Shown: in pieces, positions 1 to 64,000 of the stretch
Numbering within the stretch: the stretch's first letter is position 1
Layout of the letters: every line of letters begins with the position of its first letter
From: Rufibacter sp. XAAS-G3-1
Lineage (GTDB): Bacteria > Bacteroidota > Bacteroidia > Cytophagales > Hymenobacteraceae
Assembly: GCF_013623775.1 (NCBI RefSeq)
Contig: NZ_JABFAM010000008.1
Coordinates: forward strand, 1-64,000
Direction of reading: 5' to 3'
Length of the DNA: 64,000 bases
Notes under the pieces: generated by a model
The model's input: the letters and a program-made list of their open reading frames with translations, nothing else
The model's database searches: none
What the model was told of the DNA's origin: nothing
Program-made: the position numbers and the translations under genes

Positions 1-72
1 GCGCTCCGGAACGTGCGCCGAGAGCGAGAAGCGCAGCTCCTTCTCATCGGCAAAGTGCTTCCTGCCCTGCAT
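1..72 (-). CDS. IS1182-like transposase, 5' fragment
   Basis: A minus-strand reading frame starts with ATG at 72 and runs off the left edge, giving 24 residues that begin MQGRKHF and continue with RFSLSAHVPER. The pattern MQGKK...F.LS..VP resembles the N-terminus of IS1182-family transposases, whose first helix carries this motif; that resemblance is from memory of the family. The rest of the element is outside the window, so intactness cannot be judged. The 190 bases to its right hold short GC-rich palindromes (ggccgacggcc near 158-168) that could belong to the IS end. Alternative: an unrelated short frame. Confidence 0.5.
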   Translation of the reverse strand, partial: MQGRKHFADEKELRFSLSAHVPER

Positions 73-229
73 CGGTAAAAAGATTTGGTGCTACATCCTT
101 TAACGTTTATCTTCAGTCGGTTGTGCAACAAGCACAATGTGCAAACATCATGCTACGGCCGACGGCCTAGCACGTTGTTTGCACTAGACCGATATACGTG
201 AGAAAACAGGCTTCAGCGTCTTGAACTTC

Positions 230-259
230 TTGTGTATGTTATCTTTTAAGATAACTTTG
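230..259 (+). promoter_or_regulatory. higBA promoter and probable HigA operator
   Basis: TTG at 230-232, a 19-nt spacer and TAACTTTG at 252-259 fit the Bacteroidota sigma-A promoter (TTTG / TAnnTTTG). Overlapping the downstream box is an inverted repeat with 8-bp arms, GTTATCTT / AAGATAAC, at 238-255. An inverted repeat over the core promoter of a toxin-antitoxin pair is the usual place for antitoxin autorepression (inference). The predicted transcript would start at or within a few bases of the toxin ATG at 264, so translation may be leaderless. Confidence 0.5.
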
Positions 260-263
260 TCGT

Positions 264-616
264 ATGCCTAGACAGATCATCTTCCACGGGGAGTACTTCT
301 TGGACTTCTACAAAGGCCTTGATGCCAAAGTAAAAACCAAGATTCAGTACGTGCTGGAGGTGATAAAGCAGGTGGAGCGGGTGCCTGTGAAATTCCTTGC
401 CCCATGAGCGGGTACGAGGGGCTCTACGAAGTAAGGGTAGAGTACCAATCCAATATTTACAGGATATTCTGCTGCTTTGATGAAGGTAAGATAGTAGTGC
501 TGTTCAACGGATTCCAGAAGAAGACACAGAAAACACCCAAGGAGGAGATTGAGAAAGCAATGCGACTTAAGAATGAGTATTTTAAACTAAAGGGAGATAG
601 CCATGACCGACTATAA
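264..616 (+). pseudogene. higB: HigB/Gp49-family toxin with a frameshift
   Basis: Frame 264-407 encodes 47 residues (MPRQIIFHGEYFLDFYKG... to VKFLAP, then stop). The remainder of the protein continues in the -1 frame from about 401 to 616 (SGYEGLYEVRVEY...FCCFDEGKIVVLFNGFQKKTQKTP). Joined together they give one RelE-fold phage-derived Gp49-like (HigB, DUF891 type) toxin of about 117 residues, a ribosome-dependent mRNA interferase family. The break falls in the run GCCCC at 399-403; one extra C restores the frame, so a single-base deletion in a C run, a base-call error or -1 slippage are all possible. As written the catalytic C-terminal half is not made from the normal start. It overlaps the antitoxin by 14 bases. 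Confidence 0.75.
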
Positions 617-902
617 AGGAATCAAAACATTCGACGAATTGATAGAGCGGGAGCACGGGAAGGTAGGGACAGACAGCCGTAGCGAATATGAGGAAAGTGC
701 CCAAATGTTCATCTTAAGCGAGATGCTCAAGGAAGCGCGAAAAGAAGCCAAACTGACGCAGGAGCAACTAGCGGAGAAAGCGGGGACTAAAAAAAGCTAT
801 ATCTCCAGAATAGAGAATGCGCGCGGCGATATCCAACTCTCCACCTTGATCCGGATATTTGAGAAAGGGCTGAACAAGAAGATCGGCTTGACCTTTCTGT
901 AA
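603..902 (+). CDS. higA: HigA-type XRE antitoxin
   Basis: This 99-residue protein has an N-terminal arm (residues 1-40) and a C-terminal Cro/CI helix-turn-helix from about residue 42 to 95 (LKEARKEAKLTQEQLAEKAG, then KKSYISRIENARGD, then LIRIFEKGL). In toxin-first HigBA pairs such a protein binds both the toxin and its own promoter. It overlaps the 3' end of the frameshifted toxin, so the two were one transcription unit. It is intact although its partner appears broken, which would leave an orphan antitoxin. Confidence 0.85.
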   Translation: MTDYKGIKTFDELIEREHGKVGTDSRSEYEESAQMFILSEMLKEARKEAKLTQEQLAEKAGTKKSYISRIENARGDIQLSTLIRIFEKGLNKKIGLTFL

Positions 903-1001
903 AAATCACGCTTACCAACGGTTAGAACATCTTGCTGTTTCAGGGCAGATTCTCAGAAATCGGCTCTGAAACGGTTATTCACGTTTCTTGAAATCTGCAG
1001 C

Positions 1002-1493
1002 ATGAAGGAAAGCCCAGAGAAGAAGGTTATAGGAAGGCGGGAGATGGTGGATTTCCCCGAACTGGAACTGTTTGAGATAGAAGCCAAGGTAGACACCGGG
1101 GCGTATACGTCTTCTATTCACTGTGACAATATCTGCGAGGTAGAATTGCCGGACGGGCGCAAGGCCATCCATTTTGAGTTGCTGCATGACAGCAATCCGG
1201 CGTACAACCACAAGGCCTTTGAGTTCACCAACTTTGATTTGCGCACGGTAAAAAGTTCGTTCGGTGATGTGCAGGAGCGCTACGTTATCCGTACTAAAAT
1301 AAGTATCTATGGCCAGGAGATTGAGACCGAGTTCTCGCTCTCAGACCGCAGTGATTTAAAGTACCCGGTGCTGCTGGGGCGCACCTTGCTCCGGAAACGG
1401 TTCATAGTAGACGTCGCCAAGAAATACCTGTCGCTCAAGGCCAAGAAGAAGACCGAGAAAAAAAGAACCAAACCCAAGAACCCTCCTGTATGA
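1002..1493 (+). CDS. RimB-like ATP-dependent zinc protease family protein
   Basis: A 163-residue retropepsin-like protein of the RimB/Zn_protease family (PF05618 type). The motif [11 protein letters not shown] at about residues 31-41 is the DTGA aspartyl-protease-like loop, and LGRTLLR near residue 125 is the family's second conserved block. The C-terminus is a lysine-rich tail (residues 146-163). In Pseudomonas the homologue RimB acts with RimK on the polyglutamate tails of ribosomal protein S6. Its stop overlaps the rimK start by 4 bases (ATGA), indicating translational coupling and supporting a functional link. Confidence 0.85.
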
Positions 1494-2425
1494 AAATTGC
1501 GATTCTCTCGCGAGACCCCAAGTTATATTCTACCCGCCGGTTGGTGGAAGCCGCCCAGCAGCGGGGCCATGAGGTGGTGGTGCTTGATCATCTGCGCTGT
1601 GACCTGGTCATGGAGAAAGGCGACCCGCACATTCTCTACAAAGGCGAGCTGTTGACCGGTATTGACGCCATCATCCCCAGAATTGGGGCCTCGGTCACGT
1701 TCTACGGCACGGCGGTGGTGCGGCAGTTTGAGATGATGAAAGTGAAAAGCGTGGTGGCCTCCCAGTCCATTGTGCGCTCCAGAGACAAACTCCGCAGCCT
1801 CCAGATCATGGCCCGGGCCGGACTGGGAATGCCCAAAACCGCGTTCACCAACTACTCCAAAAAAGTAAAGGAACTCATTGCCGAAGTAGGCGGCGCGCCC
1901 CTGGTGATCAAGTTATTGGAAGGCACCCAGGGCTTAGGCGTCGTCTTAGCCGAAACCCAGAAAGCCGCCGAGTCGGTGATTGAGGCGTTCTACAACCTCA
2001 AGGCCCGCATCATTGTGCAGGAGTACGTAGCCGAAAGCAAAGGCGCGGACATACGGGTGTTTGTGGTGAACGGCGAGGTAGTGGGTGCCATGAAACGGCA
2101 GGGCAAAGAAGGCGAGTTTAGGTCTAACCTGCACCGCGGCGGCAGCGCGAGTCTTATCAAATTGAGTAGGGCCGAGAAAACCGCCGCCCTCATGGCCGCC
2201 AAGTCCTTGGGTCTGGACGTGGCCGGGGTAGACATGCTCCAATCCAAGCGCGGACCGCTTATTCTGGAGGTGAATTCCAGCCCCGGGCTGGAAGGCATTG
2301 AGAAAGCCACCCAAAAAGACATCGCCGGTAAGATCATAGAGTACACCGAGTTACTGGTATCCAAAGGGAAAAAGAAGAAGTCGAAACAAACCAGTGCCCC
2401 CGATGGCGGAGATGACCATCAATGA
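1490..2425 (+). CDS. rimK: RimK, ATP-grasp L-glutamate ligase (ribosomal protein S6 modification)
   Basis: A 311-residue protein. The N-terminal region (1-90, [18 protein letters not shown]) is the RimK pre-ATP-grasp fold. The ATP-grasp domain follows, with [11 protein letters not shown] near residue 96, [17 protein letters not shown] near 140-156, QEYV near 176, and the metal-binding end [17 protein letters not shown] near 258-274. The family adds glutamates to S6 or makes related amide bonds using ATP. The C-terminus has a lysine-rich tail. The gene overlaps its upstream neighbour by 4 bases and the downstream gene by about 20, so the three are co-translated. The exact acceptor cannot be told from sequence. 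Confidence 0.9.
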
Positions 2426-3344
2426 CATAGAGATCAAGCCCGGTGACGACCTCCTGATCCGGCTGAACATCTCCAAGCTGCCCAGCGGAACCCAGATTGA
2501 TATTCCCATCCACGTCTTCCGGGCGAAGGAGCCGGGGCCGGTGCTGCTGCTCATGGCCGGCATGCACGGCGATGAGGTGAACGGCATAGAAAGCATCCGG
2601 CGCATGATCCGTCGCCGGATGCTGCAGCCGCTGCGGGGTTCCGTTTTGGCGGTTCCCATTCTCAACATCTACGGTTTCCTGAACTTCTCGCGCGAGGTGC
2701 CGGACGGCAAAGACGTGAACCGGAGCTTCCCCGGCAGCCCCACCGGCTCGCTCGCCAGCCGGGTGGCCGCCCGGTTCACCCAAGAGGTGTTGCCGCTGAT
2801 TGACTATGGCCTGGACTTCCACACCGGCGGTGCCAGCCGTTCCAATTTTCCCCAGATCAGGTGTGAACTGGACAAGGAGCAAAGTGCGGCTATGGCCGAA
2901 GCCTTCGGGGCGCCATTTATTCTGAACTCCAAATTAAGACCGGGCTCGCTGCGCGAAGAGGCTTCCAAACTGGGCAAGCCCATTCTGGTGTATGAGGCCG
3001 GCGAATCCCTGCGATTCGATGAAAGCAGCATCAACACGGCCATTGAGGGTGCCATGCGCGTGATGCACCACCTGGGCATGACCGACTCTTCCGTCCCCAT
3101 CTCGCACCCGCCCATCATTTGCCAAAAGACCACCTGGATACGCGCGCGCCGGGCCGGCCTGTTCAGGAGCTTCGTGAAGAACGGACAGGCCATCAGCCGA
3201 GGCCAGCAAGTGGGCACCGTGGCCGACCCCTTCGGCTACGCCAGCCATCCCATCACCTCCCCGGTGAGCGGCTACGTCATCGGCCTTAACCACATGCCCG
3301 TCGTCAACCAAGGCGACGCCATCCTGAACATTGGGATGATTTAG
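2403..3344 (+). CDS. Succinylglutamate desuccinylase/aspartoacylase-family zinc hydrolase
   Basis: A protein of about 313 residues in the AstE/AspA (M14-like carboxypeptidase) family. The zinc site is visible: [12 protein letters not shown] (His and Glu), then the conserved Asn-Arg of DVNRSFPG, and [10 protein letters not shown] supplying the second His. The C-terminal part resembles a lipoyl-like beta domain ([20 protein letters not shown]). Possible starts are GTG 2394, ATG 2403 and ATG 2412; the ATGs are preferred and all lie inside the end of rimK. Genes of this family regularly follow rimK, suggesting it hydrolyses an amide or ester related to the RimK product (inference). The stop codon touches a palindrome that can act as terminator. 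Confidence 0.85.
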
Positions 3345-3580
3345 TTTTTGGCCTGTTTACAATGAAACAGGCCAAAAACGGAAAATGTAGCGTCTTACTA
3401 TTAGTACGACGTGTCACCATGCAACAAGAGCGCCACTCCTGCAACAGACCCAACCAGAAAGCAGAATCCAATGCAAAGGTGTTTCTGATTGATTGCAACA
3501 TTTCTGTTTCGTATAACCTCGTCGTAATACTATTACGACGCTACGTTTCAGGGCCGTTTCCTGCAAAACGGCCCCGAAAC
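3344..3580. repeat. Composite repeat cassette 1: palindrome, MITE-C, palindrome
   Basis: The intergenic space between two convergent genes is filled by a palindrome at 3344-3381 (arms TTTTTGGCCTGTTT / AAACAGGCCAAAAA), a 160-bp element at 3388-3546 with ends GTAGCGTC and GACGCTAC, and a second palindrome at 3545-3580 (GGGCCGTTT / AAACGGCCC). Related cassettes lie at 9335-9590 and 11189-11391. The two flanking hairpins sit directly against the stop codons of the genes on either side and probably act as terminators. Confidence 0.7.
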
Positions 3581-3584
3581 AGCC

Positions 3585-4538
3585 TTAGAAAATAGCCCGG
3601 GCTACGGCCTGGGTAGCATCAGATTTACTCATGGTATAGAAGTGCAGGCAGGGCACGCCAAATTCCATCAGTTCCTTGCACTGCTGAATGGTCCACTCAA
3701 TGCCCACCTGTTTCACGGCTTGCGGGGTTTTGGCCGCCTCCACCGCGTTCACCAGGTCTTCGGGCAGGTCAATGTTGAAATAGCGCGGCAGCACGTTCAG
3801 CTGATTGCGGGTGGTAAGCGTTTTCAAGCCCGGAATGATGGGCACGTTGATCCCCGCGGCGCGGCAAGCGGTCACGAAATCGCAGAACTTTCGGTTGTCA
3901 AAGAACATCTGCGTGATGATGTAGTTGGCACCCAAGTCTACCTTCTGTTTCAGGTATTTCAGGTCAGTGGCCAAGTTGGGGGCCTCGGTGTGCTTCTCGG
4001 GATATCCGGCTATGCCGATGCAAAAGTCAGTAGGGACGGGGTTTTCCATCTCCTCGTCCAGGTACACGCCGTGGTTCAGCTGCACCACCTGTTTAATCAG
4101 GTCAGCCGCGTAGGAGTGCCCGTACTTGTGCGGCCGGAAACCGGGTTCTGTCTTCACGGCATCGCCGCGCAGCAGCATCACGTTGTCAATGCCCAGGAAG
4201 TTCAGGTCCATGAGCGCGTTTTCGGTCTCTTCCTTGCTGAAGCCCCCGCAGATAATGTGCGGCACCGCGTCTACGTGGTACTTGTGCATGATGGCAGAGC
4301 AGATGCCCACCGTGCCCGGCCGCTTTCTAATGGTGATTTTCTCCAGCAACCCGTTTTCCCGCTCCTTGAACACGTACTCCTCGCGGTGGTAGGTCACGTT
4401 GATGAATGGCGGCTTGAACTCCATGAGCGGGTCAATGCCCTCGTAAATGGATTGGATGCTGGTACCCTTTACCGGCGGAAGTATCTCAAACGAGAAAAGG
4501 GTGTTGGTGGCGTTCTGTAAATGCTCAGTAACTTTCAT
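3585..4538 (-). CDS. metF: Methylenetetrahydrofolate reductase
   Basis: A 317-residue TIM-barrel flavoprotein that reduces 5,10-methylene-THF to 5-methyl-THF, the methyl donor for MetH. Family landmarks include FSFEILPP near residue 16 (catalytic Glu), FINVTYHREEY near 45, LLRGDA near 122 and QMFFDNRKF near 210-218 in the FAD/folate site. Length fits bacterial MetF (about 300). It reads in the same direction as metH, with 350 bases between them, so it may be co-transcribed or have its own promoter. Confidence 0.95.
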   Translation of the reverse strand: MKVTEHLQNATNTLFSFEILPPVKGTSIQSIYEGIDPLMEFKPPFINVTYHREEYVFKERENGLLEKITIRKRPGTVGICSAIMHKYHVDAVPHIICGGFSKEETENALMDLNFLGIDNVMLLRGDAVKTEPGFRPHKYGHSYAADLIKQVVQLNHGVYLDEEMENPVPTDFCIGIAGYPEKHTEAPNLATDLKYLKQKVDLGANYIITQMFFDNRKFCDFVTACRAAGINVPIIPGLKTLTTRNQLNVLPRYFNIDLPEDLVNAVEAAKTPQAVKQVGIEWTIQQCKELMEFGVPCLHFYTMSKSDATQAVARAIF

Positions 4539-4889
4539 TGAAGTTATTTGTGTGCAGGCCGAGGCCTTGGTATTATTATTTCTGTCACTCTCGCGTTTGG
4601 CGAGGGTGAGTATTCATGAGGCGTTCGCCTCATGAATGGTTGTTTTTTTATTTTCTTCCCTTGCCTTCCTCTCTTACTTTCCCACTCTCTTTGTCATCTT
4701 GGAAAGATCTTGTGGAAGAACGGTAGTAGCGCTTCTTCAATGCTTTTCTAGTTCGCCCACAAGATCCTTTCAGGATGACAGGAGGGGAATACTAAAGGGA
4801 CTAATCTTGTAAGAAAGAGAATTCATCTGTTGTTGAAGGCTTGTTTTCTGTTTCGGGGCTGTTTTGATGAAAACAGCCCCGAAACGAAA
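4539..4889. repeat. metF-metH intergenic region with two inverted repeats
   Basis: This 350-base gap has no convincing gene. It holds an imperfect inverted repeat of about 24 bp (TGTCATCTTGGAAAGATC at 4692-4709 against GATCCTTTCAGGATGACA at 4763-4780) and, next to the metH stop, a palindrome at 4850-4885 (GTTTCGGGGCTGTTTT / AAAACAGCCCCGAAAC) of the dispersed 37-bp family, well placed to terminate metH. A short hairpin with arms ATTCATGAGGCG / CGCCTCATGAAT lies near 4611-4636. Confidence 0.55.
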
Positions 4890-9062
<4,173 letters not shown>

Positions 9063-9141
9063 CTTCTTTGCACACCAAAGGGTTGGTCGCGGCTCAAGAA
9101 AGGGCAGGAGGAAGGGTGCAGGGTAGGGTAAGGCAAGGCCT

Positions 9142-9250
9142 GCACTCATCTCCCCATCGGCCGCAGGCCGATGGTAGGAAGTAGCACCCAACTGAATTGG
9201 GTTGCTAAGACATCACAGGGCCTAATCCCTCCGTCTTTCTTGATAAGCAC
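9142..9250 (-). promoter_or_regulatory. SAM-I (S-box) riboswitch upstream of metH
   Basis: Read on the minus strand, the element opens with GTGCTTATCAAGA, continues with GGAGGGA and GGCCCTGTGATG, then GCAACCC, GGGTGCTACTTCC, a GC-rich P4 hairpin (ATCGGCC/GGCCGAT) and closes with GATGAGTGC. The outer strands GTGCTTATC and GATGAGTGC pair over nine positions including wobble pairs, giving P1. Sequence order and spacing match the SAM-I family, which turns off methionine genes when S-adenosylmethionine is high. Just downstream, GTGCAGG (overlapping the P1 3' strand) can pair with CCTGCAC about 20 bases later, a plausible switching hairpin. Confidence 0.9.
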
Positions 9251-9334
9251 CGGCAAAGGTACGCGCTGGGGTTGGTTTCTGCAAATTGGCAATGAGTGAT
9301 GGAATGATGGAGAGATTGCGTGAATGGAAAGTGT

Positions 9335-9590
9335 GTTTTGGGCTTGTTTTGGGAAAACCAGGCCAGAAACGGAACGGTAGCGTCTTTACCCTCTAACAAC
9401 GTGGTTCTACGCAGTGGCGCAGGTTCAATTCACAAGGAACCGTACCTCGCCAAGGCACTTCTTTTTGCCTAGGAGAAAGGTTTATTTCAGGAAGAGGTTT
9501 CCTTGTTTCAGGGAGACACGTCGTTACGTGTAACGACGCTCCATTTTTCTGTTTGGGGCCTGTTTGCAGAAAAACAGGCCCAAAACGGGT
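9335..9590. repeat. Composite repeat cassette 2: palindrome, MITE-C, palindrome
   Basis: The same three-part order as the 3.4-kb cassette: a palindrome at 9335-9370 (GTTTTGGGCTTGTTTT ... CCAGGCCAGAAAC), an element at 9373-9541 starting GGTAGCGTC and ending GTAACGACGCTCC, and a palindrome at 9551-9586 (GGGGCCTGTTT / AAACAGGCCC). The internal part shares the stretch ACGTGGTTCTACGCAG with the copy at 11.2 kb. No gene is apparent. Confidence 0.7.
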
Positions 9591-9598
9591 CTCGGGTA

Positions 9599-9635
9599 AC
9601 TCCCCTCTCCGAAGGAGAGGGGCCGGGGGTGAGGT
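9599..9635 (+). repeat. Solo CTCCCC/GGTGAGG hairpin element
   Basis: ACTCCCCTCTCC followed by GGAGAGGGG, then CCGGGGGTGAGGT. This is the same hairpin-plus-tail that forms the two ends of the nuclease element inside metH, here as a single intergenic copy. Another solo copy is at 47029-47065. Confidence 0.8.
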
Positions 9636-9639
9636 AATG

Positions 9640-9665
9640 AAAAAGCCTGCACGAGGCAGGCTTTT
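9640..9665 (-). terminator. Intrinsic terminator of the small outer-membrane protein gene
   Basis: On the minus strand AAAAGCCTGC, a short loop and GCAGGCTTTTTC form a perfect hairpin ending in a U tract, 20 bases past the stop codon at 9686. Confidence 0.8.
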
Positions 9666-9685
9666 CAAGTAGGTTCGGGGAAGCA

Positions 9686-10195
9686 TTAGAATGTGTAGCG
9701 GACGGTCAGAGCTCCGTCGCCATACAAGAAAAGACCGTCTCGGTTGATATCGATAAATGGCTTAAAATCGATGCCTACTGAAATCGGAATCTCCGTAATC
9801 TGATATTCCAAACCTACAATACCGTCTACTCCCAACGTGGCGAGAGTTCTATTGTAAGAGTCTCTATAGTGTTTGTTGGAGGGCGCATGGTAGTATCTTC
9901 CTTTGAAGATGCCAATGTGCGCGCCGGCTCCATAAAACCACTGCAGTCCCTGTATGCCAAAGGCCGAGGCATGTTGTTCCACCAAACCAGTCAACTGAAA
10001 GCCTCTGCGGCCAAATTCAGTTCCCAGGATTCCTTCAATCGCCAGGGCGTCTCTGAAGAAATACTTTCCAGAAATACCGGAGGTATACCCTCCCACCCGA
10101 AGACCGAGGCCCACGGTTTGGGCTTGGGCGCTTTCCAGATTGGTGAAGGAGAGCAACAGCAATGCCAGCCCAAAAATAAGATGTTTGTTTTTCAT
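9686..10195 (-). CDS. Small outer-membrane beta-barrel protein, function unknown
   Basis: A 169-residue protein from ATG 10195, chosen because MKNKHLIFGLALLLLSFTN is a signal peptide ending at ESAQAQ; a longer frame upstream lacks one. The mature part has alternating hydrophobic strands and glycines (GLGLRVGGYTSGISGKYFF, GVDGIVGLEYQI, DGALTVRYTF) and ends in an aromatic residue, as outer-membrane barrels do. I do not recognise a specific family beyond small OmpW/OprF-like barrels of Bacteroidota. It stands alone with its own terminator. Confidence 0.75.
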   Translation of the reverse strand: MKNKHLIFGLALLLLSFTNLESAQAQTVGLGLRVGGYTSGISGKYFFRDALAIEGILGTEFGRRGFQLTGLVEQHASAFGIQGLQWFYGAGAHIGIFKGRYYHAPSNKHYRDSYNRTLATLGVDGIVGLEYQITEIPISVGIDFKPFIDINRDGLFLYGDGALTVRYTF

Positions 10196-10336
10196 AGTAA
10201 AAAGATTCTTCACAAAAGACCGTGCAACAGGGTTTGTCTTCTTTAAACTTCTCTGAACCGGTGAATATTTCACCTGTGGATAAAAACAGGTAAAATGCTG
10301 TTTAAGTGGTTTTTGGTGGAAGTCTGAGGCCGCAAG

Positions 10337-11122
10337 TTAGCCCTTTTTATAGGATTGCAGGTACGCCCCGCGGGAGGTGCGCTGCCCAATGAGCCGGAAG
10401 AAGCTGATTTGCTGCTCGGTATCTTTTTTAAGGCCTCGGGCAAACGGGTCTTTTTTCTGGCCGTGCTCCTCAAAATCACGCACGTATTGTTCCCGGATCA
10501 GGTCGGCGGCGGGCAGGAGCTCGGCGGATTTGATCTGCACCAGACCCGTCTTTTCCCAGAGCTTGCGCCACCAGGCCACCGAGTGGATGTAGTACCAGTA
10601 GGCCTGGAAATCCTCGCGCAGAAACTCGGGCACCTGGTCAAGGGTCTCAATCTCATCTTTGAAACACACGTCCACAATCCCGATGTACCCATCCGATTTC
10701 AGGAAGCGGCAGATGTAGGGCAAGTACTTGTCATCGGTGCCAAAATAGGTGTACGAGTCAATGACCAGCACCACGTCAAAGAACTCCTCGGGGAACGGCA
10801 ACGAACGGGCGTCCAGCTGCAGCGGGAACACGTGGTTCTCCAGGTTCTCTTCCTGCACCCGCTGGTAGTTGGCCGTGGCCGAGATGGCTTCGTCTACCGC
10901 CCACACCTGCACGTCAAACTCCTTGGCCAGAAAGATGGAGCTGGCCGCCTTGCCGCAGCCCAGATCCAGCACGCGCATGCCTTTCTTGAACGGAATGAGG
11001 GAGGTGATGCTCTCCAGGTTGAAGAGCACGTTCTCGCCCATGGAGTGCTCGCGCACCCACGTAGGGTCATACTGGGTACTGCGGGGGAAATGGTGTTGTA
11101 TCTGGTGCTGGGCCGAGTCCAT
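10337..11122 (-). CDS. Class I SAM-dependent methyltransferase
   Basis: A 261-residue Rossmann-fold methyltransferase. Motif I is MRVLDLGCGKAAS at about residues 49-61, the acidic end of strand 2 is VWAVDEA near 73, and motif IV-like FFDVVLVIDSYTYFG lies near 114-128. The C-terminal half (WYYIHSVAWWRKLWEKTGLV) is typical of small-molecule or unassigned methyltransferases of the UbiE/Methyltransf_11 type. The substrate is not evident. No operon partner; a composite repeat cassette lies just upstream. Confidence 0.85.
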   Translation of the reverse strand: MDSAQHQIQHHFPRSTQYDPTWVREHSMGENVLFNLESITSLIPFKKGMRVLDLGCGKAASSIFLAKEFDVQVWAVDEAISATANYQRVQEENLENHVFPLQLDARSLPFPEEFFDVVLVIDSYTYFGTDDKYLPYICRFLKSDGYIGIVDVCFKDEIETLDQVPEFLREDFQAYWYYIHSVAWWRKLWEKTGLVQIKSAELLPAADLIREQYVRDFEEHGQKKDPFARGLKKDTEQQISFFRLIGQRTSRGAYLQSYKKG

Positions 11123-11188
11123 GGTTTGCGTTGGTTTTGCAGAAAGTACGCGCGAAACGCAAGGAAGTTGGCCCTGAGAGCGGTTTCC

Positions 11189-11391
11189 GTTTCAGGCCTG
11201 TTTTACAGGAAATAGCCCTAAAACGGAACTGTAGCGTCGTGGCACTGACACGACGTGGTTCTACGCAGCAGAAATACCGCTTCCCGCAAAGAACCGTTCA
11301 TTGCAACAATATGCCCTGGATAAGGGTTTATTTTAGACGGAGGCGTCTCTGTTGCAGGGAGGCACGTCGTTACAGGGTAACGACGCTACGT
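11189..11391. repeat. Composite repeat cassette 3: palindrome and MITE-C
   Basis: A palindrome at 11189-11226 (CAGGCCTGTTTT ... AAATAGCCCTAAAAC) is followed by an element at 11230-11391 with ends GTAGCGTCGT and ACGACGCTAC. The right-hand palindrome seen in the other two cassettes is missing; the element ends five bases from the next stop codon. Confidence 0.65.
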
Positions 11392-11395
11392 TCAA

Positions 11396-12058
11396 TCAGG
11401 CGAACTGCTGCATCTGCTCATTTGGGTGCACCAGTACGCCGCCGCCGTCTTGTTTGGCGGCCTCCAGCATGGCTTTGGCGACGCTCTTGGCGGGAATGCC
11501 TTTGTATTTGCGCAAGGGGCCATTGAACAGAAAACCCGCTCCCTTCATGAATACCTCGGCGGCTTTCTCTCCAAAGCGTACCTCCTGCCGTTCGCCCAAC
11601 AGCAAAGACGGCTGGAAGATGTGCACGGCCGTGAAGGGTAGTTTCTTTACCGCCTCTTCCATTTCGCCCTTCACCTGGTTATAGAAAATACGGGAATCGG
11701 CATCGGCGCCCAGCGCCGACACCACCAGAAACTGCGCCGCGAAATGGGCAGCGGTGATTTTGGCCAGGTTCACGACGTAGGTGTAATCCACCTTCCGGAA
11801 GTTCTCCTTGGAGCCGGCCTGCTTGATGGTGGTGCCCAGGCAGCAGTACACGTCATCCGCGATAAGGCTGTGGCGGTGCTTCCCCAGGTCGTCAAAGTCC
11901 ACGATGATCTGCTGCAGCTTGGGGTGGCTGATGTCCAGCTTCTTGCGGCCCACGGCAATCACTTTGCTGTACCGGGGGCTGTGCAGCAGCAATTGGAGGC
12001 AATGACTGCCCACCAGTCCGCTGGCACCGGCAATAAGAGCAGCTTTGGGAGAGACCAT
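11396..12058 (-). CDS. NAD(P)-binding oxidoreductase, HTATIP2/YbjT-like
   Basis: A 220-residue short atypical dehydrogenase. The nucleotide-binding loop GASGLVGSH is at residues 11-19, followed by VIAVGRKKLD (strand 2, basic residues favouring NADP) and DDVYCCLGTTIKQAGSKE near 68-85, a signature of the TIP30/HTATIP2-like group. The canonical YxxxK is replaced by a Tyr-containing segment (FYNQVKGEMEEAVKKL) near 123-140 that may serve the same role. Its start is 2 bases from the stop of the DUF5916 gene, so the two are co-transcribed. Confidence 0.8.
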   Translation of the reverse strand: MVSPKAALIAGASGLVGSHCLQLLLHSPRYSKVIAVGRKKLDISHPKLQQIIVDFDDLGKHRHSLIADDVYCCLGTTIKQAGSKENFRKVDYTYVVNLAKITAAHFAAQFLVVSALGADADSRIFYNQVKGEMEEAVKKLPFTAVHIFQPSLLLGERQEVRFGEKAAEVFMKGAGFLFNGPLRKYKGIPAKSVAKAMLEAAKQDGGGVLVHPNEQMQQFA

Positions 12059-12060
12059 GG

Positions 12061-14559
12061 CTAAGTTCTGGTGTTAAGGGCGCGTTTGAGCACCTGATAG
12101 TCCAGGTAATATAAAACCTTAACGGAGAAACTGTTCAATTGTTTGGCCTGTAGCGTGCTGCTCAGGTTCAGGAAGTAGTCGGTGCGTTCGGGCAAAACAG
12201 AGTTGTAGATGGCGTTTTTCCAGACCACGCTCACCTCGCTGCCGGGAGCAAATCGCCAACTGTACACCAGGTCAATGTTGAAGGCGTTGAAGTTGCGCGG
12301 CTCCGCCGAAGGCGTAAGCGGCCGGTAGCCTAAAGCCGACCCGTTGCCGTTTTCCTGCAGTAGGAAGTACTGATCAAAAGTGGCGTTAGACCAGTAGTGG
12401 CGCATGTTCAGGTTCAAAGCGGTGCGGGCGTTGAAGATGTAGGTGCCCGTCAAGGTGTTGTTCACCGTCCGTACTTCTCTTCGGCCAAAGAAAATGCTGT
12501 CCTGAATACCATTTCCGGCAAAGCCGAAGTCGCGGGGCGCGTGGTTGTAGTTGAGGCCATAGACCAGTTGCAGGTTGTCATTGACGCGAACGCGGGGACT
12601 CACGCCTATCCATTTGTCAAACTGGTCGTACTCCGGGGCCAGGTAGAACCCGAAGTTCACGTCTATCGCCAGTTTCTTGCGGTAGTCGCTGGAAACATAG
12701 CTGCTCACTTCCCAACCGGCGGGTTTGCGCCATTTCCTATCCGGCACGCCGTTGTTATAGGAGCGGGGCTCAAAATAATCATAGCCATCCAGGGGCAGCC
12801 ACACGATGTTAGACCCCAAAGACAGGAATTTCTTGGTGGTGGCGTTGGTCTCCAGAAAATAGGCCAGCTGGGTAAACACCGAGGGCTTGTACAGCATGCG
12901 GTGCTGCACGCCCAACGCGTTGTACAGGTTGTTCAGCTTCCAGAACGGTTTGTAGACGTTGTAGGCGACGTGCACCTGCGTTTCACGGGAGTTGTTGTTG
13001 TCCAGGTAACCCAGGTCATTGATGTCATAGGTGTGGCTTTCGGCGGTGTGCCGCGCCTGAAACTGGAAATTGCCGCTGGTTTTGCCAAAGCTGGCGGAAT
13101 ACATGTGGCCCAGTTCCATCTTATCTGTGCCTACGGGTATTTCCCCTTTGTTGTAGCGCTGGCTCAGGTTACCGGTGAGGTTGAGGGTGTAGGAGTTCTT
13201 CTTATTGGTGAGTTTGCTCATGAGCCCGGTCACGTTGGCGTTGTAGAAACCGGCCCCACGGGTGACGTTGGTGTTGGTGAACGTGATAAACGAACTGTTA
13301 GGCAAGCTTTGATCCAGCACCAGCACATTGTAGTTCGTCACCGGGTCGGTCAATACCCGGAACTCCTCGTTGGTTACTCCGCTTCTGAGGGTGGCGTAGG
13401 CGTTGCTGGTAACCGCGTTGAACAGGCCAATCCCCAAGCCTTTGTTCGTTCGGCCAGATAATTTGGTGGCGTTGACCAGGCTGGTTTTCTCCGGATTTTC
13501 CAAAACCGCCGCATTTTCGCCGTAGCGCTCCCGGTCATAGGTGTAGTTGTAGTAGTTGAGGGGCTGCGCCCCGATACGGCGCGAATAGAAAAGCCCTGCC
13601 TTGTTGAACAGCTCGGTGCCTTCGGTGAAAAACTGCCTGTTTTCGTCAAAACGCACCTCAAACGGCGACAGGTTGAGCACCTGCGCATCTGATTGCGTCT
13701 GCCCGAAATCGGGTACCAGCGTCATGTCCAGGGTGAAGGCGTCGTTGATGCCGTATTTAATGTCCATGCCGCCGTTCAAGGTCGTCTTCAGGTCTTTTTT
13801 GCCGGGCTGGTCTTGCGGGTAATGGTCGGCGTAGCCGGAAAGATAGGGCATTAACGACAAACGCAAAGGAGCTTGCAGACCGCTGATGCCGTGCGCCTCG
13901 CCAAACTGGTTCACGAACCCTTGGATGGAGCTGTCCACGAAATTCCAGTACGAATCTTCGCGGAACCGCCGGGTAGAGCGCCAGAAATTGATGCCCCAGG
14001 TCTGCACGTCTTTCTTGGGAAACCGGAGGGCCGAGTACGGGATTCTGAGCTCCACGCTCCAGCCTTGCGGGTTTCGGGAAACGGCACTTTGCCAGACGGC
14101 ATCCCAGGAGTTCTCATTGCCGTTGCTGGTGGCTTTGAAATCGGTCTGCACCCCGGCCGTGGACACCTCAAACCCGAAGGCATTCTGCTTGTCCAGGTAC
14201 GTGTCAAAGTAGACCCCAAACATGTCGGCGTTTACCTGACCGCCGTCACGTTGACTGAGTTGAGTAAGGATGGAGTCTGGCGCGGTGTCAAAGAGCAGGG
14301 CGGCTACGTACACGGCCTCATCGTCGTACAACAGGCGTACTTCGGTGCGCTGGCGGGCCGGTGAGCCGTTGGCCGGATTGGTTTGGATAAAGCCTGTGGC
14401 GGGGGCTACCTGTTGCCAGATCTCTTCGTTGGGGATGCCGTCTAGTTTGGGTGGCGTGGCGGTACGGACTGCGGTAAGTTGCTTTGTGATTTTAGGCGCT
14501 TGGGCATAGCTGAGGAAGGTACTGCCAATACAAAGCAAGAGCAGACAGACGTATTTCAT
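12061..14559 (-). CDS. DUF5916 outer-membrane protein with N-terminal CBM9-like domain
   Basis: An 832-residue protein starting at ATG 14559, where MKYVCLLLLCIGSTFLSYAQA is a signal peptide. The upstream in-frame MKFKHA start is discarded because those codons come from a MITE end. Residues about 30-210 form a carbohydrate-binding family 9-like domain (PPKLDGIPNEEIWQQ, EVRLLYDDEAVYVAALLFD, WSVELRIPYSALRF). The rest is DUF5916, a TonB-receptor-like barrel region (LSPFEVRFDENRQFFTEG, LNYNHAPRDF). Such proteins are common in Bacteroidota; the ligand is unknown. It is followed 2 bases later by the oxidoreductase gene. Confidence 0.85.
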   Translation of the reverse strand: MKYVCLLLLCIGSTFLSYAQAPKITKQLTAVRTATPPKLDGIPNEEIWQQVAPATGFIQTNPANGSPARQRTEVRLLYDDEAVYVAALLFDTAPDSILTQLSQRDGGQVNADMFGVYFDTYLDKQNAFGFEVSTAGVQTDFKATSNGNENSWDAVWQSAVSRNPQGWSVELRIPYSALRFPKKDVQTWGINFWRSTRRFREDSYWNFVDSSIQGFVNQFGEAHGISGLQAPLRLSLMPYLSGYADHYPQDQPGKKDLKTTLNGGMDIKYGINDAFTLDMTLVPDFGQTQSDAQVLNLSPFEVRFDENRQFFTEGTELFNKAGLFYSRRIGAQPLNYYNYTYDRERYGENAAVLENPEKTSLVNATKLSGRTNKGLGIGLFNAVTSNAYATLRSGVTNEEFRVLTDPVTNYNVLVLDQSLPNSSFITFTNTNVTRGAGFYNANVTGLMSKLTNKKNSYTLNLTGNLSQRYNKGEIPVGTDKMELGHMYSASFGKTSGNFQFQARHTAESHTYDINDLGYLDNNNSRETQVHVAYNVYKPFWKLNNLYNALGVQHRMLYKPSVFTQLAYFLETNATTKKFLSLGSNIVWLPLDGYDYFEPRSYNNGVPDRKWRKPAGWEVSSYVSSDYRKKLAIDVNFGFYLAPEYDQFDKWIGVSPRVRVNDNLQLVYGLNYNHAPRDFGFAGNGIQDSIFFGRREVRTVNNTLTGTYIFNARTALNLNMRHYWSNATFDQYFLLQENGNGSALGYRPLTPSAEPRNFNAFNIDLVYSWRFAPGSEVSVVWKNAIYNSVLPERTDYFLNLSSTLQAKQLNSFSVKVLYYLDYQVLKRALNTRT

Positions 14560-14594
14560 GGGCAAAGAGAGACAGGTAGTGGAAAGACAGACTA

Positions 14595-14746
14595 GAGCAT
14601 GTTTAAATTTCATCTTTGCGCTGCAAACAATCCTAAAAAGAACCTGCGTTCACGGTTGCGTCGCGCCGTAGCGCGGCTCAAAAAACGCTTCCGCAGAACC
14701 TTTCTCTGGCCGTTTCCGCCGGTAAACCTGAAATCCAAACAAGCTC
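14595..14746 (+). mobile_element. MITE-A copy 1
   Basis: A 152-bp non-coding element starting GAGCATGTTTAAATTTCATC and ending AAATCCAAACAAGCTC, whose right end is a decayed inverted repeat of the left. Most of its interior matches the copy at 16089-16248 in opposite orientation. It ends exactly at the stop codon of the cvfB gene and begins 35 bases upstream of the DUF5916 start. Confidence 0.8.
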
Positions 14747-15582
14747 TAAGACTTGGTCAAAAGACTGATCCCTTCTGGCAATAATTGCACGGTACCCCGC
14801 TTATACAAAGCCCCGATGGCTTTTTTAAAGGTTTTCTTGCTCATGCCCAGCGTTTGGTAAATCAGGTCGGGGCTGCTTTTGTCGGTGAGGGGCAGGTGGC
14901 CGTTCGCTTCCTGCAATTTGGCCAGAACGGTCTCGGTGGCTTCCCTAACCTCGTCATACCCTTGTTTCTGCAGGCTTACGTCCAGTTTGTTGTCTTCGCG
15001 CACCTGCTTCAGGTAGCCCGGGGTGTATTCACCGGGTTCCAACGTGCGGAACACCTCATTGCGGTACAGCATGCCCAGGTACTTGTGGTTCACGATCACC
15101 TGGTAGCCCAACGCTTTCTCGGGGCCAATCAACAACTGCACCTCGTCGCCTTCCTCCAGTTCTATGGGGTCGTAGTTGAGGAAAGGCCCCAGTTTGGTGG
15201 AGCCTACCAGGCGGTCTGAGTTTTCGTCCAGGTACACGTACACCAACGCCCACTGGCCGGGGTAGAGCGCCTCGTGCTGGTTTCTGTAAGGCACAAACAA
15301 GTCCTTCTCCAGCCCCCACTCCAGAAACGCCCCAAAGTTGTTCACGTCCCGCACCTGCAAACAGGCAAACTGGTCTACTTTGGCCTTGGGCTCCAGCGTG
15401 GTGGCAATCAGTCTATCCTCAGAGTCACGGTACACAAACACCGAGATCATGTCGCCTACCTGCGTGCCTTCCGGAATGTACTTGCGGGGCAGCAGCACAT
15501 CACCGTCGTCTGACCCTAAATACATGCCATGTTCCAAATCCCGAAGGATCTCCAAGTAGTTGTAATCGCCTAAGTGCAGCAT
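14746..15582 (-). CDS. cvfB: CvfB-family S1 RNA-binding protein
   Basis: A 278-residue protein from ATG 15582 (MLHLGDYNYLEILRDLEHGMYL), chosen because the longer frame adds an unrelated N-terminus. Architecture fits CvfB: tandem S1-like OB folds (LLPRKYIPEGTQVGDMISVFVYRDSEDRLIAT; DVNNFGAFLEWGLEKDLFVP; YTPGYLKQVREDNKLDVSLQ) and a C-terminal winged helix (YQTLGMSKKTFKKAIGALYKRGTVQL). In Staphylococcus CvfB affects virulence gene expression; in Bacteroidota its RNA targets are unknown. The stop codon abuts MITE-A copy 1. Confidence 0.85.
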   Translation of the reverse strand: MLHLGDYNYLEILRDLEHGMYLGSDDGDVLLPRKYIPEGTQVGDMISVFVYRDSEDRLIATTLEPKAKVDQFACLQVRDVNNFGAFLEWGLEKDLFVPYRNQHEALYPGQWALVYVYLDENSDRLVGSTKLGPFLNYDPIELEEGDEVQLLIGPEKALGYQVIVNHKYLGMLYRNEVFRTLEPGEYTPGYLKQVREDNKLDVSLQKQGYDEVREATETVLAKLQEANGHLPLTDKSSPDLIYQTLGMSKKTFKKAIGALYKRGTVQLLPEGISLLTKS

Positions 15583-16088
15583 ACCAGTGGTGGGTTGTAA
15601 GAATGAAACAAATGTAGAGAATCTATACGGCACCAATCAAGGATAGGGAAAACTTTGTGCAATGCCGCGCGTTTTGAGGCTGTTTTTGGGAAAATAGGCT
15701 TGAAATGGAGTGCCGTGTTGTAGTAGATAAGATTTTGAATGAGATAACGGGGCACGCATTTTGCCTATTGCTGGCGTGGTGGTGGGTTGATGCGGTGCCC
15801 TTATGCTTTTGTTGTTGCATGGTTTCCCTTCGTGCGCTCACGGCCGCGGGGCCCCGTCTTCCCCTCTCGCACTGCCCTTTCGGCCTGAGGAGTCTGTTCC
15901 TCTTAGCTGAGGTCTGTCCAGGGCCAAAAGCGAGGCGCGCTCGGGAAAGACTGGAGGGGAGAAAGTAGCAATGGACTTCTACCTCTTAAAGCAGAGACTC
16001 CCCCTTTGAAGGGGGCGAAGGGGGATGTTTACACCTGCCGGTTCATGCATTTCTATGTTCTTCAATGGGTATTGTCTTTTAGCAATAA
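15583..16088. other. Intergenic region, no convincing gene
   Basis: Between cvfB and MITE-A copy 2. It contains one 37-bp-family palindrome at 15671-15707 (GTTTTGAGGCTGTTTTT / AAAATAGGCTTGAAA) and GC-rich simple sequence near 15840-15960. Several short frames cross it but none has a recognisable protein pattern. Confidence 0.5.
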
Positions 16089-16248
16089 GGGCATGTTTAA
16101 ATTTCAGGTTTGCTGGCGAAAATGGCCAGAGAAAGGTTCTGCGGAAGCGTTTTTGGAGCGGCGTAGCAGCGCTACGGGGCGAGAAGAAGGCGAACGCAGG
16201 TTCTTTTTAGGATTGTTTGCAGCGCAAAGATGAAATTTAAACATGCTC
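16089..16248 (-). mobile_element. MITE-A copy 2, intact ends
   Basis: 160 bp with near-perfect 18-bp inverted ends: GGGCATGTTTAAATTTCA on the left and TGAAATTTAAACATGCTC on the right. TAAG occurs on both sides (16085-16088 region and 16249-16252), a possible 4-bp target duplication. The interior is GC-rich and can fold (GTAGCAGCGCTAC). It has no coding capacity, so it would need a transposase in trans. Confidence 0.85.
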
Positions 16249-16390
16249 TAAGGTTAATTCATTTCTACAAAAACATGGTTCAAGTCTGTGACTTAGACCT
16301 ACCATGACCGGAAGTTTGCAACTTCCGTGAGCCAGAAAGTTAAAAAGCTGTATTCCCCTTCTTGGAAGTGTAGCTTCCGTGCCAGATCCC

Positions 16391-16507
16391 GTTTTAGGCT
16401 CCTTTTCCTAAAAACAGGTCAAAACCGGAAGTAGAGTACAGAGAGGAAATTTAGACGCAACACTAATTCCGTTTTCAACCTACTTTCTCTAAAACACGCC
16501 CAAAACG
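16391..16507. repeat. Two dispersed palindromes between MITE-A and porP
   Basis: Palindromes at 16391-16427 (GTTTTAGGCTCCTTTTCC, then AAAAACAGGTCAAAACC) and 16471-16507 (GTTTTCAACC ... ACACGCCCAAAACGC). The second lies 3 bases from the stop codon of the porP-like gene and may act as its terminator. Confidence 0.6.
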
Positions 16508-16509
16508 CC

Positions 16510-17541
16510 TTACCAGTACTGCGAAGGGGAATAGACGGTGCGCCGGTTGCGGAGCATGAGGCCCAGTACAAGCTCGTGCGAGCCGTAGCTTACCTGGTTC
16601 AGGCCCGTAGTGGTGAGGTCATACGCGTAGCCCAGGTGAAACCGCTGTTTGTACTGGAAACCCGCCATGAGCACGGCCGCATCCTCTAGCCGGTAAGAGC
16701 CGCCCACCCAGAACTGGTCGCGCCAGAAAACCTTGGCGTTCAAATCTACGGAGAGTGGACTAGGGGCTGCGTACTTCACCACCACCGAGGGGGTCACGCT
16801 CAGGAATTGACTGACGGAAATGCGGTACCCGCCGTGCCCGAAGAAATGCCGCTGCTGTTTGGCCGGAACGGTGGAGCGGGTCTCGCGGGAACCGAAAGGC
16901 GTAGGCAGCACCTGTGCCACCGAGGCCCCCAGGAAAAACCGGGAACTGTAGAGAAGCGTGCCCACCCCAATACTGGGCAGCATGCGGTTGTATTCATCGG
17001 CATTCAGCACGGGGTCTCCGCCTGTGCCCGCAAACGTGAGCATGTCACGGTTCAGGCCGAACTGGGTGAATCCGGCGGCCACACCCGCCGCCAGCTTAAG
17101 GGTGGCCGTAAGCGGTTGGTGGTAGGCGTACAGCAACTGCACCTCGGTGCGTTTGAGCCCGGCGGCTTTGTCTGCCTGCACCAAAATCCCCACGCCGTGG
17201 TGCGGGCTGGTTTTCTGGGCATTGTTGCGGCGGTCAGGCCGCCACTGGATGCGCCCGTTCTCTATGACCGGCCGCGCCTTGAAGGAGGTAGGCGGGCTCA
17301 GGTAATCTAACCGCCCGAGGGGCAGGTGGGCGCTCATATAATAAGAGGTGGGTGCGCCCTCCAGCCCAGTCCACTGGTTCCGGTACCCGGCCCGTACATC
17401 CAGGTAATTATCGGTACCGCTCACCGCCGGGTTCAGGAGAAGGGGGTTGAGCATGTACTGGCTGTAGTGTGGAATCTGCTGCGCCAGTCCCAGAAGCGGG
17501 AGGCCGAGCAGAAAAAGCAAAAAGTAGCTGTTCTTTCTCAT
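16510..17541 (-). CDS. PorP/SprF-family type IX secretion membrane protein
   Basis: A 343-residue outer-membrane protein with signal peptide MRKNSYFLLFLLGLPLLGLAQ and the family start QIPHYSQYMLNPLLLNPAVSGT, followed by repeated barrel strands (YLDVRAGYRNQWTGLEGAPTSYY; HHGVGILVQADKAAG; LGYAYDLTTTGLNQVSYGSHELVLGL). PorP/SprF proteins work with CHU_C-tailed secreted proteins at the type IX secretion system, retaining or exporting them. It lies 12 bases downstream of just such a gene, forming a two-gene operon. Confidence 0.92.
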   Translation of the reverse strand: MRKNSYFLLFLLGLPLLGLAQQIPHYSQYMLNPLLLNPAVSGTDNYLDVRAGYRNQWTGLEGAPTSYYMSAHLPLGRLDYLSPPTSFKARPVIENGRIQWRPDRRNNAQKTSPHHGVGILVQADKAAGLKRTEVQLLYAYHQPLTATLKLAAGVAAGFTQFGLNRDMLTFAGTGGDPVLNADEYNRMLPSIGVGTLLYSSRFFLGASVAQVLPTPFGSRETRSTVPAKQQRHFFGHGGYRISVSQFLSVTPSVVVKYAAPSPLSVDLNAKVFWRDQFWVGGSYRLEDAAVLMAGFQYKQRFHLGYAYDLTTTGLNQVSYGSHELVLGLMLRNRRTVYSPSQYW

Positions 17542-17553
17542 AGGCTCTTGGCG

Positions 17554-20500
17554 TTACCGCAGAATGGTGAGGGGCCCCGTGATCTTAGGCCGCCCGTTGT
17601 GTGGGTCAATGATGTAGTAGTAGGCCCCAATGGGTAAATCACTGCCGTTCCGTTTGCCGTCCCAGGGGCTGGGATACCCTTTGGTAGAGTACACCTGCTG
17701 GCCCCATCTATTGTAAATCTCAATGCTGATGCGCGGATAATCCTGGATCCCCTCCAGTTCCCACGTGTCATTGGAACCATCGCCGTTAGGCGAAAACGCC
17801 GTGGGAATGTTCAGCCGCTTGATCACCGTCACCGTCATGCTGTCTACATTGGGGCAACCCGCCTCTGAGACACTGCTCAGGTAGTATTTGAAAGTGCCGG
17901 TCTGTGAGGCCGTGATGATTGGATTGGCGATGGCAGGATCACTTAAATCTGTGGCGGGGCTCCAGGTGAGTTTGCCCTGTCCGCTGGCCTGTATCTCTGC
18001 CCGCTCGCCTTCCACCAGCAAGAGATTGCTGCCGGCACTCACTTCGGGCGTAGGCCGCAGTCTGATTTCCACTTCATCTGTGGCGTTGACGCAAGGACTG
18101 TTACTTACTGTCCAGCGCAAGGTATAGGTGCCGCCCATGGTACCGGTGAAGGTAGTGGTAGGGTTGGCCGCATTCGCGAAAGTTCCGCCCGTGCCCTGCA
18201 CCACCGTCCATTGGCCCGTAGCCGGGGCGGGGGTGTTTGCTTCCAGGCGGGCCGTAACAGCCCCGCAAATTACCCGGTCTGGCCCTGCTAGCGCGATGGG
18301 GGCCGGAGAAATGGTGATGGCTTTCGTGATGGTATGGGTGCAGCCCAGTGCAGAGCTAACCGTGAGTTTAACCGGGTAGGTGCCTTCTCTGGCGTAGGTA
18401 TGGCTGGGGTGCTGCGTACTGGCGGTGGTTCCGTCCCCGAAGTCCCAGGCCCAGGTAGTAAGGTTTCCATTTAAAAGGCTGCTCATGTCCTGGAAAGAAA
18501 CCACATCGGTCACGCAGCCAACGCTAGGGGAGAAGTCCGCTTTGGGGGTAGGATAGACGGTGATGGAACTGGTAAACGACTGCTCACAGGAATTGGCTGC
18601 TTTCACCGCCAATGCTACCGTGTACGTGCCGGGTGCCTTGTACAGGTGCGCAGGGCTGGGCTCAGAGGAAGTGGTGCCATCGCCAAAGTTCCAGGTGTAG
18701 GTGAGGGCACCACCTCCACGTATCTGGGTGGTGTTGGTAAAGCGGGCGGGAGTGCCCTCGCAGACGTTGGCCGTCGTAAAGCCTGCGGCCGGATTGGGCA
18801 TTACCTCAATGGTTTTGGTGAGGGACTCGGCGCAGACAATACCAGACCATACTTCCAAGATGACTCTGTAGGTGCCGGGCTCCTTGTACAAATGCCGGGG
18901 GGTGGTTTCCTCAGAGAAAGTACCGTCCCCAAAGCTCCAGCGGCGCTTAATGATCTTCCCGAAGGCGATGGTACTGGCATCCTGAAAATTCACGCCTTGT
19001 TCCTGGCAAAAGGAGGAAGCCGTGAAGTTGGGCACAGGAGTGGCCCCGCTGATGGTGTACGTGTGCGAGACACTGTCCTGACAGCCTTTGCCGGAGGTTA
19101 CCACCAGTTTTACGGTGTACTCTCCTTCTTTGGCATAGCGGTGGCGGGGAGCCGGAGCCGTAGAAGTAGTCCCGTCCCCGAAATCCCAGTGGTAACTCAG
19201 CGTGCCAGCCGCTATGGTAGACTCGTTTTTAAAAGCCGCTTCGTCCCGTACGCAGATGTCAGGGAGGCTGAAGGCGGCCACCGGAATAGGATTGATGGTG
19301 ATGGTCTGTTGGGTGGAATCCTGGCAGCCCTGGTCTGAAAACGCCTTCAGTTTTACGGTGTAGGTGCCCGCCTGCGGGTAGACGTGTTGCGGGTGCTGCT
19401 CGGTACTACGGGCGGAGCCGTCACCGAAGTCCCATTCCCACCGCGCCACACGGCCCACTGGTACTGTGCTCTGGTCTTGGAACACCATGGTGTTTTTCGC
19501 GCAGGTTTCAGGGGCTATGAATTTCGCCACGGGCGGGGCTAAGATGGTGACCTCGCGGGTGAGAACTTCCGAGACGCAGCCGTTCTTGCTGGTGACGGAG
19601 AGCGTAACGTTATAGGTGCCCGGGCTTTTGTACCGGTGAGCCGGATTCTGCTCCGTAGAAGTGGTGCCATCGCCAAAATTCCAGTTCCAGGCCACCATGC
19701 TTTCGCCCGTGGTAGCTTTGCTGGCGTCTTTGAAGCGGGTGCTTTCATTGGAACACGCTACCTCGTAAGTGAAATCTGCCACCGGGTTAGGGAAGACCTC
19801 TACCTCTATGTACGTAGAGTCCTGCGAGTCGCAGTCATTGCCGTTAGACTTGGTAGTGACCAGAGATACCGTGTATTTCCCTGGCCCGGGAAACGTATGG
19901 GAAGGATTCTGCTCAGCGGAGGTTGCCCCGTCACCGAAATACCACTTCCAGGCCAGGGGTTGGTAAATGGCGTATCCTTTGAACCGGATGTTATTGCCGT
20001 CGCAGATACTGTCAGAGAGAACCGTGATGTTCTGGTTGAGGTTGGTCACGTTGGCCCCCGCCGAATAGGCGTATGATTCAAAGCTTCCCAGCCCATAGGC
20101 AAAGGCATTGAAGCCGCTGTCGGCGGTAAGGGTGTGGTTGCCGGCCATCACCTGGTTCTGGGAGAAGGAATAGGCGGGGTTTGAAGGAACAGGGGAAAAG
20201 GAAACAGGCCGGCCATCTAACTTGAAAGAACCGGTATTGGCCGTTTTCATGGTGATGTTGATGTAATGGCTGGAGATCTGGAAATTTGGCGAGGAATACA
20301 GCGTAATGTTGTTCAGAGTCTGTTCCACGGGGTTGACGAGCACCATGTCGGGGTCGCTGAGCACGCCGTCGCAGGCCTGTGACTTGGTGTAATGGGTTAC
20401 CTGTACCGGCTCAGAAGCAGAGATGTAGTTGGCACCGCTGTTCTCAAACTCATGGAACTGGCCCTGGTTTATGGTAACAGATTGGCCGTTCACCGTAACA

Positions 20501-21387
20501 ACCGTGTTGTCTTTAGAGGCCAACACCCGGTAGATATCACCGGCGGTTCTGCTCATAAAAGGGGCCGTCACAAAGTTCTTGCCCCAGGCGCTCACCGGGT
20601 ACAAATGCTGGTACAGATTGTCTCCGCTGATGTTTCGGCCTGGGCAGGTATAGGGCTCAGGGATGGCGGTATAAGAGCTTCCGGAGAAAACCGCGATTCG
20701 TTTGCAGGTGCCTGAGCCAGAGACAGACTCTACCTTCGTACCCGTCAGGTCTTTTAAAGAGCGCACCTGGTACACATCGCCCTTCATCAACGTTGGTGGA
20801 GAGAATGTCCTTCCGGCGGGTTTTCCGCCCAGGGTTGTAGCAGTTGGGGTGATTTCAATGGTGGTATTGTCTTCCAGCGCCACCACCATCAGTTGGGAAG
20901 CGGCTACGGCGCCTTCCTGAACAGATTGGTTGTAGCTGACCGCGTAATAAGAACGCCCCAGGGTATTGGTGGGCAGCACCAGCGTGGCCCCAGATTTATT
21001 GAGGTGGTAAATGTGGGCATAGACCACCACCGGCGCATCTGACGTCACGTGAATCGCCTTTTTCTCAATTTCCTCGCTGGAACCCACATACGCCTGTGAA
21101 GGGCTAATGGGAATAACCGTGACCGAATTGGCGGTAACCGGGTAGGAGGCAACTGCTCCCTGGCCTACCGTTACCCGGGCGGTGGTGTTGACATCTGAGG
21201 TAACGTACAGGTTCATCTGGGAGATACCACCTTGCGGATTGGGGCCTAATTCATTCTGAATGTGCGCCATGTATCCCAGCCAGAAGTCCCGGCCTTTGTT
21301 GGATGTGCTTTGGGCGTTTGCGGTGTAGGCCATTAAAAGCAGCAGACACGCACAAAGGCCCCTACTTAAAGAAGGGTAAAAGTTCAC
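17554..21387 (-). CDS. Large secreted PKD-repeat protein with gliding-motility C-terminal domain
   Basis: 1277 residues. Signal peptide at 1-25 (LCACLLLLMAYTANAQ). Residues about 30-450 resemble the IgGFc-binding/adhesion N-terminal domain (RDFWLGYMAHIQ, VTSDAPVVVYAHIY, TNTLGRSYYAVSYN, HFTKSQ-like TQVTHYTKSQACDG). Seven PKD domains follow, each with W.FGDG (LAWKWYFGDG to TTWAWDFGDG), then two further Ig-like segments and a C-terminal CHU_C/T9SS type B sorting domain (IPTAFSPNGDGSNDTWELEG, IEIYNRWGQQVY, LPIGAYYYII). Such proteins are exported by type IX secretion and anchored at the surface with PorP partners. Its ligand is unknown. Confidence 0.9.
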   Translation of the reverse strand: MNFYPSLSRGLCACLLLLMAYTANAQSTSNKGRDFWLGYMAHIQNELGPNPQGGISQMNLYVTSDVNTTARVTVGQGAVASYPVTANSVTVIPISPSQAYVGSSEEIEKKAIHVTSDAPVVVYAHIYHLNKSGATLVLPTNTLGRSYYAVSYNQSVQEGAVAASQLMVVALEDNTTIEITPTATTLGGKPAGRTFSPPTLMKGDVYQVRSLKDLTGTKVESVSGSGTCKRIAVFSGSSYTAIPEPYTCPGRNISGDNLYQHLYPVSAWGKNFVTAPFMSRTAGDIYRVLASKDNTVVTVNGQSVTINQGQFHEFENSGANYISASEPVQVTHYTKSQACDGVLSDPDMVLVNPVEQTLNNITLYSSPNFQISSHYINITMKTANTGSFKLDGRPVSFSPVPSNPAYSFSQNQVMAGNHTLTADSGFNAFAYGLGSFESYAYSAGANVTNLNQNITVLSDSICDGNNIRFKGYAIYQPLAWKWYFGDGATSAEQNPSHTFPGPGKYTVSLVTTKSNGNDCDSQDSTYIEVEVFPNPVADFTYEVACSNESTRFKDASKATTGESMVAWNWNFGDGTTSTEQNPAHRYKSPGTYNVTLSVTSKNGCVSEVLTREVTILAPPVAKFIAPETCAKNTMVFQDQSTVPVGRVARWEWDFGDGSARSTEQHPQHVYPQAGTYTVKLKAFSDQGCQDSTQQTITINPIPVAAFSLPDICVRDEAAFKNESTIAAGTLSYHWDFGDGTTSTAPAPRHRYAKEGEYTVKLVVTSGKGCQDSVSHTYTISGATPVPNFTASSFCQEQGVNFQDASTIAFGKIIKRRWSFGDGTFSEETTPRHLYKEPGTYRVILEVWSGIVCAESLTKTIEVMPNPAAGFTTANVCEGTPARFTNTTQIRGGGALTYTWNFGDGTTSSEPSPAHLYKAPGTYTVALAVKAANSCEQSFTSSITVYPTPKADFSPSVGCVTDVVSFQDMSSLLNGNLTTWAWDFGDGTTASTQHPSHTYAREGTYPVKLTVSSALGCTHTITKAITISPAPIALAGPDRVICGAVTARLEANTPAPATGQWTVVQGTGGTFANAANPTTTFTGTMGGTYTLRWTVSNSPCVNATDEVEIRLRPTPEVSAGSNLLLVEGERAEIQASGQGKLTWSPATDLSDPAIANPIITASQTGTFKYYLSSVSEAGCPNVDSMTVTVIKRLNIPTAFSPNGDGSNDTWELEGIQDYPRISIEIYNRWGQQVYSTKGYPSPWDGKRNGSDLPIGAYYYIIDPHNGRPKITGPLTILR

Positions 21388-21542
21388 TTTCTATAGCTTA
21401 CAGGTTTATATGAATGCTCGGCTAGGCCGCGATAAAATCATTTGCTTCTTATATACCTATATGCGGATATTATTATTTGGTTGCCTTGTTTTGGTATTTA
21501 AATGAAGATTTTTTGATGTATAAGGCAATTTTTGGGGAGAGT

Positions 21543-23447
21543 TTATCTGAACTCGGTGATGAGGGGTTGGGTGAAGCGCAGGTCGTTGAAATCATAGTAC
21601 TGCCGGGTGCTCTGAAACAGTTTGAAATCCTGTTGGCCGTTTAGCTGTGGCAGCCGTGGGTAATAGCCCAAAAGCACCTGAATGGTATTGATGGGGAGGA
21701 ATTCGTTCCGGAAACGCAGGCCCAGGCCGAAGCCGGTATAGGGCTTTTCCTTCAAGGGGGACTTGTTCTCTACGCTGGTGAGCCAGGCCAGGTCTGCAAA
21801 CCCGATGATGGCGAGTCTGAACCCCAGCAGCGTCAAGGGCGTGAAGAAGTTGGTTTCATAGTTCAGCACAAACTTGCGGTAGCCCCGCACGTCGCCGGAA
21901 CTGAACCCCCGTATGCCGTCTTCCTGGTCAATGTCCAGGGCAAACAGGTCTGGGCGGCGCATGCCCAGCGAGGTTCTGTTCCAGATAAAGTGGCGCCAGC
22001 GCCAGTTGCGTAGCCGGTACAAGGGCGTGAAATACAAGGCTTCGGTGGTTAGTACGCCCTGTTCCCAAACATTCTTGTGCCGGTAACTCCCGTACTCCAG
22101 GCCCCCGTAGAGATACCCAAAGTTAGGCTGGTATTTCCCGAAGGCTCCTTTTACCCCCAGGTACAGGCGGTTTTTCAGGGAGCCGTCTTCATACCCGGCC
22201 GTAAGGGCCAACAGGTTTCCGGCCGGAATATCCTCCGTTCGGCCAAACCCGAAAAGGTACTGGTCTTTGTAATACCTTCTAAAACTGTACCCGAACGCGG
22301 TGAGGTACAGGCGGGCACTCTGAATGGTGGGGCCGCCCCCCTGGGTGTACTTGATGTTCAAAAAGCGCGCGGCGGTGATCAACTGGCTGGGGTTGTTCTG
22401 GGCCAGGTCATACGATTTCAGTTTGAAGGCGCGGCCTATCCAGAAATCCTGGATGTTATAATCCAAAGGAACGTGTTCAATAAACTGGTTCTGTTCGCCT
22501 TCCAGTTCGCCCTGCTCATAATAATCGGGAATTAGGGTCTGGTACCAGGCAGCTGAGGCCCCGCCCGCGTATTTGGTGTTGGTGGTGTAGAAATCCCGCC
22601 GGAAACTGAGGCTCTGCTGTTTGTAGTAATGGGTGTTCTGGTAAATCAGCTCTGCCGAGATAAAGCTGCGGGAGATATTCTGGATGAAATAACTACCCGA
22701 GAATTGCCAGGGCTGCGGTTCTGATAACCCAAACCGGTAATTGGTTCTTATCTGGTGGCCCACCCCCATAAAGTTGATGTCGCGCAGGGCGATGCGCGTA
22801 CTGGAGGTGCTGGCCGAGCCCGAGCCGCTGATGCTGAACACGTCTTTGGTGATGACGACAACATCTACGCTGTCATTGGTGGAGGTAGAGTCATTGACAA
22901 ACACCCGCGCATCTAAGAGGTAATCGGTTTGGCGCAACAGACGCTCAGATTCTGCCAGGGCCAACGGTTCCAGCAAATCCCCCTCCCTGAAAAGGATCTG
23001 GTTCCGGAGCAGGTTCTGTTTGGTGCGCATGTGCAGGGCGTTCCCCAAACGCTCCAGGCTGTTGTCTGGCAAAGCCAGGGTGTCATTGATGGAATAGCCA
23101 AACGCATCGAGCCGTTTGAAATAGATGCTCCGCACCACCTTGTAATTATGTTGGGCATGGGTAGAAGGCAGCAGCGCGTTTTCAATGGGGCCCTCTATCC
23201 TTTTGGGCTTGAAGATAACCAAGGCTTTTACCGCCCGGCCTAAGAGGGTCTTCTTTTGGCTGATGCGCTTGAGGGAGGCCAGAAAGTGATTGGTGTCAGT
23301 GGTGTCTTCCAGCGGGGGGCTAACTACGGGGGCGGTAGTGACGGGAGGAGTTTCCTGGGCCTGGGCGCAAACGCAACTGCATCCTACCGCGGTGGCTAGC
23401 AGAAATAGCAGTCGTGCGTGCACAAAAAATCTTGAGGCCGTCTTCAT
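21543..23447 (-). CDS. Outer-membrane barrel protein with POTRA-like N-terminal region
   Basis: 634 residues with a signal peptide (LLFLLATAVGCSCVCAQAQ). Residues 95-200 look like a POTRA module (VVRSIYFKRLDAFGYSINDT, LLRNQILFREGDLLEPLALAESERLLRQTDYLLDARVFVND), followed by a BamA/TamA-like barrel (GVGHQIRTNYRFGLSEPQPW, GLGLRFRNEFLPINTIQVLLGYYPRL). The fold call is by pattern only. BamA-type proteins insert or translocate outer-membrane proteins, but this one is shorter than BamA and its substrate is unclear. It is read away from the radical-SAM gene across a 180-base divergent promoter region. Confidence 0.65.
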   Translation of the reverse strand: MKTASRFFVHARLLFLLATAVGCSCVCAQAQETPPVTTAPVVSPPLEDTTDTNHFLASLKRISQKKTLLGRAVKALVIFKPKRIEGPIENALLPSTHAQHNYKVVRSIYFKRLDAFGYSINDTLALPDNSLERLGNALHMRTKQNLLRNQILFREGDLLEPLALAESERLLRQTDYLLDARVFVNDSTSTNDSVDVVVITKDVFSISGSGSASTSSTRIALRDINFMGVGHQIRTNYRFGLSEPQPWQFSGSYFIQNISRSFISAELIYQNTHYYKQQSLSFRRDFYTTNTKYAGGASAAWYQTLIPDYYEQGELEGEQNQFIEHVPLDYNIQDFWIGRAFKLKSYDLAQNNPSQLITAARFLNIKYTQGGGPTIQSARLYLTAFGYSFRRYYKDQYLFGFGRTEDIPAGNLLALTAGYEDGSLKNRLYLGVKGAFGKYQPNFGYLYGGLEYGSYRHKNVWEQGVLTTEALYFTPLYRLRNWRWRHFIWNRTSLGMRRPDLFALDIDQEDGIRGFSSGDVRGYRKFVLNYETNFFTPLTLLGFRLAIIGFADLAWLTSVENKSPLKEKPYTGFGLGLRFRNEFLPINTIQVLLGYYPRLPQLNGQQDFKLFQSTRQYYDFNDLRFTQPLITEFR

Positions 23448-23626
23448 ACCTTATTATCCATCCCTAAAATACGGCAAATTCCACTTAGAACAACATGGAG
23501 CTAGTTAATGCTATTGTAATTAGTTTATCAACACCCCTGTTGATAAGTTGTGGCTAAAATCATTAGTTTATTAGCAGCACGTACTGTATCTTGCTAACGT
23601 ATTCAGGGACTTAAAACGCATAGCAC

Positions 23627-24892
23627 ATGCACACTCCGATTCTAGAAAAACTAAGTATTTTGGCAGATTCTGCGAAATATGACGTTTCCTGCTCTTCCAG
23701 CGGCGGCAAACGCAAGAACGAGGGGAAAGGGTTGGGCAACGCCGAGGGCATGGGGATCTGTCACAGCTATACCGAAGACGGCCGGTGCGTGTCTTTGCTA
23801 AAGATATTGCTCACCAACTTCTGCATTTTTGACTGCGCCTACTGCGTGTCGCGCAAAAGCAATGACGTAAAACGGGCGGCTTTCACGGTGCAGGAAGTGG
23901 TGGATTTGACCATCAATTTCTACCGCCGCAACTACATTGAAGGGCTTTTCCTGAGCTCCGGCATTTTCAAGAACGCTGATTACACCATGGAGCGCCTGGT
24001 ACGGGTAGCCAAGAAACTGCGGCTGGAGCACAAGTTCAACGGTTACATCCACCTGAAAACCATTCCGGGCGCCAGCGAGGAACTGGTGAAAGAGGCCGGC
24101 TTGTACGCCGATAGACTGAGCGTGAACATTGAGTTGCCTACAGAGGAAAGCCTGAAAGCCCTGGCTCCTGAGAAAAATTTCAAGGAAGTGCTTACGCCCA
24201 TGGGCCACATCAAAGACCAACTGGTGCTGGTGAAAGAAGAAAAGAAGCTGTTCAAATCTACGCCTTCCTTCGCGCCCGCCGGACAAAGCACCCAATTGAT
24301 TGTAGGGGCTACCGCCGAGAGTGACCGCCAGATTCTGACCCTCGCCGATGGCCTGTACCAGAACTACCAACTCAAACGCGTGTACTATTCGGGTTACGTG
24401 CCGGTAGTGACGGACAGCCGTTTGCCCCTCATCAGTACACCACCCATCATCCGGGAAAACCGGCTGTACCAGGCCGATTGGCTGGTGCGGCTCTACGGCT
24501 TCGGGGTGAATGAACTACTGGATGAGCAGAACCCTCAGTTAGACCTACAGATTGACCCCAAGCTGGCTTGGGCGCTGCGCAACCGGCACGTGTTTCCGCT
24601 GGAGATCAACACCGCCGATTATGAGATGATTTTGCGGGTGCCGGGCGTGGGCATCAAATCAGCGAAGAAGATAGTGGCGGCCCGCCGCTTTTCTCACCTC
24701 ACGTGGGAGCACCTGCGCCAGATTGGGGTGGTGCTGAAACGGGCCAAGTATTTTATCACCTGCGGCGGGCGCAGTTTGGAGACGAGAGAATGGGACGAAC
24801 AAGCCATCCGGAGAAGAATCATTTTCGGGGAGAAGGGGGGCCGGGCCAGCCTGTGGGGCAGCCAACTGGATTTGTTCCAGCAGGCAAGCTAA
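23627..24892 (+). CDS. Radical SAM protein, putative DNA modification/repair family (TIGR03916 type)
   Basis: 421 residues. The [4Fe-4S] motif CIFDCAYC (CxxxCxxC) is at about residues 65-72, preceded by SLLKILLTNF; ICHSYTEDGRCVSLLK marks this family. A C-terminal helix-hairpin-helix region (INTADYEMILRVPGVGIKSAKKIVAAR) near 325-350 suggests DNA binding. The family is defined by genomic pairing with a DUF4130/uracil-DNA-glycosylase-related protein, and that partner is found 240 bases downstream, on the same strand. The chemistry is not established. Confidence 0.9.
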   Translation: MHTPILEKLSILADSAKYDVSCSSSGGKRKNEGKGLGNAEGMGICHSYTEDGRCVSLLKILLTNFCIFDCAYCVSRKSNDVKRAAFTVQEVVDLTINFYRRNYIEGLFLSSGIFKNADYTMERLVRVAKKLRLEHKFNGYIHLKTIPGASEELVKEAGLYADRLSVNIELPTEESLKALAPEKNFKEVLTPMGHIKDQLVLVKEEKKLFKSTPSFAPAGQSTQLIVGATAESDRQILTLADGLYQNYQLKRVYYSGYVPVVTDSRLPLISTPPIIRENRLYQADWLVRLYGFGVNELLDEQNPQLDLQIDPKLAWALRNRHVFPLEINTADYEMILRVPGVGIKSAKKIVAARRFSHLTWEHLRQIGVVLKRAKYFITCGGRSLETREWDEQAIRRRIIFGEKGGRASLWGSQLDLFQQAS

Positions 24893-24972
24893 GCCAGAAC
24901 CCAGCAGCACCGCTTCCGCCCTATAAGAGAAAAAGCATTGTTTTTGTAAAACCACATCAAAACCTACCCAAT

Positions 24973-25119
24973 ATGCCAACTTTAGCCAATCGCCAGACCG
25001 TAGCCCCTGTTTCTTTCCGTTGCAAACTCAGTACTTTGGTGCCTTATCTGCGCCAGCTTTCGGCCCAGCGGCATGAAAACAACGGTGGCAGACGCAGCAC
25101 CATTCGTGTGGCCTCTTAA
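24973..25119 (+). CDS. Possible 48-residue basic protein between the radical-SAM and DUF4130 genes
   Basis: ATG 24973 opens a 48-codon frame (MPTLANRQTVAPVSF... ending RRSTIRVAS), rich in Arg, that fills most of the gap between the two functionally paired genes and stops 17 bases before the next start. I recognise no family. It could be a genuine small protein of this operon, or chance; conservation would decide. Confidence 0.35.
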   Translation: MPTLANRQTVAPVSFRCKLSTLVPYLRQLSAQRHENNGGRRSTIRVAS

Positions 25120-25136
25120 TTAACATCACCGCGCAC

Positions 25137-25973
25137 ATGCATTTCTATACCTATGACGGTTCCTTTGAAGGCCTCCTGACGGTGGTGTTTGAGGCGTATG
25201 AGCGCAAAGAATGGCCCACCCAGATTGGCAAAGAAGGAGAGGCCCCGCCCGGTATTTTCGCGACGCACCATTTTGTACCCACGCAGGAAGACAAAGCCAA
25301 ACGCGTGTGGAAAGGTTTAGGGAAGAAACTGTCCAGAGCTGCCTGGGAAAACGTGTACAAAGCGTACCTCTGGGAGCAGCCCGGTTTTGAGATGCTCATC
25401 TTCCAGTTCGTGCGCCTGGTTTTCTCCAGTCCCAAAGAAGGCATAGAGGAGAACTTCGCGGAGACGTACGTGCAGAAAATGGCCGTGGTAGGCAAGCAGA
25501 TGCACCGGGAAAAGCACCGCATGGAGGCGTTCATCCGGTTTCAGCGCACGCAGGACGGCTTGTTTGTGGCACCCATCAGCCCAGACTTCAACGTGCTTCC
25601 GCTGGTGGTGGAACACTTTGAGAAACGCTACGCCGACCAAACCTGGCTTATTTACGATGTACGCCGCCAGTACGGGGCCTATTATGATTTGGAGCAGGTG
25701 AGCATCGTCTCGCTGGAAGAAACTCCGTTAGATCTACGGAAAGGGCAACTCTCGCCGGATATTCTGACGTCGGTAGAACCCATGTACCAGCAACTGTGGC
25801 AGGCCTATTTTGACCACGTGAACATCCCGGAACGGAAGAATAAGAAACTGCACCTCCGGCACATGCCCAAGCGCTACTGGAAATACCTCACGGAGAAAAA
25901 GCCAAGGACACAGGCGCACCAGCCCATCCAGAACAAACAGGTGCCTACCGGAAGGCCGCGGTTGACTTCGTGA
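25137..25973 (+). CDS. TIGR03915/DUF4130 DNA metabolism protein
   Basis: 278 residues starting MHFYTYDGSFEGLLTVVFEAYERKEWP, the characteristic opening of the DUF4130 family, with EKHRMEAFIRFQRTQDGLFVAPISPDFNVLPLV and HFEKRYADQTWLIYDVRRQYGAYYD in the middle. In many bacteria DUF4130 is fused to a uracil-DNA-glycosylase-like domain; here the protein ends after DUF4130, as is usual in Bacteroidota. It is always paired with the radical-SAM protein upstream, implying one pathway of DNA repair or modification. Confidence 0.9.
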   Translation: MHFYTYDGSFEGLLTVVFEAYERKEWPTQIGKEGEAPPGIFATHHFVPTQEDKAKRVWKGLGKKLSRAAWENVYKAYLWEQPGFEMLIFQFVRLVFSSPKEGIEENFAETYVQKMAVVGKQMHREKHRMEAFIRFQRTQDGLFVAPISPDFNVLPLVVEHFEKRYADQTWLIYDVRRQYGAYYDLEQVSIVSLEETPLDLRKGQLSPDILTSVEPMYQQLWQAYFDHVNIPERKNKKLHLRHMPKRYWKYLTEKKPRTQAHQPIQNKQVPTGRPRLTS

Positions 25974-26704
25974 GATATAATGTTTTAGGGCTGTTCTTTA
26001 GAAAATAGGTTAGAAACTGGATTTCTTGAGGAGTTTGCCAAAGAGATTACGCCTCTTGCTTTCAACGTCTGGTATTGGTAAACAAGCTCTAAGTGCAGCA
26101 GTGGTTTTTGTGTGGGCTTGTGCGGTAGAGGAACTTGGGTGACACCTCCACCATCTCTATGCGTTGGGAGTAACACTTGGTCTTCCTCCTGAACCGAACC
26201 AGGTTTAATCAGGCTTGAGTAGCCTTACTCCCATTCTCCTTTAAGAATGATACGTGTGCAGCATCATGCCAATCACATCTACGCTAGCGCTACACTTACG
26301 GTAAGTTGATCTGGCCTTCCGCAGAAAGAGACCTCACCCCCGGTTTTGCTGATGCGTTTTGGGGCTATTTTGCGGAAAACAGGCCAGAAACGGCATTGGC
26401 GTAGACGCCCGCAGGTCTAAAGACGCTATGAGGTCTTTGGAGCAGGCGGCATCGCGGAAGCAGGCTTTAGAAAGTAAACTGGCGCGAGACTCCAGTCTCG
26501 TGACATGGGATGAAGCGAGTCTCCGGACTCGCCGGGAACCACCAGCCGGATAGGGGTATTATTCTGGGGTGTCATTCTTATAGGTGAGTGAGGGTAACAG
26601 GTATAGGATTCCTTTTTAGAGATAGAGCGCTTCACTGGCGGGAGGCACCTGCGGCTTCCCAGTTGCCGTTGAATAGTGTCTTGCCGCCTCTATCTTTCTA
26701 TGAC
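25974..26704. other. Repeat-rich intergenic region before the CRISPR remnant
   Basis: No convincing gene in 730 bases. It holds palindromes of the 37-bp family at 25982-26018 and 26356-26391, a MITE-A-like end (AAACAAGCTCTAAG) near 26080-26093, a ~40-bp repeat at 26411-26450 that recurs inverted at 46885-46925, and a two-hairpin element at 26479-26547 that recurs at 56062-56130. Confidence 0.5.
26479..26547 (+). repeat. Two-hairpin element, copy 1
   Basis: CTGGCGCGAGACT / AGTCTCGTG forms hairpin 1 and GCGAGTC TCCG GACTCGC forms hairpin 2, followed by GGGAACCACCAG. The copy at 56062-56130 has the same layout with paired substitutions in hairpin 1. Confidence 0.6.
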
Positions 26705-26808
26705 GTTTCAATCCTTGTTCTTCTGGATATAGTTGCAGGAATGATGACTCCAGTAGCAATCTACGTGCGCGTCTCCGCATTGCAATCCTTGTTCTTCTGG
26801 ATAAGCAA
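26705..26808 (-). CRISPR. Two decayed CRISPR repeats beyond the trailer end
   Basis: Starting at 26705 the first 22 bases of the array repeat (GTTTCAATCC...TTCTGG) are intact and the rest is degenerate (ATATAGTTGCAGGAA). At 26779-26808 a second partial copy reads CAATCCTTGTTCTTCTGG with a broken end. They are 74 bases apart, one repeat-spacer unit, and in the orientation of the main array. They lie about 1.08 kb from its last repeat, with higBA in between. Confidence 0.85.
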
Positions 26809-26810
26809 AC

Positions 26811-26845
26811 AAAAAGCCCTACCAATCCGGTGGGGCCTTTTTTGT
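26811..26845 (-). terminator. Terminator after the second higA
   Basis: On the minus strand AAAAAAGGCCCCACC, a short loop and GGTAGGGCTTTTTG form an imperfect hairpin with a U tract just past the stop codon at 26852. It could work in both directions. Confidence 0.7.
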
Positions 26846-26851
26846 TTTGCT

Positions 26852-27205
26852 TTAGGCCAGCAGTACCTCTGCCGGAAAGCCTAGACCCTTATGCAGGGAT
26901 CGGATATGCTGGAGGCTCAGGGGCCGTGACCGGTTGAGCACCTTTGAGACAGTCCCTTTGTCCCCTAAAAATGGTACGAGGTCATTCTGGCTTAAGCCCA
27001 GTACCTCCATTCTTATCTTCAGGTACTCGATAGGGTCAAGGGCTTCCGATGGATAGTTCTCTGCCTCATACTTCACAAGCAGCAGGGTAAGGAGTTCCGC
27101 TTCATCGTACTCCGGTGTTCCTTCATCTGGATCACCTAACTCACGCACCCTTTTAAGTGCGTCTTGGTACTCTTCCTCAGAGTGGATAACTTTTAAATTC
27201 TTCAT
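26852..27205 (-). CDS. higA: HigA-type helix-turn-helix antitoxin
   Basis: 117 residues from ATG 27205 (MKNLKVIHSEEEYQDALKRV). The N-terminal half is the acidic toxin-binding part typical of HigA partners of HigB_toxin proteins (ELLTLLLVKYEAENYP); the C-terminal half is an XRE helix-turn-helix (LKIRMEVLGLSQNDLVPFLGDKGTVSKVLNRSRPLSLQHIRSLHKGL). It represses its operon and neutralises HigB (family knowledge). It is downstream of the toxin with a 78-base gap and is followed by a terminator. Confidence 0.92.
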   Translation of the reverse strand: MKNLKVIHSEEEYQDALKRVRELGDPDEGTPEYDEAELLTLLLVKYEAENYPSEALDPIEYLKIRMEVLGLSQNDLVPFLGDKGTVSKVLNRSRPLSLQHIRSLHKGLGFPAEVLLA

Positions 27206-27283
27206 AACAGCGAGGGCAGACAGACAACAAACAACTTCAAACCAGGAGGGTGACAAGCCCCTCCCTTTATGTAAGACCTTCTA

Positions 27284-27577
27284 TCAGAGGTCTTGGACTT
27301 TTACTTTATCATACTCGGCATGGGTTCCGATCCACAAGACCTGAACTCTTTTCGGCCTGAATAACACTATCGCAACGAGCCTGAAGTCATTAGCCTTGAT
27401 ATTAAAGACAACCTTGTTGTCTACGACCATCTCGGCACTTGGGAAATAATTCCGCAGATCGTTCATATTGTTCCAGTTGGAGTTCTTGGTTGTATAGTAC
27501 CAATCCAGAAGGTATGCTTTTGATGCGGCGTGTTTCTCAAAGTAAGCCTTGATGGTGGGGAAGCTAAGTACGTTCAT
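27284..27577 (-). CDS. higB: HigB-family mRNA interferase toxin
   Basis: 97 residues from ATG 27577 (MNVLSFPTIKAYFEKHAASKAYLLDWYY). It matches the HigB_toxin family: WYYTTKNSNWNNMNDLRNYFPSAE, VVFNIKANDFRLVAIVLF, and the C-terminal VLWIGTHAEYDKVK with the catalytic-region His and Tyr. It cuts mRNA on the ribosome when not bound by HigA. The module lies between the decayed and intact parts of the CRISPR array, so it may have inserted there or helps retain the locus. Confidence 0.9.
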   Translation of the reverse strand: MNVLSFPTIKAYFEKHAASKAYLLDWYYTTKNSNWNNMNDLRNYFPSAEMVVDNKVVFNIKANDFRLVAIVLFRPKRVQVLWIGTHAEYDKVKVQDL

Positions 27578-27739
27578 CTCTGTTACCGTTTGAATTATTG
27601 TACGGCAAAGATAACAGATAGTTGACGGTTCGCCAACCATAACAGGGTGAAAAGTTTCTATTTCGCCAACTCTTATTTGCCCTAAAGAAGTCTATCCCCA
27701 AAACTGCGACATTCAACCCCTTCTGCATTACTGTGTTAT

Positions 27740-27901
27740 ATGGAGAATTTATCAAAGGTGTGCACGATTGAGATCCGCCTCGATGCGGCCCAACGACAGT
27801 TGGCGGATGCTTACCAAAAGCTTCAGGATTTGGGAAAGCAAATCATCTTGATCCGTTTCAATCCTTGTTCTTCTGGAAAAGCTACTGGAAGCGGCTTATG
27901 A
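27740..27901 (+). CDS. Possible gene fragment running into the CRISPR array
   Basis: ATG 27740 opens a frame of 38 protein-like residues (MENLSKVCTIEIRLDAAQ..., amphipathic and coiled-coil-like, ADAYQKLQDLGKQ) that reads into the last repeat and stops at 27901. The part outside the array looks coding, but no family is recognised. It may be a remnant of a gene cut off by the array end, or chance. Confidence 0.25.
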   Translation: MENLSKVCTIEIRLDAAQRQLADAYQKLQDLGKQIILIRFNPCSSGKATGSGL

Positions 27902-30900
27902 TTTCCTTTTTCTGGGTGTCACCGGCAGTTTCAATCCTTGTTCTTCTGGAAAAGCTACTGGAAGACTGTATGCGCATCACCAAAGAGCGCGACAAAGAGG
28001 GTTTCAATCCTTGTTCTTCTGGAAAAGCTACTGGAAGTTCTCTTCTATGTCCAGTTCTTCCATCTGCGTAAGATGTTTCAATCCTTGTTCTTCTGGAAAA
28101 GCTACTGGAAGCTTAGGTATCTCTCTGGTGGAGTTGCAAAAGGAGAGTTTCAATCCTTGTTCTTCTGGAAAAGCTACTGGAAGTGCGGCGCTTGTTTCTT
28201 GCCAGCAGCCGCAAAGGTTGTTTCAATCCTTGTTCTTCTGGAAAAGCTACTGGAAGATAACGGTTTCATGTCGCCAAACACAGCCAGGACAGGTTTCAAT
28301 CCTTGTTCTTCTGGAAAAGCTACTGGAAGTTCCCCTTCGCCCAGGAGAAGGAGGCCCAGGACGAGTTTCAATCCTTGTTCTTCTGGAAAAGCTACTGGAA
28401 GACCTCGGTTCGCTTCTGGATCATAATAAGGAACTTGTTGTTTCAATCCTTGTTCTTCTGGAAAAGCTACTGGAAGTAGCCCACGGCGGGGTTCCAATGG
28501 TCTTTTTTTATAGTTTCAATCCTTGTTCTTCTGGAAAAGCTACTGGAAGAGTTTGAGCAGAAGCTTTCCATGGAGTTCGCAAGACGTTTCAATCCTTGTT
28601 CTTCTGGAAAAGCTACTGGAAGTCTTTTCCAAATTTCATAGGAGCGTAGTTGAGAGCAGTTTCAATCCTTGTTCTTCTGGAAAAGCTACTGGAAGAACAA
28701 CTCACCATTGCCATGAAGGCGCTGACTGAAAGTTTCAATCCTTGTTCTTCTGGAAAAGCTACTGGAAGAACAAAGCACACCAGAAGAGTGCTGGAAGTAA
28801 CACGTTTCAATCCTTGTTCTTCTGGAAAAGCTACTGGAAGTTGCTATTATAGAATCAAGGTTATAGGCTCTTATAGCGTTTCAATCCTTGTTCTTCTGGA
28901 AAAGCTACTGGAAGCGATGGACCCTAGAAAGTGGATAGGGCAAGCTTAGAGTTTCAATCCTTGTTCTTCTGGAAAAGCTACTGGAAGGTCAAAAAAGACT
29001 TCATTTTTGATCGGTGAAAAAGACTTAGTTTCAATCCTTGTTCTTCTGGAAAAGCTACTGGAAGATGGAGAGAGCTGGAAAGGTGATCAACAAACTCGCG
29101 TTTCAATCCTTGTTCTTCTGGAAAAGCTACTGGAAGGCAATATCTTCCATGTGCGCCGGGCTATCCAGAAAAGTTTCAATCCTTGTTCTTCTGGAAAAGC
29201 TACTGGAAGCACCGTCCCTTTTTGGTATTCCACCTTCCCATTGTGTTTCAATCCTTGTTCTTCTGGAAAAGCTACTGGAAGCGCTGGTGCGCATACGCCT
29301 GGAGCAGCATCAGTTTCGTTTCAATCCTTGTTCTTCTGGAAAAGCTACTGGAAGCCTCCACAACGCTCACACTTTTTCATATTCTGCTCCAGTTTCAATC
29401 CTTGTTCTTCTGGAAAAGCTACTGGAAGTATTTCACGAACATTGTGGTGTTAGGCTTAGGCTTATCTCGTTTCAATCCTTGTTCTTCTGGAAAAGCTACT
29501 GGAAGATGAAGCTACGGGCCTGCTCTGCCTCCCTCTCCAGGTTAGTTTCAATCCTTGTTCTTCTGGAAAAGCTACTGGAAGACCATTGCGCGCAACTTGC
29601 TCTGGTCTGCGTGGGCAGTTTCAATCCTTGTTCTTCTGGAAAAGCTACTGGAAGAAAGAAGTCAGTTTGCTGTTCGCCTGATACCATCTGGGTTTCAATC
29701 CTTGTTCTTCTGGAAAAGCTACTGGAAGGTCCCTCTAAGTAATGATGCCATATTTTTATTTCTTTTGTTTCAATCCTTGTTCTTCTGGAAAAGCTACTGG
29801 AAGATGGCCCTGCGTACCAGCATCAGGCTGCCCTAGGGTTGTTTCAATCCTTGTTCTTCTGGAAAAGCTACTGGAAGCAAGGAAGACACCGCCGCCGCGC
29901 CGACGTTCTTTACGTTTCAATCCTTGTTCTTCTGGAAAAGCTACTGGAAGTCCATGACAACATTAGCCTCTATTCTTTCTCAGACATGTTTCAATCCTTG
30001 TTCTTCTGGAAAAGCTACTGGAAGACCTTAAGGGAAGAACTCACCAAACTTGAAAACATTGATGGTTTCAATCCTTGTTCTTCTGGAAAAGCTACTGGAA
30101 GAAATTCCCCATCATCAGAGCCTATGTCTGAATTCCAGTTTCAATCCTTGTTCTTCTGGAAAAGCTACTGGAAGCGAATTTGCTAGGTAGTTGCATAATT
30201 ACAGTTATCTGTTTCAATCCTTGTTCTTCTGGAAAAGCTACTGGAAGTAGCCTTGCCAATGTGGACATCAGCGGCAAGGTGGAGTTTCAATCCTTGTTCT
30301 TCTGGAAAAGCTACTGGAAGTTTTATTGATGAAACCAATATCAGAGCTATCATCAGTTTCAATCCTTGTTCTTCTGGAAAAGCTACTGGAAGGCAAATGC
30401 AGAAAGAAATCAATGAATTACTTAGAAGGTTTCAATCCTTGTTCTTCTGGAAAAGCTACTGGAAGCCTACGCCTCATTTTCGGGCACAAAGTGAAGCATT
30501 AGTTTCAATCCTTGTTCTTCTGGAAAAGCTACTGGAAGAAGGGTTCTCTAGCGATAGAGAACCCTTTTTTCATGTTTCAATCCTTGTTCTTCTGGAAAAG
30601 CTACTGGAAGGCCTTTTCTGGAAGAAGTGCTGGAAGAGAAGAAAAAGTTTCAATCCTTGTTCTTCTGGAAAAGCTACTGGAAGTTCTACCAAGCAAAGAC
30701 AAAGGATTTCAAGTACAGGGGTTTCAATCCTTGTTCTTCTGGAAAAGCTACTGGAAGAATCTCCGGTAAGATTGACTTGGCCGAAGACTTCAGTTTCAAT
30801 CCTTGTTCTTCTGGAAAAGCTACTGGAAGGCGGAGATATGAGCGAAGCGGAACTAAGGGGTATTTGTTTCAATCCTTGTTCTTCTGGAAAAGCTACTGGA

Positions 30901-33900
30901 AGCGTTTCTTGTCACGGTAAATTCCTTCCCCTCGTACTGTTTCAATCCTTGTTCTTCTGGAAAAGCTACTGGAAGTCCCCTGCCAAAGAGTGATTTTCTC
31001 GCGAAGTAGCTGTTTCAATCCTTGTTCTTCTGGAAAAGCTACTGGAAGTTTAATAAACCTAAATCGGTGAACTCTATTACTCTGTTGTGTTTCAATCCTT
31101 GTTCTTCTGGAAAAGCTACTGGAAGTTGTATGTAAATGAATACATATCTTTGTTACGAAGATGTTTCAATCCTTGTTCTTCTGGAAAAGCTACTGGAAGA
31201 GTAGAATTTTGTACAAGAGAAGAATTTGAAACACTTCGTTTCAATCCTTGTTCTTCTGGAAAAGCTACTGGAAGGCTTAGGGGGCACCATGAAAGACACC
31301 AGTAAGTTTCGTTTCAATCCTTGTTCTTCTGGAAAAGCTACTGGAAGGCTTAGGGGGCACCATGAAAGACACCAGTAAGTTTCGTTTCAATCCTTGTTCT
31401 TCTGGAAAAGCTACTGGAAGGACGTTGGCGAAACTGGCAAAAATGCCGCTGAACGCGTTTCAATCCTTGTTCTTCTGGAAAAGCTACTGGAAGCGGCAGT
31501 GTGGGAAATAAACTTAATCATTATTTAAATTGTTTCAATCCTTGTTCTTCTGGAAAAGCTACTGGAAGTGTTAGTATGTGCGCAAATCAGATACAAAGCT
31601 GAATTGTTTCAATCCTTGTTCTTCTGGAAAAGCTACTGGAAGTTACAACGTGGCCAGAAACGCCGCCTTTGGTTTTGAGTTTCAATCCTTGTTCTTCTGG
31701 AAAAGCTACTGGAAGGCGGAGCTGCTGCCAATGGACAAACTTATCAATGATGTTTCAATCCTTGTTCTTCTGGAAAAGCTACTGGAAGCTTTGTCGATTT
31801 TCTGGATTTCAAGAGCGTTGGCGGTTTCAATCCTTGTTCTTCTGGAAAAGCTACTGGAAGCGGCGTTTGTTTGTGGCTGGCAACCAGCAAAGGTTTGGTT
31901 TCAATCCTTGTTCTTCTGGAAAAGCTACTGGAAGTTCTTCTGAACGTATAAGCTCTGCTGAGGAGCAACTGTTTCAATCCTTGTTCTTCTGGAAAAGCTA
32001 CTGGAAGTTACGCTCATGCAGACCAGACAAAGTTGCGCGAAATGGGTTTCAATCCTTGTTCTTCTGGAAAAGCTACTGGAAGATTAAGCGTCAGATGTTG
32101 AACAGGTTTCTGGAAAGAAGTTTCAATCCTTGTTCTTCTGGAAAAGCTACTGGAAGACCGACTGCGTGAAGGAATTGATTTCAATTCAGCGGTTTCAATC
32201 CTTGTTCTTCTGGAAAAGCTACTGGAAGGTTTTAAGTGACTTGCTCGCTGTTCTTTCGATGTTTGTTTCAATCCTTGTTCTTCTGGAAAAGCTACTGGAA
32301 GCCTGGACAACACCAAGCAGATCCTTTCCCTGGACGGGTTTCAATCCTTGTTCTTCTGGAAAAGCTACTGGAAGTTGTGAACACATTCAAAATATCCACA
32401 TCGATAATAACGTTTCAATCCTTGTTCTTCTGGAAAAGCTACTGGAAGAGGTTCAGGGCGCCCAACAGGCATGGAACGCAACCCTGTTTCAATCCTTGTT
32501 CTTCTGGAAAAGCTACTGGAAGAATCGGTTTCTGAGTATTTGCAGGACTTGGGAATAAGGTTTCAATCCTTGTTCTTCTGGAAAAGCTACTGGAAGATAT
32601 CAAAGCAGGGTTTGATGAGTGTATGCGGGTGCGTTTCAATCCTTGTTCTTCTGGAAAAGCTACTGGAAGTTTCTCTTCTCCCAGGAATTGAAAGGTTTCA
32701 GGGCGTTTCAATCCTTGTTCTTCTGGAAAAGCTACTGGAAGAGGGGAAAGCCTTCTTTCATTTGCTAGGAAGATAACGTTTCAATCCTTGTTCTTCTGGA
32801 AAAGCTACTGGAAGGCGGCTTTGCTCTACCTCTTCACCGCATGGAAAGCAGTTTCAATCCTTGTTCTTCTGGAAAAGCTACTGGAAGTGCCTTTTGCTGC
32901 GACTAAGTTCCGCACCTATGAGGGTTTCAATCCTTGTTCTTCTGGAAAAGCTACTGGAAGTTTTTTAGATATTGATACAATCAAGATTCTCTTTTTGTTT
33001 CAATCCTTGTTCTTCTGGAAAAGCTACTGGAAGTTGGGGGCATCCTAAGAACTATGACATCAAAGTCAAGTTTCAATCCTTGTTCTTCTGGAAAAGCTAC
33101 TGGAAGGGCGTTTCTGTTCTGATAACTGGCCCGATTGGAGTTGGGTTTCAATCCTTGTTCTTCTGGAAAAGCTACTGGAAGTACTATTTTCGATGTATTA
33201 CTTATATAATACGCTGGTTTCAATCCTTGTTCTTCTGGAAAAGCTACTGGAAGGCTTCAAGGTGAAGCCAGGTATTCCGGAAGATGTAGGTTTCAATCCT
33301 TGTTCTTCTGGAAAAGCTACTGGAAGAATCGTAATTTTCGTTACGTAAATAGATGGTTTTCAGTTTCAATCCTTGTTCTTCTGGAAAAGCTACTGGAAGC
33401 TTTTTGCTGAAGTGGGTCAGCTCATCAAATCCGAGTTTCAATCCTTGTTCTTCTGGAAAAGCTACTGGAAGACAAGGTTATTGCGTTCATGCGAAAAGAA
33501 GAAATCAGGTTTCAATCCTTGTTCTTCTGGAAAAGCTACTGGAAGTACAGAAACCTATGTTCATTGGAAAGAGGCTGGTATCCGTTTCAATCCTTGTTCT
33601 TCTGGAAAAGCTACTGGAAGGCGGTTCCAGGTGATATGGTTATAGCGGGAAAGCAAAGTTTCAATCCTTGTTCTTCTGGAAAAGCTACTGGAAGAGAGCT
33701 GGAAAATGAGAAAACCTATGGAACAGAAAGGTTTCAATCCTTGTTCTTCTGGAAAAGCTACTGGAAGCTTTGTACCCGCCATGATCCAAATGAAAAACGG
33801 ATGGTTTCAATCCTTGTTCTTCTGGAAAAGCTACTGGAAGCACCTATAAGAACATCTAGCCATGGGCACTGAAAATGTTTCAATCCTTGTTCTTCTGGAA

Positions 33901-36900
33901 AAGCTACTGGAAGTGGTATTGATGTTGTTTCAGGAACGGTTGGTGGATCGTTTCAATCCTTGTTCTTCTGGAAAAGCTACTGGAAGTATTCACCAATATT
34001 TTACACATGGAAAACAACACAGGTTTCAATCCTTGTTCTTCTGGAAAAGCTACTGGAAGAGCAACTTGTTGATGAACGAATTATCAATTTGGAATGTTTC
34101 AATCCTTGTTCTTCTGGAAAAGCTACTGGAAGTTTTGCGCGACGCATGGCATAGACCGCTTCAATCTATCGTTTCAATCCTTGTTCTTCTGGAAAAGCTA
34201 CTGGAAGGCGTTGGGCCGTGAGTTTGCGGCTCCGTAGAAGTGGTAGTTTCAATCCTTGTTCTTCTGGAAAAGCTACTGGAAGACGCGCTGCTTATGCCGA
34301 ACGAGGGCGTGATGCCGGGTTTCAATCCTTGTTCTTCTGGAAAAGCTACTGGAAGCTGACCAGGGGTGGGGTGAAACCTACTGAGGCCGCGTTTCAATCC
34401 TTGTTCTTCTGGAAAAGCTACTGGAAGAATACTGCTTACGCCAGGGCCTGTATGCGTGACTGCGTTTCAATCCTTGTTCTTCTGGAAAAGCTACTGGAAG
34501 TGAAGAAACGGCTGAAGTTACTTACGTACCTGAATTGTTTCAATCCTTGTTCTTCTGGAAAAGCTACTGGAAGTATCAAAGTAGAACGAACCCAAACTAG
34601 CCTCTGCGGGTTTCAATCCTTGTTCTTCTGGAAAAGCTACTGGAAGTATAGCAAGTTTACCGGGCGGTAGTCTTGGCGGGAGTTTCAATCCTTGTTCTTC
34701 TGGAAAAGCTACTGGAAGTTAGAAATTCTGCGGTTTTCATTGTGCTGTTTTTAGGTTTCAATCCTTGTTCTTCTGGAAAAGCTACTGGAAGAACGGTAGC
34801 CTTGCCTGGGGAACTCCCTAATTTCGAGTTTCAATCCTTGTTCTTCTGGAAAAGCTACTGGAAGCGCTTCTATTAGCTTCCAATCAAGATCTTCTTTTAA
34901 GTTTCAATCCTTGTTCTTCTGGAAAAGCTACTGGAAGATCTATTACCTTTGATTTTTCGGGCGGCACAACCCTGGTTTCAATCCTTGTTCTTCTGGAAAA
35001 GCTACTGGAAGATGAGGTGATATTCCCGCTTGTGGAGGCATTCCATGGTTTCAATCCTTGTTCTTCTGGAAAAGCTACTGGAAGTCAAACACCCGCAATC
35101 CCCAGTCTACCGGGGCTAGGGTTTCAATCCTTGTTCTTCTGGAAAAGCTACTGGAAGAAATTTTAGAAATGCTTCCTCCCCCTTTTCTGCCTCTTGTTTC
35201 AATCCTTGTTCTTCTGGAAAAGCTACTGGAAGAAGTTCTGCACGTATCTGCTCATAGAAACATTAGTGTTTCAATCCTTGTTCTTCTGGAAAAGCTACTG
35301 GAAGATTTCGACAACCCCGGCACTCTAAGGGTAGGCTATCGTTTCAATCCTTGTTCTTCTGGAAAAGCTACTGGAAGAATAGTTGGGCGCGGGTATGAAC
35401 TACATAAAGCTTAGTTTCAATCCTTGTTCTTCTGGAAAAGCTACTGGAAGTTTTGGAATACGTGAGGGGTATTGTATAATGTCAATGTTTCAATCCTTGT
35501 TCTTCTGGAAAAGCTACTGGAAGTTCCAGCCCGATTGAAGAGCTTGTTGCCAACATGGAGTTTCAATCCTTGTTCTTCTGGAAAAGCTACTGGAAGAAGC
35601 CGCCAAAAAGAAGGCTTTTAAGAAGGTTTTGAGTTTCAATCCTTGTTCTTCTGGAAAAGCTACTGGAAGAGTACTATCTGTACGGCTCTTTGCGCTTTGA
35701 CTGCCGTTTCAATCCTTGTTCTTCTGGAAAAGCTACTGGAAGAAGAATTTGAAACACTTCTAAAAGTAGCCACCAATTGTTTCAATCCTTGTTCTTCTGG
35801 AAAAGCTACTGGAAGTCACAAAAATAGACTTCAACCCAGAGAATGATAAAGAGTTTCAATCCTTGTTCTTCTGGAAAAGCTACTGGAAGAGATTTTATTC
35901 TTACGCGTGTACTTTGCGCTGATAAGTTTCAATCCTTGTTCTTCTGGAAAAGCTACTGGAAGAACCGGAACAGATATTTTGTCCCTGACAAAAGCAGGGT
36001 TTCAATCCTTGTTCTTCTGGAAAAGCTACTGGAAGAAAGTGATTTGCCCTGTTCTTTGGAAATAAGCCTGGGTTTCAATCCTTGTTCTTCTGGAAAAGCT
36101 ACTGGAAGCTTTACGGGATGGTGACAGGTCTTTATACCGGCCAGTTTCAATCCTTGTTCTTCTGGAAAAGCTACTGGAAGCCCCTGGGTTTAGCTTTGAC
36201 AACATTAAGAAAATAAGTGTTTCAATCCTTGTTCTTCTGGAAAAGCTACTGGAAGTCACAGGCTTTGGCGCAAGAAAGCCTGACCATGATGTTTCAATCC
36301 TTGTTCTTCTGGAAAAGCTACTGGAAGAGCCCGGCTAGGTAGCAAGAAACAAATAGATGCCTGGTTTCAATCCTTGTTCTTCTGGAAAAGCTACTGGAAG
36401 GGTTTCGGCATCTTTGCCGGTGTTCCCTATCAGGAGTTTCAATCCTTGTTCTTCTGGAAAAGCTACTGGAAGAACGGTAGCCCATTCGCCTGTAAGACGG
36501 GCAAGGCAGTTTCAATCCTTGTTCTTCTGGAAAAGCTACTGGAAGGAGGCCGGGGCGAAGATACTTAGTTTCATTGGCGGGTTTCAATCCTTGTTCTTCT
36601 GGAAAAGCTACTGGAAGGTAGTCTCACCCGTAATAAGGAAATAAGAAGTATCCCGGTTTCAATCCTTGTTCTTCTGGAAAAGCTACTGGAAGTTGTGCAG
36701 GAAAACGGGCAACGGTTTATCAGGTTGGGTGTTTCAATCCTTGTTCTTCTGGAAAAGCTACTGGAAGCTCAGCATCTACGCCGTGGGCATGGTACAGGTC
36801 ATGGTTTCAATCCTTGTTCTTCTGGAAAAGCTACTGGAAGGGTTCTGCGCCGTGGCGTTGCCAGACGTGTACACATGTTTCAATCCTTGTTCTTCTGGAA

Positions 36901-37352
36901 AAGCTACTGGAAGTGAAGTCGAGTACCGTGCACCGGCATTACAAGTTCAGTTTCAATCCTTGTTCTTCTGGAAAAGCTACTGGAAGATTGGGGCGTTGAT
37001 ATTGATTGGCCGGAAGAGGAAGGTTTCAATCCTTGTTCTTCTGGAAAAGCTACTGGAAGAGTGTCACACAGGCCGTTTATCGGGGGTTCTGCCGTGTTTC
37101 AATCCTTGTTCTTCTGGAAAAGCTACTGGAAGCTTTGGCTCGCTCCACGTAGGCAGCGTGCGCCTTTTTGTTTCAATCCTTGTTCTTCTGGAAAAGCTAC
37201 TGGAAGGTACACCTTCAGGGGGGTATCATATCATTTACCGGAGTTTCAATCCTTGTTCTTCTGGAAAAGCTACTGGAAGATGTTCAGGCTTTCTTCAGCC
37301 AATAAGCTTGAGCCGGTTTCAATCCTTGTTCTTCTGGAAAAGCTACTGGAAG
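27855..37352 (-). CRISPR. Type I-B CRISPR array, about 130 repeats
   Basis: I count 130 copies of a 37-bp repeat (plus strand GTTTCAATCCTTG ... AGCTACTGGAAG) and 129 spacers of about 35-38 bases; the period averages 73 bases. All copies look identical on reading. On the minus strand the repeat ends GGATTGAAAC, the usual 8-nt handle (AUUGAAAC) of type I-B crRNAs, and the leader lies at the right end beside cas4, so transcription is right to left. One spacer is duplicated (31275-31310 and 31348-31383), two spacers overlap by 18 bases (31200-31237 and 35743-35778), and one is a perfect terminator hairpin (30539-30573). The repeat has no stop codon in several frames, which creates long false reading frames. 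Confidence 0.98.
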
Positions 37353-37548
37353 TCGTGGTTATTCGGTAACGGTTGATTTTCAGTTAGATATCTGTTATTT
37401 GTTAAAGCCCAATTTCCTGTTTTACAATATGTCAAGGAGCATAATTTCATACCTTTATACGGTTTTTCCGAATAAATTTCTTTTTGATAATCAATAAGTT
37501 ACACCTTGTTTTTGGGTTGCCAAAAATAAATCTGTATCCGGAAAGGAT
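37353..37548 (-). promoter_or_regulatory. CRISPR leader
   Basis: An AT-rich segment between the newest repeat and the cas4 stop codon. Read on the minus strand it has runs of A and T and a TATTTTTG box (TAnnTTTG type) about 165 bases before the first repeat. Its position next to the adaptation genes and at the end opposite the decayed repeats supports the leader assignment. Confidence 0.8.
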
Positions 37549-38121
37549 CTATTTGATGCAGATATTCCGGTATGTGCAATCTAAACACCTTTTGCGACAC
37601 TTGGTAGCCTTGGGGAAATAGTTTTGGTCAATAATCGTGTATATCTGGTTGGCGCAATGCTCCACCTCCTGTTTGTCTGTAATAGTGATGGGTACTTCTA
37701 TTAGTTTATTCTGGCTCCTGGTGTATACCAAGTACCCGCGGTTTACCTCTTTTCCGAAATTCTTTTCTATGAGCCAAGCATAGCAGTAGAGTTGCGTGCG
37801 GTACGTCTCGTATACTTTGTCTTTGTACTGGGCAAACTTATAATCCAGCGGAGCCATGGTGTCGTCTTGCAATAAAAGCACTTCATCAACGCGACCGCGG
37901 AGCAGATCGTTGGTCAGGTATTGGTCTGCAAATTTCTCCTGTACGCCAATCTTTTTGCGCAGGTAATCTTTGTTGCGCTCCAACTTCAGGTCGTGTACCT
38001 CGCGGCCCCGCATGACTTTGTAGTTCTTCGTCTCGTACTGCGGAATACCCAGCACATACTCAAAGTAGGTGAACCGGGGGCAGTACAGAAATTCAATGAT
38101 ATGAGAAGGAGTCAGGCTCAT
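37549..38121 (-). CDS. cas4: CRISPR-associated exonuclease Cas4
   Basis: 190 residues. The four iron-sulphur cysteines are visible: C14 (EFLYCPRF) and the C-terminal CRKRCLDCTYRNIC. The RecB-like nuclease core has GRVDEVLL near 76 and MAPLDYKFAQYK (Asp and Lys of the active site) near 89-100. Cas4 trims prespacers and helps choose those with the correct PAM. It is the last gene of the operon, 6 bases after cas2, and borders the leader. Confidence 0.95.
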   Translation of the reverse strand: MSLTPSHIIEFLYCPRFTYFEYVLGIPQYETKNYKVMRGREVHDLKLERNKDYLRKKIGVQEKFADQYLTNDLLRGRVDEVLLLQDDTMAPLDYKFAQYKDKVYETYRTQLYCYAWLIEKNFGKEVNRGYLVYTRSQNKLIEVPITITDKQEVEHCANQIYTIIDQNYFPKATKCRKRCLDCTYRNICIK

Positions 38122-38127
38122 AATGGT

Positions 38128-38418
38128 TCAGAAAAACAGGGCTCTTACTTCGTCCGAAATCAAATCCTTGTCAAAGGCTTGCCCCAGAAGTTCTGTCTGC
38201 TGAAGCTCTGTTTTGTTCATCGGGAAGATGTAGACGCTGTCTTCTTCCTCATCAATGTAATCTTCTATCTGCAACCGTAACGTGTCTTTCTCATGGGCAT
38301 TCAGGGAGCCAAGAAACACGGAGAACTGCACCCGGTAAAGCCCCGCCTGCTTACAAAGCTTTGCCACTTTGGTGCGGTTGCGATCGTTCTTGATGTCATA
38401 TAGTACCCAAATAATCAT
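38128..38418 (-). CDS. cas2: CRISPR adaptation protein Cas2
   Basis: 96 residues with the ferredoxin-like fold of Cas2: MIIWVLYDIKNDRNRTKVAKLC (conserved Asp at strand 1), GLYRVQFSVFLGSL and DSVYIFPM. It joins two Cas1 dimers in the integrase complex. Its start overlaps the cas1 stop by 4 bases. Confidence 0.95.
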   Translation of the reverse strand: MIIWVLYDIKNDRNRTKVAKLCKQAGLYRVQFSVFLGSLNAHEKDTLRLQIEDYIDEEEDSVYIFPMNKTELQQTELLGQAFDKDLISDEVRALFF

Positions 38419-39413
38419 GCCTTCTGAATTAAGCTGTTGGCAAACGTATGGGCGTCATACTGGATGGTGTTGCTGCGGGTCTGGTTTTTGCCTTTGTAGC
38501 GGATGGTTTCTTCATCAAAGTATTTGTTGAAGGCGGCCACCAACAGGGCTTTCCCCTCATTGTTGAGCGAGTAACCGTTGGTGATTTGGTCTGAGTGGAT
38601 TTTGTTTACCTTCTTGCCCGAGAATAAACGGAAAACAACTGTCTCGGCATAGATGCGGTAGGGTTCTATGAAATCATATACAAAGCTGAGTTGGTTGTAA
38701 TCATCCCGGTGCAGGAAGCCCAGGTAAGGGTCCAATCCAGCTATGATAAGGGCTTTTTCTATTTTGCTGTACAAGATGCCAAAAGCATAATTCAGGAAAG
38801 CGTTAAATGGGTCTTTGGCCGGGCGGCTGCTCCGGCCACTGAACTGGTGCTCCTTGGTGAGTACGTAACTCAATGTCTCAAAGTAAAGCCTGCCGGCCGT
38901 GCCTTCCAGCCCCCGCAAGGTGTCGGCGATGTCCGCTACGCGCTCCGCCTGTAAAGATGAAATAGAGATTGCCAACGCCTCCAGCCGGGCAGTTTTGTCG
39001 TTCAGGTAATCGGCCTGCGGGGTGCGGTGCTTCTTCAGATCCTGGATAAAGTCCCGCTGGTTTTCTAACTTGGTCAGCAGCCAGGCCTTGGTCCAGTCAA
39101 CTCCGGTCTTGTTCAGGCTGGCCTCCAGTTGGCATTTGCGTATTTTGGTGGTGCTGCCCAACTTGCTATGCCACACCCGCCCCAGCGGGTGGCCGTCTTT
39201 CTCAGTGAATACAATATCCACGTTGTTTAAGATTGCCAGCCTGATGGCATCGGTGCTGAGGGCCGCCCCGGTGGTCATGATAATGCTGGTTACCTTGGAG
39301 GCGGCGAAGTGGTGCTTCTTTATATCATTGGTTTCTTTCTCCCTGATGCGCACCTCAAATAGCTCGTCCTTGATATGCACATAGGTACCGTACGTATTAA
39401 TGTGTAGTTGCAT
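38415..39413 (-). CDS. cas1: CRISPR integrase Cas1 (type I-B)
   Basis: 332 residues. The metal-binding Glu is in GTAGRLYFETLSYVL, and the His and second acidic residue lie in LGFLHRDDYNQLSFVYDFIEPYR. The N-terminal beta domain starts MQLHINTYGTYVHIKDELFEVR. Cas1 with Cas2 inserts new spacers at the leader end. A gap of 185 bases containing a palindrome (39521-39557) separates it from cas6, so the adaptation genes may have an additional promoter. Confidence 0.96.
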   Translation of the reverse strand: MQLHINTYGTYVHIKDELFEVRIREKETNDIKKHHFAASKVTSIIMTTGAALSTDAIRLAILNNVDIVFTEKDGHPLGRVWHSKLGSTTKIRKCQLEASLNKTGVDWTKAWLLTKLENQRDFIQDLKKHRTPQADYLNDKTARLEALAISISSLQAERVADIADTLRGLEGTAGRLYFETLSYVLTKEHQFSGRSSRPAKDPFNAFLNYAFGILYSKIEKALIIAGLDPYLGFLHRDDYNQLSFVYDFIEPYRIYAETVVFRLFSGKKVNKIHSDQITNGYSLNNEGKALLVAAFNKYFDEETIRYKGKNQTRSNTIQYDAHTFANSLIQKA

Positions 39414-39520
39414 AGACTTATTGAAGACAAAAGAAAAACCTGTTTAGATAATTTAGCATTAGCTGCGCTTGCCTTTTCCCTTGTCATTGGCTTAGGCAGC
39501 ATTTTACTAGATGTTTGACT

Positions 39521-39557
39521 GTTTTAGGTCTGTTTTCCGTAAAACTGACTTAAAACA
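39521..39557. repeat. Dispersed palindrome between cas6 and cas1
   Basis: GTTTTAGGTCTGTTTTCCG then AAAACTGACTTAAAACAGC; a member of the 37-bp palindrome family. It could partly terminate transcripts coming from cas6 into cas1. Confidence 0.6.
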
Positions 39558-39598
39558 GCTTTGATAGGTAAGTGCTTCACAAGGGTGGTGGGTAGGTG

Positions 39599-40270
39599 TT
39601 AAACCTTTTTGACCGTCCCAAACCCTCTGGATACTGATTTGCCCAGTCCGGCAAAGTCAGGGAGCAAGGCATTGGTGGTGAAGCCGCCGCTGAAAGCCAG
39701 CATGTGCTGGTCTTTGAAGCGGGTGCTTTTCTCCTGCACCTGCAGGTTTAGCAGAATGCGCTGTTCCTTGGGCAACAGCAGATCAAACGACTTATAAAAC
39801 GCCAGAATGTTACTGATAGCGATGCGCTTCAATTGCTCCTGCCGCTCCTGCACCGACTCCGTTTGCAGGTATCGCCGGTGGTTATCCTGGTTCAGCCCCA
39901 TCCAAAGCGTCTCGTAGCGGTAGTGGTGCAAGTCGCTGTCTACCCCAATGGCCCAGCGTTGGTTCTTGATGTTCTTGCTATAGACTGGGTACACACGCCC
40001 ATCCAACTGCAACTCCTGCACCTTCAGAAACAACGAGGTGAGCAGTTCTGCCCCTTCGTTAATGCCCAGCAGCATGGGCGTTTGGTTTGTTACCTTGTAC
40101 TGCACCAGCGGGTACCGGTAATGGCTCTCGCCGCTCTCCAGGTGGTTGTGCAGCAACGGCGACTGGTCTTTGAACAAGCTGCCGAAATACCCCCGCAGCT
40201 TGTGCGCATCCCGCGTTTTCAGTTGGATTTCTGGGAAGGTGATGGTGGTGGTGTGGAGCGTTTGTTGCAT
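39599..40270 (-). CDS. cas6: CRISPR repeat endoribonuclease Cas6
   Basis: 223 residues with two ferredoxin-like folds and the C-terminal glycine-rich loop GLGKSVSRGFGTVKK that defines Cas6. A catalytic His is likely among His6, His23 and His41-42. It cuts the precursor 8 nt from the repeat end, leaving AUUGAAAC at the 5' end of each crRNA. Base composition is host-like, unlike the AT-rich cas3 and cas8b upstream. Confidence 0.9.
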   Translation of the reverse strand: MQQTLHTTTITFPEIQLKTRDAHKLRGYFGSLFKDQSPLLHNHLESGESHYRYPLVQYKVTNQTPMLLGINEGAELLTSLFLKVQELQLDGRVYPVYSKNIKNQRWAIGVDSDLHHYRYETLWMGLNQDNHRRYLQTESVQERQEQLKRIAISNILAFYKSFDLLLPKEQRILLNLQVQEKSTRFKDQHMLAFSGGFTTNALLPDFAGLGKSVSRGFGTVKKV

Positions 40271-40360
40271 GTTGCCGCTGTGTATGAAATGTTTTAATTG
40301 AAAAAGAGTTTATCTTCCTCCCGTTTTTCAGGATTGGGCAGAATTTGGTCTTCTATCCGA

Positions 40361-42778
40361 TTACAACACATAAGCACCGACTTCTTTATAGCCAATATTT
40401 CGGGTGTAATCATCTTCATCATATTGGTAGTATTGTGACGGGTTATTAGAATATGAGATGTAAAAGCCGAAGCATTGTTCTGAATCAAATAAAATTGATT
40501 TTAAACCATAAGGAATAGGCACATTAACAACATAATCATAGAACACAGCTTTTATTTTTGAGAAAGCGGTTCTCTTTTCTCTAATGTCAAGTGATTCATT
40601 GCTATAAATAGAGATAAATTTCTCCCAAGCTGTTACAGCCTCCTGATTCAATTGTATAAAAACAGATTCTGATTTAGTTTCTTCTATCAGGCTAAAATTT
40701 CCTAGATCTTCAAATTGTAAATTGGTTAAAAATTCAAGTTCTTTTGAATGGTAATTATCAGATTGGGTTTTTACTTCTTTAAAGTAACTCTCAATGAGTT
40801 GAAGATAATTGCACTCATCTATTTCTTTTACCTGTTTCAGAACGTTTTTTGTTTTCTGAATAAGGTCGCTACCGTAAATGAGAGAAGTGGCTCTGGCTAT
40901 CTCCTTTATTTGGTAAAGAAATATTGTTCCTCCCAATATACCCTTTTCATTGTAGCGGTTCGCTCTTCCTGCTGCCTGAATGATGGCGTCGATAGGTGCA
41001 AGAGTTCTGAAAACAGTATCTACGGAAAGGTCAACGCCTGCCTCTATCAATTGTGTGGAAATGATAACCTGCTGCTTGCCCGATTTCTTTTCTTTTATTC
41101 TTTTGATGATATTTTTGCGTTCAAAAGGAGTGATGAGGGTGGATAGATAATAGATTTCCGTTTTGTCTGTTTCAATCATTCTTACCAATTCCTCGAAACA
41201 ATATAAACACTGTTTTTTGGTATTGATAATTACCAGGATGTCTTTTGTGGGATTGTCATTGATGTAGCTGAATACCTCTTCATTAAATGCATCAATGGTA
41301 AGTTCTGTATTTGTTCTATTTACAAGCTTGGTGCGGTTAAAAAACTTGAAGTAATCTTTGTAGGCGGGTATAATTTCCTGAATTTCCTTTCTTCCCACAA
41401 TAACTTTTTCAGGGTTGAAAATGAGCGGCTGAGTGGCCGACATAAAGATAAAATAACAGTTAAAAGTTTCTCCCAAAAACTCAAATACGCTTTTCAGCAA
41501 CTGCCAGTAGTGGTAAGGAATAGTCTGAACCTCATCAAGAATAATAATGGAGTTAACAAGATTTGGAATCTTTAGCAGTTTTGATTTATCATTGGAAAAA
41601 ATAGAATCAATAAGCTGTACGAATGTTGTTACCACCACCTGCGCCTGCCAGGTTTCAATTAGGAACTGACTCTTATCTGGGTCAAACACATCTTCGTTTA
41701 TTTTATAAGACGGTTCTGCCAGGTGGTGGTGCTTGAGTAGCAGGTTCGTGTTTTCAGAATTTATTATCTGCTTGTAAACATCAAAGTTCTGGTCAATGAT
41801 AGATGTAAAAGGAATTGCAACTATCAGTTTAGTATCGGGTGCATCCAAGAGCTTTTTCATTTCCAATGCAACCGCGAAGGAAGTAATAGTCTTGCCTAAA
41901 CCTGTTGGCAAGGTTAAGGAGTAAATGTGCTGGTACGGAGAAAATACTTCTTGCAGGTTATCGATTGCTTCACAATATGCCTGATTCTTCTTCCCGTCAA
42001 GTTCTGTTCTGGCAGTTTCGAATTCTTTTTCCTTCCTGAACCTTTGCACAAGGTTTTCCTCGAGTAGTGCCTTTTCTTGTTGATTTTCTTGAAGTATAAC
42101 ATCAGTCTTGTCAGCAAAGAGAAGGCAGCTATAAAGTAATTGGTGGGCGTAGAAGTAACTTATTTTAGTTTCCGAAGGCACATTCTCGTAATCTCCCCAA
42201 GTAAATTCATCCATGTAAAAATCAAGCATGTCCTTTTCATAGGACTTGGAAATGATGTATTCCTTAAAATTCTGCAATGAATATTTAACAGGAAGCTGAA
42301 TTGCAAAATGAGTAAGAATTTCCTGCACTTCCGCTTCTTGAAAGCTGATTAGTTGCTCCTGCAATTCATCTGATTTGCTGGTAATATCAAATTCATCGAC
42401 AAAATTTTTCAATTTGCCGTGATGCCGTTTTACTCCTGTGAAAACAAAGTGTGCAAATAGTGCTTTTTCAAAATCTGATAAGCTGGTGCTTTTTAAATAA
42501 GCTTTGGCCAATTCTTTAACAAACAAAGCAGAAACGAGTGCGTGGTTTTTTGGGCCAATTTGCTCGTGGTCTGGGCTAAGCAGGTAATGCTGGAAAAATT
42601 TGGTTCCTTTTCCTATGTCATGAAATGCACCGCAGATAAAGGCTAAGTTCTTTAGTGTTTCCTTTAATTCAGTATTTGCAAATACCTGCCGATTATTTTG
42701 GAAGAAAGAGAGGCAACTTTGGGCTACTTCTTCCAAATGCTTAATCAGTGGTTTACCTGGGTGCGAGTAAAGTGTCAT
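40361..42778 (-). CDS. cas3: Cas3 nuclease-helicase (HD plus DExD/H)
   Basis: 805 residues. The N-terminal HD nuclease has His14 and the HD pair in FICGAFHDIGKGTKF (53-54). Helicase motif I is LPTGLGKT at about 290-297, motif II IILDEVQTI at about 413-421, motif III FMSATQP, and motif VI QAAGRANRYN near 635-645. Cascade recruits it to unwind and degrade targets. It overlaps cas5 by 4 bases. The gene is visibly AT-rich compared with the genes outside the locus. Confidence 0.97.
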   Translation of the reverse strand: MTLYSHPGKPLIKHLEEVAQSCLSFFQNNRQVFANTELKETLKNLAFICGAFHDIGKGTKFFQHYLLSPDHEQIGPKNHALVSALFVKELAKAYLKSTSLSDFEKALFAHFVFTGVKRHHGKLKNFVDEFDITSKSDELQEQLISFQEAEVQEILTHFAIQLPVKYSLQNFKEYIISKSYEKDMLDFYMDEFTWGDYENVPSETKISYFYAHQLLYSCLLFADKTDVILQENQQEKALLEENLVQRFRKEKEFETARTELDGKKNQAYCEAIDNLQEVFSPYQHIYSLTLPTGLGKTITSFAVALEMKKLLDAPDTKLIVAIPFTSIIDQNFDVYKQIINSENTNLLLKHHHLAEPSYKINEDVFDPDKSQFLIETWQAQVVVTTFVQLIDSIFSNDKSKLLKIPNLVNSIIILDEVQTIPYHYWQLLKSVFEFLGETFNCYFIFMSATQPLIFNPEKVIVGRKEIQEIIPAYKDYFKFFNRTKLVNRTNTELTIDAFNEEVFSYINDNPTKDILVIINTKKQCLYCFEELVRMIETDKTEIYYLSTLITPFERKNIIKRIKEKKSGKQQVIISTQLIEAGVDLSVDTVFRTLAPIDAIIQAAGRANRYNEKGILGGTIFLYQIKEIARATSLIYGSDLIQKTKNVLKQVKEIDECNYLQLIESYFKEVKTQSDNYHSKELEFLTNLQFEDLGNFSLIEETKSESVFIQLNQEAVTAWEKFISIYSNESLDIREKRTAFSKIKAVFYDYVVNVPIPYGLKSILFDSEQCFGFYISYSNNPSQYYQYDEDDYTRNIGYKEVGAYVL

Positions 42779-43566
42779 AAGAAGGAGATGTTGCCGTATT
42801 GCTGTGCTTTGTAAATGTTGTTTAACTTTGCACGGGTAGTTTTTCCGTTCGTTTCCACCAGTACATCTGCATAGTCGGTTACTATTCGGTCTGCCCGCAT
42901 TTCTATTGGCATAGTGTCTGAAGTATACCTGCCAGCTTCATAATCAAACTGGATAGGGTCGTTTCCTCTGACCTTGGATAAATTTATTGCCGTAACCACA
43001 TCTTCATAATCGCCTGATTCTACTAATTCTGCCTGGCAAGTATCTATAAATGTAAGCTGCGCAGTGAACTGGCTAAGACCTAGATAAGGTGTAAAGTGCG
43101 TTCTGTTTTGCTTTACATTTTCGATTAGTTTCTGGAACAAGCCTTGGTATTCCCAAGAGATGAAAATTCGGAAAGAAGGATTCTTCAGGAGCTCAAACTC
43201 AATCTGGGTTCTTCGGTAAGTGTCTTTTATACTGCCTGTGGCGTCCTTGTCGTTGATGTTGAAGTAATCCCTGAAATTTTTCGTACTTACCAGGTTAAAC
43301 CCAATGTTCGTTTTCTTTACAGGTGCCAGAATCTGTACCGCAATAGATGCGTTTTGTCGGGAAAGTAACTCAGGCAAGGGGATAGCACCTTCCTTATACT
43401 TATTGGGTCTTGTCTCGCGCTCTATTCCAACAATCGCCCCTATCAGACCTGCAATGGCAGGTCGTGTAGGGATAGAGTAGGTAAGGGGAGAAGTAGTGGT
43501 ATTGAACTTTCGGAAATGCCCATACTCACTACTGATGTCAAAGATAAGAAAGTCCTTATAGTTCAT
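42775..43566 (-). CDS. cas5b: Cascade subunit Cas5 (type I-B)
   Basis: 263 residues starting MNYKDFLIFDISSEYGHFRKFNTTTSPLTYSIPTRPAIAGLIGAIV, with the type I-B Cas5 hallmark PTRPAIAGLIGAI near residues 33-45. Cas5 holds the 5' handle of the crRNA. It overlaps cas7 and cas3 on its two sides, so the interference genes are tightly coupled. Confidence 0.95.
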   Translation of the reverse strand: MNYKDFLIFDISSEYGHFRKFNTTTSPLTYSIPTRPAIAGLIGAIVGIERETRPNKYKEGAIPLPELLSRQNASIAVQILAPVKKTNIGFNLVSTKNFRDYFNINDKDATGSIKDTYRRTQIEFELLKNPSFRIFISWEYQGLFQKLIENVKQNRTHFTPYLGLSQFTAQLTFIDTCQAELVESGDYEDVVTAINLSKVRGNDPIQFDYEAGRYTSDTMPIEMRADRIVTDYADVLVETNGKTTRAKLNNIYKAQQYGNISFL

Positions 43567-44479
43567 CGAGATTCAGGATTTGCGCAGCGGGTTTAAATGC
43601 TGTTCCGTTATAGCGCATTATTAGCCTGGAATCTATCTTTAGCTCAACCGACTGAATTTTGTCTTTATGCGCTTTTATCTCTTCCAATACTTTTGTTACA
43701 TCAAGCTCAAAATCGTCTACCTTGCGCAGGTGCATCTCATTTACATCTGGGTGGTGCAAAGACAGTCTCTGGCGTAAGCTTCCAATATAAAAAGGCTCTT
43801 TATAGGTTATGTGCAACAAGAACAAAGGAGCTTGCCCAAACTTGGAGCGAGAGATTAAGTTTTTAGTTCCTTCCCAGATTCCTTCCAGCAGCAGCTCTTT
43901 ATCATCGGCAGACATTAATGAATATTTCGCTGCTTTTTCGTTGATGATACCGTTAAACCCGATGATGGCATAAGGTACTTTGTATTCAGTTCTGAAAGTT
44001 GCCTGCCCTTTTTTATCGCCTGATGCAAATGCTCCTGTACCTTGTTCCGTAATTATTTCTACTTTATTCAGGGAACGCCCCATTTGGAATTGAGTGGGGC
44101 CTGTTAATGTAATAGAGTCATTTTTTAAAGGCAACACTCCCCCGAAAGTTCTTACATCAACACACATGTCGAGTACTTTCTCCTTGCTTTCGCCAAAGGC
44201 GGTAGCGCGGCGTTTACCATCCGAAATATAAGTCTTATCACCATCTTGGTAGGTTGTTTCGCGTACGAAAATATCTTTGCCATTTTCGCCGTTGAAGCCT
44301 TTGTACTCAAACCAGTAATCGCGAATAGTGCGTTTTAAACGAACATCCGACACAATTACGGTGCTGTCCTCGGCATCGTAACGAGGACGATTTTCATTTA
44401 AAGGGTCGCCGTTAGGATTTGCATTTTCGATGTCATACAAGAATAAAATCTCGCTGCGGTTGTTGATTGTTTCTGCCAT
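43556..44479 (-). CDS. cas7: Cascade backbone subunit Cas7/Csh2
   Basis: 307 residues. NRSEILFLYDIENANPNGDPLNENRPRYD at the N-terminus is the Cas7/Csh2 signature, with DVRTFGGVLPL and GPTQFQMGRSLNKVE further on. Several copies form the crRNA backbone of Cascade and displace every sixth guide base. It lies 4 bases after cas8b. Confidence 0.96.
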   Translation of the reverse strand: MAETINNRSEILFLYDIENANPNGDPLNENRPRYDAEDSTVIVSDVRLKRTIRDYWFEYKGFNGENGKDIFVRETTYQDGDKTYISDGKRRATAFGESKEKVLDMCVDVRTFGGVLPLKNDSITLTGPTQFQMGRSLNKVEIITEQGTGAFASGDKKGQATFRTEYKVPYAIIGFNGIINEKAAKYSLMSADDKELLLEGIWEGTKNLISRSKFGQAPLFLLHITYKEPFYIGSLRQRLSLHHPDVNEMHLRKVDDFELDVTKVLEEIKAHKDKIQSVELKIDSRLIMRYNGTAFKPAAQILNLDEL

Positions 44480-44483
44480 GGGT

Positions 44484-46361
44484 TTAGATATTTTCTGATG
44501 TTTCTAATTCTTTTTTAGATTTGAATTTATTGCCAAATTCCAAGCCTGCAACAAAATAGAAAGATAGTTCGTTGTTGGAGATTTTATTCAGGAGGTGGCT
44601 GTTCAGGATAAAGTACTCATCTACAAACTCTCTTAAGTTTCCATAAGCATAGAATCCCTGATATTGGGAGAGCTTACTTAGCGTTTCTATATAAATGCTT
44701 TTAAGAAGGTCAGCGCTTAAATTGTAGCCTCTAAGCTTCTTTTCGAAAGGCGTATTGCTCAGGCTTCTATTCTGAATGTTTAGCAGCAGGCGTACCATTA
44801 TGCCAACAGCGAAAACTCCGACTTTATAATTTTCGTCGAGAAACCCTTTGTTTTGAACGATAAAGGCTTTTAGCTTCTCGAGGTCAAAGCTTTCCTTCTT
44901 TTCTTTTACCTCTGTATTGTCTTTTTCCATAAATATGTATTTGTCGTTAAAACTGATGATGCCTAAGTGCTGGAAGTATTTTAAAGTAAGATGTGCTTTA
45001 AGAATGGTTAAATAGGTATTCTCAACGTAGCCGTCTGAGCTCTGTATTTTGGAATAGTTTTGCCTGATAACCTGCATGAATTTATTAAACAGCACCTCCT
45101 TTGAAAGTGGCTGCCCCAGAAATACCTTCTGAATCAAATTATAAAAATCTTCCTCAAAAAAAGTCTTTAAAATTCCAAAGCTGAACCGTAAGTCGTGAGC
45201 TTCCTTTTTTATTATAAATGCTTTTAGGTATAATGGGCTTGAATTGACTATGGCAGGGATATCAACATACAATTTCCTGAAACGCGAGGGTAATATTTCC
45301 TCAAGTAGTAGCTTTATTTTAATTGCTTTGTTTTTAGGGTCTTCTTCATAAAAAAGCAGATTCAGGTTAAAGAAATTTTTCTCGTTGGCTATCAATTCCC
45401 CAAATCTTTCCTCGCTCCTTTTGATTTGTGAGCCTTTTGATGCTGATTCAAACTTATGTGAAAGAAGCATTTTGATGGCTTTGTCTAAAGCATTTGTATC
45501 TGTAGATAAAATCGTTTTAGGAATAATGTAATAAGACTTTCCGTAAAAGTTGCTGTTTAAATTATTTGTAATGAATGTTTTGCCTAACTCAAATTTTAGT
45601 GAGCAGTCGGTGCATATAGGATAATTTTTCCAATTATTCTTTTGCTCAAAAAAACCACTTACCATCCCAGGTTTGTCTACTGTAGCATACTTAAAAGGAG
45701 ATGCGAAGCCATGTAGCGTATTTTTAATCTGATAGCAGATAGAGCATAAGTTGTTTTTGCCCTCTGATTTTACACTATATTTCTCAGATTTATCTTGTGA
45801 CCCGCTAATAAGAAGTATGTCTTTTATAATATTGAAATCAGCTAAATATTTTTTTTCTCCATCAATCTCAATTATTATAGATAAGCCTGTAGCCAATTTT
45901 TCATCTTTGGATAATGTATTATATGTGTTTGATAATTCTTCTTTTATAAAATTTTTATTTTCTTCAAAGCACACCTGAAAAGCTTTAAATAAAGCTTTTT
46001 CTTCTTTGTAATTTGCTTCTCCTAGTTTTTTAATTAGTTTTTTTAACTGAATATCTTTGATTGTGTTAATCTTGGTCTCAACTTCATTGAGTTTAGTTGT
46101 AAATGTAATATCTCCCCCCCGGGCGGAACCTTTGCGATAAGCAAATTTCAAGAAGTTGGCTTTATTTACCTTTTCTAAATCAATGCCTTTGTATCTACAT
46201 ACATCCGAGTCACCTTCTTTAGAAATGCAAAACACAATGATAGCCATCCCATAATTGCCTTTTTTAGGAAACATGTTTTCAATAAACAGCTGATAAGGTT
46301 CTTTGTCAACTGCGATTTTTTGCTCCAATTCACCTATCTGAGATATCGCTTTATCTTGCAT
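44484..46361 (-). CDS. cas8b: Cascade large subunit Cas8b (Csh1 type)
   Basis: 625 residues, first gene of the operon. A zinc-finger-like pair CSICYQI and CTDCSLKFELG lies near 207-255, as in Csh1 proteins. The C-terminal part is helical (YETLSKLSQYQGFYAYGNLREFVDEYF), like the fused small subunit. Cas8b reads the PAM. It is the most AT-rich gene of the window. The 5' region before its start holds a MITE (46399-46603), then the probable promoter and a degenerate guide element. Confidence 0.9.
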   Translation of the reverse strand: MQDKAISQIGELEQKIAVDKEPYQLFIENMFPKKGNYGMAIIVFCISKEGDSDVCRYKGIDLEKVNKANFLKFAYRKGSARGGDITFTTKLNEVETKINTIKDIQLKKLIKKLGEANYKEEKALFKAFQVCFEENKNFIKEELSNTYNTLSKDEKLATGLSIIIEIDGEKKYLADFNIIKDILLISGSQDKSEKYSVKSEGKNNLCSICYQIKNTLHGFASPFKYATVDKPGMVSGFFEQKNNWKNYPICTDCSLKFELGKTFITNNLNSNFYGKSYYIIPKTILSTDTNALDKAIKMLLSHKFESASKGSQIKRSEERFGELIANEKNFFNLNLLFYEEDPKNKAIKIKLLLEEILPSRFRKLYVDIPAIVNSSPLYLKAFIIKKEAHDLRFSFGILKTFFEEDFYNLIQKVFLGQPLSKEVLFNKFMQVIRQNYSKIQSSDGYVENTYLTILKAHLTLKYFQHLGIISFNDKYIFMEKDNTEVKEKKESFDLEKLKAFIVQNKGFLDENYKVGVFAVGIMVRLLLNIQNRSLSNTPFEKKLRGYNLSADLLKSIYIETLSKLSQYQGFYAYGNLREFVDEYFILNSHLLNKISNNELSFYFVAGLEFGNKFKSKKELETSENI

Positions 46362-46398
46362 GGGCTTTAGTTTGTGCTGTTGATATGCTAATTATTTT

Positions 46399-46603
46399 GA
46401 ACCTGTTTAGAGTTTTTCATGAACCGGCATTTAAAGCAATTCTTCTGGGGCAAGCGTCAACCAGCGCCATCGTTTTTAGGCTACTTTTATGAAAACAGGC
46501 AGAAAACAAGAGGCGGTTATTTGCATACTGGCGCAAGCATCTGCTTGTACCGCCGTTTTCAGGGTGTTTTTAGGAAAACAGGCGCAAAACTCTAAACAGC
46601 TTC
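46399..46603 (+). mobile_element. MITE-B copy 1, in the cas operon 5' region
   Basis: 205 bp with 17 of 18 matching inverted ends (GAACCTGTTTAGAGTTTT and AAAACTCTAAACAGCTTC), TTT on both sides, and two 37-bp-family palindromes inside (46472-46508 and 46553-46590). The whole element is clearly related to the copy at 49819-50020. It lies between the cas8b start codon and the likely promoter, so it is carried in the operon's leader RNA. Confidence 0.85.
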
Positions 46604-46621
46604 TTTGATAATAAGCTAAAG

Positions 46622-46662
46622 ATATGTTTTTCTTCCGAACAAAAATAGTAGTACATTAAAAT
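46622..46662 (-). promoter_or_regulatory. Probable cas promoter overlapping a guide-RNA target site
   Basis: Minus strand TATTTTTG at 46647-46640 fits the TAnnTTTG box, with a TTG-type upstream element about 22 bases earlier. The target match begins at 46656 (ATGTACTACT, then 8 of the next 12 positions) and its 5' flank is TTTTA. Binding of Cascade here would cover the promoter box. Confidence 0.6.
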
Positions 46663-46710
46663 ATTTTTACAATAACAATACTTAACCTTCACTCCTTATT
46701 GTAATGGATA

Positions 46711-46837
46711 CGGTTAAATATTACCCGAGCAAACGAAGTAGTACATGTTTCAATCCTTGCTCTAGTGGAAAACCTGCTCTGCTGGAAGAATGGAAGCGTA
46801 AGTTTACTAAATTCTCCAATAGAATAAGGATTGAAAC
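46711..46837 (-). ncRNA. Candidate CreA/Cor-like guide RNA from degenerate CRISPR repeats
   Basis: Repeat A (46747-46788, minus-strand handle GGATTGAAAC intact, internal changes and a 5-bp insertion) is followed on the minus strand by a pseudo-spacer from 46746 down to about 46711. Repeat B (46801-46837) is a decayed copy in opposite orientation, so the two can pair over GTTTCAATCCTT/AAGGATTGAAAC and beyond. The pseudo-spacer shares positions 1-10, 14-17 and 19-22 with the site at 46656-46635. Two of the four mismatches fall at positions 12 and 18, which type I Cascade leaves unpaired. Known CreA and Cor RNAs use this partial matching to repress without cleavage. Transcription is inferred. 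Confidence 0.6.
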
Positions 46838-46979
46838 GCTATTCATTTCATCAAATCCTGAATTGAACCTGATTCAGACTAAGGGCCGCCTACTCCAAAG
46901 ACCTCGTCGCGTCCGCAGAACCTGCCAGCATCTGTGCCAGCCATGCAAAGTACAACCCATTGCGCCTCACTCAAAAAGG

Positions 46980-47065
46980 CGTTTTAAGCCTCCTTTCCCC
47001 AAACCAGCCCCAAAACGCATCAACCGGAACTCCCCTCTCCACGGGAGAGGGGCTGGGGGTGAGGT
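46980..47065. repeat. Palindrome and solo CTCCCC/GGTGAGG hairpin upstream of purN
   Basis: A 37-bp-family palindrome at 46980-47018 (GTTTTAAGCCTCC ... CAGCCCCAAAACGC) is followed by ACTCCCCTCTCC / GGGAGAGGGG and CTGGGGGTGAGGT at 47029-47065, the same element that bounds the nuclease insertion in metH. Confidence 0.75.
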
Positions 47066-47122
47066 TTCTTTTTTTGCCTCTTTTCCAGAAAATACCCCAG
47101 AAACACTATCTTTGCGCTTCCA

Positions 47123-47752
47123 TTGACAGCACCGGCAGTTTTGGGTACCTCCGCAAAGAAAAAAAACATCGTCATTTTCGCTTCCGGCTCCGGGAGCAAT
47201 GCCCAGCGGCTGCTGGAGCAGTTTGAGCACCACCCGCAGATTCAGGTGGCGGCGCTTTTCTCCAACAACCCCGAGGCCTTTGCCCTGCAACGGGCGCAGA
47301 ACTATGGCGTGCCCACCGCCGTCTTTGACCGGGCCGCTTTGCGGAGCGGAGAGGTGCAGGCGCAGGTGGAAGCCTATAATCCAGATTTGATTGTACTGGC
47401 CGGGTTCCTGTGGTTGTTGCCCGCCGCGTTTGTGCAGGCGTTCCCCCACAAAATCATCAACATCCATCCGTCGTTGTTGCCCAAGTTCGGGGGCAAAGGC
47501 ATGCACGGCCAGCACGTGCACCAGGCGGTCATCAATGCCCAGGAGGCCGAAACGGGCATCACCATCCACTTCGTGAACGAGCATTATGACGAGGGCGCGC
47601 CCATTTACCAGGAGCGCTGCCGCGTGCAACCCGATGATACCTGCGAGACCCTGGCCGCCCGCGTGCTCACGCTGGAGCACCGGCACCTGCCCCGCGTGGT
47701 GGAGGAATTGCTCTCTTCCGGCCAAAACAGCCCCCAAACGCCCGCCGCCTAA
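47123..47752 (+). CDS. purN: Phosphoribosylglycinamide formyltransferase
   Basis: 209 residues. KKNIVIFASGSGSNAQRLLEQ is the phosphate-binding start of PurN; the catalytic Asn-His-Asp set is seen in IINIHPSLLPKFGGKGMHG and in the Asp of HYDEGAPIYQE. It transfers a formyl group from 10-formyl-THF to GAR in purine synthesis. No ATG is available in frame: TTG 47123 or TTG 47141 must serve as start. A TATCTTTG promoter box at 47107-47114 lies directly before, so the message may have almost no leader. purH follows on the same strand. Confidence 0.93.
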   Translation: MTAPAVLGTSAKKKNIVIFASGSGSNAQRLLEQFEHHPQIQVAALFSNNPEAFALQRAQNYGVPTAVFDRAALRSGEVQAQVEAYNPDLIVLAGFLWLLPAAFVQAFPHKIINIHPSLLPKFGGKGMHGQHVHQAVINAQEAETGITIHFVNEHYDEGAPIYQERCRVQPDDTCETLAARVLTLEHRHLPRVVEELLSSGQNSPQTPAA

Positions 47753-47765
47753 CCCAAACCAAAAG

Positions 47766-47828
47766 ATGAAGCGACTGACACGGCCCTTACTGCTGCCCTT
47801 GCGGCAACCAACGTGTCATCTGCGGGCC
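47766..47828 (+). other. Structured hairpin in the purN-purH spacer
   Basis: TGACACG (47776-47782) and CGTGTCA (47812-47818) pair perfectly, enclosing a second hairpin GCTGC/GCGGC. GGCCC inside the outer stem can alternatively pair with GGGCC at 47824-47828, followed by TTTT. This could be an attenuator or weak terminator between the two purine genes. A 58-codon frame (47766-47942) crosses it but looks non-coding. I do not recognise a known riboswitch class. Confidence 0.4.
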
Positions 47829-47963
47829 TTTTCCGGGCTACTTTCTTTGAATTTCCTGTGCCAAACTCAACGCCAGTTCCTGATGAACAAAGTCAAGGAG
47901 CGGGATTTCTGTGTTCGTTTTCAATGGCTTCTTCCTCTCTAACCTACATTTTTCGCTACCTAT

Positions 47964-49493
47964 ATGAATTCCGTTAAAATCAAATCTGCCCTCATCTCAG
48001 TGTACTACAAAGACGGCCTGGAGCCGTTGGTGCGCGAGTTGCAGAAACAAGGCGTGACCTTTTATTCCACCGGTGGTACCCAGACGTTTCTGGAAGGCCT
48101 GGGCGCCGAGGTGGTGGCCGTGGACAGCGTCACGGATTACCCGTCCATTTTTGGCGGGCGCGTGAAAACCCTGCACCCCAAAATCTTCGGGGGAATTCTG
48201 CACCGCCGCGGTCACGAACAAGACCAGCAGGAAGTAGCGCAGTTTCAGATTCCGGCCCTGGATTTGGTGATTGTGGACCTGTACCCGTTCGAGGAAACCG
48301 TGGCGTCCGGCGCCGCAGAAGAAGACGTGATTGAGAAAATCGACATCGGGGGCATTTCCCTCATCCGCGCCGCGGCGAAGAACTTCCAGGATGTGCTCAT
48401 CGTGTCTTCGCGCGAGCAGTACAGTGAGGTGGTAGAGCTGCTGCAAACCAAAGAGGGCAACACCGACTTAGCTGACCGCAAGCGGTTCGCGGCCAAAGCC
48501 TTTGATATTTCCTCGCACTATGACACCCACATCTTCCATTATCTGAGCCAGGAACAGGACTTGGCCCCCGCGTTCAAGCAGAGCCAGCGCCAAAGCCAGA
48601 CCCTGCGTTACGGCGAGAACCCGCACCAAAGCGGCACCTTCTACGGCGATTTAGAAGCCCTTTTTGATAAACTGAACGGAAAAGAGCTGTCTTACAACAA
48701 CCTGGTAGACGTAGATGCCGCCGTTCTTTTAATGGCTGAATTCGCTGATCAACCGGCCGTCGCCATTCTCAAGCACACCAATGCCTGCGGCGTGGCCGTC
48801 GCCGATTCTTTGCACCAGGCCTACGTGAACGCCCTGGCCTGCGACCCAATCTCCGCCTTCGGAGGCGTGATCATCACCAATAAAACCATAGACCTGGCTA
48901 CCGCCGAAGAGCTGAACAAACTGTTCTTCGAGGTACTGATTGCGCCGGAGTTTGACCAAGATGCCCTGGAACTGCTACGGTCTAAGAAAAACCGCATCCT
49001 GCTGCGTCAGAAGCCCGTGCAAATGCCGTCCAAGCTGTTTAAAACCTTGCTGAACGGCGTAATTGAGCAAGACAAAGACCTAGCCGTTGAAACCGCCGCT
49101 GATTTCAAAACCGTGACCCAACGCGGTCCGTCTGCAGAAGAAGTGCAAGGCCTGGAATTCGCCTTGAAGGTTTGTAAGCACACCAAATCCAACACCATTG
49201 TGCTGGCCCGCGGAAACCAGTTGCTCGCCAGCGGTGTGGGCCAAACCTCCCGCGTAGATGCGCTGCGCCAGGCTATTGAAAAAGCCCAGGGCTTCGGGTT
49301 TGATCTGGAGGGGGCTGTCATGGCCTCAGACGCGTTCTTCCCGTTCCCAGACTGCGTAGAGATTGCCGCCGAAGCCGGGATCACCGCCGTGGTGCAGCCC
49401 GGCGGTTCCATCAAAGACCAGGATTCCATCCAGGCCTGCGATGCCCGCAACATGGCCATGGTCATGACCGGCGTGCGTCACTTCAAACATTAA
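47964..49493 (+). CDS. purH: Bifunctional AICAR transformylase/IMP cyclohydrolase
   Basis: 509 residues, the usual length. The N-terminal IMP cyclohydrolase domain has LISVYYKDGLEPLVRELQ, YSTGGTQTFLEG and the SIFGGRVKTLHPKIFGGIL motif. The C-terminal AICAR transformylase has LRYGENPHQSG (catalytic His), NNLVDVDAA, ILKHTNACGVA (catalytic Lys-His) and SDAFFPFPDCVE. It carries out the last two steps to IMP. It follows purN by about 210 bases, with a strong terminator after it. Confidence 0.97.
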   Translation: MNSVKIKSALISVYYKDGLEPLVRELQKQGVTFYSTGGTQTFLEGLGAEVVAVDSVTDYPSIFGGRVKTLHPKIFGGILHRRGHEQDQQEVAQFQIPALDLVIVDLYPFEETVASGAAEEDVIEKIDIGGISLIRAAAKNFQDVLIVSSREQYSEVVELLQTKEGNTDLADRKRFAAKAFDISSHYDTHIFHYLSQEQDLAPAFKQSQRQSQTLRYGENPHQSGTFYGDLEALFDKLNGKELSYNNLVDVDAAVLLMAEFADQPAVAILKHTNACGVAVADSLHQAYVNALACDPISAFGGVIITNKTIDLATAEELNKLFFEVLIAPEFDQDALELLRSKKNRILLRQKPVQMPSKLFKTLLNGVIEQDKDLAVETAADFKTVTQRGPSAEEVQGLEFALKVCKHTKSNTIVLARGNQLLASGVGQTSRVDALRQAIEKAQGFGFDLEGAVMASDAFFPFPDCVEIAAEAGITAVVQPGGSIKDQDSIQACDARNMAMVMTGVRHFKH

Positions 49494-49515
49494 TCTCACT
49501 CATATTGATCAACAG

Positions 49516-49554
49516 AAAGCCCGGCCACTCAAGTAGAGGCCGGGCTTCGTTTTT
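49516..49554 (+). terminator. purH terminator
   Basis: AAAGCCCGGCC, an 11-base loop and GGCCGGGCTT form a perfect 10-bp hairpin followed by CGTTTTT, 23 bases past the stop codon. Confidence 0.9.
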
Positions 49555-49623
49555 GGCTTCTTTTCTGAAAATAGTTCTAAAACCCAATCACCTAAAGTGT
49601 CTTCCGTAACTAGTTAGAACCTC

Positions 49624-49701
49624 CTGGCGCAAGCGTCCGCTTGTGTCTGCCCGCATGGCAGATCATAAATGCCCGCGGACACAAGCGGACGCTTGCGCCA
49701 G
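49624..49701. repeat. Perfect 24-bp inverted repeat
   Basis: CTGGCGCAAGCGTCCGCTTG plus TGTC at 49624-49647 pairs without mismatch with 49678-49701, leaving a 30-base loop. The core CTGGCGCAAGC also appears once inside MITE-B copy 1 (near 46528), so the arm belongs to a dispersed family. Confidence 0.85.
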
Positions 49702-49818
49702 AAAACCAAGGAAAGCAGGTAAATACCAGTTGGTGTAAAATGGGTAGTCCTTTAAAGTAATGATTTCACACGCGTCTGAGAGGCGAGCGGGTGTTCTGTT
49801 CTAGCATATCATTACTTT

Positions 49819-50020
49819 GAGGTTGTTTAGAGTTTTCAGACTGTTTTCCTAAAAACAGCCTGAAAACGGCGGTATAAACGGATGCTTGTGCCACTGTACA
49901 GATACCCTCTTGTTTTATGCCTATTTTCATAAAAACAGCCTAAAAATGCTGGCCTACATGGCCCCTCGCACCAGAGGAATTGCTTTAGATGCCGGTTAAT
50001 GAAAAACTCTAAACAGGTTC
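49819..50020 (-). mobile_element. MITE-B copy 2
   Basis: 202 bp with ends GAGGTTGTTTAGAGTTTT and AAAACTCTAAACAGGTTC, TTT on both sides. Read in reverse it aligns end to end with the copy at 46399-46603, including CCGGCAT, AAAGCAATTC, CTCTGG and the two internal palindromes. Confidence 0.85.
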
Positions 50021-50331
50021 TTTGCTAGAACTATCCTGAAACCGAGCCGGAGGGAACCAGATTTGGAGAACTTAAAGATCTGCGTTAAGGCAAGCCGATG
50101 ATCAGCTTCCGTCCATAATATTTCTTCCGTTCTGCCAGTTATGTAGGTGAATGCCGGTGAAATGCGGCTGTTTTGGAGTTTTTCTACAGAAAATAGTCTA
50201 AAAGCTGAACTGTCTCACGCGCAAGCGTAATTATTAGCGGGAAATACGTAATTTCGCGCCATTAAAGTACCTTGTAGAGGAAATAGATTTCATATATAGC
50301 ATTCTAACAGTGAATGCACCACAGACAAATA

Positions 50332-51360
50332 ATGGGATTATTTAATTTTTTTACTTCTGATATAGCGATTGATTTGGGTACGGCCAATACCCTCATCATT
50401 CATAATGATAAAATTGTAGTTGACGAGCCTTCCATCATTGCCCTTGACCGCCGAACCAACAAAGTTCTGGCGGTAGGGCGTGAGGCGCAGCAGATGCACG
50501 AGAAAACCCACGAGAACATCAAAACCATTCGTCCGCTCAAAGACGGCGTCATCGCTGACTTTACCGCCGCCGAGATGATGATCAGAGGGTTGATCAAGAT
50601 GATTGACAAAGGCAAGAAACGCCTGTTCCAGCCCTCGTACCGCATGGTGGTGTGTATTCCCTCCGGGATTACCGAGGTGGAAAAACGCGCCGTGAAAGAC
50701 TCCTGTGAGCACGCCGATGCCCGCGAGGTCTGGATGATCCAGGAACCCATGGCCGCCGCCATTGGGATTGGGATTGACGTGGAGCAACCCATTGGCACCA
50801 TGGTGGTGGACATAGGAGGCGGTACCACTGAGATTGCCGTCATTGCCTTGTCTGGGATTGTGTGCGACCAGTCCATCCGCGTAGCGGGAGACGTGTTCAA
50901 CAAAGACATCTTAGACCACATGCGCCGCCAGCACAACCTGTTGATTGGCGAGCGGTCAGCGGAGAAAATCAAGATTGAGGTAGGGGCGGTGTTGACCGAA
51001 CTGGACAACCCGCCCGCCGACTTTGATATCAGGGGCCGGGACTTGATGACCGGTATCCCGAAGGTGATCAAGGTAACGTACCAGGAAATCGCCATCGCGC
51101 TGGATAAGTCGGTGTCTAAGATAGAGGAGGCCGTTCTCAAAGCGCTGGAGATTGCGCCGCCGGAGCTGTCTGCGGATATTTACGATAACGGGATTCACCT
51201 CATTGGGGGCGGGGCGTTGCTCAGGGGCCTGGACAAGCGACTGGCCGCCAAGACCAAACTGCCCATCCACATTGCCGAAGACCCGTTAAGAGCCGTGGTG
51301 CGGGGCACCGGTGCGGCCGTGAAAAACATTGAAGCTTTCCGCAACGTGCTGTTGAGCTAA
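50332..51360 (+). CDS. mreB: Rod-shape actin homologue MreB
   Basis: 342 residues from ATG 50332 (MGLFNFFTSDIAIDLGTANTL); an upstream start at 50314 adds six unlikely residues. Actin-fold motifs: phosphate 1 DIAIDLGTANT, phosphate 2 MVVDIGGGTTEIAVI near 155-169, connect 2 and adenosine motif HLIGGGALLRGLDKRL near 295-310. MreB filaments direct lateral wall synthesis with MreC, MreD, PBP2 and RodA, all encoded next in order. Confidence 0.97.
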   Translation: MGLFNFFTSDIAIDLGTANTLIIHNDKIVVDEPSIIALDRRTNKVLAVGREAQQMHEKTHENIKTIRPLKDGVIADFTAAEMMIRGLIKMIDKGKKRLFQPSYRMVVCIPSGITEVEKRAVKDSCEHADAREVWMIQEPMAAAIGIGIDVEQPIGTMVVDIGGGTTEIAVIALSGIVCDQSIRVAGDVFNKDILDHMRRQHNLLIGERSAEKIKIEVGAVLTELDNPPADFDIRGRDLMTGIPKVIKVTYQEIAIALDKSVSKIEEAVLKALEIAPPELSADIYDNGIHLIGGGALLRGLDKRLAAKTKLPIHIAEDPLRAVVRGTGAAVKNIEAFRNVLLS

Positions 51361-51372
51361 ACACACGCGCCC

Positions 51373-52278
51373 ATGCGGAAACTCTTTATTTTTATCTTCC
51401 GGATTAGGGCTTTTCTGGTGTTCCTGCTGTTGGAGGGCGTTTCTTTGTACCTCTTGTACCGAAGCAACACCTACCACAGTGCGGCCTTCTACCAGTCGTC
51501 TAACTATTACGTGGGGCGTGTGCTGGAGATCCAGAGCCAGGTGGCTGATTATTTCCGGCTGACGGAGGTAAACCAAGGCCTGGCGCAGGAGAATGCCCGT
51601 TTGCGCGGTCTGCTTACGCAAAGGAAGGAGCAGCAGTTAGATGACAGCTTGGGTACCGTCAAGGATTCCCTTTTTGTGAACGCCACTACAACTGACCCCC
51701 AGGATTCTCTCTTGGCGGTGCTGGATACGCTTGGCCCGGCGGTCTTCACCTACCGGCCGGCGCGGGTCACCAGCAATTCTGTGCGCGGGCTGAACAACCA
51801 CCTGACCCTTAATGTAGGGACAGATGCCGGTATACAGGCGGGCATGGGCGTTTTAACCGCCAACGGGGTAGTGGGAAGAGTCAAAGCGGTGTCCAGGCAT
51901 TACGCCACCGTTACCTCACTGCTGCACTCCCAAACGCTGATCTCGGTGAAACTGCGGCGGAACAAAAGCCTGGGTTCCATTAGGTGGGATACGGAAGATT
52001 CCAAAACGGCCAGTCTGCACTACATTCCGTTGAGCGAGAGAATCTTCAAAGGCGACTCTGTGGTGACTTCCGGGGCCGGGGGCATTTATCCGCCGGGTAT
52101 TCTGGTGGGGCGCGTGGTAAGTGTGCGCAAAGAGCTTGACAAAAGCTTCTACACCATCTTGGTGCAGCTGAGCGTTGACTTTGAGAAACTGTCTTACGTG
52201 TACGTGGTAGAAAACAAACGCAAGCCCGAACTGGACAGCTTGCTGCTTAGATCAGGCATAACCGAAGGGAATGAATAG
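51373..52278 (+). CDS. mreC: Rod-shape protein MreC
   Basis: 301 residues: one N-terminal membrane helix (LFIFIFRIRAFLVFLLLEGVSL), a coiled coil (residues about 50-85, FRLTEVNQGLAQENARLRGLL) and the beta-barrel core (NHLTLNVGTDAGIQAGMGVLTANGVVGRVKAVS, DSVVTSGAGGIYPPGILVGRV). It links MreB to PBP2 in the periplasm. It starts 12 bases after mreB and overlaps mreD. Confidence 0.95.
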   Translation: MRKLFIFIFRIRAFLVFLLLEGVSLYLLYRSNTYHSAAFYQSSNYYVGRVLEIQSQVADYFRLTEVNQGLAQENARLRGLLTQRKEQQLDDSLGTVKDSLFVNATTTDPQDSLLAVLDTLGPAVFTYRPARVTSNSVRGLNNHLTLNVGTDAGIQAGMGVLTANGVVGRVKAVSRHYATVTSLLHSQTLISVKLRRNKSLGSIRWDTEDSKTASLHYIPLSERIFKGDSVVTSGAGGIYPPGILVGRVVSVRKELDKSFYTILVQLSVDFEKLSYVYVVENKRKPELDSLLLRSGITEGNE

Positions 52279-52795
52279 TTTTAGGTTCATACATGTCATT
52301 CAGTTTGTGGTCTTGATGGGCCTGCAGGTGCTGCTCATGCGCAACCTGGTGCTGTTTGAGACTGGGTTCTGCTTTGTCTACATCGGGTTTATCCTGTTCC
52401 TGCCCCTTGAGATAGACAAGGTCTTGCTGTTGCTGCTGGGCTTTGTCTGCGGGTTCACCATTGACCTTTTCTATGACACCTCTGGGATGCATGCCGCCGC
52501 TACGGTATTGATGGCGTACCTGCGGCCGTCTATGCTCAAATTGCTCACGCCCCGCGACGGGTATGAGGTCTCAGACCATGCCAGTTTGCCTTCTATGGGC
52601 TGGCTTTGGTTTCTTACCTACGGCCTGGCGCTTATCTTTGTGCACCATTTCACCCTATTTTTTCTGGAGCTCAACGGATTTAAACTGATAGGTTTTACGT
52701 TAGCCAAGATAGTCGCCAGTACATTGTTCACCGGAACCGTACTGGTGATCTTCCAAATGTTATTTTTTGAGCGAAGGGCAAGAGGTTTTAGATGA
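52271..52795 (+). CDS. mreD: Rod-shape membrane protein MreD
   Basis: 174 residues, almost wholly hydrophobic with about five membrane segments (FIHVIQFVVLMGLQVLLM; FCFVYIGFILFLPL; VLLLLLGFVCGFTIDLFYDT; WLWFLTYGLALIFVHHF; IVASTLFTGTVLVIFQMLF). The order and overlaps with mreC (8 bases) and mrdA (4 bases) identify it, since MreD proteins vary strongly in sequence. Confidence 0.9.
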   Translation: MNSFRFIHVIQFVVLMGLQVLLMRNLVLFETGFCFVYIGFILFLPLEIDKVLLLLLGFVCGFTIDLFYDTSGMHAAATVLMAYLRPSMLKLLTPRDGYEVSDHASLPSMGWLWFLTYGLALIFVHHFTLFFLELNGFKLIGFTLAKIVASTLFTGTVLVIFQMLFFERRARGFR

Positions 52796-54630
52796 AGTAC
52801 TTAGAAGGCCGCAAATACGTCATTCAAGCAATTTTTATAGCGATAGGGGCGGTTTATCTCATCAAGCTTTTCTACATACAGGTACTGGACAGCAGCTACA
52901 AAACCGCCGCCGAAAGCAATGCCATGCGCCGGGTGGTGCAGTATCCGTTCAGAGGACTGGTGTATGACCGCCACGGAACCCTGCTGGTGGAAAATACTCC
53001 CGTGTATGATTTAATGGTAGTACCCAAAGAAGCCCGTGCCATTGATACCCTCAAATTCTGCCAATTGGTAGGCATGACCTTGCCCGAGTACCGGGAGAAA
53101 ATCACCGCCGCCAAGAAATACTCTTACGTGAAACCGTCGCCGTTTCTACAGCGGCTCACCAACGCCGAGTTTGCGGCCATCCAAGACAACCTGGTAGATT
53201 TCCCGGGGTTCTACATCAATGCCCGTACCGTGAGAAGTTACCCGCATTCCAGCCTGGCGCACGCCTTGGGCTATATTGGGGAGATCAGCCCAAGGCAGTT
53301 GGAAGATAGCTCTTACCACGGCTACCGCCAAGGCGATTACCTGGGCATCAGCGGGATTGAGCGGGAGTATGAAAAGTACCTGATGGGCAAGCGGGGGGTA
53401 AAATACACCATGGTAAACGTGCGGGGCATTGAGAAAGGCTCTTTCAAAGACGGCGCCTATGACACGCTCTCTGAGGCCGGGCAGAACCTGGTGACCACCA
53501 TTGACCTCAAATTGCAGGAATACGGCGAGAAACTTATGTCGGGCGGGAAGGTAGGCAGTATTGTGGCCATTGAGCCCCAAACCGGCGAGATCCTGGCTCT
53601 GGTGTCGGCGCCGTATTTTGATCCATCGCTGCTGACCGGAAAGGAGTTGGGGAATAACTACATGAAGTTGCTCCGTGACCCTGCCAAACCGCTGTTCAAC
53701 CGTCCGCTAATGGCCACGTACCCGCCGGGCTCCATCTTCAAACTGGCGCAGGCCCTGATTGCCATGCAGGAAGGCGTGCTCACGCCAGAGACGGGCTACG
53801 CGTGCAACTGGTCTCTGGTGAAGTGTTCGCACCGGCACCCGTACGCGTCTAACCTGTACATTGCCATTGAGCACTCCTGCAACCCTTATTTCTACCAGGT
53901 GTTCCGCTCGGTGGTGAACCGGGGCAAGTACCGCAACGTGTACGAAGATGCCCGCCAAGGCCTGGACAACTGGAACAAGCACATCAAGACGTTCGGGTTT
54001 GCCAGCAGCCTGGACATAGACTTGCCCGGCGAGAAAAAAGGAATGATGCCGAATGCCAACTTCTACGACCGCATCTACAAACGCGACGGCTGGAAATATC
54101 CTACTATTTACTCGGTGAGCATTGGGCAGGGCGAGACGGGCGTAACCCCGCTGCAGATGGCGAACTTTGCCGCCACCATCGCCAACCGGGGGTTTTACTA
54201 CAAGCCCCACATTGTGCGCTCCGTGGGAGAAAATGGAAAACCGCTGCCCGAGTACTTGGTGAAGAATTACACATCCGTAGATCCTATGTATTTTCCGCCG
54301 GTGGTGGACGGCATGCAGTTGGTGGTAGACAAAGGAACCGGCAGAAACGCCAGCTTAAAGCACATAGGCGTGACCGTGTGCGGAAAAACCGGCACGGTGC
54401 AGAACCCCCACGGCAAAGACCACTCGGTGTTTATTGCCTTTGCCCCCAAAGAGAACCCTAAGATTGCCATTGCGGTGTACGTAGAGAACGCCGGGGGCGG
54501 GGCCATTGCCGCCGCGCCCATGGCCAGTCTCATGATTGAAAAATACCTCACAGATACCGTGAAGACCACCCACCGCAAGCGTTGGGAAGCAGACATGATC
54601 AGCGGTGGTTTCTACAAATGGTCTGATTAG
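52792..54630 (+). CDS. mrdA: Penicillin-binding protein 2 (elongasome transpeptidase)
   Basis: 612 residues: N-terminal anchor (VIQAIFIAIGAVYLIKLFY), PBP dimerisation domain (RGLVYDRHGTLLVEN, FYINARTVRSYPHSSLAHALGYIG) and transpeptidase domain with SxxK at Ser314 (YPPGSIFKLAQ), SxN as HSCN near 363, and KTG at Lys532 (GKTGTVQNPHGKD). It cross-links peptidoglycan during elongation and is the target of mecillinam-type beta-lactams. It sits in the shape operon just before rodA. Confidence 0.96.
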   Translation: MKYLEGRKYVIQAIFIAIGAVYLIKLFYIQVLDSSYKTAAESNAMRRVVQYPFRGLVYDRHGTLLVENTPVYDLMVVPKEARAIDTLKFCQLVGMTLPEYREKITAAKKYSYVKPSPFLQRLTNAEFAAIQDNLVDFPGFYINARTVRSYPHSSLAHALGYIGEISPRQLEDSSYHGYRQGDYLGISGIEREYEKYLMGKRGVKYTMVNVRGIEKGSFKDGAYDTLSEAGQNLVTTIDLKLQEYGEKLMSGGKVGSIVAIEPQTGEILALVSAPYFDPSLLTGKELGNNYMKLLRDPAKPLFNRPLMATYPPGSIFKLAQALIAMQEGVLTPETGYACNWSLVKCSHRHPYASNLYIAIEHSCNPYFYQVFRSVVNRGKYRNVYEDARQGLDNWNKHIKTFGFASSLDIDLPGEKKGMMPNANFYDRIYKRDGWKYPTIYSVSIGQGETGVTPLQMANFAATIANRGFYYKPHIVRSVGENGKPLPEYLVKNYTSVDPMYFPPVVDGMQLVVDKGTGRNASLKHIGVTVCGKTGTVQNPHGKDHSVFIAFAPKENPKIAIAVYVENAGGGAIAAAPMASLMIEKYLTDTVKTTHRKRWEADMISGGFYKWSD

Positions 54631-54640
54631 CGAAAGAGAA

Positions 54641-55918
54641 ATGCGCACTTCCTATAAAATTGCCAACAACATAGACTGGGTCACCATTGGGCTGTACCTG
54701 CTCATGGTCACGCTGGGCTGGATGAACATCTACGCGGCCGTCTACAACCCAGAGCACGTCACCAGCATCTTTGACTTCACCCTGAACTCGGGCAAGCAAT
54801 TGGCCTGGATTGGCACGTCGCTGGTGATCATCATCATGTTGTTCGCCATTGACTACAAGGCGTATGACTCGCTGGCCTACGGTATTTACTGGTTTGTGAT
54901 TCTAGTGCTGTTGGGTACCTTGCTGTTGGCTTCGCCGATCAAAGGCTCCCGCTCCTGGCTCGTGATCACTGAGTCTGTGCGCTTGCAGCCCGCCGAGTTC
55001 GCCAAGTTCGCCACGGCCCTGGCGGTGTCTAAGTTCATGAGCAACATCAACCTGCGGCAACAGAACTGGAAAGACCAGGCCAAACTGGCGGGGCTGACGC
55101 TGTTGCCGCCCATCATTATCGTTCTCCAGAACGAAACCGGTTCTGCGTTGGTGTTCGCGGCCTTCACGCTGGCGTTCTTTAGGGAAGGAATGTCGCCCCT
55201 GATTCTCATCATTGGCGCGGTAGCCGTATTTGTCTTTGTGCTCACGCTCCTGATTCCGCAGTGGTACCTGGCGGGCATTATTACGGTCTTGATGGGGGCG
55301 TACCTCTGGCTCAACTTCCACCGGATTAAGCGGTACCTGCCCACCTACATAGGCATGTGGGCGGTCATTCTGGCGGTGGTGTTCAGTGTGACCTACTTTA
55401 TTGACAACGTTTTGCAGGAGCACCAGCAGAACCGGATCAAAGTATTGGTAGACCCTGAGATTGATCCTTTGGGTGTGGGCTGGAACGTGACCCAATCCAA
55501 GATAGCCATCGGCTCTGGCGGCTTCTTCGGCAAAGGCTTTCTGGAAGGTACCCAAACCAAATTCGACTTCGTGCCCGAGCAAAGCACCGACTTTATCTTC
55601 TGCACCGTGGGCGAAGAGCACGGCTGGCTGGGCAGCCTGGTCATCATCGCCTTATTCATGGCCTTGCTGACGCGCATCATCCATGTGGCCGAGCGGCAGC
55701 GGTCGGTGTTTGGGCGTACCTATGGGTACTGCGTGGCTTCCATCATCTTTTTCCATTTTCTGGTGAACGTGGGCATGACCATCGGGCTGGCCCCGGTAGT
55801 GGGCATTCCGCTGCCGTTCTTCAGCTACGGCGGATCGTCTTTGTGGTCTTTCACCATTCTGCTGTTCATCCTGCTCGCCATTGATGCCCACCGCAAACTA
55901 GATCTGGGCCGAGGGTAA
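54641..55918 (+). CDS. rodA: SEDS peptidoglycan glycosyltransferase RodA
   Basis: About 425 residues from ATG 54641 (MRTSYKIANNIDWVTIGLYLLM), 10 bases after mrdA; an upstream start would overlap mrdA. About ten membrane segments. SEDS hallmarks: GSRSWL near residue 104, LQPAEFAKFATALAVSKF near 116, PEQSTDFIFCTVGEEHGWLGSL near 311 and PLPFFSYGGSSLWSF near 393. It polymerises glycan strands as partner of PBP2. Confidence 0.96.
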   Translation: MRTSYKIANNIDWVTIGLYLLMVTLGWMNIYAAVYNPEHVTSIFDFTLNSGKQLAWIGTSLVIIIMLFAIDYKAYDSLAYGIYWFVILVLLGTLLLASPIKGSRSWLVITESVRLQPAEFAKFATALAVSKFMSNINLRQQNWKDQAKLAGLTLLPPIIIVLQNETGSALVFAAFTLAFFREGMSPLILIIGAVAVFVFVLTLLIPQWYLAGIITVLMGAYLWLNFHRIKRYLPTYIGMWAVILAVVFSVTYFIDNVLQEHQQNRIKVLVDPEIDPLGVGWNVTQSKIAIGSGGFFGKGFLEGTQTKFDFVPEQSTDFIFCTVGEEHGWLGSLVIIALFMALLTRIIHVAERQRSVFGRTYGYCVASIIFFHFLVNVGMTIGLAPVVGIPLPFFSYGGSSLWSFTILLFILLAIDAHRKLDLGRG

Positions 55919-56061
55919 GCCGCGTAGCAGGTAGCACGTATCAAGTAGCAAGATATTCTTCTGTTTTTAGCCTGTTTTTAGGAAAGTGGGCTCAAAACAG
56001 AAGTGCAGGAGACGCTCGTAGAGCCTTCGGGCACCACAAGTTATTTTGAGCTGCTAACTGC

Positions 56062-56130
56062 CTCTGGCGCGAGTTTTTAAACTCGTGCCAGAGGATGATG
56101 CGAGTCCCCAGACTCGCCGAGAACCACAAG
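56062..56130 (+). repeat. Two-hairpin element, copy 2
   Basis: CTGGCGCGAGTTT / AAACTCGTG and GCGAGTC CCCA GACTCGC followed by GAGAACCAC. Compared with the copy at 26479, hairpin 1 differs at paired positions on both arms, so pairing is kept. Confidence 0.6.
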
Positions 56131-56276
56131 CAATATCGTTGTGCGTAGAGTTAGCGTCAGCGCTCTACGCACCAACGGACAGCCAATCTCCTGATTGGCG
56201 AAAAGGGAAGGCAATCGACACAGACGTTCGCAGGTTCTCCGAACGCTACAAGGTCTTGTCAGTTAACAGATAAACT

Positions 56277-56316
56277 AAAAACGCCTGCCTCTTCTATAGA
56301 AGAGGCAGGCGTTTTT
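56277..56316. terminator. Bidirectional terminator
   Basis: AAAACGCCTGCCTCTTC and GAAGAGGCAGGCGTTTTT form a 17-bp perfect hairpin with a 4-base loop, U-rich on both strands. It separates the rodA side from the convergent gene at 56347. Confidence 0.92.
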
Positions 56317-56346
56317 GGCTTGTTTTGGCAAAAGTAGGCGAAAAGC

Positions 56347-57393
56347 TTACGCGAATTTTCGTTCAATCAGCTTCGTCAGTTTTTGCACGTGTTCTTCTTT
56401 GCGGCTCCAGTTGTATTTGCTGCCTACTTCCTGCACCAGGTACTGCTTGGCCAGGTCTGGGTTTCCATATTCATCCAGGTTTTTGATGACGGCATGGTAG
56501 GCCATGTTGTCGCCTTCAAACAGCTCGTTGATGAACGAGAACCGTTGGTTAATGGAGATGGCCTCTTTCAAAGAACCTATTTTCTGATCCTGCTGCCGGT
56601 CGGCCATGGAAACTGCCACGGGTTGTTTAAAGCGTTCGTTCAGGGTGGGCCGTTGCTCAGGGGTAAAGCGCTCGTTCAACTTAGGCTCAGCGTGCAGCGT
56701 GGGCCGGAAGCTGGGCTGCGTGCTCACCACGTGCGTACTAACTGCCGGGGCTGGTGTAGGAGTCGGGGCGGCTACCGTTGGGAACAGATCCTCTACCTGT
56801 AGCGGCTGCAAGGCATTGAACCTACCCACCAACTCATCCACTGACATCCGCTCGGCTTCGTGTTCGGCCAGAAAGCGGTTGAGCCTGGGAATTACCTGAT
56901 GGCGGTCAAAGCTGCCGTTGGCCAACGTATCCAAGAACTGGCGGTACACGTCTCTGTCAATATCCTGGTACTTGAGGCTCTCCTGCAATTTGGCCACCGA
57001 GAGATCATCCAGGCGCATGAATTTCTCCTCAAACACCGCCACCGGCTCCAATACGGTGCGTAAGGTGTCTTGGATGGCCTTGAGCAGCAGCGGCTCAAAA
57101 TGCGGGCGTTTGATGGAAATCTTACGGGAAAGCACGTTCATGAACTGTACCAGGGCGTCTTTCACCTCGGGGTGTTCAAAATCAAAGTACGGGCTGCGCA
57201 GGTTGGCCATTTCATGGTTCCAGAGCGTGAGCAGCTCTCTAATCATGTACAGGTTCACCTGTTTGATAGGGGTAAAGGAGATCAGTTGTTGGGCGGTAAC
57301 GTTCTCATGATGAGCAAAATGTTCTTCGCTGAGGCGTTGGGCAAGGGCCTGGCTGTACTGTGCCAAGCGTATTTGATTATATTTGTCTTTCAT
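56347..57393 (-). CDS. Conserved hypothetical protein with LNERF motifs
   Basis: 348 residues from ATG 57393 (MKDKYNQIRLAQYSQALAQRL). Residues 1-200 are helical and charged; 210-265 form a Pro/Thr-rich linker (AAPTPTPAPAVSTH) holding two copies of LNERF with flanking Pro/Gln; 270-348 is a second helical region (LKEAISINQRFSFINELFEGDNMAYHAVI ... NWSRKEEHVQKLTKLIERKF). No signal peptide or membrane segment. The LNERF and INQRFSFINELF motifs recall uncharacterised Bacteroidota proteins; I do not assign a function. Confidence 0.75.
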   Translation of the reverse strand: MKDKYNQIRLAQYSQALAQRLSEEHFAHHENVTAQQLISFTPIKQVNLYMIRELLTLWNHEMANLRSPYFDFEHPEVKDALVQFMNVLSRKISIKRPHFEPLLLKAIQDTLRTVLEPVAVFEEKFMRLDDLSVAKLQESLKYQDIDRDVYRQFLDTLANGSFDRHQVIPRLNRFLAEHEAERMSVDELVGRFNALQPLQVEDLFPTVAAPTPTPAPAVSTHVVSTQPSFRPTLHAEPKLNERFTPEQRPTLNERFKQPVAVSMADRQQDQKIGSLKEAISINQRFSFINELFEGDNMAYHAVIKNLDEYGNPDLAKQYLVQEVGSKYNWSRKEEHVQKLTKLIERKFA

Positions 57394-57427
57394 TGGAGGA
57401 AGCATACGCTCGTAAATATAGCGAAAT

Positions 57428-57748
57428 ATGGCCGAATTAACGGTTCAAAATCTAGGTGGAGTTGTGGTGAACGTAGCCCAGGGACAAACGGTTCTGGCCG
57501 CCCTGCAAGCCGCCAGAATGGATTGGATGCACGCCTGTGGCGGCAAAGGCCGCTGTACTTCCTGCCGGATGATTGTGCTGGCCGGCGCCGAGAACCTGGC
57601 CCCAGACACCGCCCCCGAAACGCGTTTCCGCCACAACGGCCGCCTCCGTCCCAACGAACGGCTCACCTGCCAAGCCCAACTCACCGGCCCCGTCACCTGC
57701 CGCGTCCCCCAACAAACGAAACTCCCCCACATTTCTTATACTCAATGA
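57428..57748 (+). CDS. [2Fe-2S] ferredoxin
   Basis: 106 residues. The plant-type cluster motif is CGGKGRCTSC (residues about 38-47) with the fourth Cys in RLTCQAQ near 83. N-terminal ubiquitin-like strands (MAELTVQNLGGVVVNVAQGQTVLAAL) complete the fold. An electron carrier with unknown partners; it is divergent from the hypothetical gene with 34 bases between starts, so the two share a promoter region. Confidence 0.88.
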   Translation: MAELTVQNLGGVVVNVAQGQTVLAALQAARMDWMHACGGKGRCTSCRMIVLAGAENLAPDTAPETRFRHNGRLRPNERLTCQAQLTGPVTCRVPQQTKLPHISYTQ

Positions 57749-58016
57749 GGGATTGGAAGATGTGGAGATTTGAAGATTAGAAGATGTGGAGATTTGAAGA
57801 TGTGGAGATGTGAAAATGTGAGATTTAATTAGAGTCATTTCCTCATTTTCCAATCTTCAAATCTTCAAATCACTCACTTCTAATAACTGTGTGGAAAAAT
57901 TGTGCATTAGCTAAGGGCAGGCGGCTAGTACCTTCGCATTAGTTCAAGTGTGTTAGTGGCAGAAGCCTTTCAAAGAAATAGCACATTAGCACCTTAAGAA
58001 ATTAGCACATTAAGTT
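57749..58016. repeat. Short direct and inverted repeats between ferredoxin and tdk
   Basis: GATGTGGAGATTTGAAGAT is repeated with variants across 57762-57820, then appears in inverse as AATCTTCAAATCTTCAAATC at 57853-57872, so the segment can fold on itself. Near 57978-58016 TTAGCACATTA(AG) is repeated three times directly before tdk. Low-complexity AT-rich sequence of this kind probably arises by slippage. Confidence 0.6.
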
Positions 58017-58610
58017 ATGTTCATAGAACCCCGGGTGGGAAACCGCCAGCAAGGCCAGCGGAGAGGTTGGATAGAAGTGATTTGCGGGTCTATGTTCTCG
58101 GGGAAAACCGAAGAGTTAATCCGGCGGCTGAACCGCGCCAAGATAGCCAAACAGTGCGTCGAGATATTCAAACCGGCTGTTGATACCCGTTACCATGATG
58201 TAGACGTGGTTTCCCATAATGCTACCAGCATCCGTTCCACGCCCATCCAGTTCGCCAACGACATGCTCCTGCTGGGCAGCGGCTGTGATGTATTAGGCGT
58301 AGACGAAGCCCAGTTTTTTGACGAAGCCATTACTGAAGTCTGCGTCCATCTCGCCAACTCCGGCGTGCGCGTGATTGTAGCCGGCCTGGACATGGACTAC
58401 CTGGGCAAGCCCTTCGGCCCCATGCCCGCCTTGATGGGCGTAGCCGAATACGTGACCAAAGTACACGCTATCTGCGTCCAGTGCGGCGACATCGCCTCCT
58501 ATTCCTTCCGTAAAGCCGCCTCCCAAGAGAAAGTCCTCCTCGGTGAAACCGACAGTTACGAAGCCCGCTGCCGCCACTGTTTCCAGGAAGGCCTGAAAGG
58601 GAAATTCTAA
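58017..58610 (+). CDS. tdk: Thymidine kinase
   Basis: 197 residues. P-loop [11 protein letters not shown] at about residues 24-34, the Asp-Glu-Ala-Gln motif VDEAQFFDE near 95-103 (catalytic Glu), and a zinc site from CVQC near 153 and CRHC near 185. It phosphorylates thymidine for salvage. Type II Tdk proteins usually start nearer to the [13 protein letters not shown] segment; the 17 extra N-terminal residues are typical for Bacteroidota. Confidence 0.95.
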
Positions 58611-59028
58611 AGTGAGTTCTGAGTCTATAGTTCTGAGTCCTGAGTCAGGCAAAAACCGTTTTAACCCTTAAATTCTGAGAAACAGGGTAAAAACGGTTTT
58701 TCCGTTTTTACCAGAAGACAATCCTTTCTGGCATTGGCAGCAATGTGGCACCTAATTTACGGTACCTGATTCTGTAGGGGCAATCCCTTGTGGTTGCCCT
58801 TTCCCATTCCTGGGCTATTTTTCAGAGATGTGTACGGACAGGTCGCGACCTGTCCTACTACGCCAGAAAACATTCTTAAGCTAACTAAAAAGGGCAATCA
58901 CAAAGGATTGCCCCTGCTAGCTTATTTCTTGCCTGTTTTCTGGAAAACAGCCCCAAAACGGAAATTTGAATCCCGTTTAACAAATGGTTACATTTAGTAT
59001 TCCAATCTAACAAACAACCGCTTACATC
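58611..59028. repeat. Nested inverted repeats between tdk and the S41 protease
   Basis: An outer pair TAGGGGCAATCCCTTGTGG (58775-58793) and its near-inverse AAGGATTGCCCCTGCTAG (58903-58920) encloses the 20-bp palindrome GGACAGGTCGCGACCTGTCC at 58838-58857. Further palindromes: AAACCGTTTTAACCC/GGGTAAAAACGGTTT at 58653-58700 and a 37-bp-family copy at 58926-58966. No gene seen. Confidence 0.7.
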
Positions 59029-62000
59029 ATGAAAAAGAGGTTTCTAGCCGTGTTGGCTCTTTGCTGCGCCAGTAGCATGGGTGCCATGGCCCAAACCCAA
59101 ACTCCCCTTTGGCTCAATACCCCCGCCATCTCACCAGACGGGCAAACCATTGTCTTCAGTTATAAAGGAGATCTTTACAAAGTACCTGCCGCAGGAGGGA
59201 ACGCCACACCGTTAACCATGCACGAGGGCTACGAGTACATGCCCGTGTGGTCGCCGGACGGAAAGCAGATTGCCTTTGCCTCTGACCGCTACGGAAACTT
59301 TGATGTGTTTGTAATGCCTGCCCAGGGCGGCGCAACCAAACGCCTCACGTTCCATTCTTCCTCTGACGTACCCACCGATTTCACCCCAGACGGAAAGAGC
59401 GTGCTTTTTACCTCGGCACGGCTAGATGCGGCTTCCAACGCCATGTTCCCTTCCGCCACGTTCTCTGAACTGTACAGTGTCTCTCTGGGCGGCGGAAGAA
59501 ACGCCATGCTCTTGACTACGCCCGCCGAGGCCGCCAAATACAGCGCCGCCGGCGATATGTTGGTCTACCAAGACAAAAAGAGCCTGGAAAATAACTTCCG
59601 GAAACACCAGACCTCTTCCTCTGCCCGTGACCTTTGGAGCTACAACACCAAAACCAAGCAGCACACCAAACTCACCGACAATGTGGGCGAAGACCGTCAG
59701 CCGGTGTTCGGGCCGAACGGGCAGGACGTGTATTATCTGAGTGAGCAGCCCAACGGCACCTTCAACGTGCGGAAGATGAGTTTGCAAAACCCCAGGCAAA
59801 GCACGGCGGTCACCAACTTCACCAAGCACCCGGTACGCCACCTGAGCGGTTCCAAAGACGGGGTTCTGTCTTTCACCTACAACGGCGAAATCTATACCTT
59901 AAAGCCCGGTGCCCAACCGCAGAAAGTAGCCATCCAACTGTATTCAGACATCCGCTCTAACCCCGAGACGGTATTGCCCATCTCCGGTGGCATGACCGAG
60001 ATGGAGGTATCGCCGAACGGCAAGGAAGTGGTGTTTGTGAACCGGGGCGAAGTGTTTGTTTCCTCAGTGGAAGGCGGCATTACGCGGCGCATCACCAATA
60101 CGCCAGAGCAGGAGCGGAGCGTCAGTTTCTCGCCAGACGGGCGTAAGATTCTGTACGCCAGTGAGCGCGACGGCAGTTGGAACATCTATGAAACCAGTCT
60201 GGTGCGGAGCGCCGAGCCTTATTTCTACGCTTCCACGGTTTTGAAGGAAGAGCCGGTTATTGCTACAGCGGCAGAGGAATTCCAACCGGCATACTCGCCA
60301 GACGGCAAAGAAGTAGCGTACCTGGAAGAGCGCGTGACGCTAAAGGTAGTGAACAAGGTTACCAAACAGGTGCGCACCATTCTGGGGAACTCCAATAATT
60401 ACTCGTACTCAGACGGAGACCAACACTTTGAATGGTCGCCGGACGGCAAGTGGTTTTTGGTGCAGTACAACCAGGCCAAGCAATGGATTGGCGAAGTAGG
60501 CATGATTTCAGCCAGCGGCAAAGGAGAAGTAATTAACCTGAGCCAGAGCGGCTACGCCGAGCGCAATCCGCAGTGGATGATGGGAGGCAAGATGATCACG
60601 TATTACTCTAACCGCGAAGGGCTGAGAGGCAACGGAAACAACTCCGGCACCGGCGATATCTATGCGCTCTTCACTACGCAAGACGGTTTTGACCGCTTCA
60701 AACTGAGCAAAGAAGACTTCACGCTGCTGGAAGACCTGGAGAAACGCGAAACCGAAGCCGCCGCCCAGACCGAGAAGTCTGACCCCAAAGCCAAAGGAAA
60801 AAAAGGCGAGAAGTCTAAGACCGCTGCGCCGGTGGGCATGACCCTGGAACTGGACAATCTGCCTCAACGCAAAGCCCGCTTAACCGCTACTTCCTCAGAC
60901 TTGGCAGACGCCGTGGTGACCGCCAAAGGCGACCGCATGTTCTACCTGAGCCGCTTCGAGAAAGGCTATGACCTGTGGGTCACCAACCTGCGCGACAATG
61001 ACACCAAACTGCTGGCCAAATTGGGCGCAAGGGGCGGTGACATGGTCATGAGCAAAGACGGAAAGAACCTGTTTGTCTTAACCGAAGGCAAAATCCTGAA
61101 GGTGGATACCGAAACCGGCAAGCAAGAGACGCTCAAAGTGAACGGCGAAATGAACCTGAACGCCGCCGCTGAGCGCGCCTACATGTATGACCACGTGATT
61201 AGGCAGTTGGAAAAGAAGTTCTACGTGAAAGACCTACACGGCGTAGACTGGAAAGCCAATACTGAAAATTACCGCCAGTTTCTGCCCCACATCGCCAACA
61301 ACTATGACTTTTCTGATTTGTTGAGCGAGTTGCTGGGCGAGTTGAATGCCTCGCATACGGGCGGGCGTTACAGCCATCGGGCTACTAATCCAGACGCGAC
61401 GGCTTCCCTGGGTTTGTTCTATGACGAGCAATACACTGGCCGGGGCCTCAAAGTGAAAGAGGTCATCAACCTGAGTCCGTTTGACCGGGCCAGCTCAAAG
61501 GTGAAGCCGGGCATGGTCATTGAGAGAATTGACGGCCAAGCCATTGAAGACAACACCGATGTAGACCAGCTCCTGAACCGGAAGTCTGGTAAATACACGC
61601 TGGTTTCTTTGTTTGACGAGAAAACCAAGAAACGCTGGGAAGAAACGGTAAAGCCTATCTCGGGCCCCGAGTTGAGCGAACTGCTGTACCAGCGCTGGGT
61701 AGAGAACCGTCGCAAAGAAGTAGACCGCTTATCTGGCGGAAGGTTGGGTTATGTGCACATCAGGGGCATGAACGATGCCAGCTACCGCACGGTGTATGAA
61801 GAAGCCTTGGGCAAAAACGCCACCAAAGAAGCACTGGTGGTAGACACCCGCTCCAACGGCGGCGGAAACCTGCACGACGACCTCATCAGCTTCCTGAACA
61901 CCAAGCAATATGCCGAGTTTATTCCCCGCGGCCAGCACCTGTCAGACGAGCCCCGCAACAAATGGACGAGACCATCTATCGTGGTCATGAACGAAAGCAA

Positions 62001-62304
62001 CTATTCAGACGCGCACATCTTCCCGGTACTGTACAAAGAACTGGGCCTGGGTAAAACCGTGGGGATGCCCGTGGCCGGAACCGGTACCTTTGTGTGGTGG
62101 GAAACCTTGATTGACCCCACCATGGTCTTCGGGATTCCGCAGATTGGGTACCGCACCTTAAGCGGTGGCAAGTTCCTGGAGAACTCCCAATTGGAGCCAG
62201 ACTACCTAGTAGCCAACGACCCAGCCGTAGTAGCCCAAGGCCGCGACCAGCAACTGGAGAAAGCCGTGGAAGTGCTGCTGTCAGAATTGCCTGCCAAGAA
62301 GTAA
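59029..62304 (+). CDS. Tricorn-like S41 peptidase, secreted
   Basis: 1091 residues with signal peptide MKKRFLAVLALCCASSMGAMA. Residues 30-420 are WD40/TolB-like propeller repeats with the SPDGK motif many times (PAISPDGQTIVFS, WSPDGKQIAFASDRYGNFDVFV). A second set runs to about 560; a Lys-rich insert near 580-600; a C1 helical region, a PDZ domain (LKVKEVINLSPFDRASSKVKPGMVIERIDG) near 800-840, and the S41 peptidase domain with nucleophile Ser in ESNYSDAHIFP near 993. Tricorn proteases degrade peptides; Bacteroidota versions are periplasmic or secreted. Confidence 0.93.
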   Translation: MKKRFLAVLALCCASSMGAMAQTQTPLWLNTPAISPDGQTIVFSYKGDLYKVPAAGGNATPLTMHEGYEYMPVWSPDGKQIAFASDRYGNFDVFVMPAQGGATKRLTFHSSSDVPTDFTPDGKSVLFTSARLDAASNAMFPSATFSELYSVSLGGGRNAMLLTTPAEAAKYSAAGDMLVYQDKKSLENNFRKHQTSSSARDLWSYNTKTKQHTKLTDNVGEDRQPVFGPNGQDVYYLSEQPNGTFNVRKMSLQNPRQSTAVTNFTKHPVRHLSGSKDGVLSFTYNGEIYTLKPGAQPQKVAIQLYSDIRSNPETVLPISGGMTEMEVSPNGKEVVFVNRGEVFVSSVEGGITRRITNTPEQERSVSFSPDGRKILYASERDGSWNIYETSLVRSAEPYFYASTVLKEEPVIATAAEEFQPAYSPDGKEVAYLEERVTLKVVNKVTKQVRTILGNSNNYSYSDGDQHFEWSPDGKWFLVQYNQAKQWIGEVGMISASGKGEVINLSQSGYAERNPQWMMGGKMITYYSNREGLRGNGNNSGTGDIYALFTTQDGFDRFKLSKEDFTLLEDLEKRETEAAAQTEKSDPKAKGKKGEKSKTAAPVGMTLELDNLPQRKARLTATSSDLADAVVTAKGDRMFYLSRFEKGYDLWVTNLRDNDTKLLAKLGARGGDMVMSKDGKNLFVLTEGKILKVDTETGKQETLKVNGEMNLNAAAERAYMYDHVIRQLEKKFYVKDLHGVDWKANTENYRQFLPHIANNYDFSDLLSELLGELNASHTGGRYSHRATNPDATASLGLFYDEQYTGRGLKVKEVINLSPFDRASSKVKPGMVIERIDGQAIEDNTDVDQLLNRKSGKYTLVSLFDEKTKKRWEETVKPISGPELSELLYQRWVENRRKEVDRLSGGRLGYVHIRGMNDASYRTVYEEALGKNATKEALVVDTRSNGGGNLHDDLISFLNTKQYAEFIPRGQHLSDEPRNKWTRPSIVVMNESNYSDAHIFPVLYKELGLGKTVGMPVAGTGTFVWWETLIDPTMVFGIPQIGYRTLSGGKFLENSQLEPDYLVANDPAVVAQGRDQQLEKAVEVLLSELPAKK

Positions 62305-62716
62305 AAGATCTTTAGGCGAATTGGAAAGGCAAGCCGTGCGCCAGTATTTTATTGGATCACCCTACAATACCTGCGCGCAGCTCCTACGAGTGTCTACGCC
62401 AATACTGTTTCAAGCCTGTTTTCCGCAGAACGGTTCTAAACCTGTGAGGTCTCCAAGACCTCACAGGTTTTCGCGTTTTACGCCCGTTTCCCGTAAAACA
62501 GCCCCAAAACGCATCAGCGGGGCTGAGGTCTCCTGCGGAAGATGATGAATTGACCTGAAAGGTTCATGCAGCCCCTGGTCAGGTATTGAGTATAAACCCA
62601 AGGAGAAGCCCACTTCCAGAAGAGTGGGTTTTCTGTTTTCTGCTTGTTTTTCCAAAAACAGGTAAAAAACGCAAGGCCGTTTTCACGTATAGCCTTTACC
62701 ACCAATTTTGCAAACC
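62305..62716. other. Intergenic region before rtcB with repeats and a terminator
   Basis: No gene seen. A perfect hairpin AACCTGTGAGGTCT / AGACCTCACAGGTT followed by TTCG at 62438-62471 is a likely terminator for the protease gene. Palindromes of the 37-bp family lie at 62407-62443, 62474-62512 and 62635-62672, and CCCACTTC/GAGTGGG followed by TTTTCT at about 62610-62632 is a weaker terminator. Confidence 0.6.
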
Positions 62717-63940
62717 ATGGCTATTGTGCAGAACAACATCACCGTCTTCGGGGAGGAAATCATTGACCAGAGTGCCATTGAGCAGCTGAAACGGTGCGTG
62801 GGCGAAGAAGACCTGGGCGTGCTCACCGCCGATGCCCACTACGGGTACGCGCATCCCATCGGCGGGGCCGTGGCCTATAAAAACAAAGTCTCCCTTTCTG
62901 GGGTAGGCTTTGACATTGGCTGCGGAAACAAAGCCGTGCGCACCGATATCAGGGCGGCCGATGTGAAAATCTCCCGGGTGATGGACGAGATCGTACGCAC
63001 CATCGGGTTTGGCGTGGGCAGACCTAATCCCCAACGCATTGACCATCCCGTGTTGGAGCATATCAAAAAAGCCGAGTTCAAGCCCCAGCGCGAACTCCGC
63101 AAAGTGGCCACCGAACAACTGGGCACCGTAGGCAGCGGCAACCACTTCGTTGATTTGTTTGAGGACGAGAAGGGCTATCTGTGGGTGGGCGTGCACTTCG
63201 GTTCCAGAGGGTTCGGGCATAAGACGGCCTCGGGGTTCATCGCGCTTTCGCAGGGGCTCAGCTTTTTTGACAAAGCCAAGGAAGGCTCCATGGATGCCCC
63301 TCCCATTCTGTTTGACATTGATTCTGCGCTTGGGCAGGACTACATCGCCGCCATGCATCTGGCGGGCGAGTACGCTTATGCCGGACGGGATGTGGTAGTG
63401 GAGCAGGTCTTGGGCATCTTAGGGGCCAAGGCTACCGAAGTCATCCACAACCACCACAATTTCGCGTGGTTTGAAAAACACCAGGGCGAAAATTACTGGG
63501 TGGTGCGCAAAGGCTGTACCCCCGCGTTCCCCGGCCAGAAAGGCTTCATCGGGGCCAATATGTTTGACAATTCCGTCATTATTGAAGGGGTGGAGAACGA
63601 ACTTTCCGTCCGGGGGTTGTATTCCACCGTGCACGGAGCGGGTCGTTTGCTTAGCCGGAGGGCCGCCGCCGGTAAAACCAAGTGGATCAGAGACAAGAAA
63701 GGCGTGAAGCGGAAAACCGTCGTCTCGCCGGGGCTGGTAGATTTTGAGGCCGTTCAGCAGCGCATGAAAGCCAGAGGCATAGAACTCCGGGGCGCCGGGG
63801 CCGATGAGGCTCCCGAGGCCTACAAGAAACTGGAAGACGTACTCAAGTACCAAGGCAACACCATCAAGATTCTGCACACGCTTAAACCCTTGGGCGTGGC
63901 CATGGCCGGGGAAGATGTGTATGACCCTTACAAAGATTAA
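62717..63940 (+). CDS. rtcB: RtcB-family RNA ligase
   Basis: About 407 residues from ATG 62717 (MAIVQNNITVFGEEIID); a TTG three codons upstream is less likely. Metal-binding motifs: ADAHYGYAHPIGG near 35, SGVGFDIGCGNKAV near 62-75, GSGNHFVDLF near 141, HFGSRGFGH near 161, NHHNFAW near 240. The GMP-accepting His lies in VHGAGRLLSRRAA near 307. RtcB joins 2',3'-cyclic phosphate or 3'-phosphate RNA ends to 5'-OH ends with GTP and manganese, for RNA repair. It is shorter than E. coli RtcB's archaeal relatives but complete. Confidence 0.93.
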   Translation: MAIVQNNITVFGEEIIDQSAIEQLKRCVGEEDLGVLTADAHYGYAHPIGGAVAYKNKVSLSGVGFDIGCGNKAVRTDIRAADVKISRVMDEIVRTIGFGVGRPNPQRIDHPVLEHIKKAEFKPQRELRKVATEQLGTVGSGNHFVDLFEDEKGYLWVGVHFGSRGFGHKTASGFIALSQGLSFFDKAKEGSMDAPPILFDIDSALGQDYIAAMHLAGEYAYAGRDVVVEQVLGILGAKATEVIHNHHNFAWFEKHQGENYWVVRKGCTPAFPGQKGFIGANMFDNSVIIEGVENELSVRGLYSTVHGAGRLLSRRAAAGKTKWIRDKKGVKRKTVVSPGLVDFEAVQQRMKARGIELRGAGADEAPEAYKKLEDVLKYQGNTIKILHTLKPLGVAMAGEDVYDPYKD

Positions 63941-63975
63941 GATCGGCGAAGGTAACCACCCCCAACTCCTCCTAA

Positions 63976-64000
63976 GAGCATGTTTAAATTTCATTTTTGC
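63976..64000 (+). mobile_element. MITE-A copy 3, left end only
   Basis: GAGCATGTTTAAATTTCATT begins 36 bases after the rtcB stop and runs off the window. It matches the inverted end of the copies at 14.6 and 16.1 kb. Confidence 0.75.

What the first reader, a model, noticed from the sequence alone, without database searches (positions are those of the whole stretch)
46622..46837. Degenerate CRISPR repeats upstream of cas8b look like a self-directed guide RNA that represses the cas operon
Seen: repeat A (46747-46788) keeps the handle GGATTGAAAC on the minus strand and is followed by a pseudo-spacer. Its first 10 nt, ATGTACTACT, recur at 46656-46647, and 18 of the first 22 positions agree. Mismatches are at 11, 12, 13 and 18; positions 12 and 18 are ones type I Cascade flips out. 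The site overlaps a TATTTTTG promoter box ahead of cas8b. Its 5' flank, TTTTA, equals the PAM-side flank deduced separately from two array spacers. Known: CreA of CreTA and Cor RNAs use a crRNA-like guide with partial match to silence a promoter without cutting. Inference: this is a new type I-B Bacteroidota instance that tunes cas expression by crRNA load. The mirrored repeat B, able to pair with A, is unusual.
Basis: partly seen in the sequence, partly recalled or inferred. Interest (0 to 1): 0.92.

Follow-up and report, generated by a model that had tools for sequence, protein, structure and literature searches.

The report
Guide RNA gene silencing cas promoter
Just ahead of a bacterial CRISPR defence operon lies a tiny, worn-down CRISPR unit whose guide matches the operon's own promoter, so the defence machinery probably switches itself down; this kind of self-control is already known elsewhere, and here it turns up, with the same pairing rules, in a group of Bacteroidota.

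Summary
On the minus strand, repeat A (46788-46747) is followed by a pseudo-spacer whose first 22 nt match 46656-46635 at 18 positions, next to TTTTA. The site covers the only perfect TAnnTTTG box upstream of cas8b on that strand, and a pattern of PAM, seed and pairs 14-17 has it as its only exact match in the genome.

Among 42 regions upstream of related cas8 genes, 10 (9 non-redundant, one weak) pair a repeat handle with a TTTA-flanked site in the same region, against 8 of 3,157 cross-locus pairings. Seeds differ, yet positions 1-5 always match and 6, 12 and 18 mostly do not, as Cascade pairing predicts.

Best explanation: a cas-regulating RNA (CreR-like) guiding Cascade to silence the cas operon without cutting. 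CreR is published for type I-B, I-E and V-A, so this is a new member of a known kind. Repeat B is real but unexplained.

Side lead: in six relatives (two by loose resemblance) the unit sits beside an unnamed Cys-rich mini-protein gene. Nothing here shows RNA or repression.

The parts
46747..46788 (-). Repeat A (psiR1): degenerate CRISPR repeat with intact 3' end CAAGGATTGAAAC and a 5-nt insertion
   Evidence: (score 44, null maximum 25)
46725..46746 (-). Pseudo-spacer (psiS), first 22 nt; 18 of 22 match the cas8b promoter site
46686..46708 (-). Degenerate second repeat (psiR2), TCCATTACAATAAGGAGTGAAGG, making A a mini-CRISPR
   Evidence: score 22, equal to the 95th percentile of shuffles, so weak alone; placement after psiS as in L016 and L022
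46635..46656 (-). Target site (protospacer-like) in the presumed cas8b promoter
46657..46661 (-). PAM-side flank TTTTA
46640..46647 (-). TATTTTTG, Bacteroidota-type -7 box (TAnnTTTG) of the presumed cas8b promoter; TTG at 46672-46670, 22 nt upstream
   Evidence: only 6-of-6 match on the minus strand in 46340-47130; motif recalled, start site not mapped
46801..46837 (+). Repeat B: second ectopic repeat, inverted relative to A
   Evidence: (score 36)
46838..46869 (+). Sequence after repeat B with a possible second handle GAATTGAACC (46860-46869); no TTTA- or TTA-flanked target in the window
   Evidence: the repeat remnant is a guess by eye
46399..46603 (.). 205-bp genome-wide repeat (MITE-like) inserted in the cas8b leader
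   Evidence: (at least 42 matches in own genome; 40 of 422 candidates scored)
44484..46361 (-). cas8b/csh1
   Evidence: TIGR02556 and TIGR02591 above cut-off
37549..44479 (-). cas7, cas5b, cas3, cas6b, cas1, cas2, cas4
   Evidence: cas6b by Pfam (no NCBIfam match)
27855..37352 (-). CRISPR array: 130 identical 37-nt repeats, 129 spacers of 35-40 nt

Best explanation
The element is a mini-CRISPR (psiR1 46788-46747, psiS from 46746, psiR2 46708-46686, minus strand) that encodes a crRNA-like cas-regulating RNA. Inferred working: Cas6b cuts within psiR1 to give an RNA with the 5' handle AUUGAAAC; Cascade (Cas5, Cas7, Cas8b) loads it and binds the TTTTA-flanked site 46656-46635 through a 10-nt seed plus pairs 14-17 and 19-22. 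Sitting on the -7 box, it blocks transcription of cas8b and the genes behind it. Incomplete pairing beyond the seed spares the site from Cas3. Because ordinary crRNAs compete for the same Cas proteins, repression would ease when crRNAs are plentiful or Cascade is inhibited. Shown: anatomy, match, promoter-box position, comparative co-variation. Inferred: transcription, processing, binding, repression, sensing.
For: Match with 18 of 22 pairs at TTTTA; 0 of 400 shuffles; only TTTA-flanked hit scoring 17 or more in 64 kb and only exact hit of the PAM-plus-seed pattern in the genome. Site covers the only perfect TAnnTTTG box upstream of cas8b on its strand. Co-variation: 10 of 42 upstream regions (9 non-redundant) score 18 or more with a TTTA flank, against 8 of 3,157 cross-locus pairings. 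Positions 1-5 match in 9 of 9 loci; 6, 12 and 18 in 3, 2 and 2 of 9. Outside the 205-bp repeat, the 73 nt between promoter box and cas8b hold no ATG, GTG or TTG. Complete I-B cas set.
Against: No RNA or expression data. No convincing promoter for A was found. psiR2 is weak alone. Positions 11 and 13 are mismatches outside the every-sixth pattern. 32 of 42 upstream regions lack a qualifying pair, among them the closest relative L010 (58% identity). L020 has a repeat-like sequence (marginal) without a match. The score was shaped after the first three matches were seen and exempts positions 6, 12 and 18 from its seed run. Without the flank rule the separation is weaker: score 23 or more in 5 of 25 own against 16 of 725 cross pairings. 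In 7 of 8 non-redundant relatives the matched site is not clearly the cas8 promoter.
Confidence: 0.8

Rival explanations
1. CreTA- or CrePA-like addiction module: the guided promoter once drove, or still drives, a toxin rather than cas8b.
For: Relatives L011, L013, L014, L043, L073 and L084 have a small Cys-rich gene between the mini-CRISPR and cas8, and L016 a 94-aa frame. Known CreT RNAs are very short (PMC8501985, passages), so a leader of about 70 nt could in principle hold one.
Against: In the window the minus-strand frames of 20 aa or more in 46388-46692 are 40, 39 and 21 aa, the 40-aa one starting upstream of the promoter box. Outside the 205-bp repeat the leader has no ATG, GTG or TTG, while the CreT toxins described in PMC8501985 use a mini-frame. 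Without that repeat the box stands about 70 nt from the cas8b start, an ordinary leader.
Confidence: 0.1
2. Relic: a decayed repeat pair whose guide no longer works.
For: Repeat 5' half is worn and carries a 5-nt insertion; mismatches at 11 and 13; repeat B has no target found.
Against: The functional 3' end of the repeat is intact, the 10-nt seed is perfect, and the same pattern recurs with other seeds.
Confidence: 0.07
3. Chance or a duplicated promoter fragment behind a repeat, without guide function.
For: The pseudo-spacer itself resembles a weak promoter box, TTCGTTTG.
Against: Shuffles, cross-locus control and period-6 mismatches.
Confidence: 0.03

Closest known systems
CreR, cas-regulating RNA (Liu et al. 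2023, not held here; known through reviews PMC12737573 and PMC13131331, passages read)
   Same: crRNA-like guide with partial complementarity to the cas promoter; described for type I-B, I-E and V-A
   Different: Host phylum; TTTTA flank; an inverted second repeat B beside it; no RNA or repression data here
CreA of CreTA (PMC8501985 and PMC9458426, passages read)
   Same: Two highly degenerate repeats around a pseudo-spacer; pairing at 1-5 and 7-11 next to a PAM; type I-B Cascade without cleavage
   Different: No toxin gene recognised under the target promoter in the window; the haloarchaeal PAM is TTC
CrePA (PMC12737573, section 3.3 read)
   Same: crRNA-like guide represses a protein gene; resembles the small-gene arrangement in relatives
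   Different: CreP is described as typically having a KilA-N domain; the small proteins here are 49-59 aa, Cys-rich and without a Pfam match above cut-off

Membership tests
CreR | Degenerate repeat(s) outside the array, next to a cas operon | tested here: met
CreR | Pseudo-spacer with partial, seed-centred complementarity to a cas promoter beside a PAM | tested here: met
   PAM inferred from one array spacer pair and the relatives; promoter inferred from motif
CreR | Generally no toxin gene attached | tested here: met
   no toxin-sized frame and no start codon in the leader outside the 205-bp repeat; an untranslated RNA toxin cannot be excluded by sequence
CreR | RNA is made, processed by Cas6 and bound by the effector | not testable with these tools
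   needs small-RNA sequencing
CreR | Represses cas genes and responds to crRNA or anti-CRISPR | not testable with these tools
   needs reporter assays
CreTA | RNA toxin gene (with mini-frame) under the guided promoter | tested here: not met
   no start codon in the leader outside the 205-bp repeat; next gene is cas8b. Untranslated toxins not excluded
CrePA | Protein toxin gene, typically KilA-N, under the guided promoter | tested here: not met
   the next gene is cas8b

The most novel reading that the evidence does not exclude
Type I-B systems of Bacteroidota carry a family of mini-CRISPRs whose ancestral client is not cas but an undescribed Cys-rich mini-protein (about 50 aa, LLNRP...CHNCG...C..CNG) encoded between the mini-CRISPR and cas8. 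Cascade would keep this gene silent and release it when Cascade is lost or inhibited, as a toxin or alarm. The window is a derived locus that has dropped the mini-protein and turned its guide onto the cas8b promoter.
Probability: 0.3. Interest if true: 0.75.

Novelty: new member of a known kind. Interest (0 to 1): 0.55.

Why it matters
It gives comparative evidence, from nine loci with unrelated seeds, that Bacteroidota type I-B systems use crRNA-like guides on sites at their own cas loci, with the same pairing rules as in archaea. That makes CRISPR self-control testable in this phylum and points to a possible CRISPR-repressed mini-protein family.

Tried and rejected
Repeat B as a second guide: no TTTA- or TTA-flanked site scoring 17 or more in the window. 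The best site in the genome search (C73:52705, 1 mismatch to the pattern, upstream of a gene that I read by eye as an ECF-type sigma factor) has a mismatch at seed position 7 and flank AGTTA; the pattern gave 28 matches against 14 for its reversed control. Not accepted.

PAM from phages: the array of the window (30000-37549 of it) and those of L013 and L020 found no match in the phage collection. Seven viral contigs hold the 22-mer shared by two spacers but match the full spacers at only 23-26 of 38 and 25-29 of 36, so they are not taken as protospacers. Of 16 genomes of the genus only the own genome matched the array.

B-A hairpin as a regulatory structure: the fold is strong (z -5.2 for 46842-46747 minus), but any inverted repeat pair gives this; no evidence for a role.

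L013 and L066 compared as neighbours: the alignment shows no conserved element. Sigma-70 and terminator scan: one promoter-like and one terminator-like site, about as many as in shuffles. Rfam at E up to 1 over 37000-48000: array repeats (CRISPR-DR7) and one chance-level match in the 205-bp repeat (Atu_L6), all below the gathering score; nothing at A or B. CreTA in Bacteroidota: word search swamped by unrelated words.

Full report
What was claimed.

The locus. The minus strand carries a complete type I-B operon: cas8b (44484-46361), cas7, cas5b, cas3, cas6b, cas1, cas2 and cas4, followed by an array of 130 identical repeats, 27855-37352. In the whole 5.3-Mb genome a degenerate pattern for the repeat's 3' half, with up to 3 mismatches, matches once forward (B) and 133 times in reverse, its reversed control 2 times. 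I read the 133 as the 130 array repeats, two trailer repeats at 26705 and 26779, and A. The listing is capped and does not show A; that A is counted follows from its sequence. More degenerate remnants would escape this pattern.

The match. Repeat A ends in CAAGGATTGAAAC like the array repeat. The 22 nt after it match 46656-46635 at 18 positions; mismatches are 11, 12, 13 and 18. The site is preceded by TTTTA. Two array spacers that overlap by 18 nt give TACTTTTA in front of one of them, so TTTTA is a plausible PAM side, on one pair only. No shuffle of 400 reached the score (in the same call L016 and L022 likewise 0 of 400, L043 2 of 400 without and 0 with the TTTA flank). In the 64 kb, A's pseudo-spacer has one TTTA-flanked match scoring 17 or more, the reported one; B and the two trailer repeats have none with a TTTA or TTA flank. 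With no flank rule, A's next best site scores 23 against 24. A pattern of PAM, seed and pairs 14-17 has one exact match in the genome, this site, the next two having 2 mismatches.

The promoter. In 46340-47130 there are two perfect TAnnTTTG boxes: TATCTTTG at 47107 on the plus strand and TATTTTTG at 46647-46640 on the minus strand, the latter with TTG 22 nt upstream. The motif is recalled as the Bacteroidota -7 box. The site covers this box. Between it and cas8b lies a 205-bp repeat, 46399-46603, with at least 42 matches in the own genome (40 of 422 candidates were scored) and matches in 11 of the 12 other same-genus genomes searched. Without it the box would stand about 70 nt from the cas8b start. 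Outside this repeat the leader has no ATG, GTG or TTG, and no frame of toxin size lies between promoter and cas8b.

A second repeat. Soon after the pseudo-spacer is TCCATTACAATAAGGAGTGAAGG (46708-46686), which aligns with the repeat's 3' half. Its score, 22, equals the 95th percentile of shuffles of the region, so alone it is marginal; the same feature in L016 (26, null maximum 26) and L022 (26, null maximum 25) sits in the same place. This two-repeat layout is what PMC8501985 (passages read) describes for creA genes.

Relatives. I collected upstream regions from a scan of genome contigs (20 loci, 15 used) and genome searches of 59, 395, 395, 390, 222 and 164 genomes, partly the same ones, plus one found through its small gene. 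In 42 regions there were 77 handle-like octamers (ATTGAAAC with at most one mismatch). Scored against TTTA-flanked sites in their own region, 10 reached 18 or more; scored against the 41 other regions, 8 of 3,157 did, two of these being the identical L011/L067 pair. Earlier rounds with other handle rules agree: with the TTTA flank, 4 of 25 handles scored 24 or more against a cross-locus maximum of 21 in 725, and 5 of 32 against a maximum of 21 in 1,280. Without the flank the separation is weaker: 23 or more in 5 of 25 own and 16 of 725 cross pairings; the best unflanked cross scores were 46 (four times; I take them for the identical pair), 30 and 28 against own scores of 36, 35, 28 and 28. The scoring was shaped after the first matches, which makes the counts somewhat generous.

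The nine non-redundant pairs are the window, L016, L022 (Flammeovirgaceae), L073, L011 (Flectobacillus), L014 (Runella), L043, L084 and, weakest, L013 (Rudanella). Their seeds are unrelated. Position by position, 1-5 match in 9 of 9, 6 in 3, 7-11 in 7 to 9, 12 in 2, 13-17 in 6 to 9, 18 in 2, and 19-24 in 1 to 5. The score exempts 6, 12 and 18 from its run but counts matches there, so mismatches were not favoured. This is the pairing that PMC8501985 reports for CreA: 1-5 and 7-11, with 6 and 12 not pairing.

Against a simple picture: 32 of 42 regions have no such pair, among them the closest relative, L010 (58% identity). L020 has a repeat-like sequence, marginal by score, without a match.

What the relatives guard. 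In L014, L043, L073 and L084 a gene for a protein of about 51 aa with two CxxC pairs lies between the mini-CRISPR and cas8; L013 (59 aa) and L011 (49 aa, likeness seen by eye) have looser relatives there. A profile of three of them finds 34 of 222 genomes at E up to 0.1, but only four strong hits, three of which built the profile; the fourth, G1082, again stands with a mini-CRISPR before a cas8b-like gene, which matches the Cas8b models below their cut-offs and is followed by cas7 and a Cas5-family gene. No Pfam family reaches its cut-off and no PADLOC match is convincing for the small proteins that were scanned (L011, L013, L014, L016 and L073 in one or both libraries). In L011, L043 and L073 the matched site lies upstream of the mini-CRISPR itself; in L013, L014 and L084 it is on the opposite strand there. 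In L016 the site precedes a 94-aa frame that, by eye, has its own terminator. In L022 it lies within about 40 nt of the cas8 start. So the mechanism looks shared but its client differs; the window is the clearest case with the cas promoter itself.

Repeat B. B is real and inverted to A; RNA across both would fold into a long hairpin (z -5.2). No target was found in the window; the best site in the genome search is within chance. It remains unexplained.

Known systems. [quoted passage not shown] PMC12737573 says type I and V-A; passages read). The original CreR paper is not held. The window element meets the sequence features of CreR; its RNA and function were not testable. The listings of my paper searches showed no report of such units in Bacteroidota, but the library lacks most subscription journals, so no claim of absence in print is made.

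Verdict. A CreR-like mini-CRISPR, new member of a known kind, confidence 0.8.

Noticed in passing
L014 9731-9886, L073 744-899, L043 and L084 upstream of cas8; looser: L013 9771-9950, L011 9611-9760: Small Cys-rich protein encoded between a mini-CRISPR with a matching site and cas8; no Pfam family above cut-off among those scanned. Possible CRISPR-repressed gene.
   Followed up: partly
L014, L073 and L084, about 310-345 nt upstream of cas8: Conserved hairpin with loop GGATTCCGAGGCCCGT (one base shorter in L084) between mini-CRISPR and the small gene; no Rfam match there in L014 and L073.
   Followed up: partly
L016 9542-9826: 94-aa frame with no Pfam or PADLOC match; the site matched by the local mini-CRISPR lies upstream of it, and by eye it has its own terminator before cas8.
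   Followed up: partly
window 46399-46603: 205-bp repeat with inverted ends (CTGTTTAGAGTTTT) and at least 42 matches in the genome, inserted in the cas8b leader.
   Followed up: partly
window 26852-27640: A HigB-like toxin gene (PF09907; also PADLOC PD-Lambda-2_A) and a neighbouring frame, presumed antitoxin without a Pfam match, lie between the main array and two trailing repeats.
   Followed up: partly
window 31275-31383: Two identical neighbouring spacers in the array.
   Followed up: no
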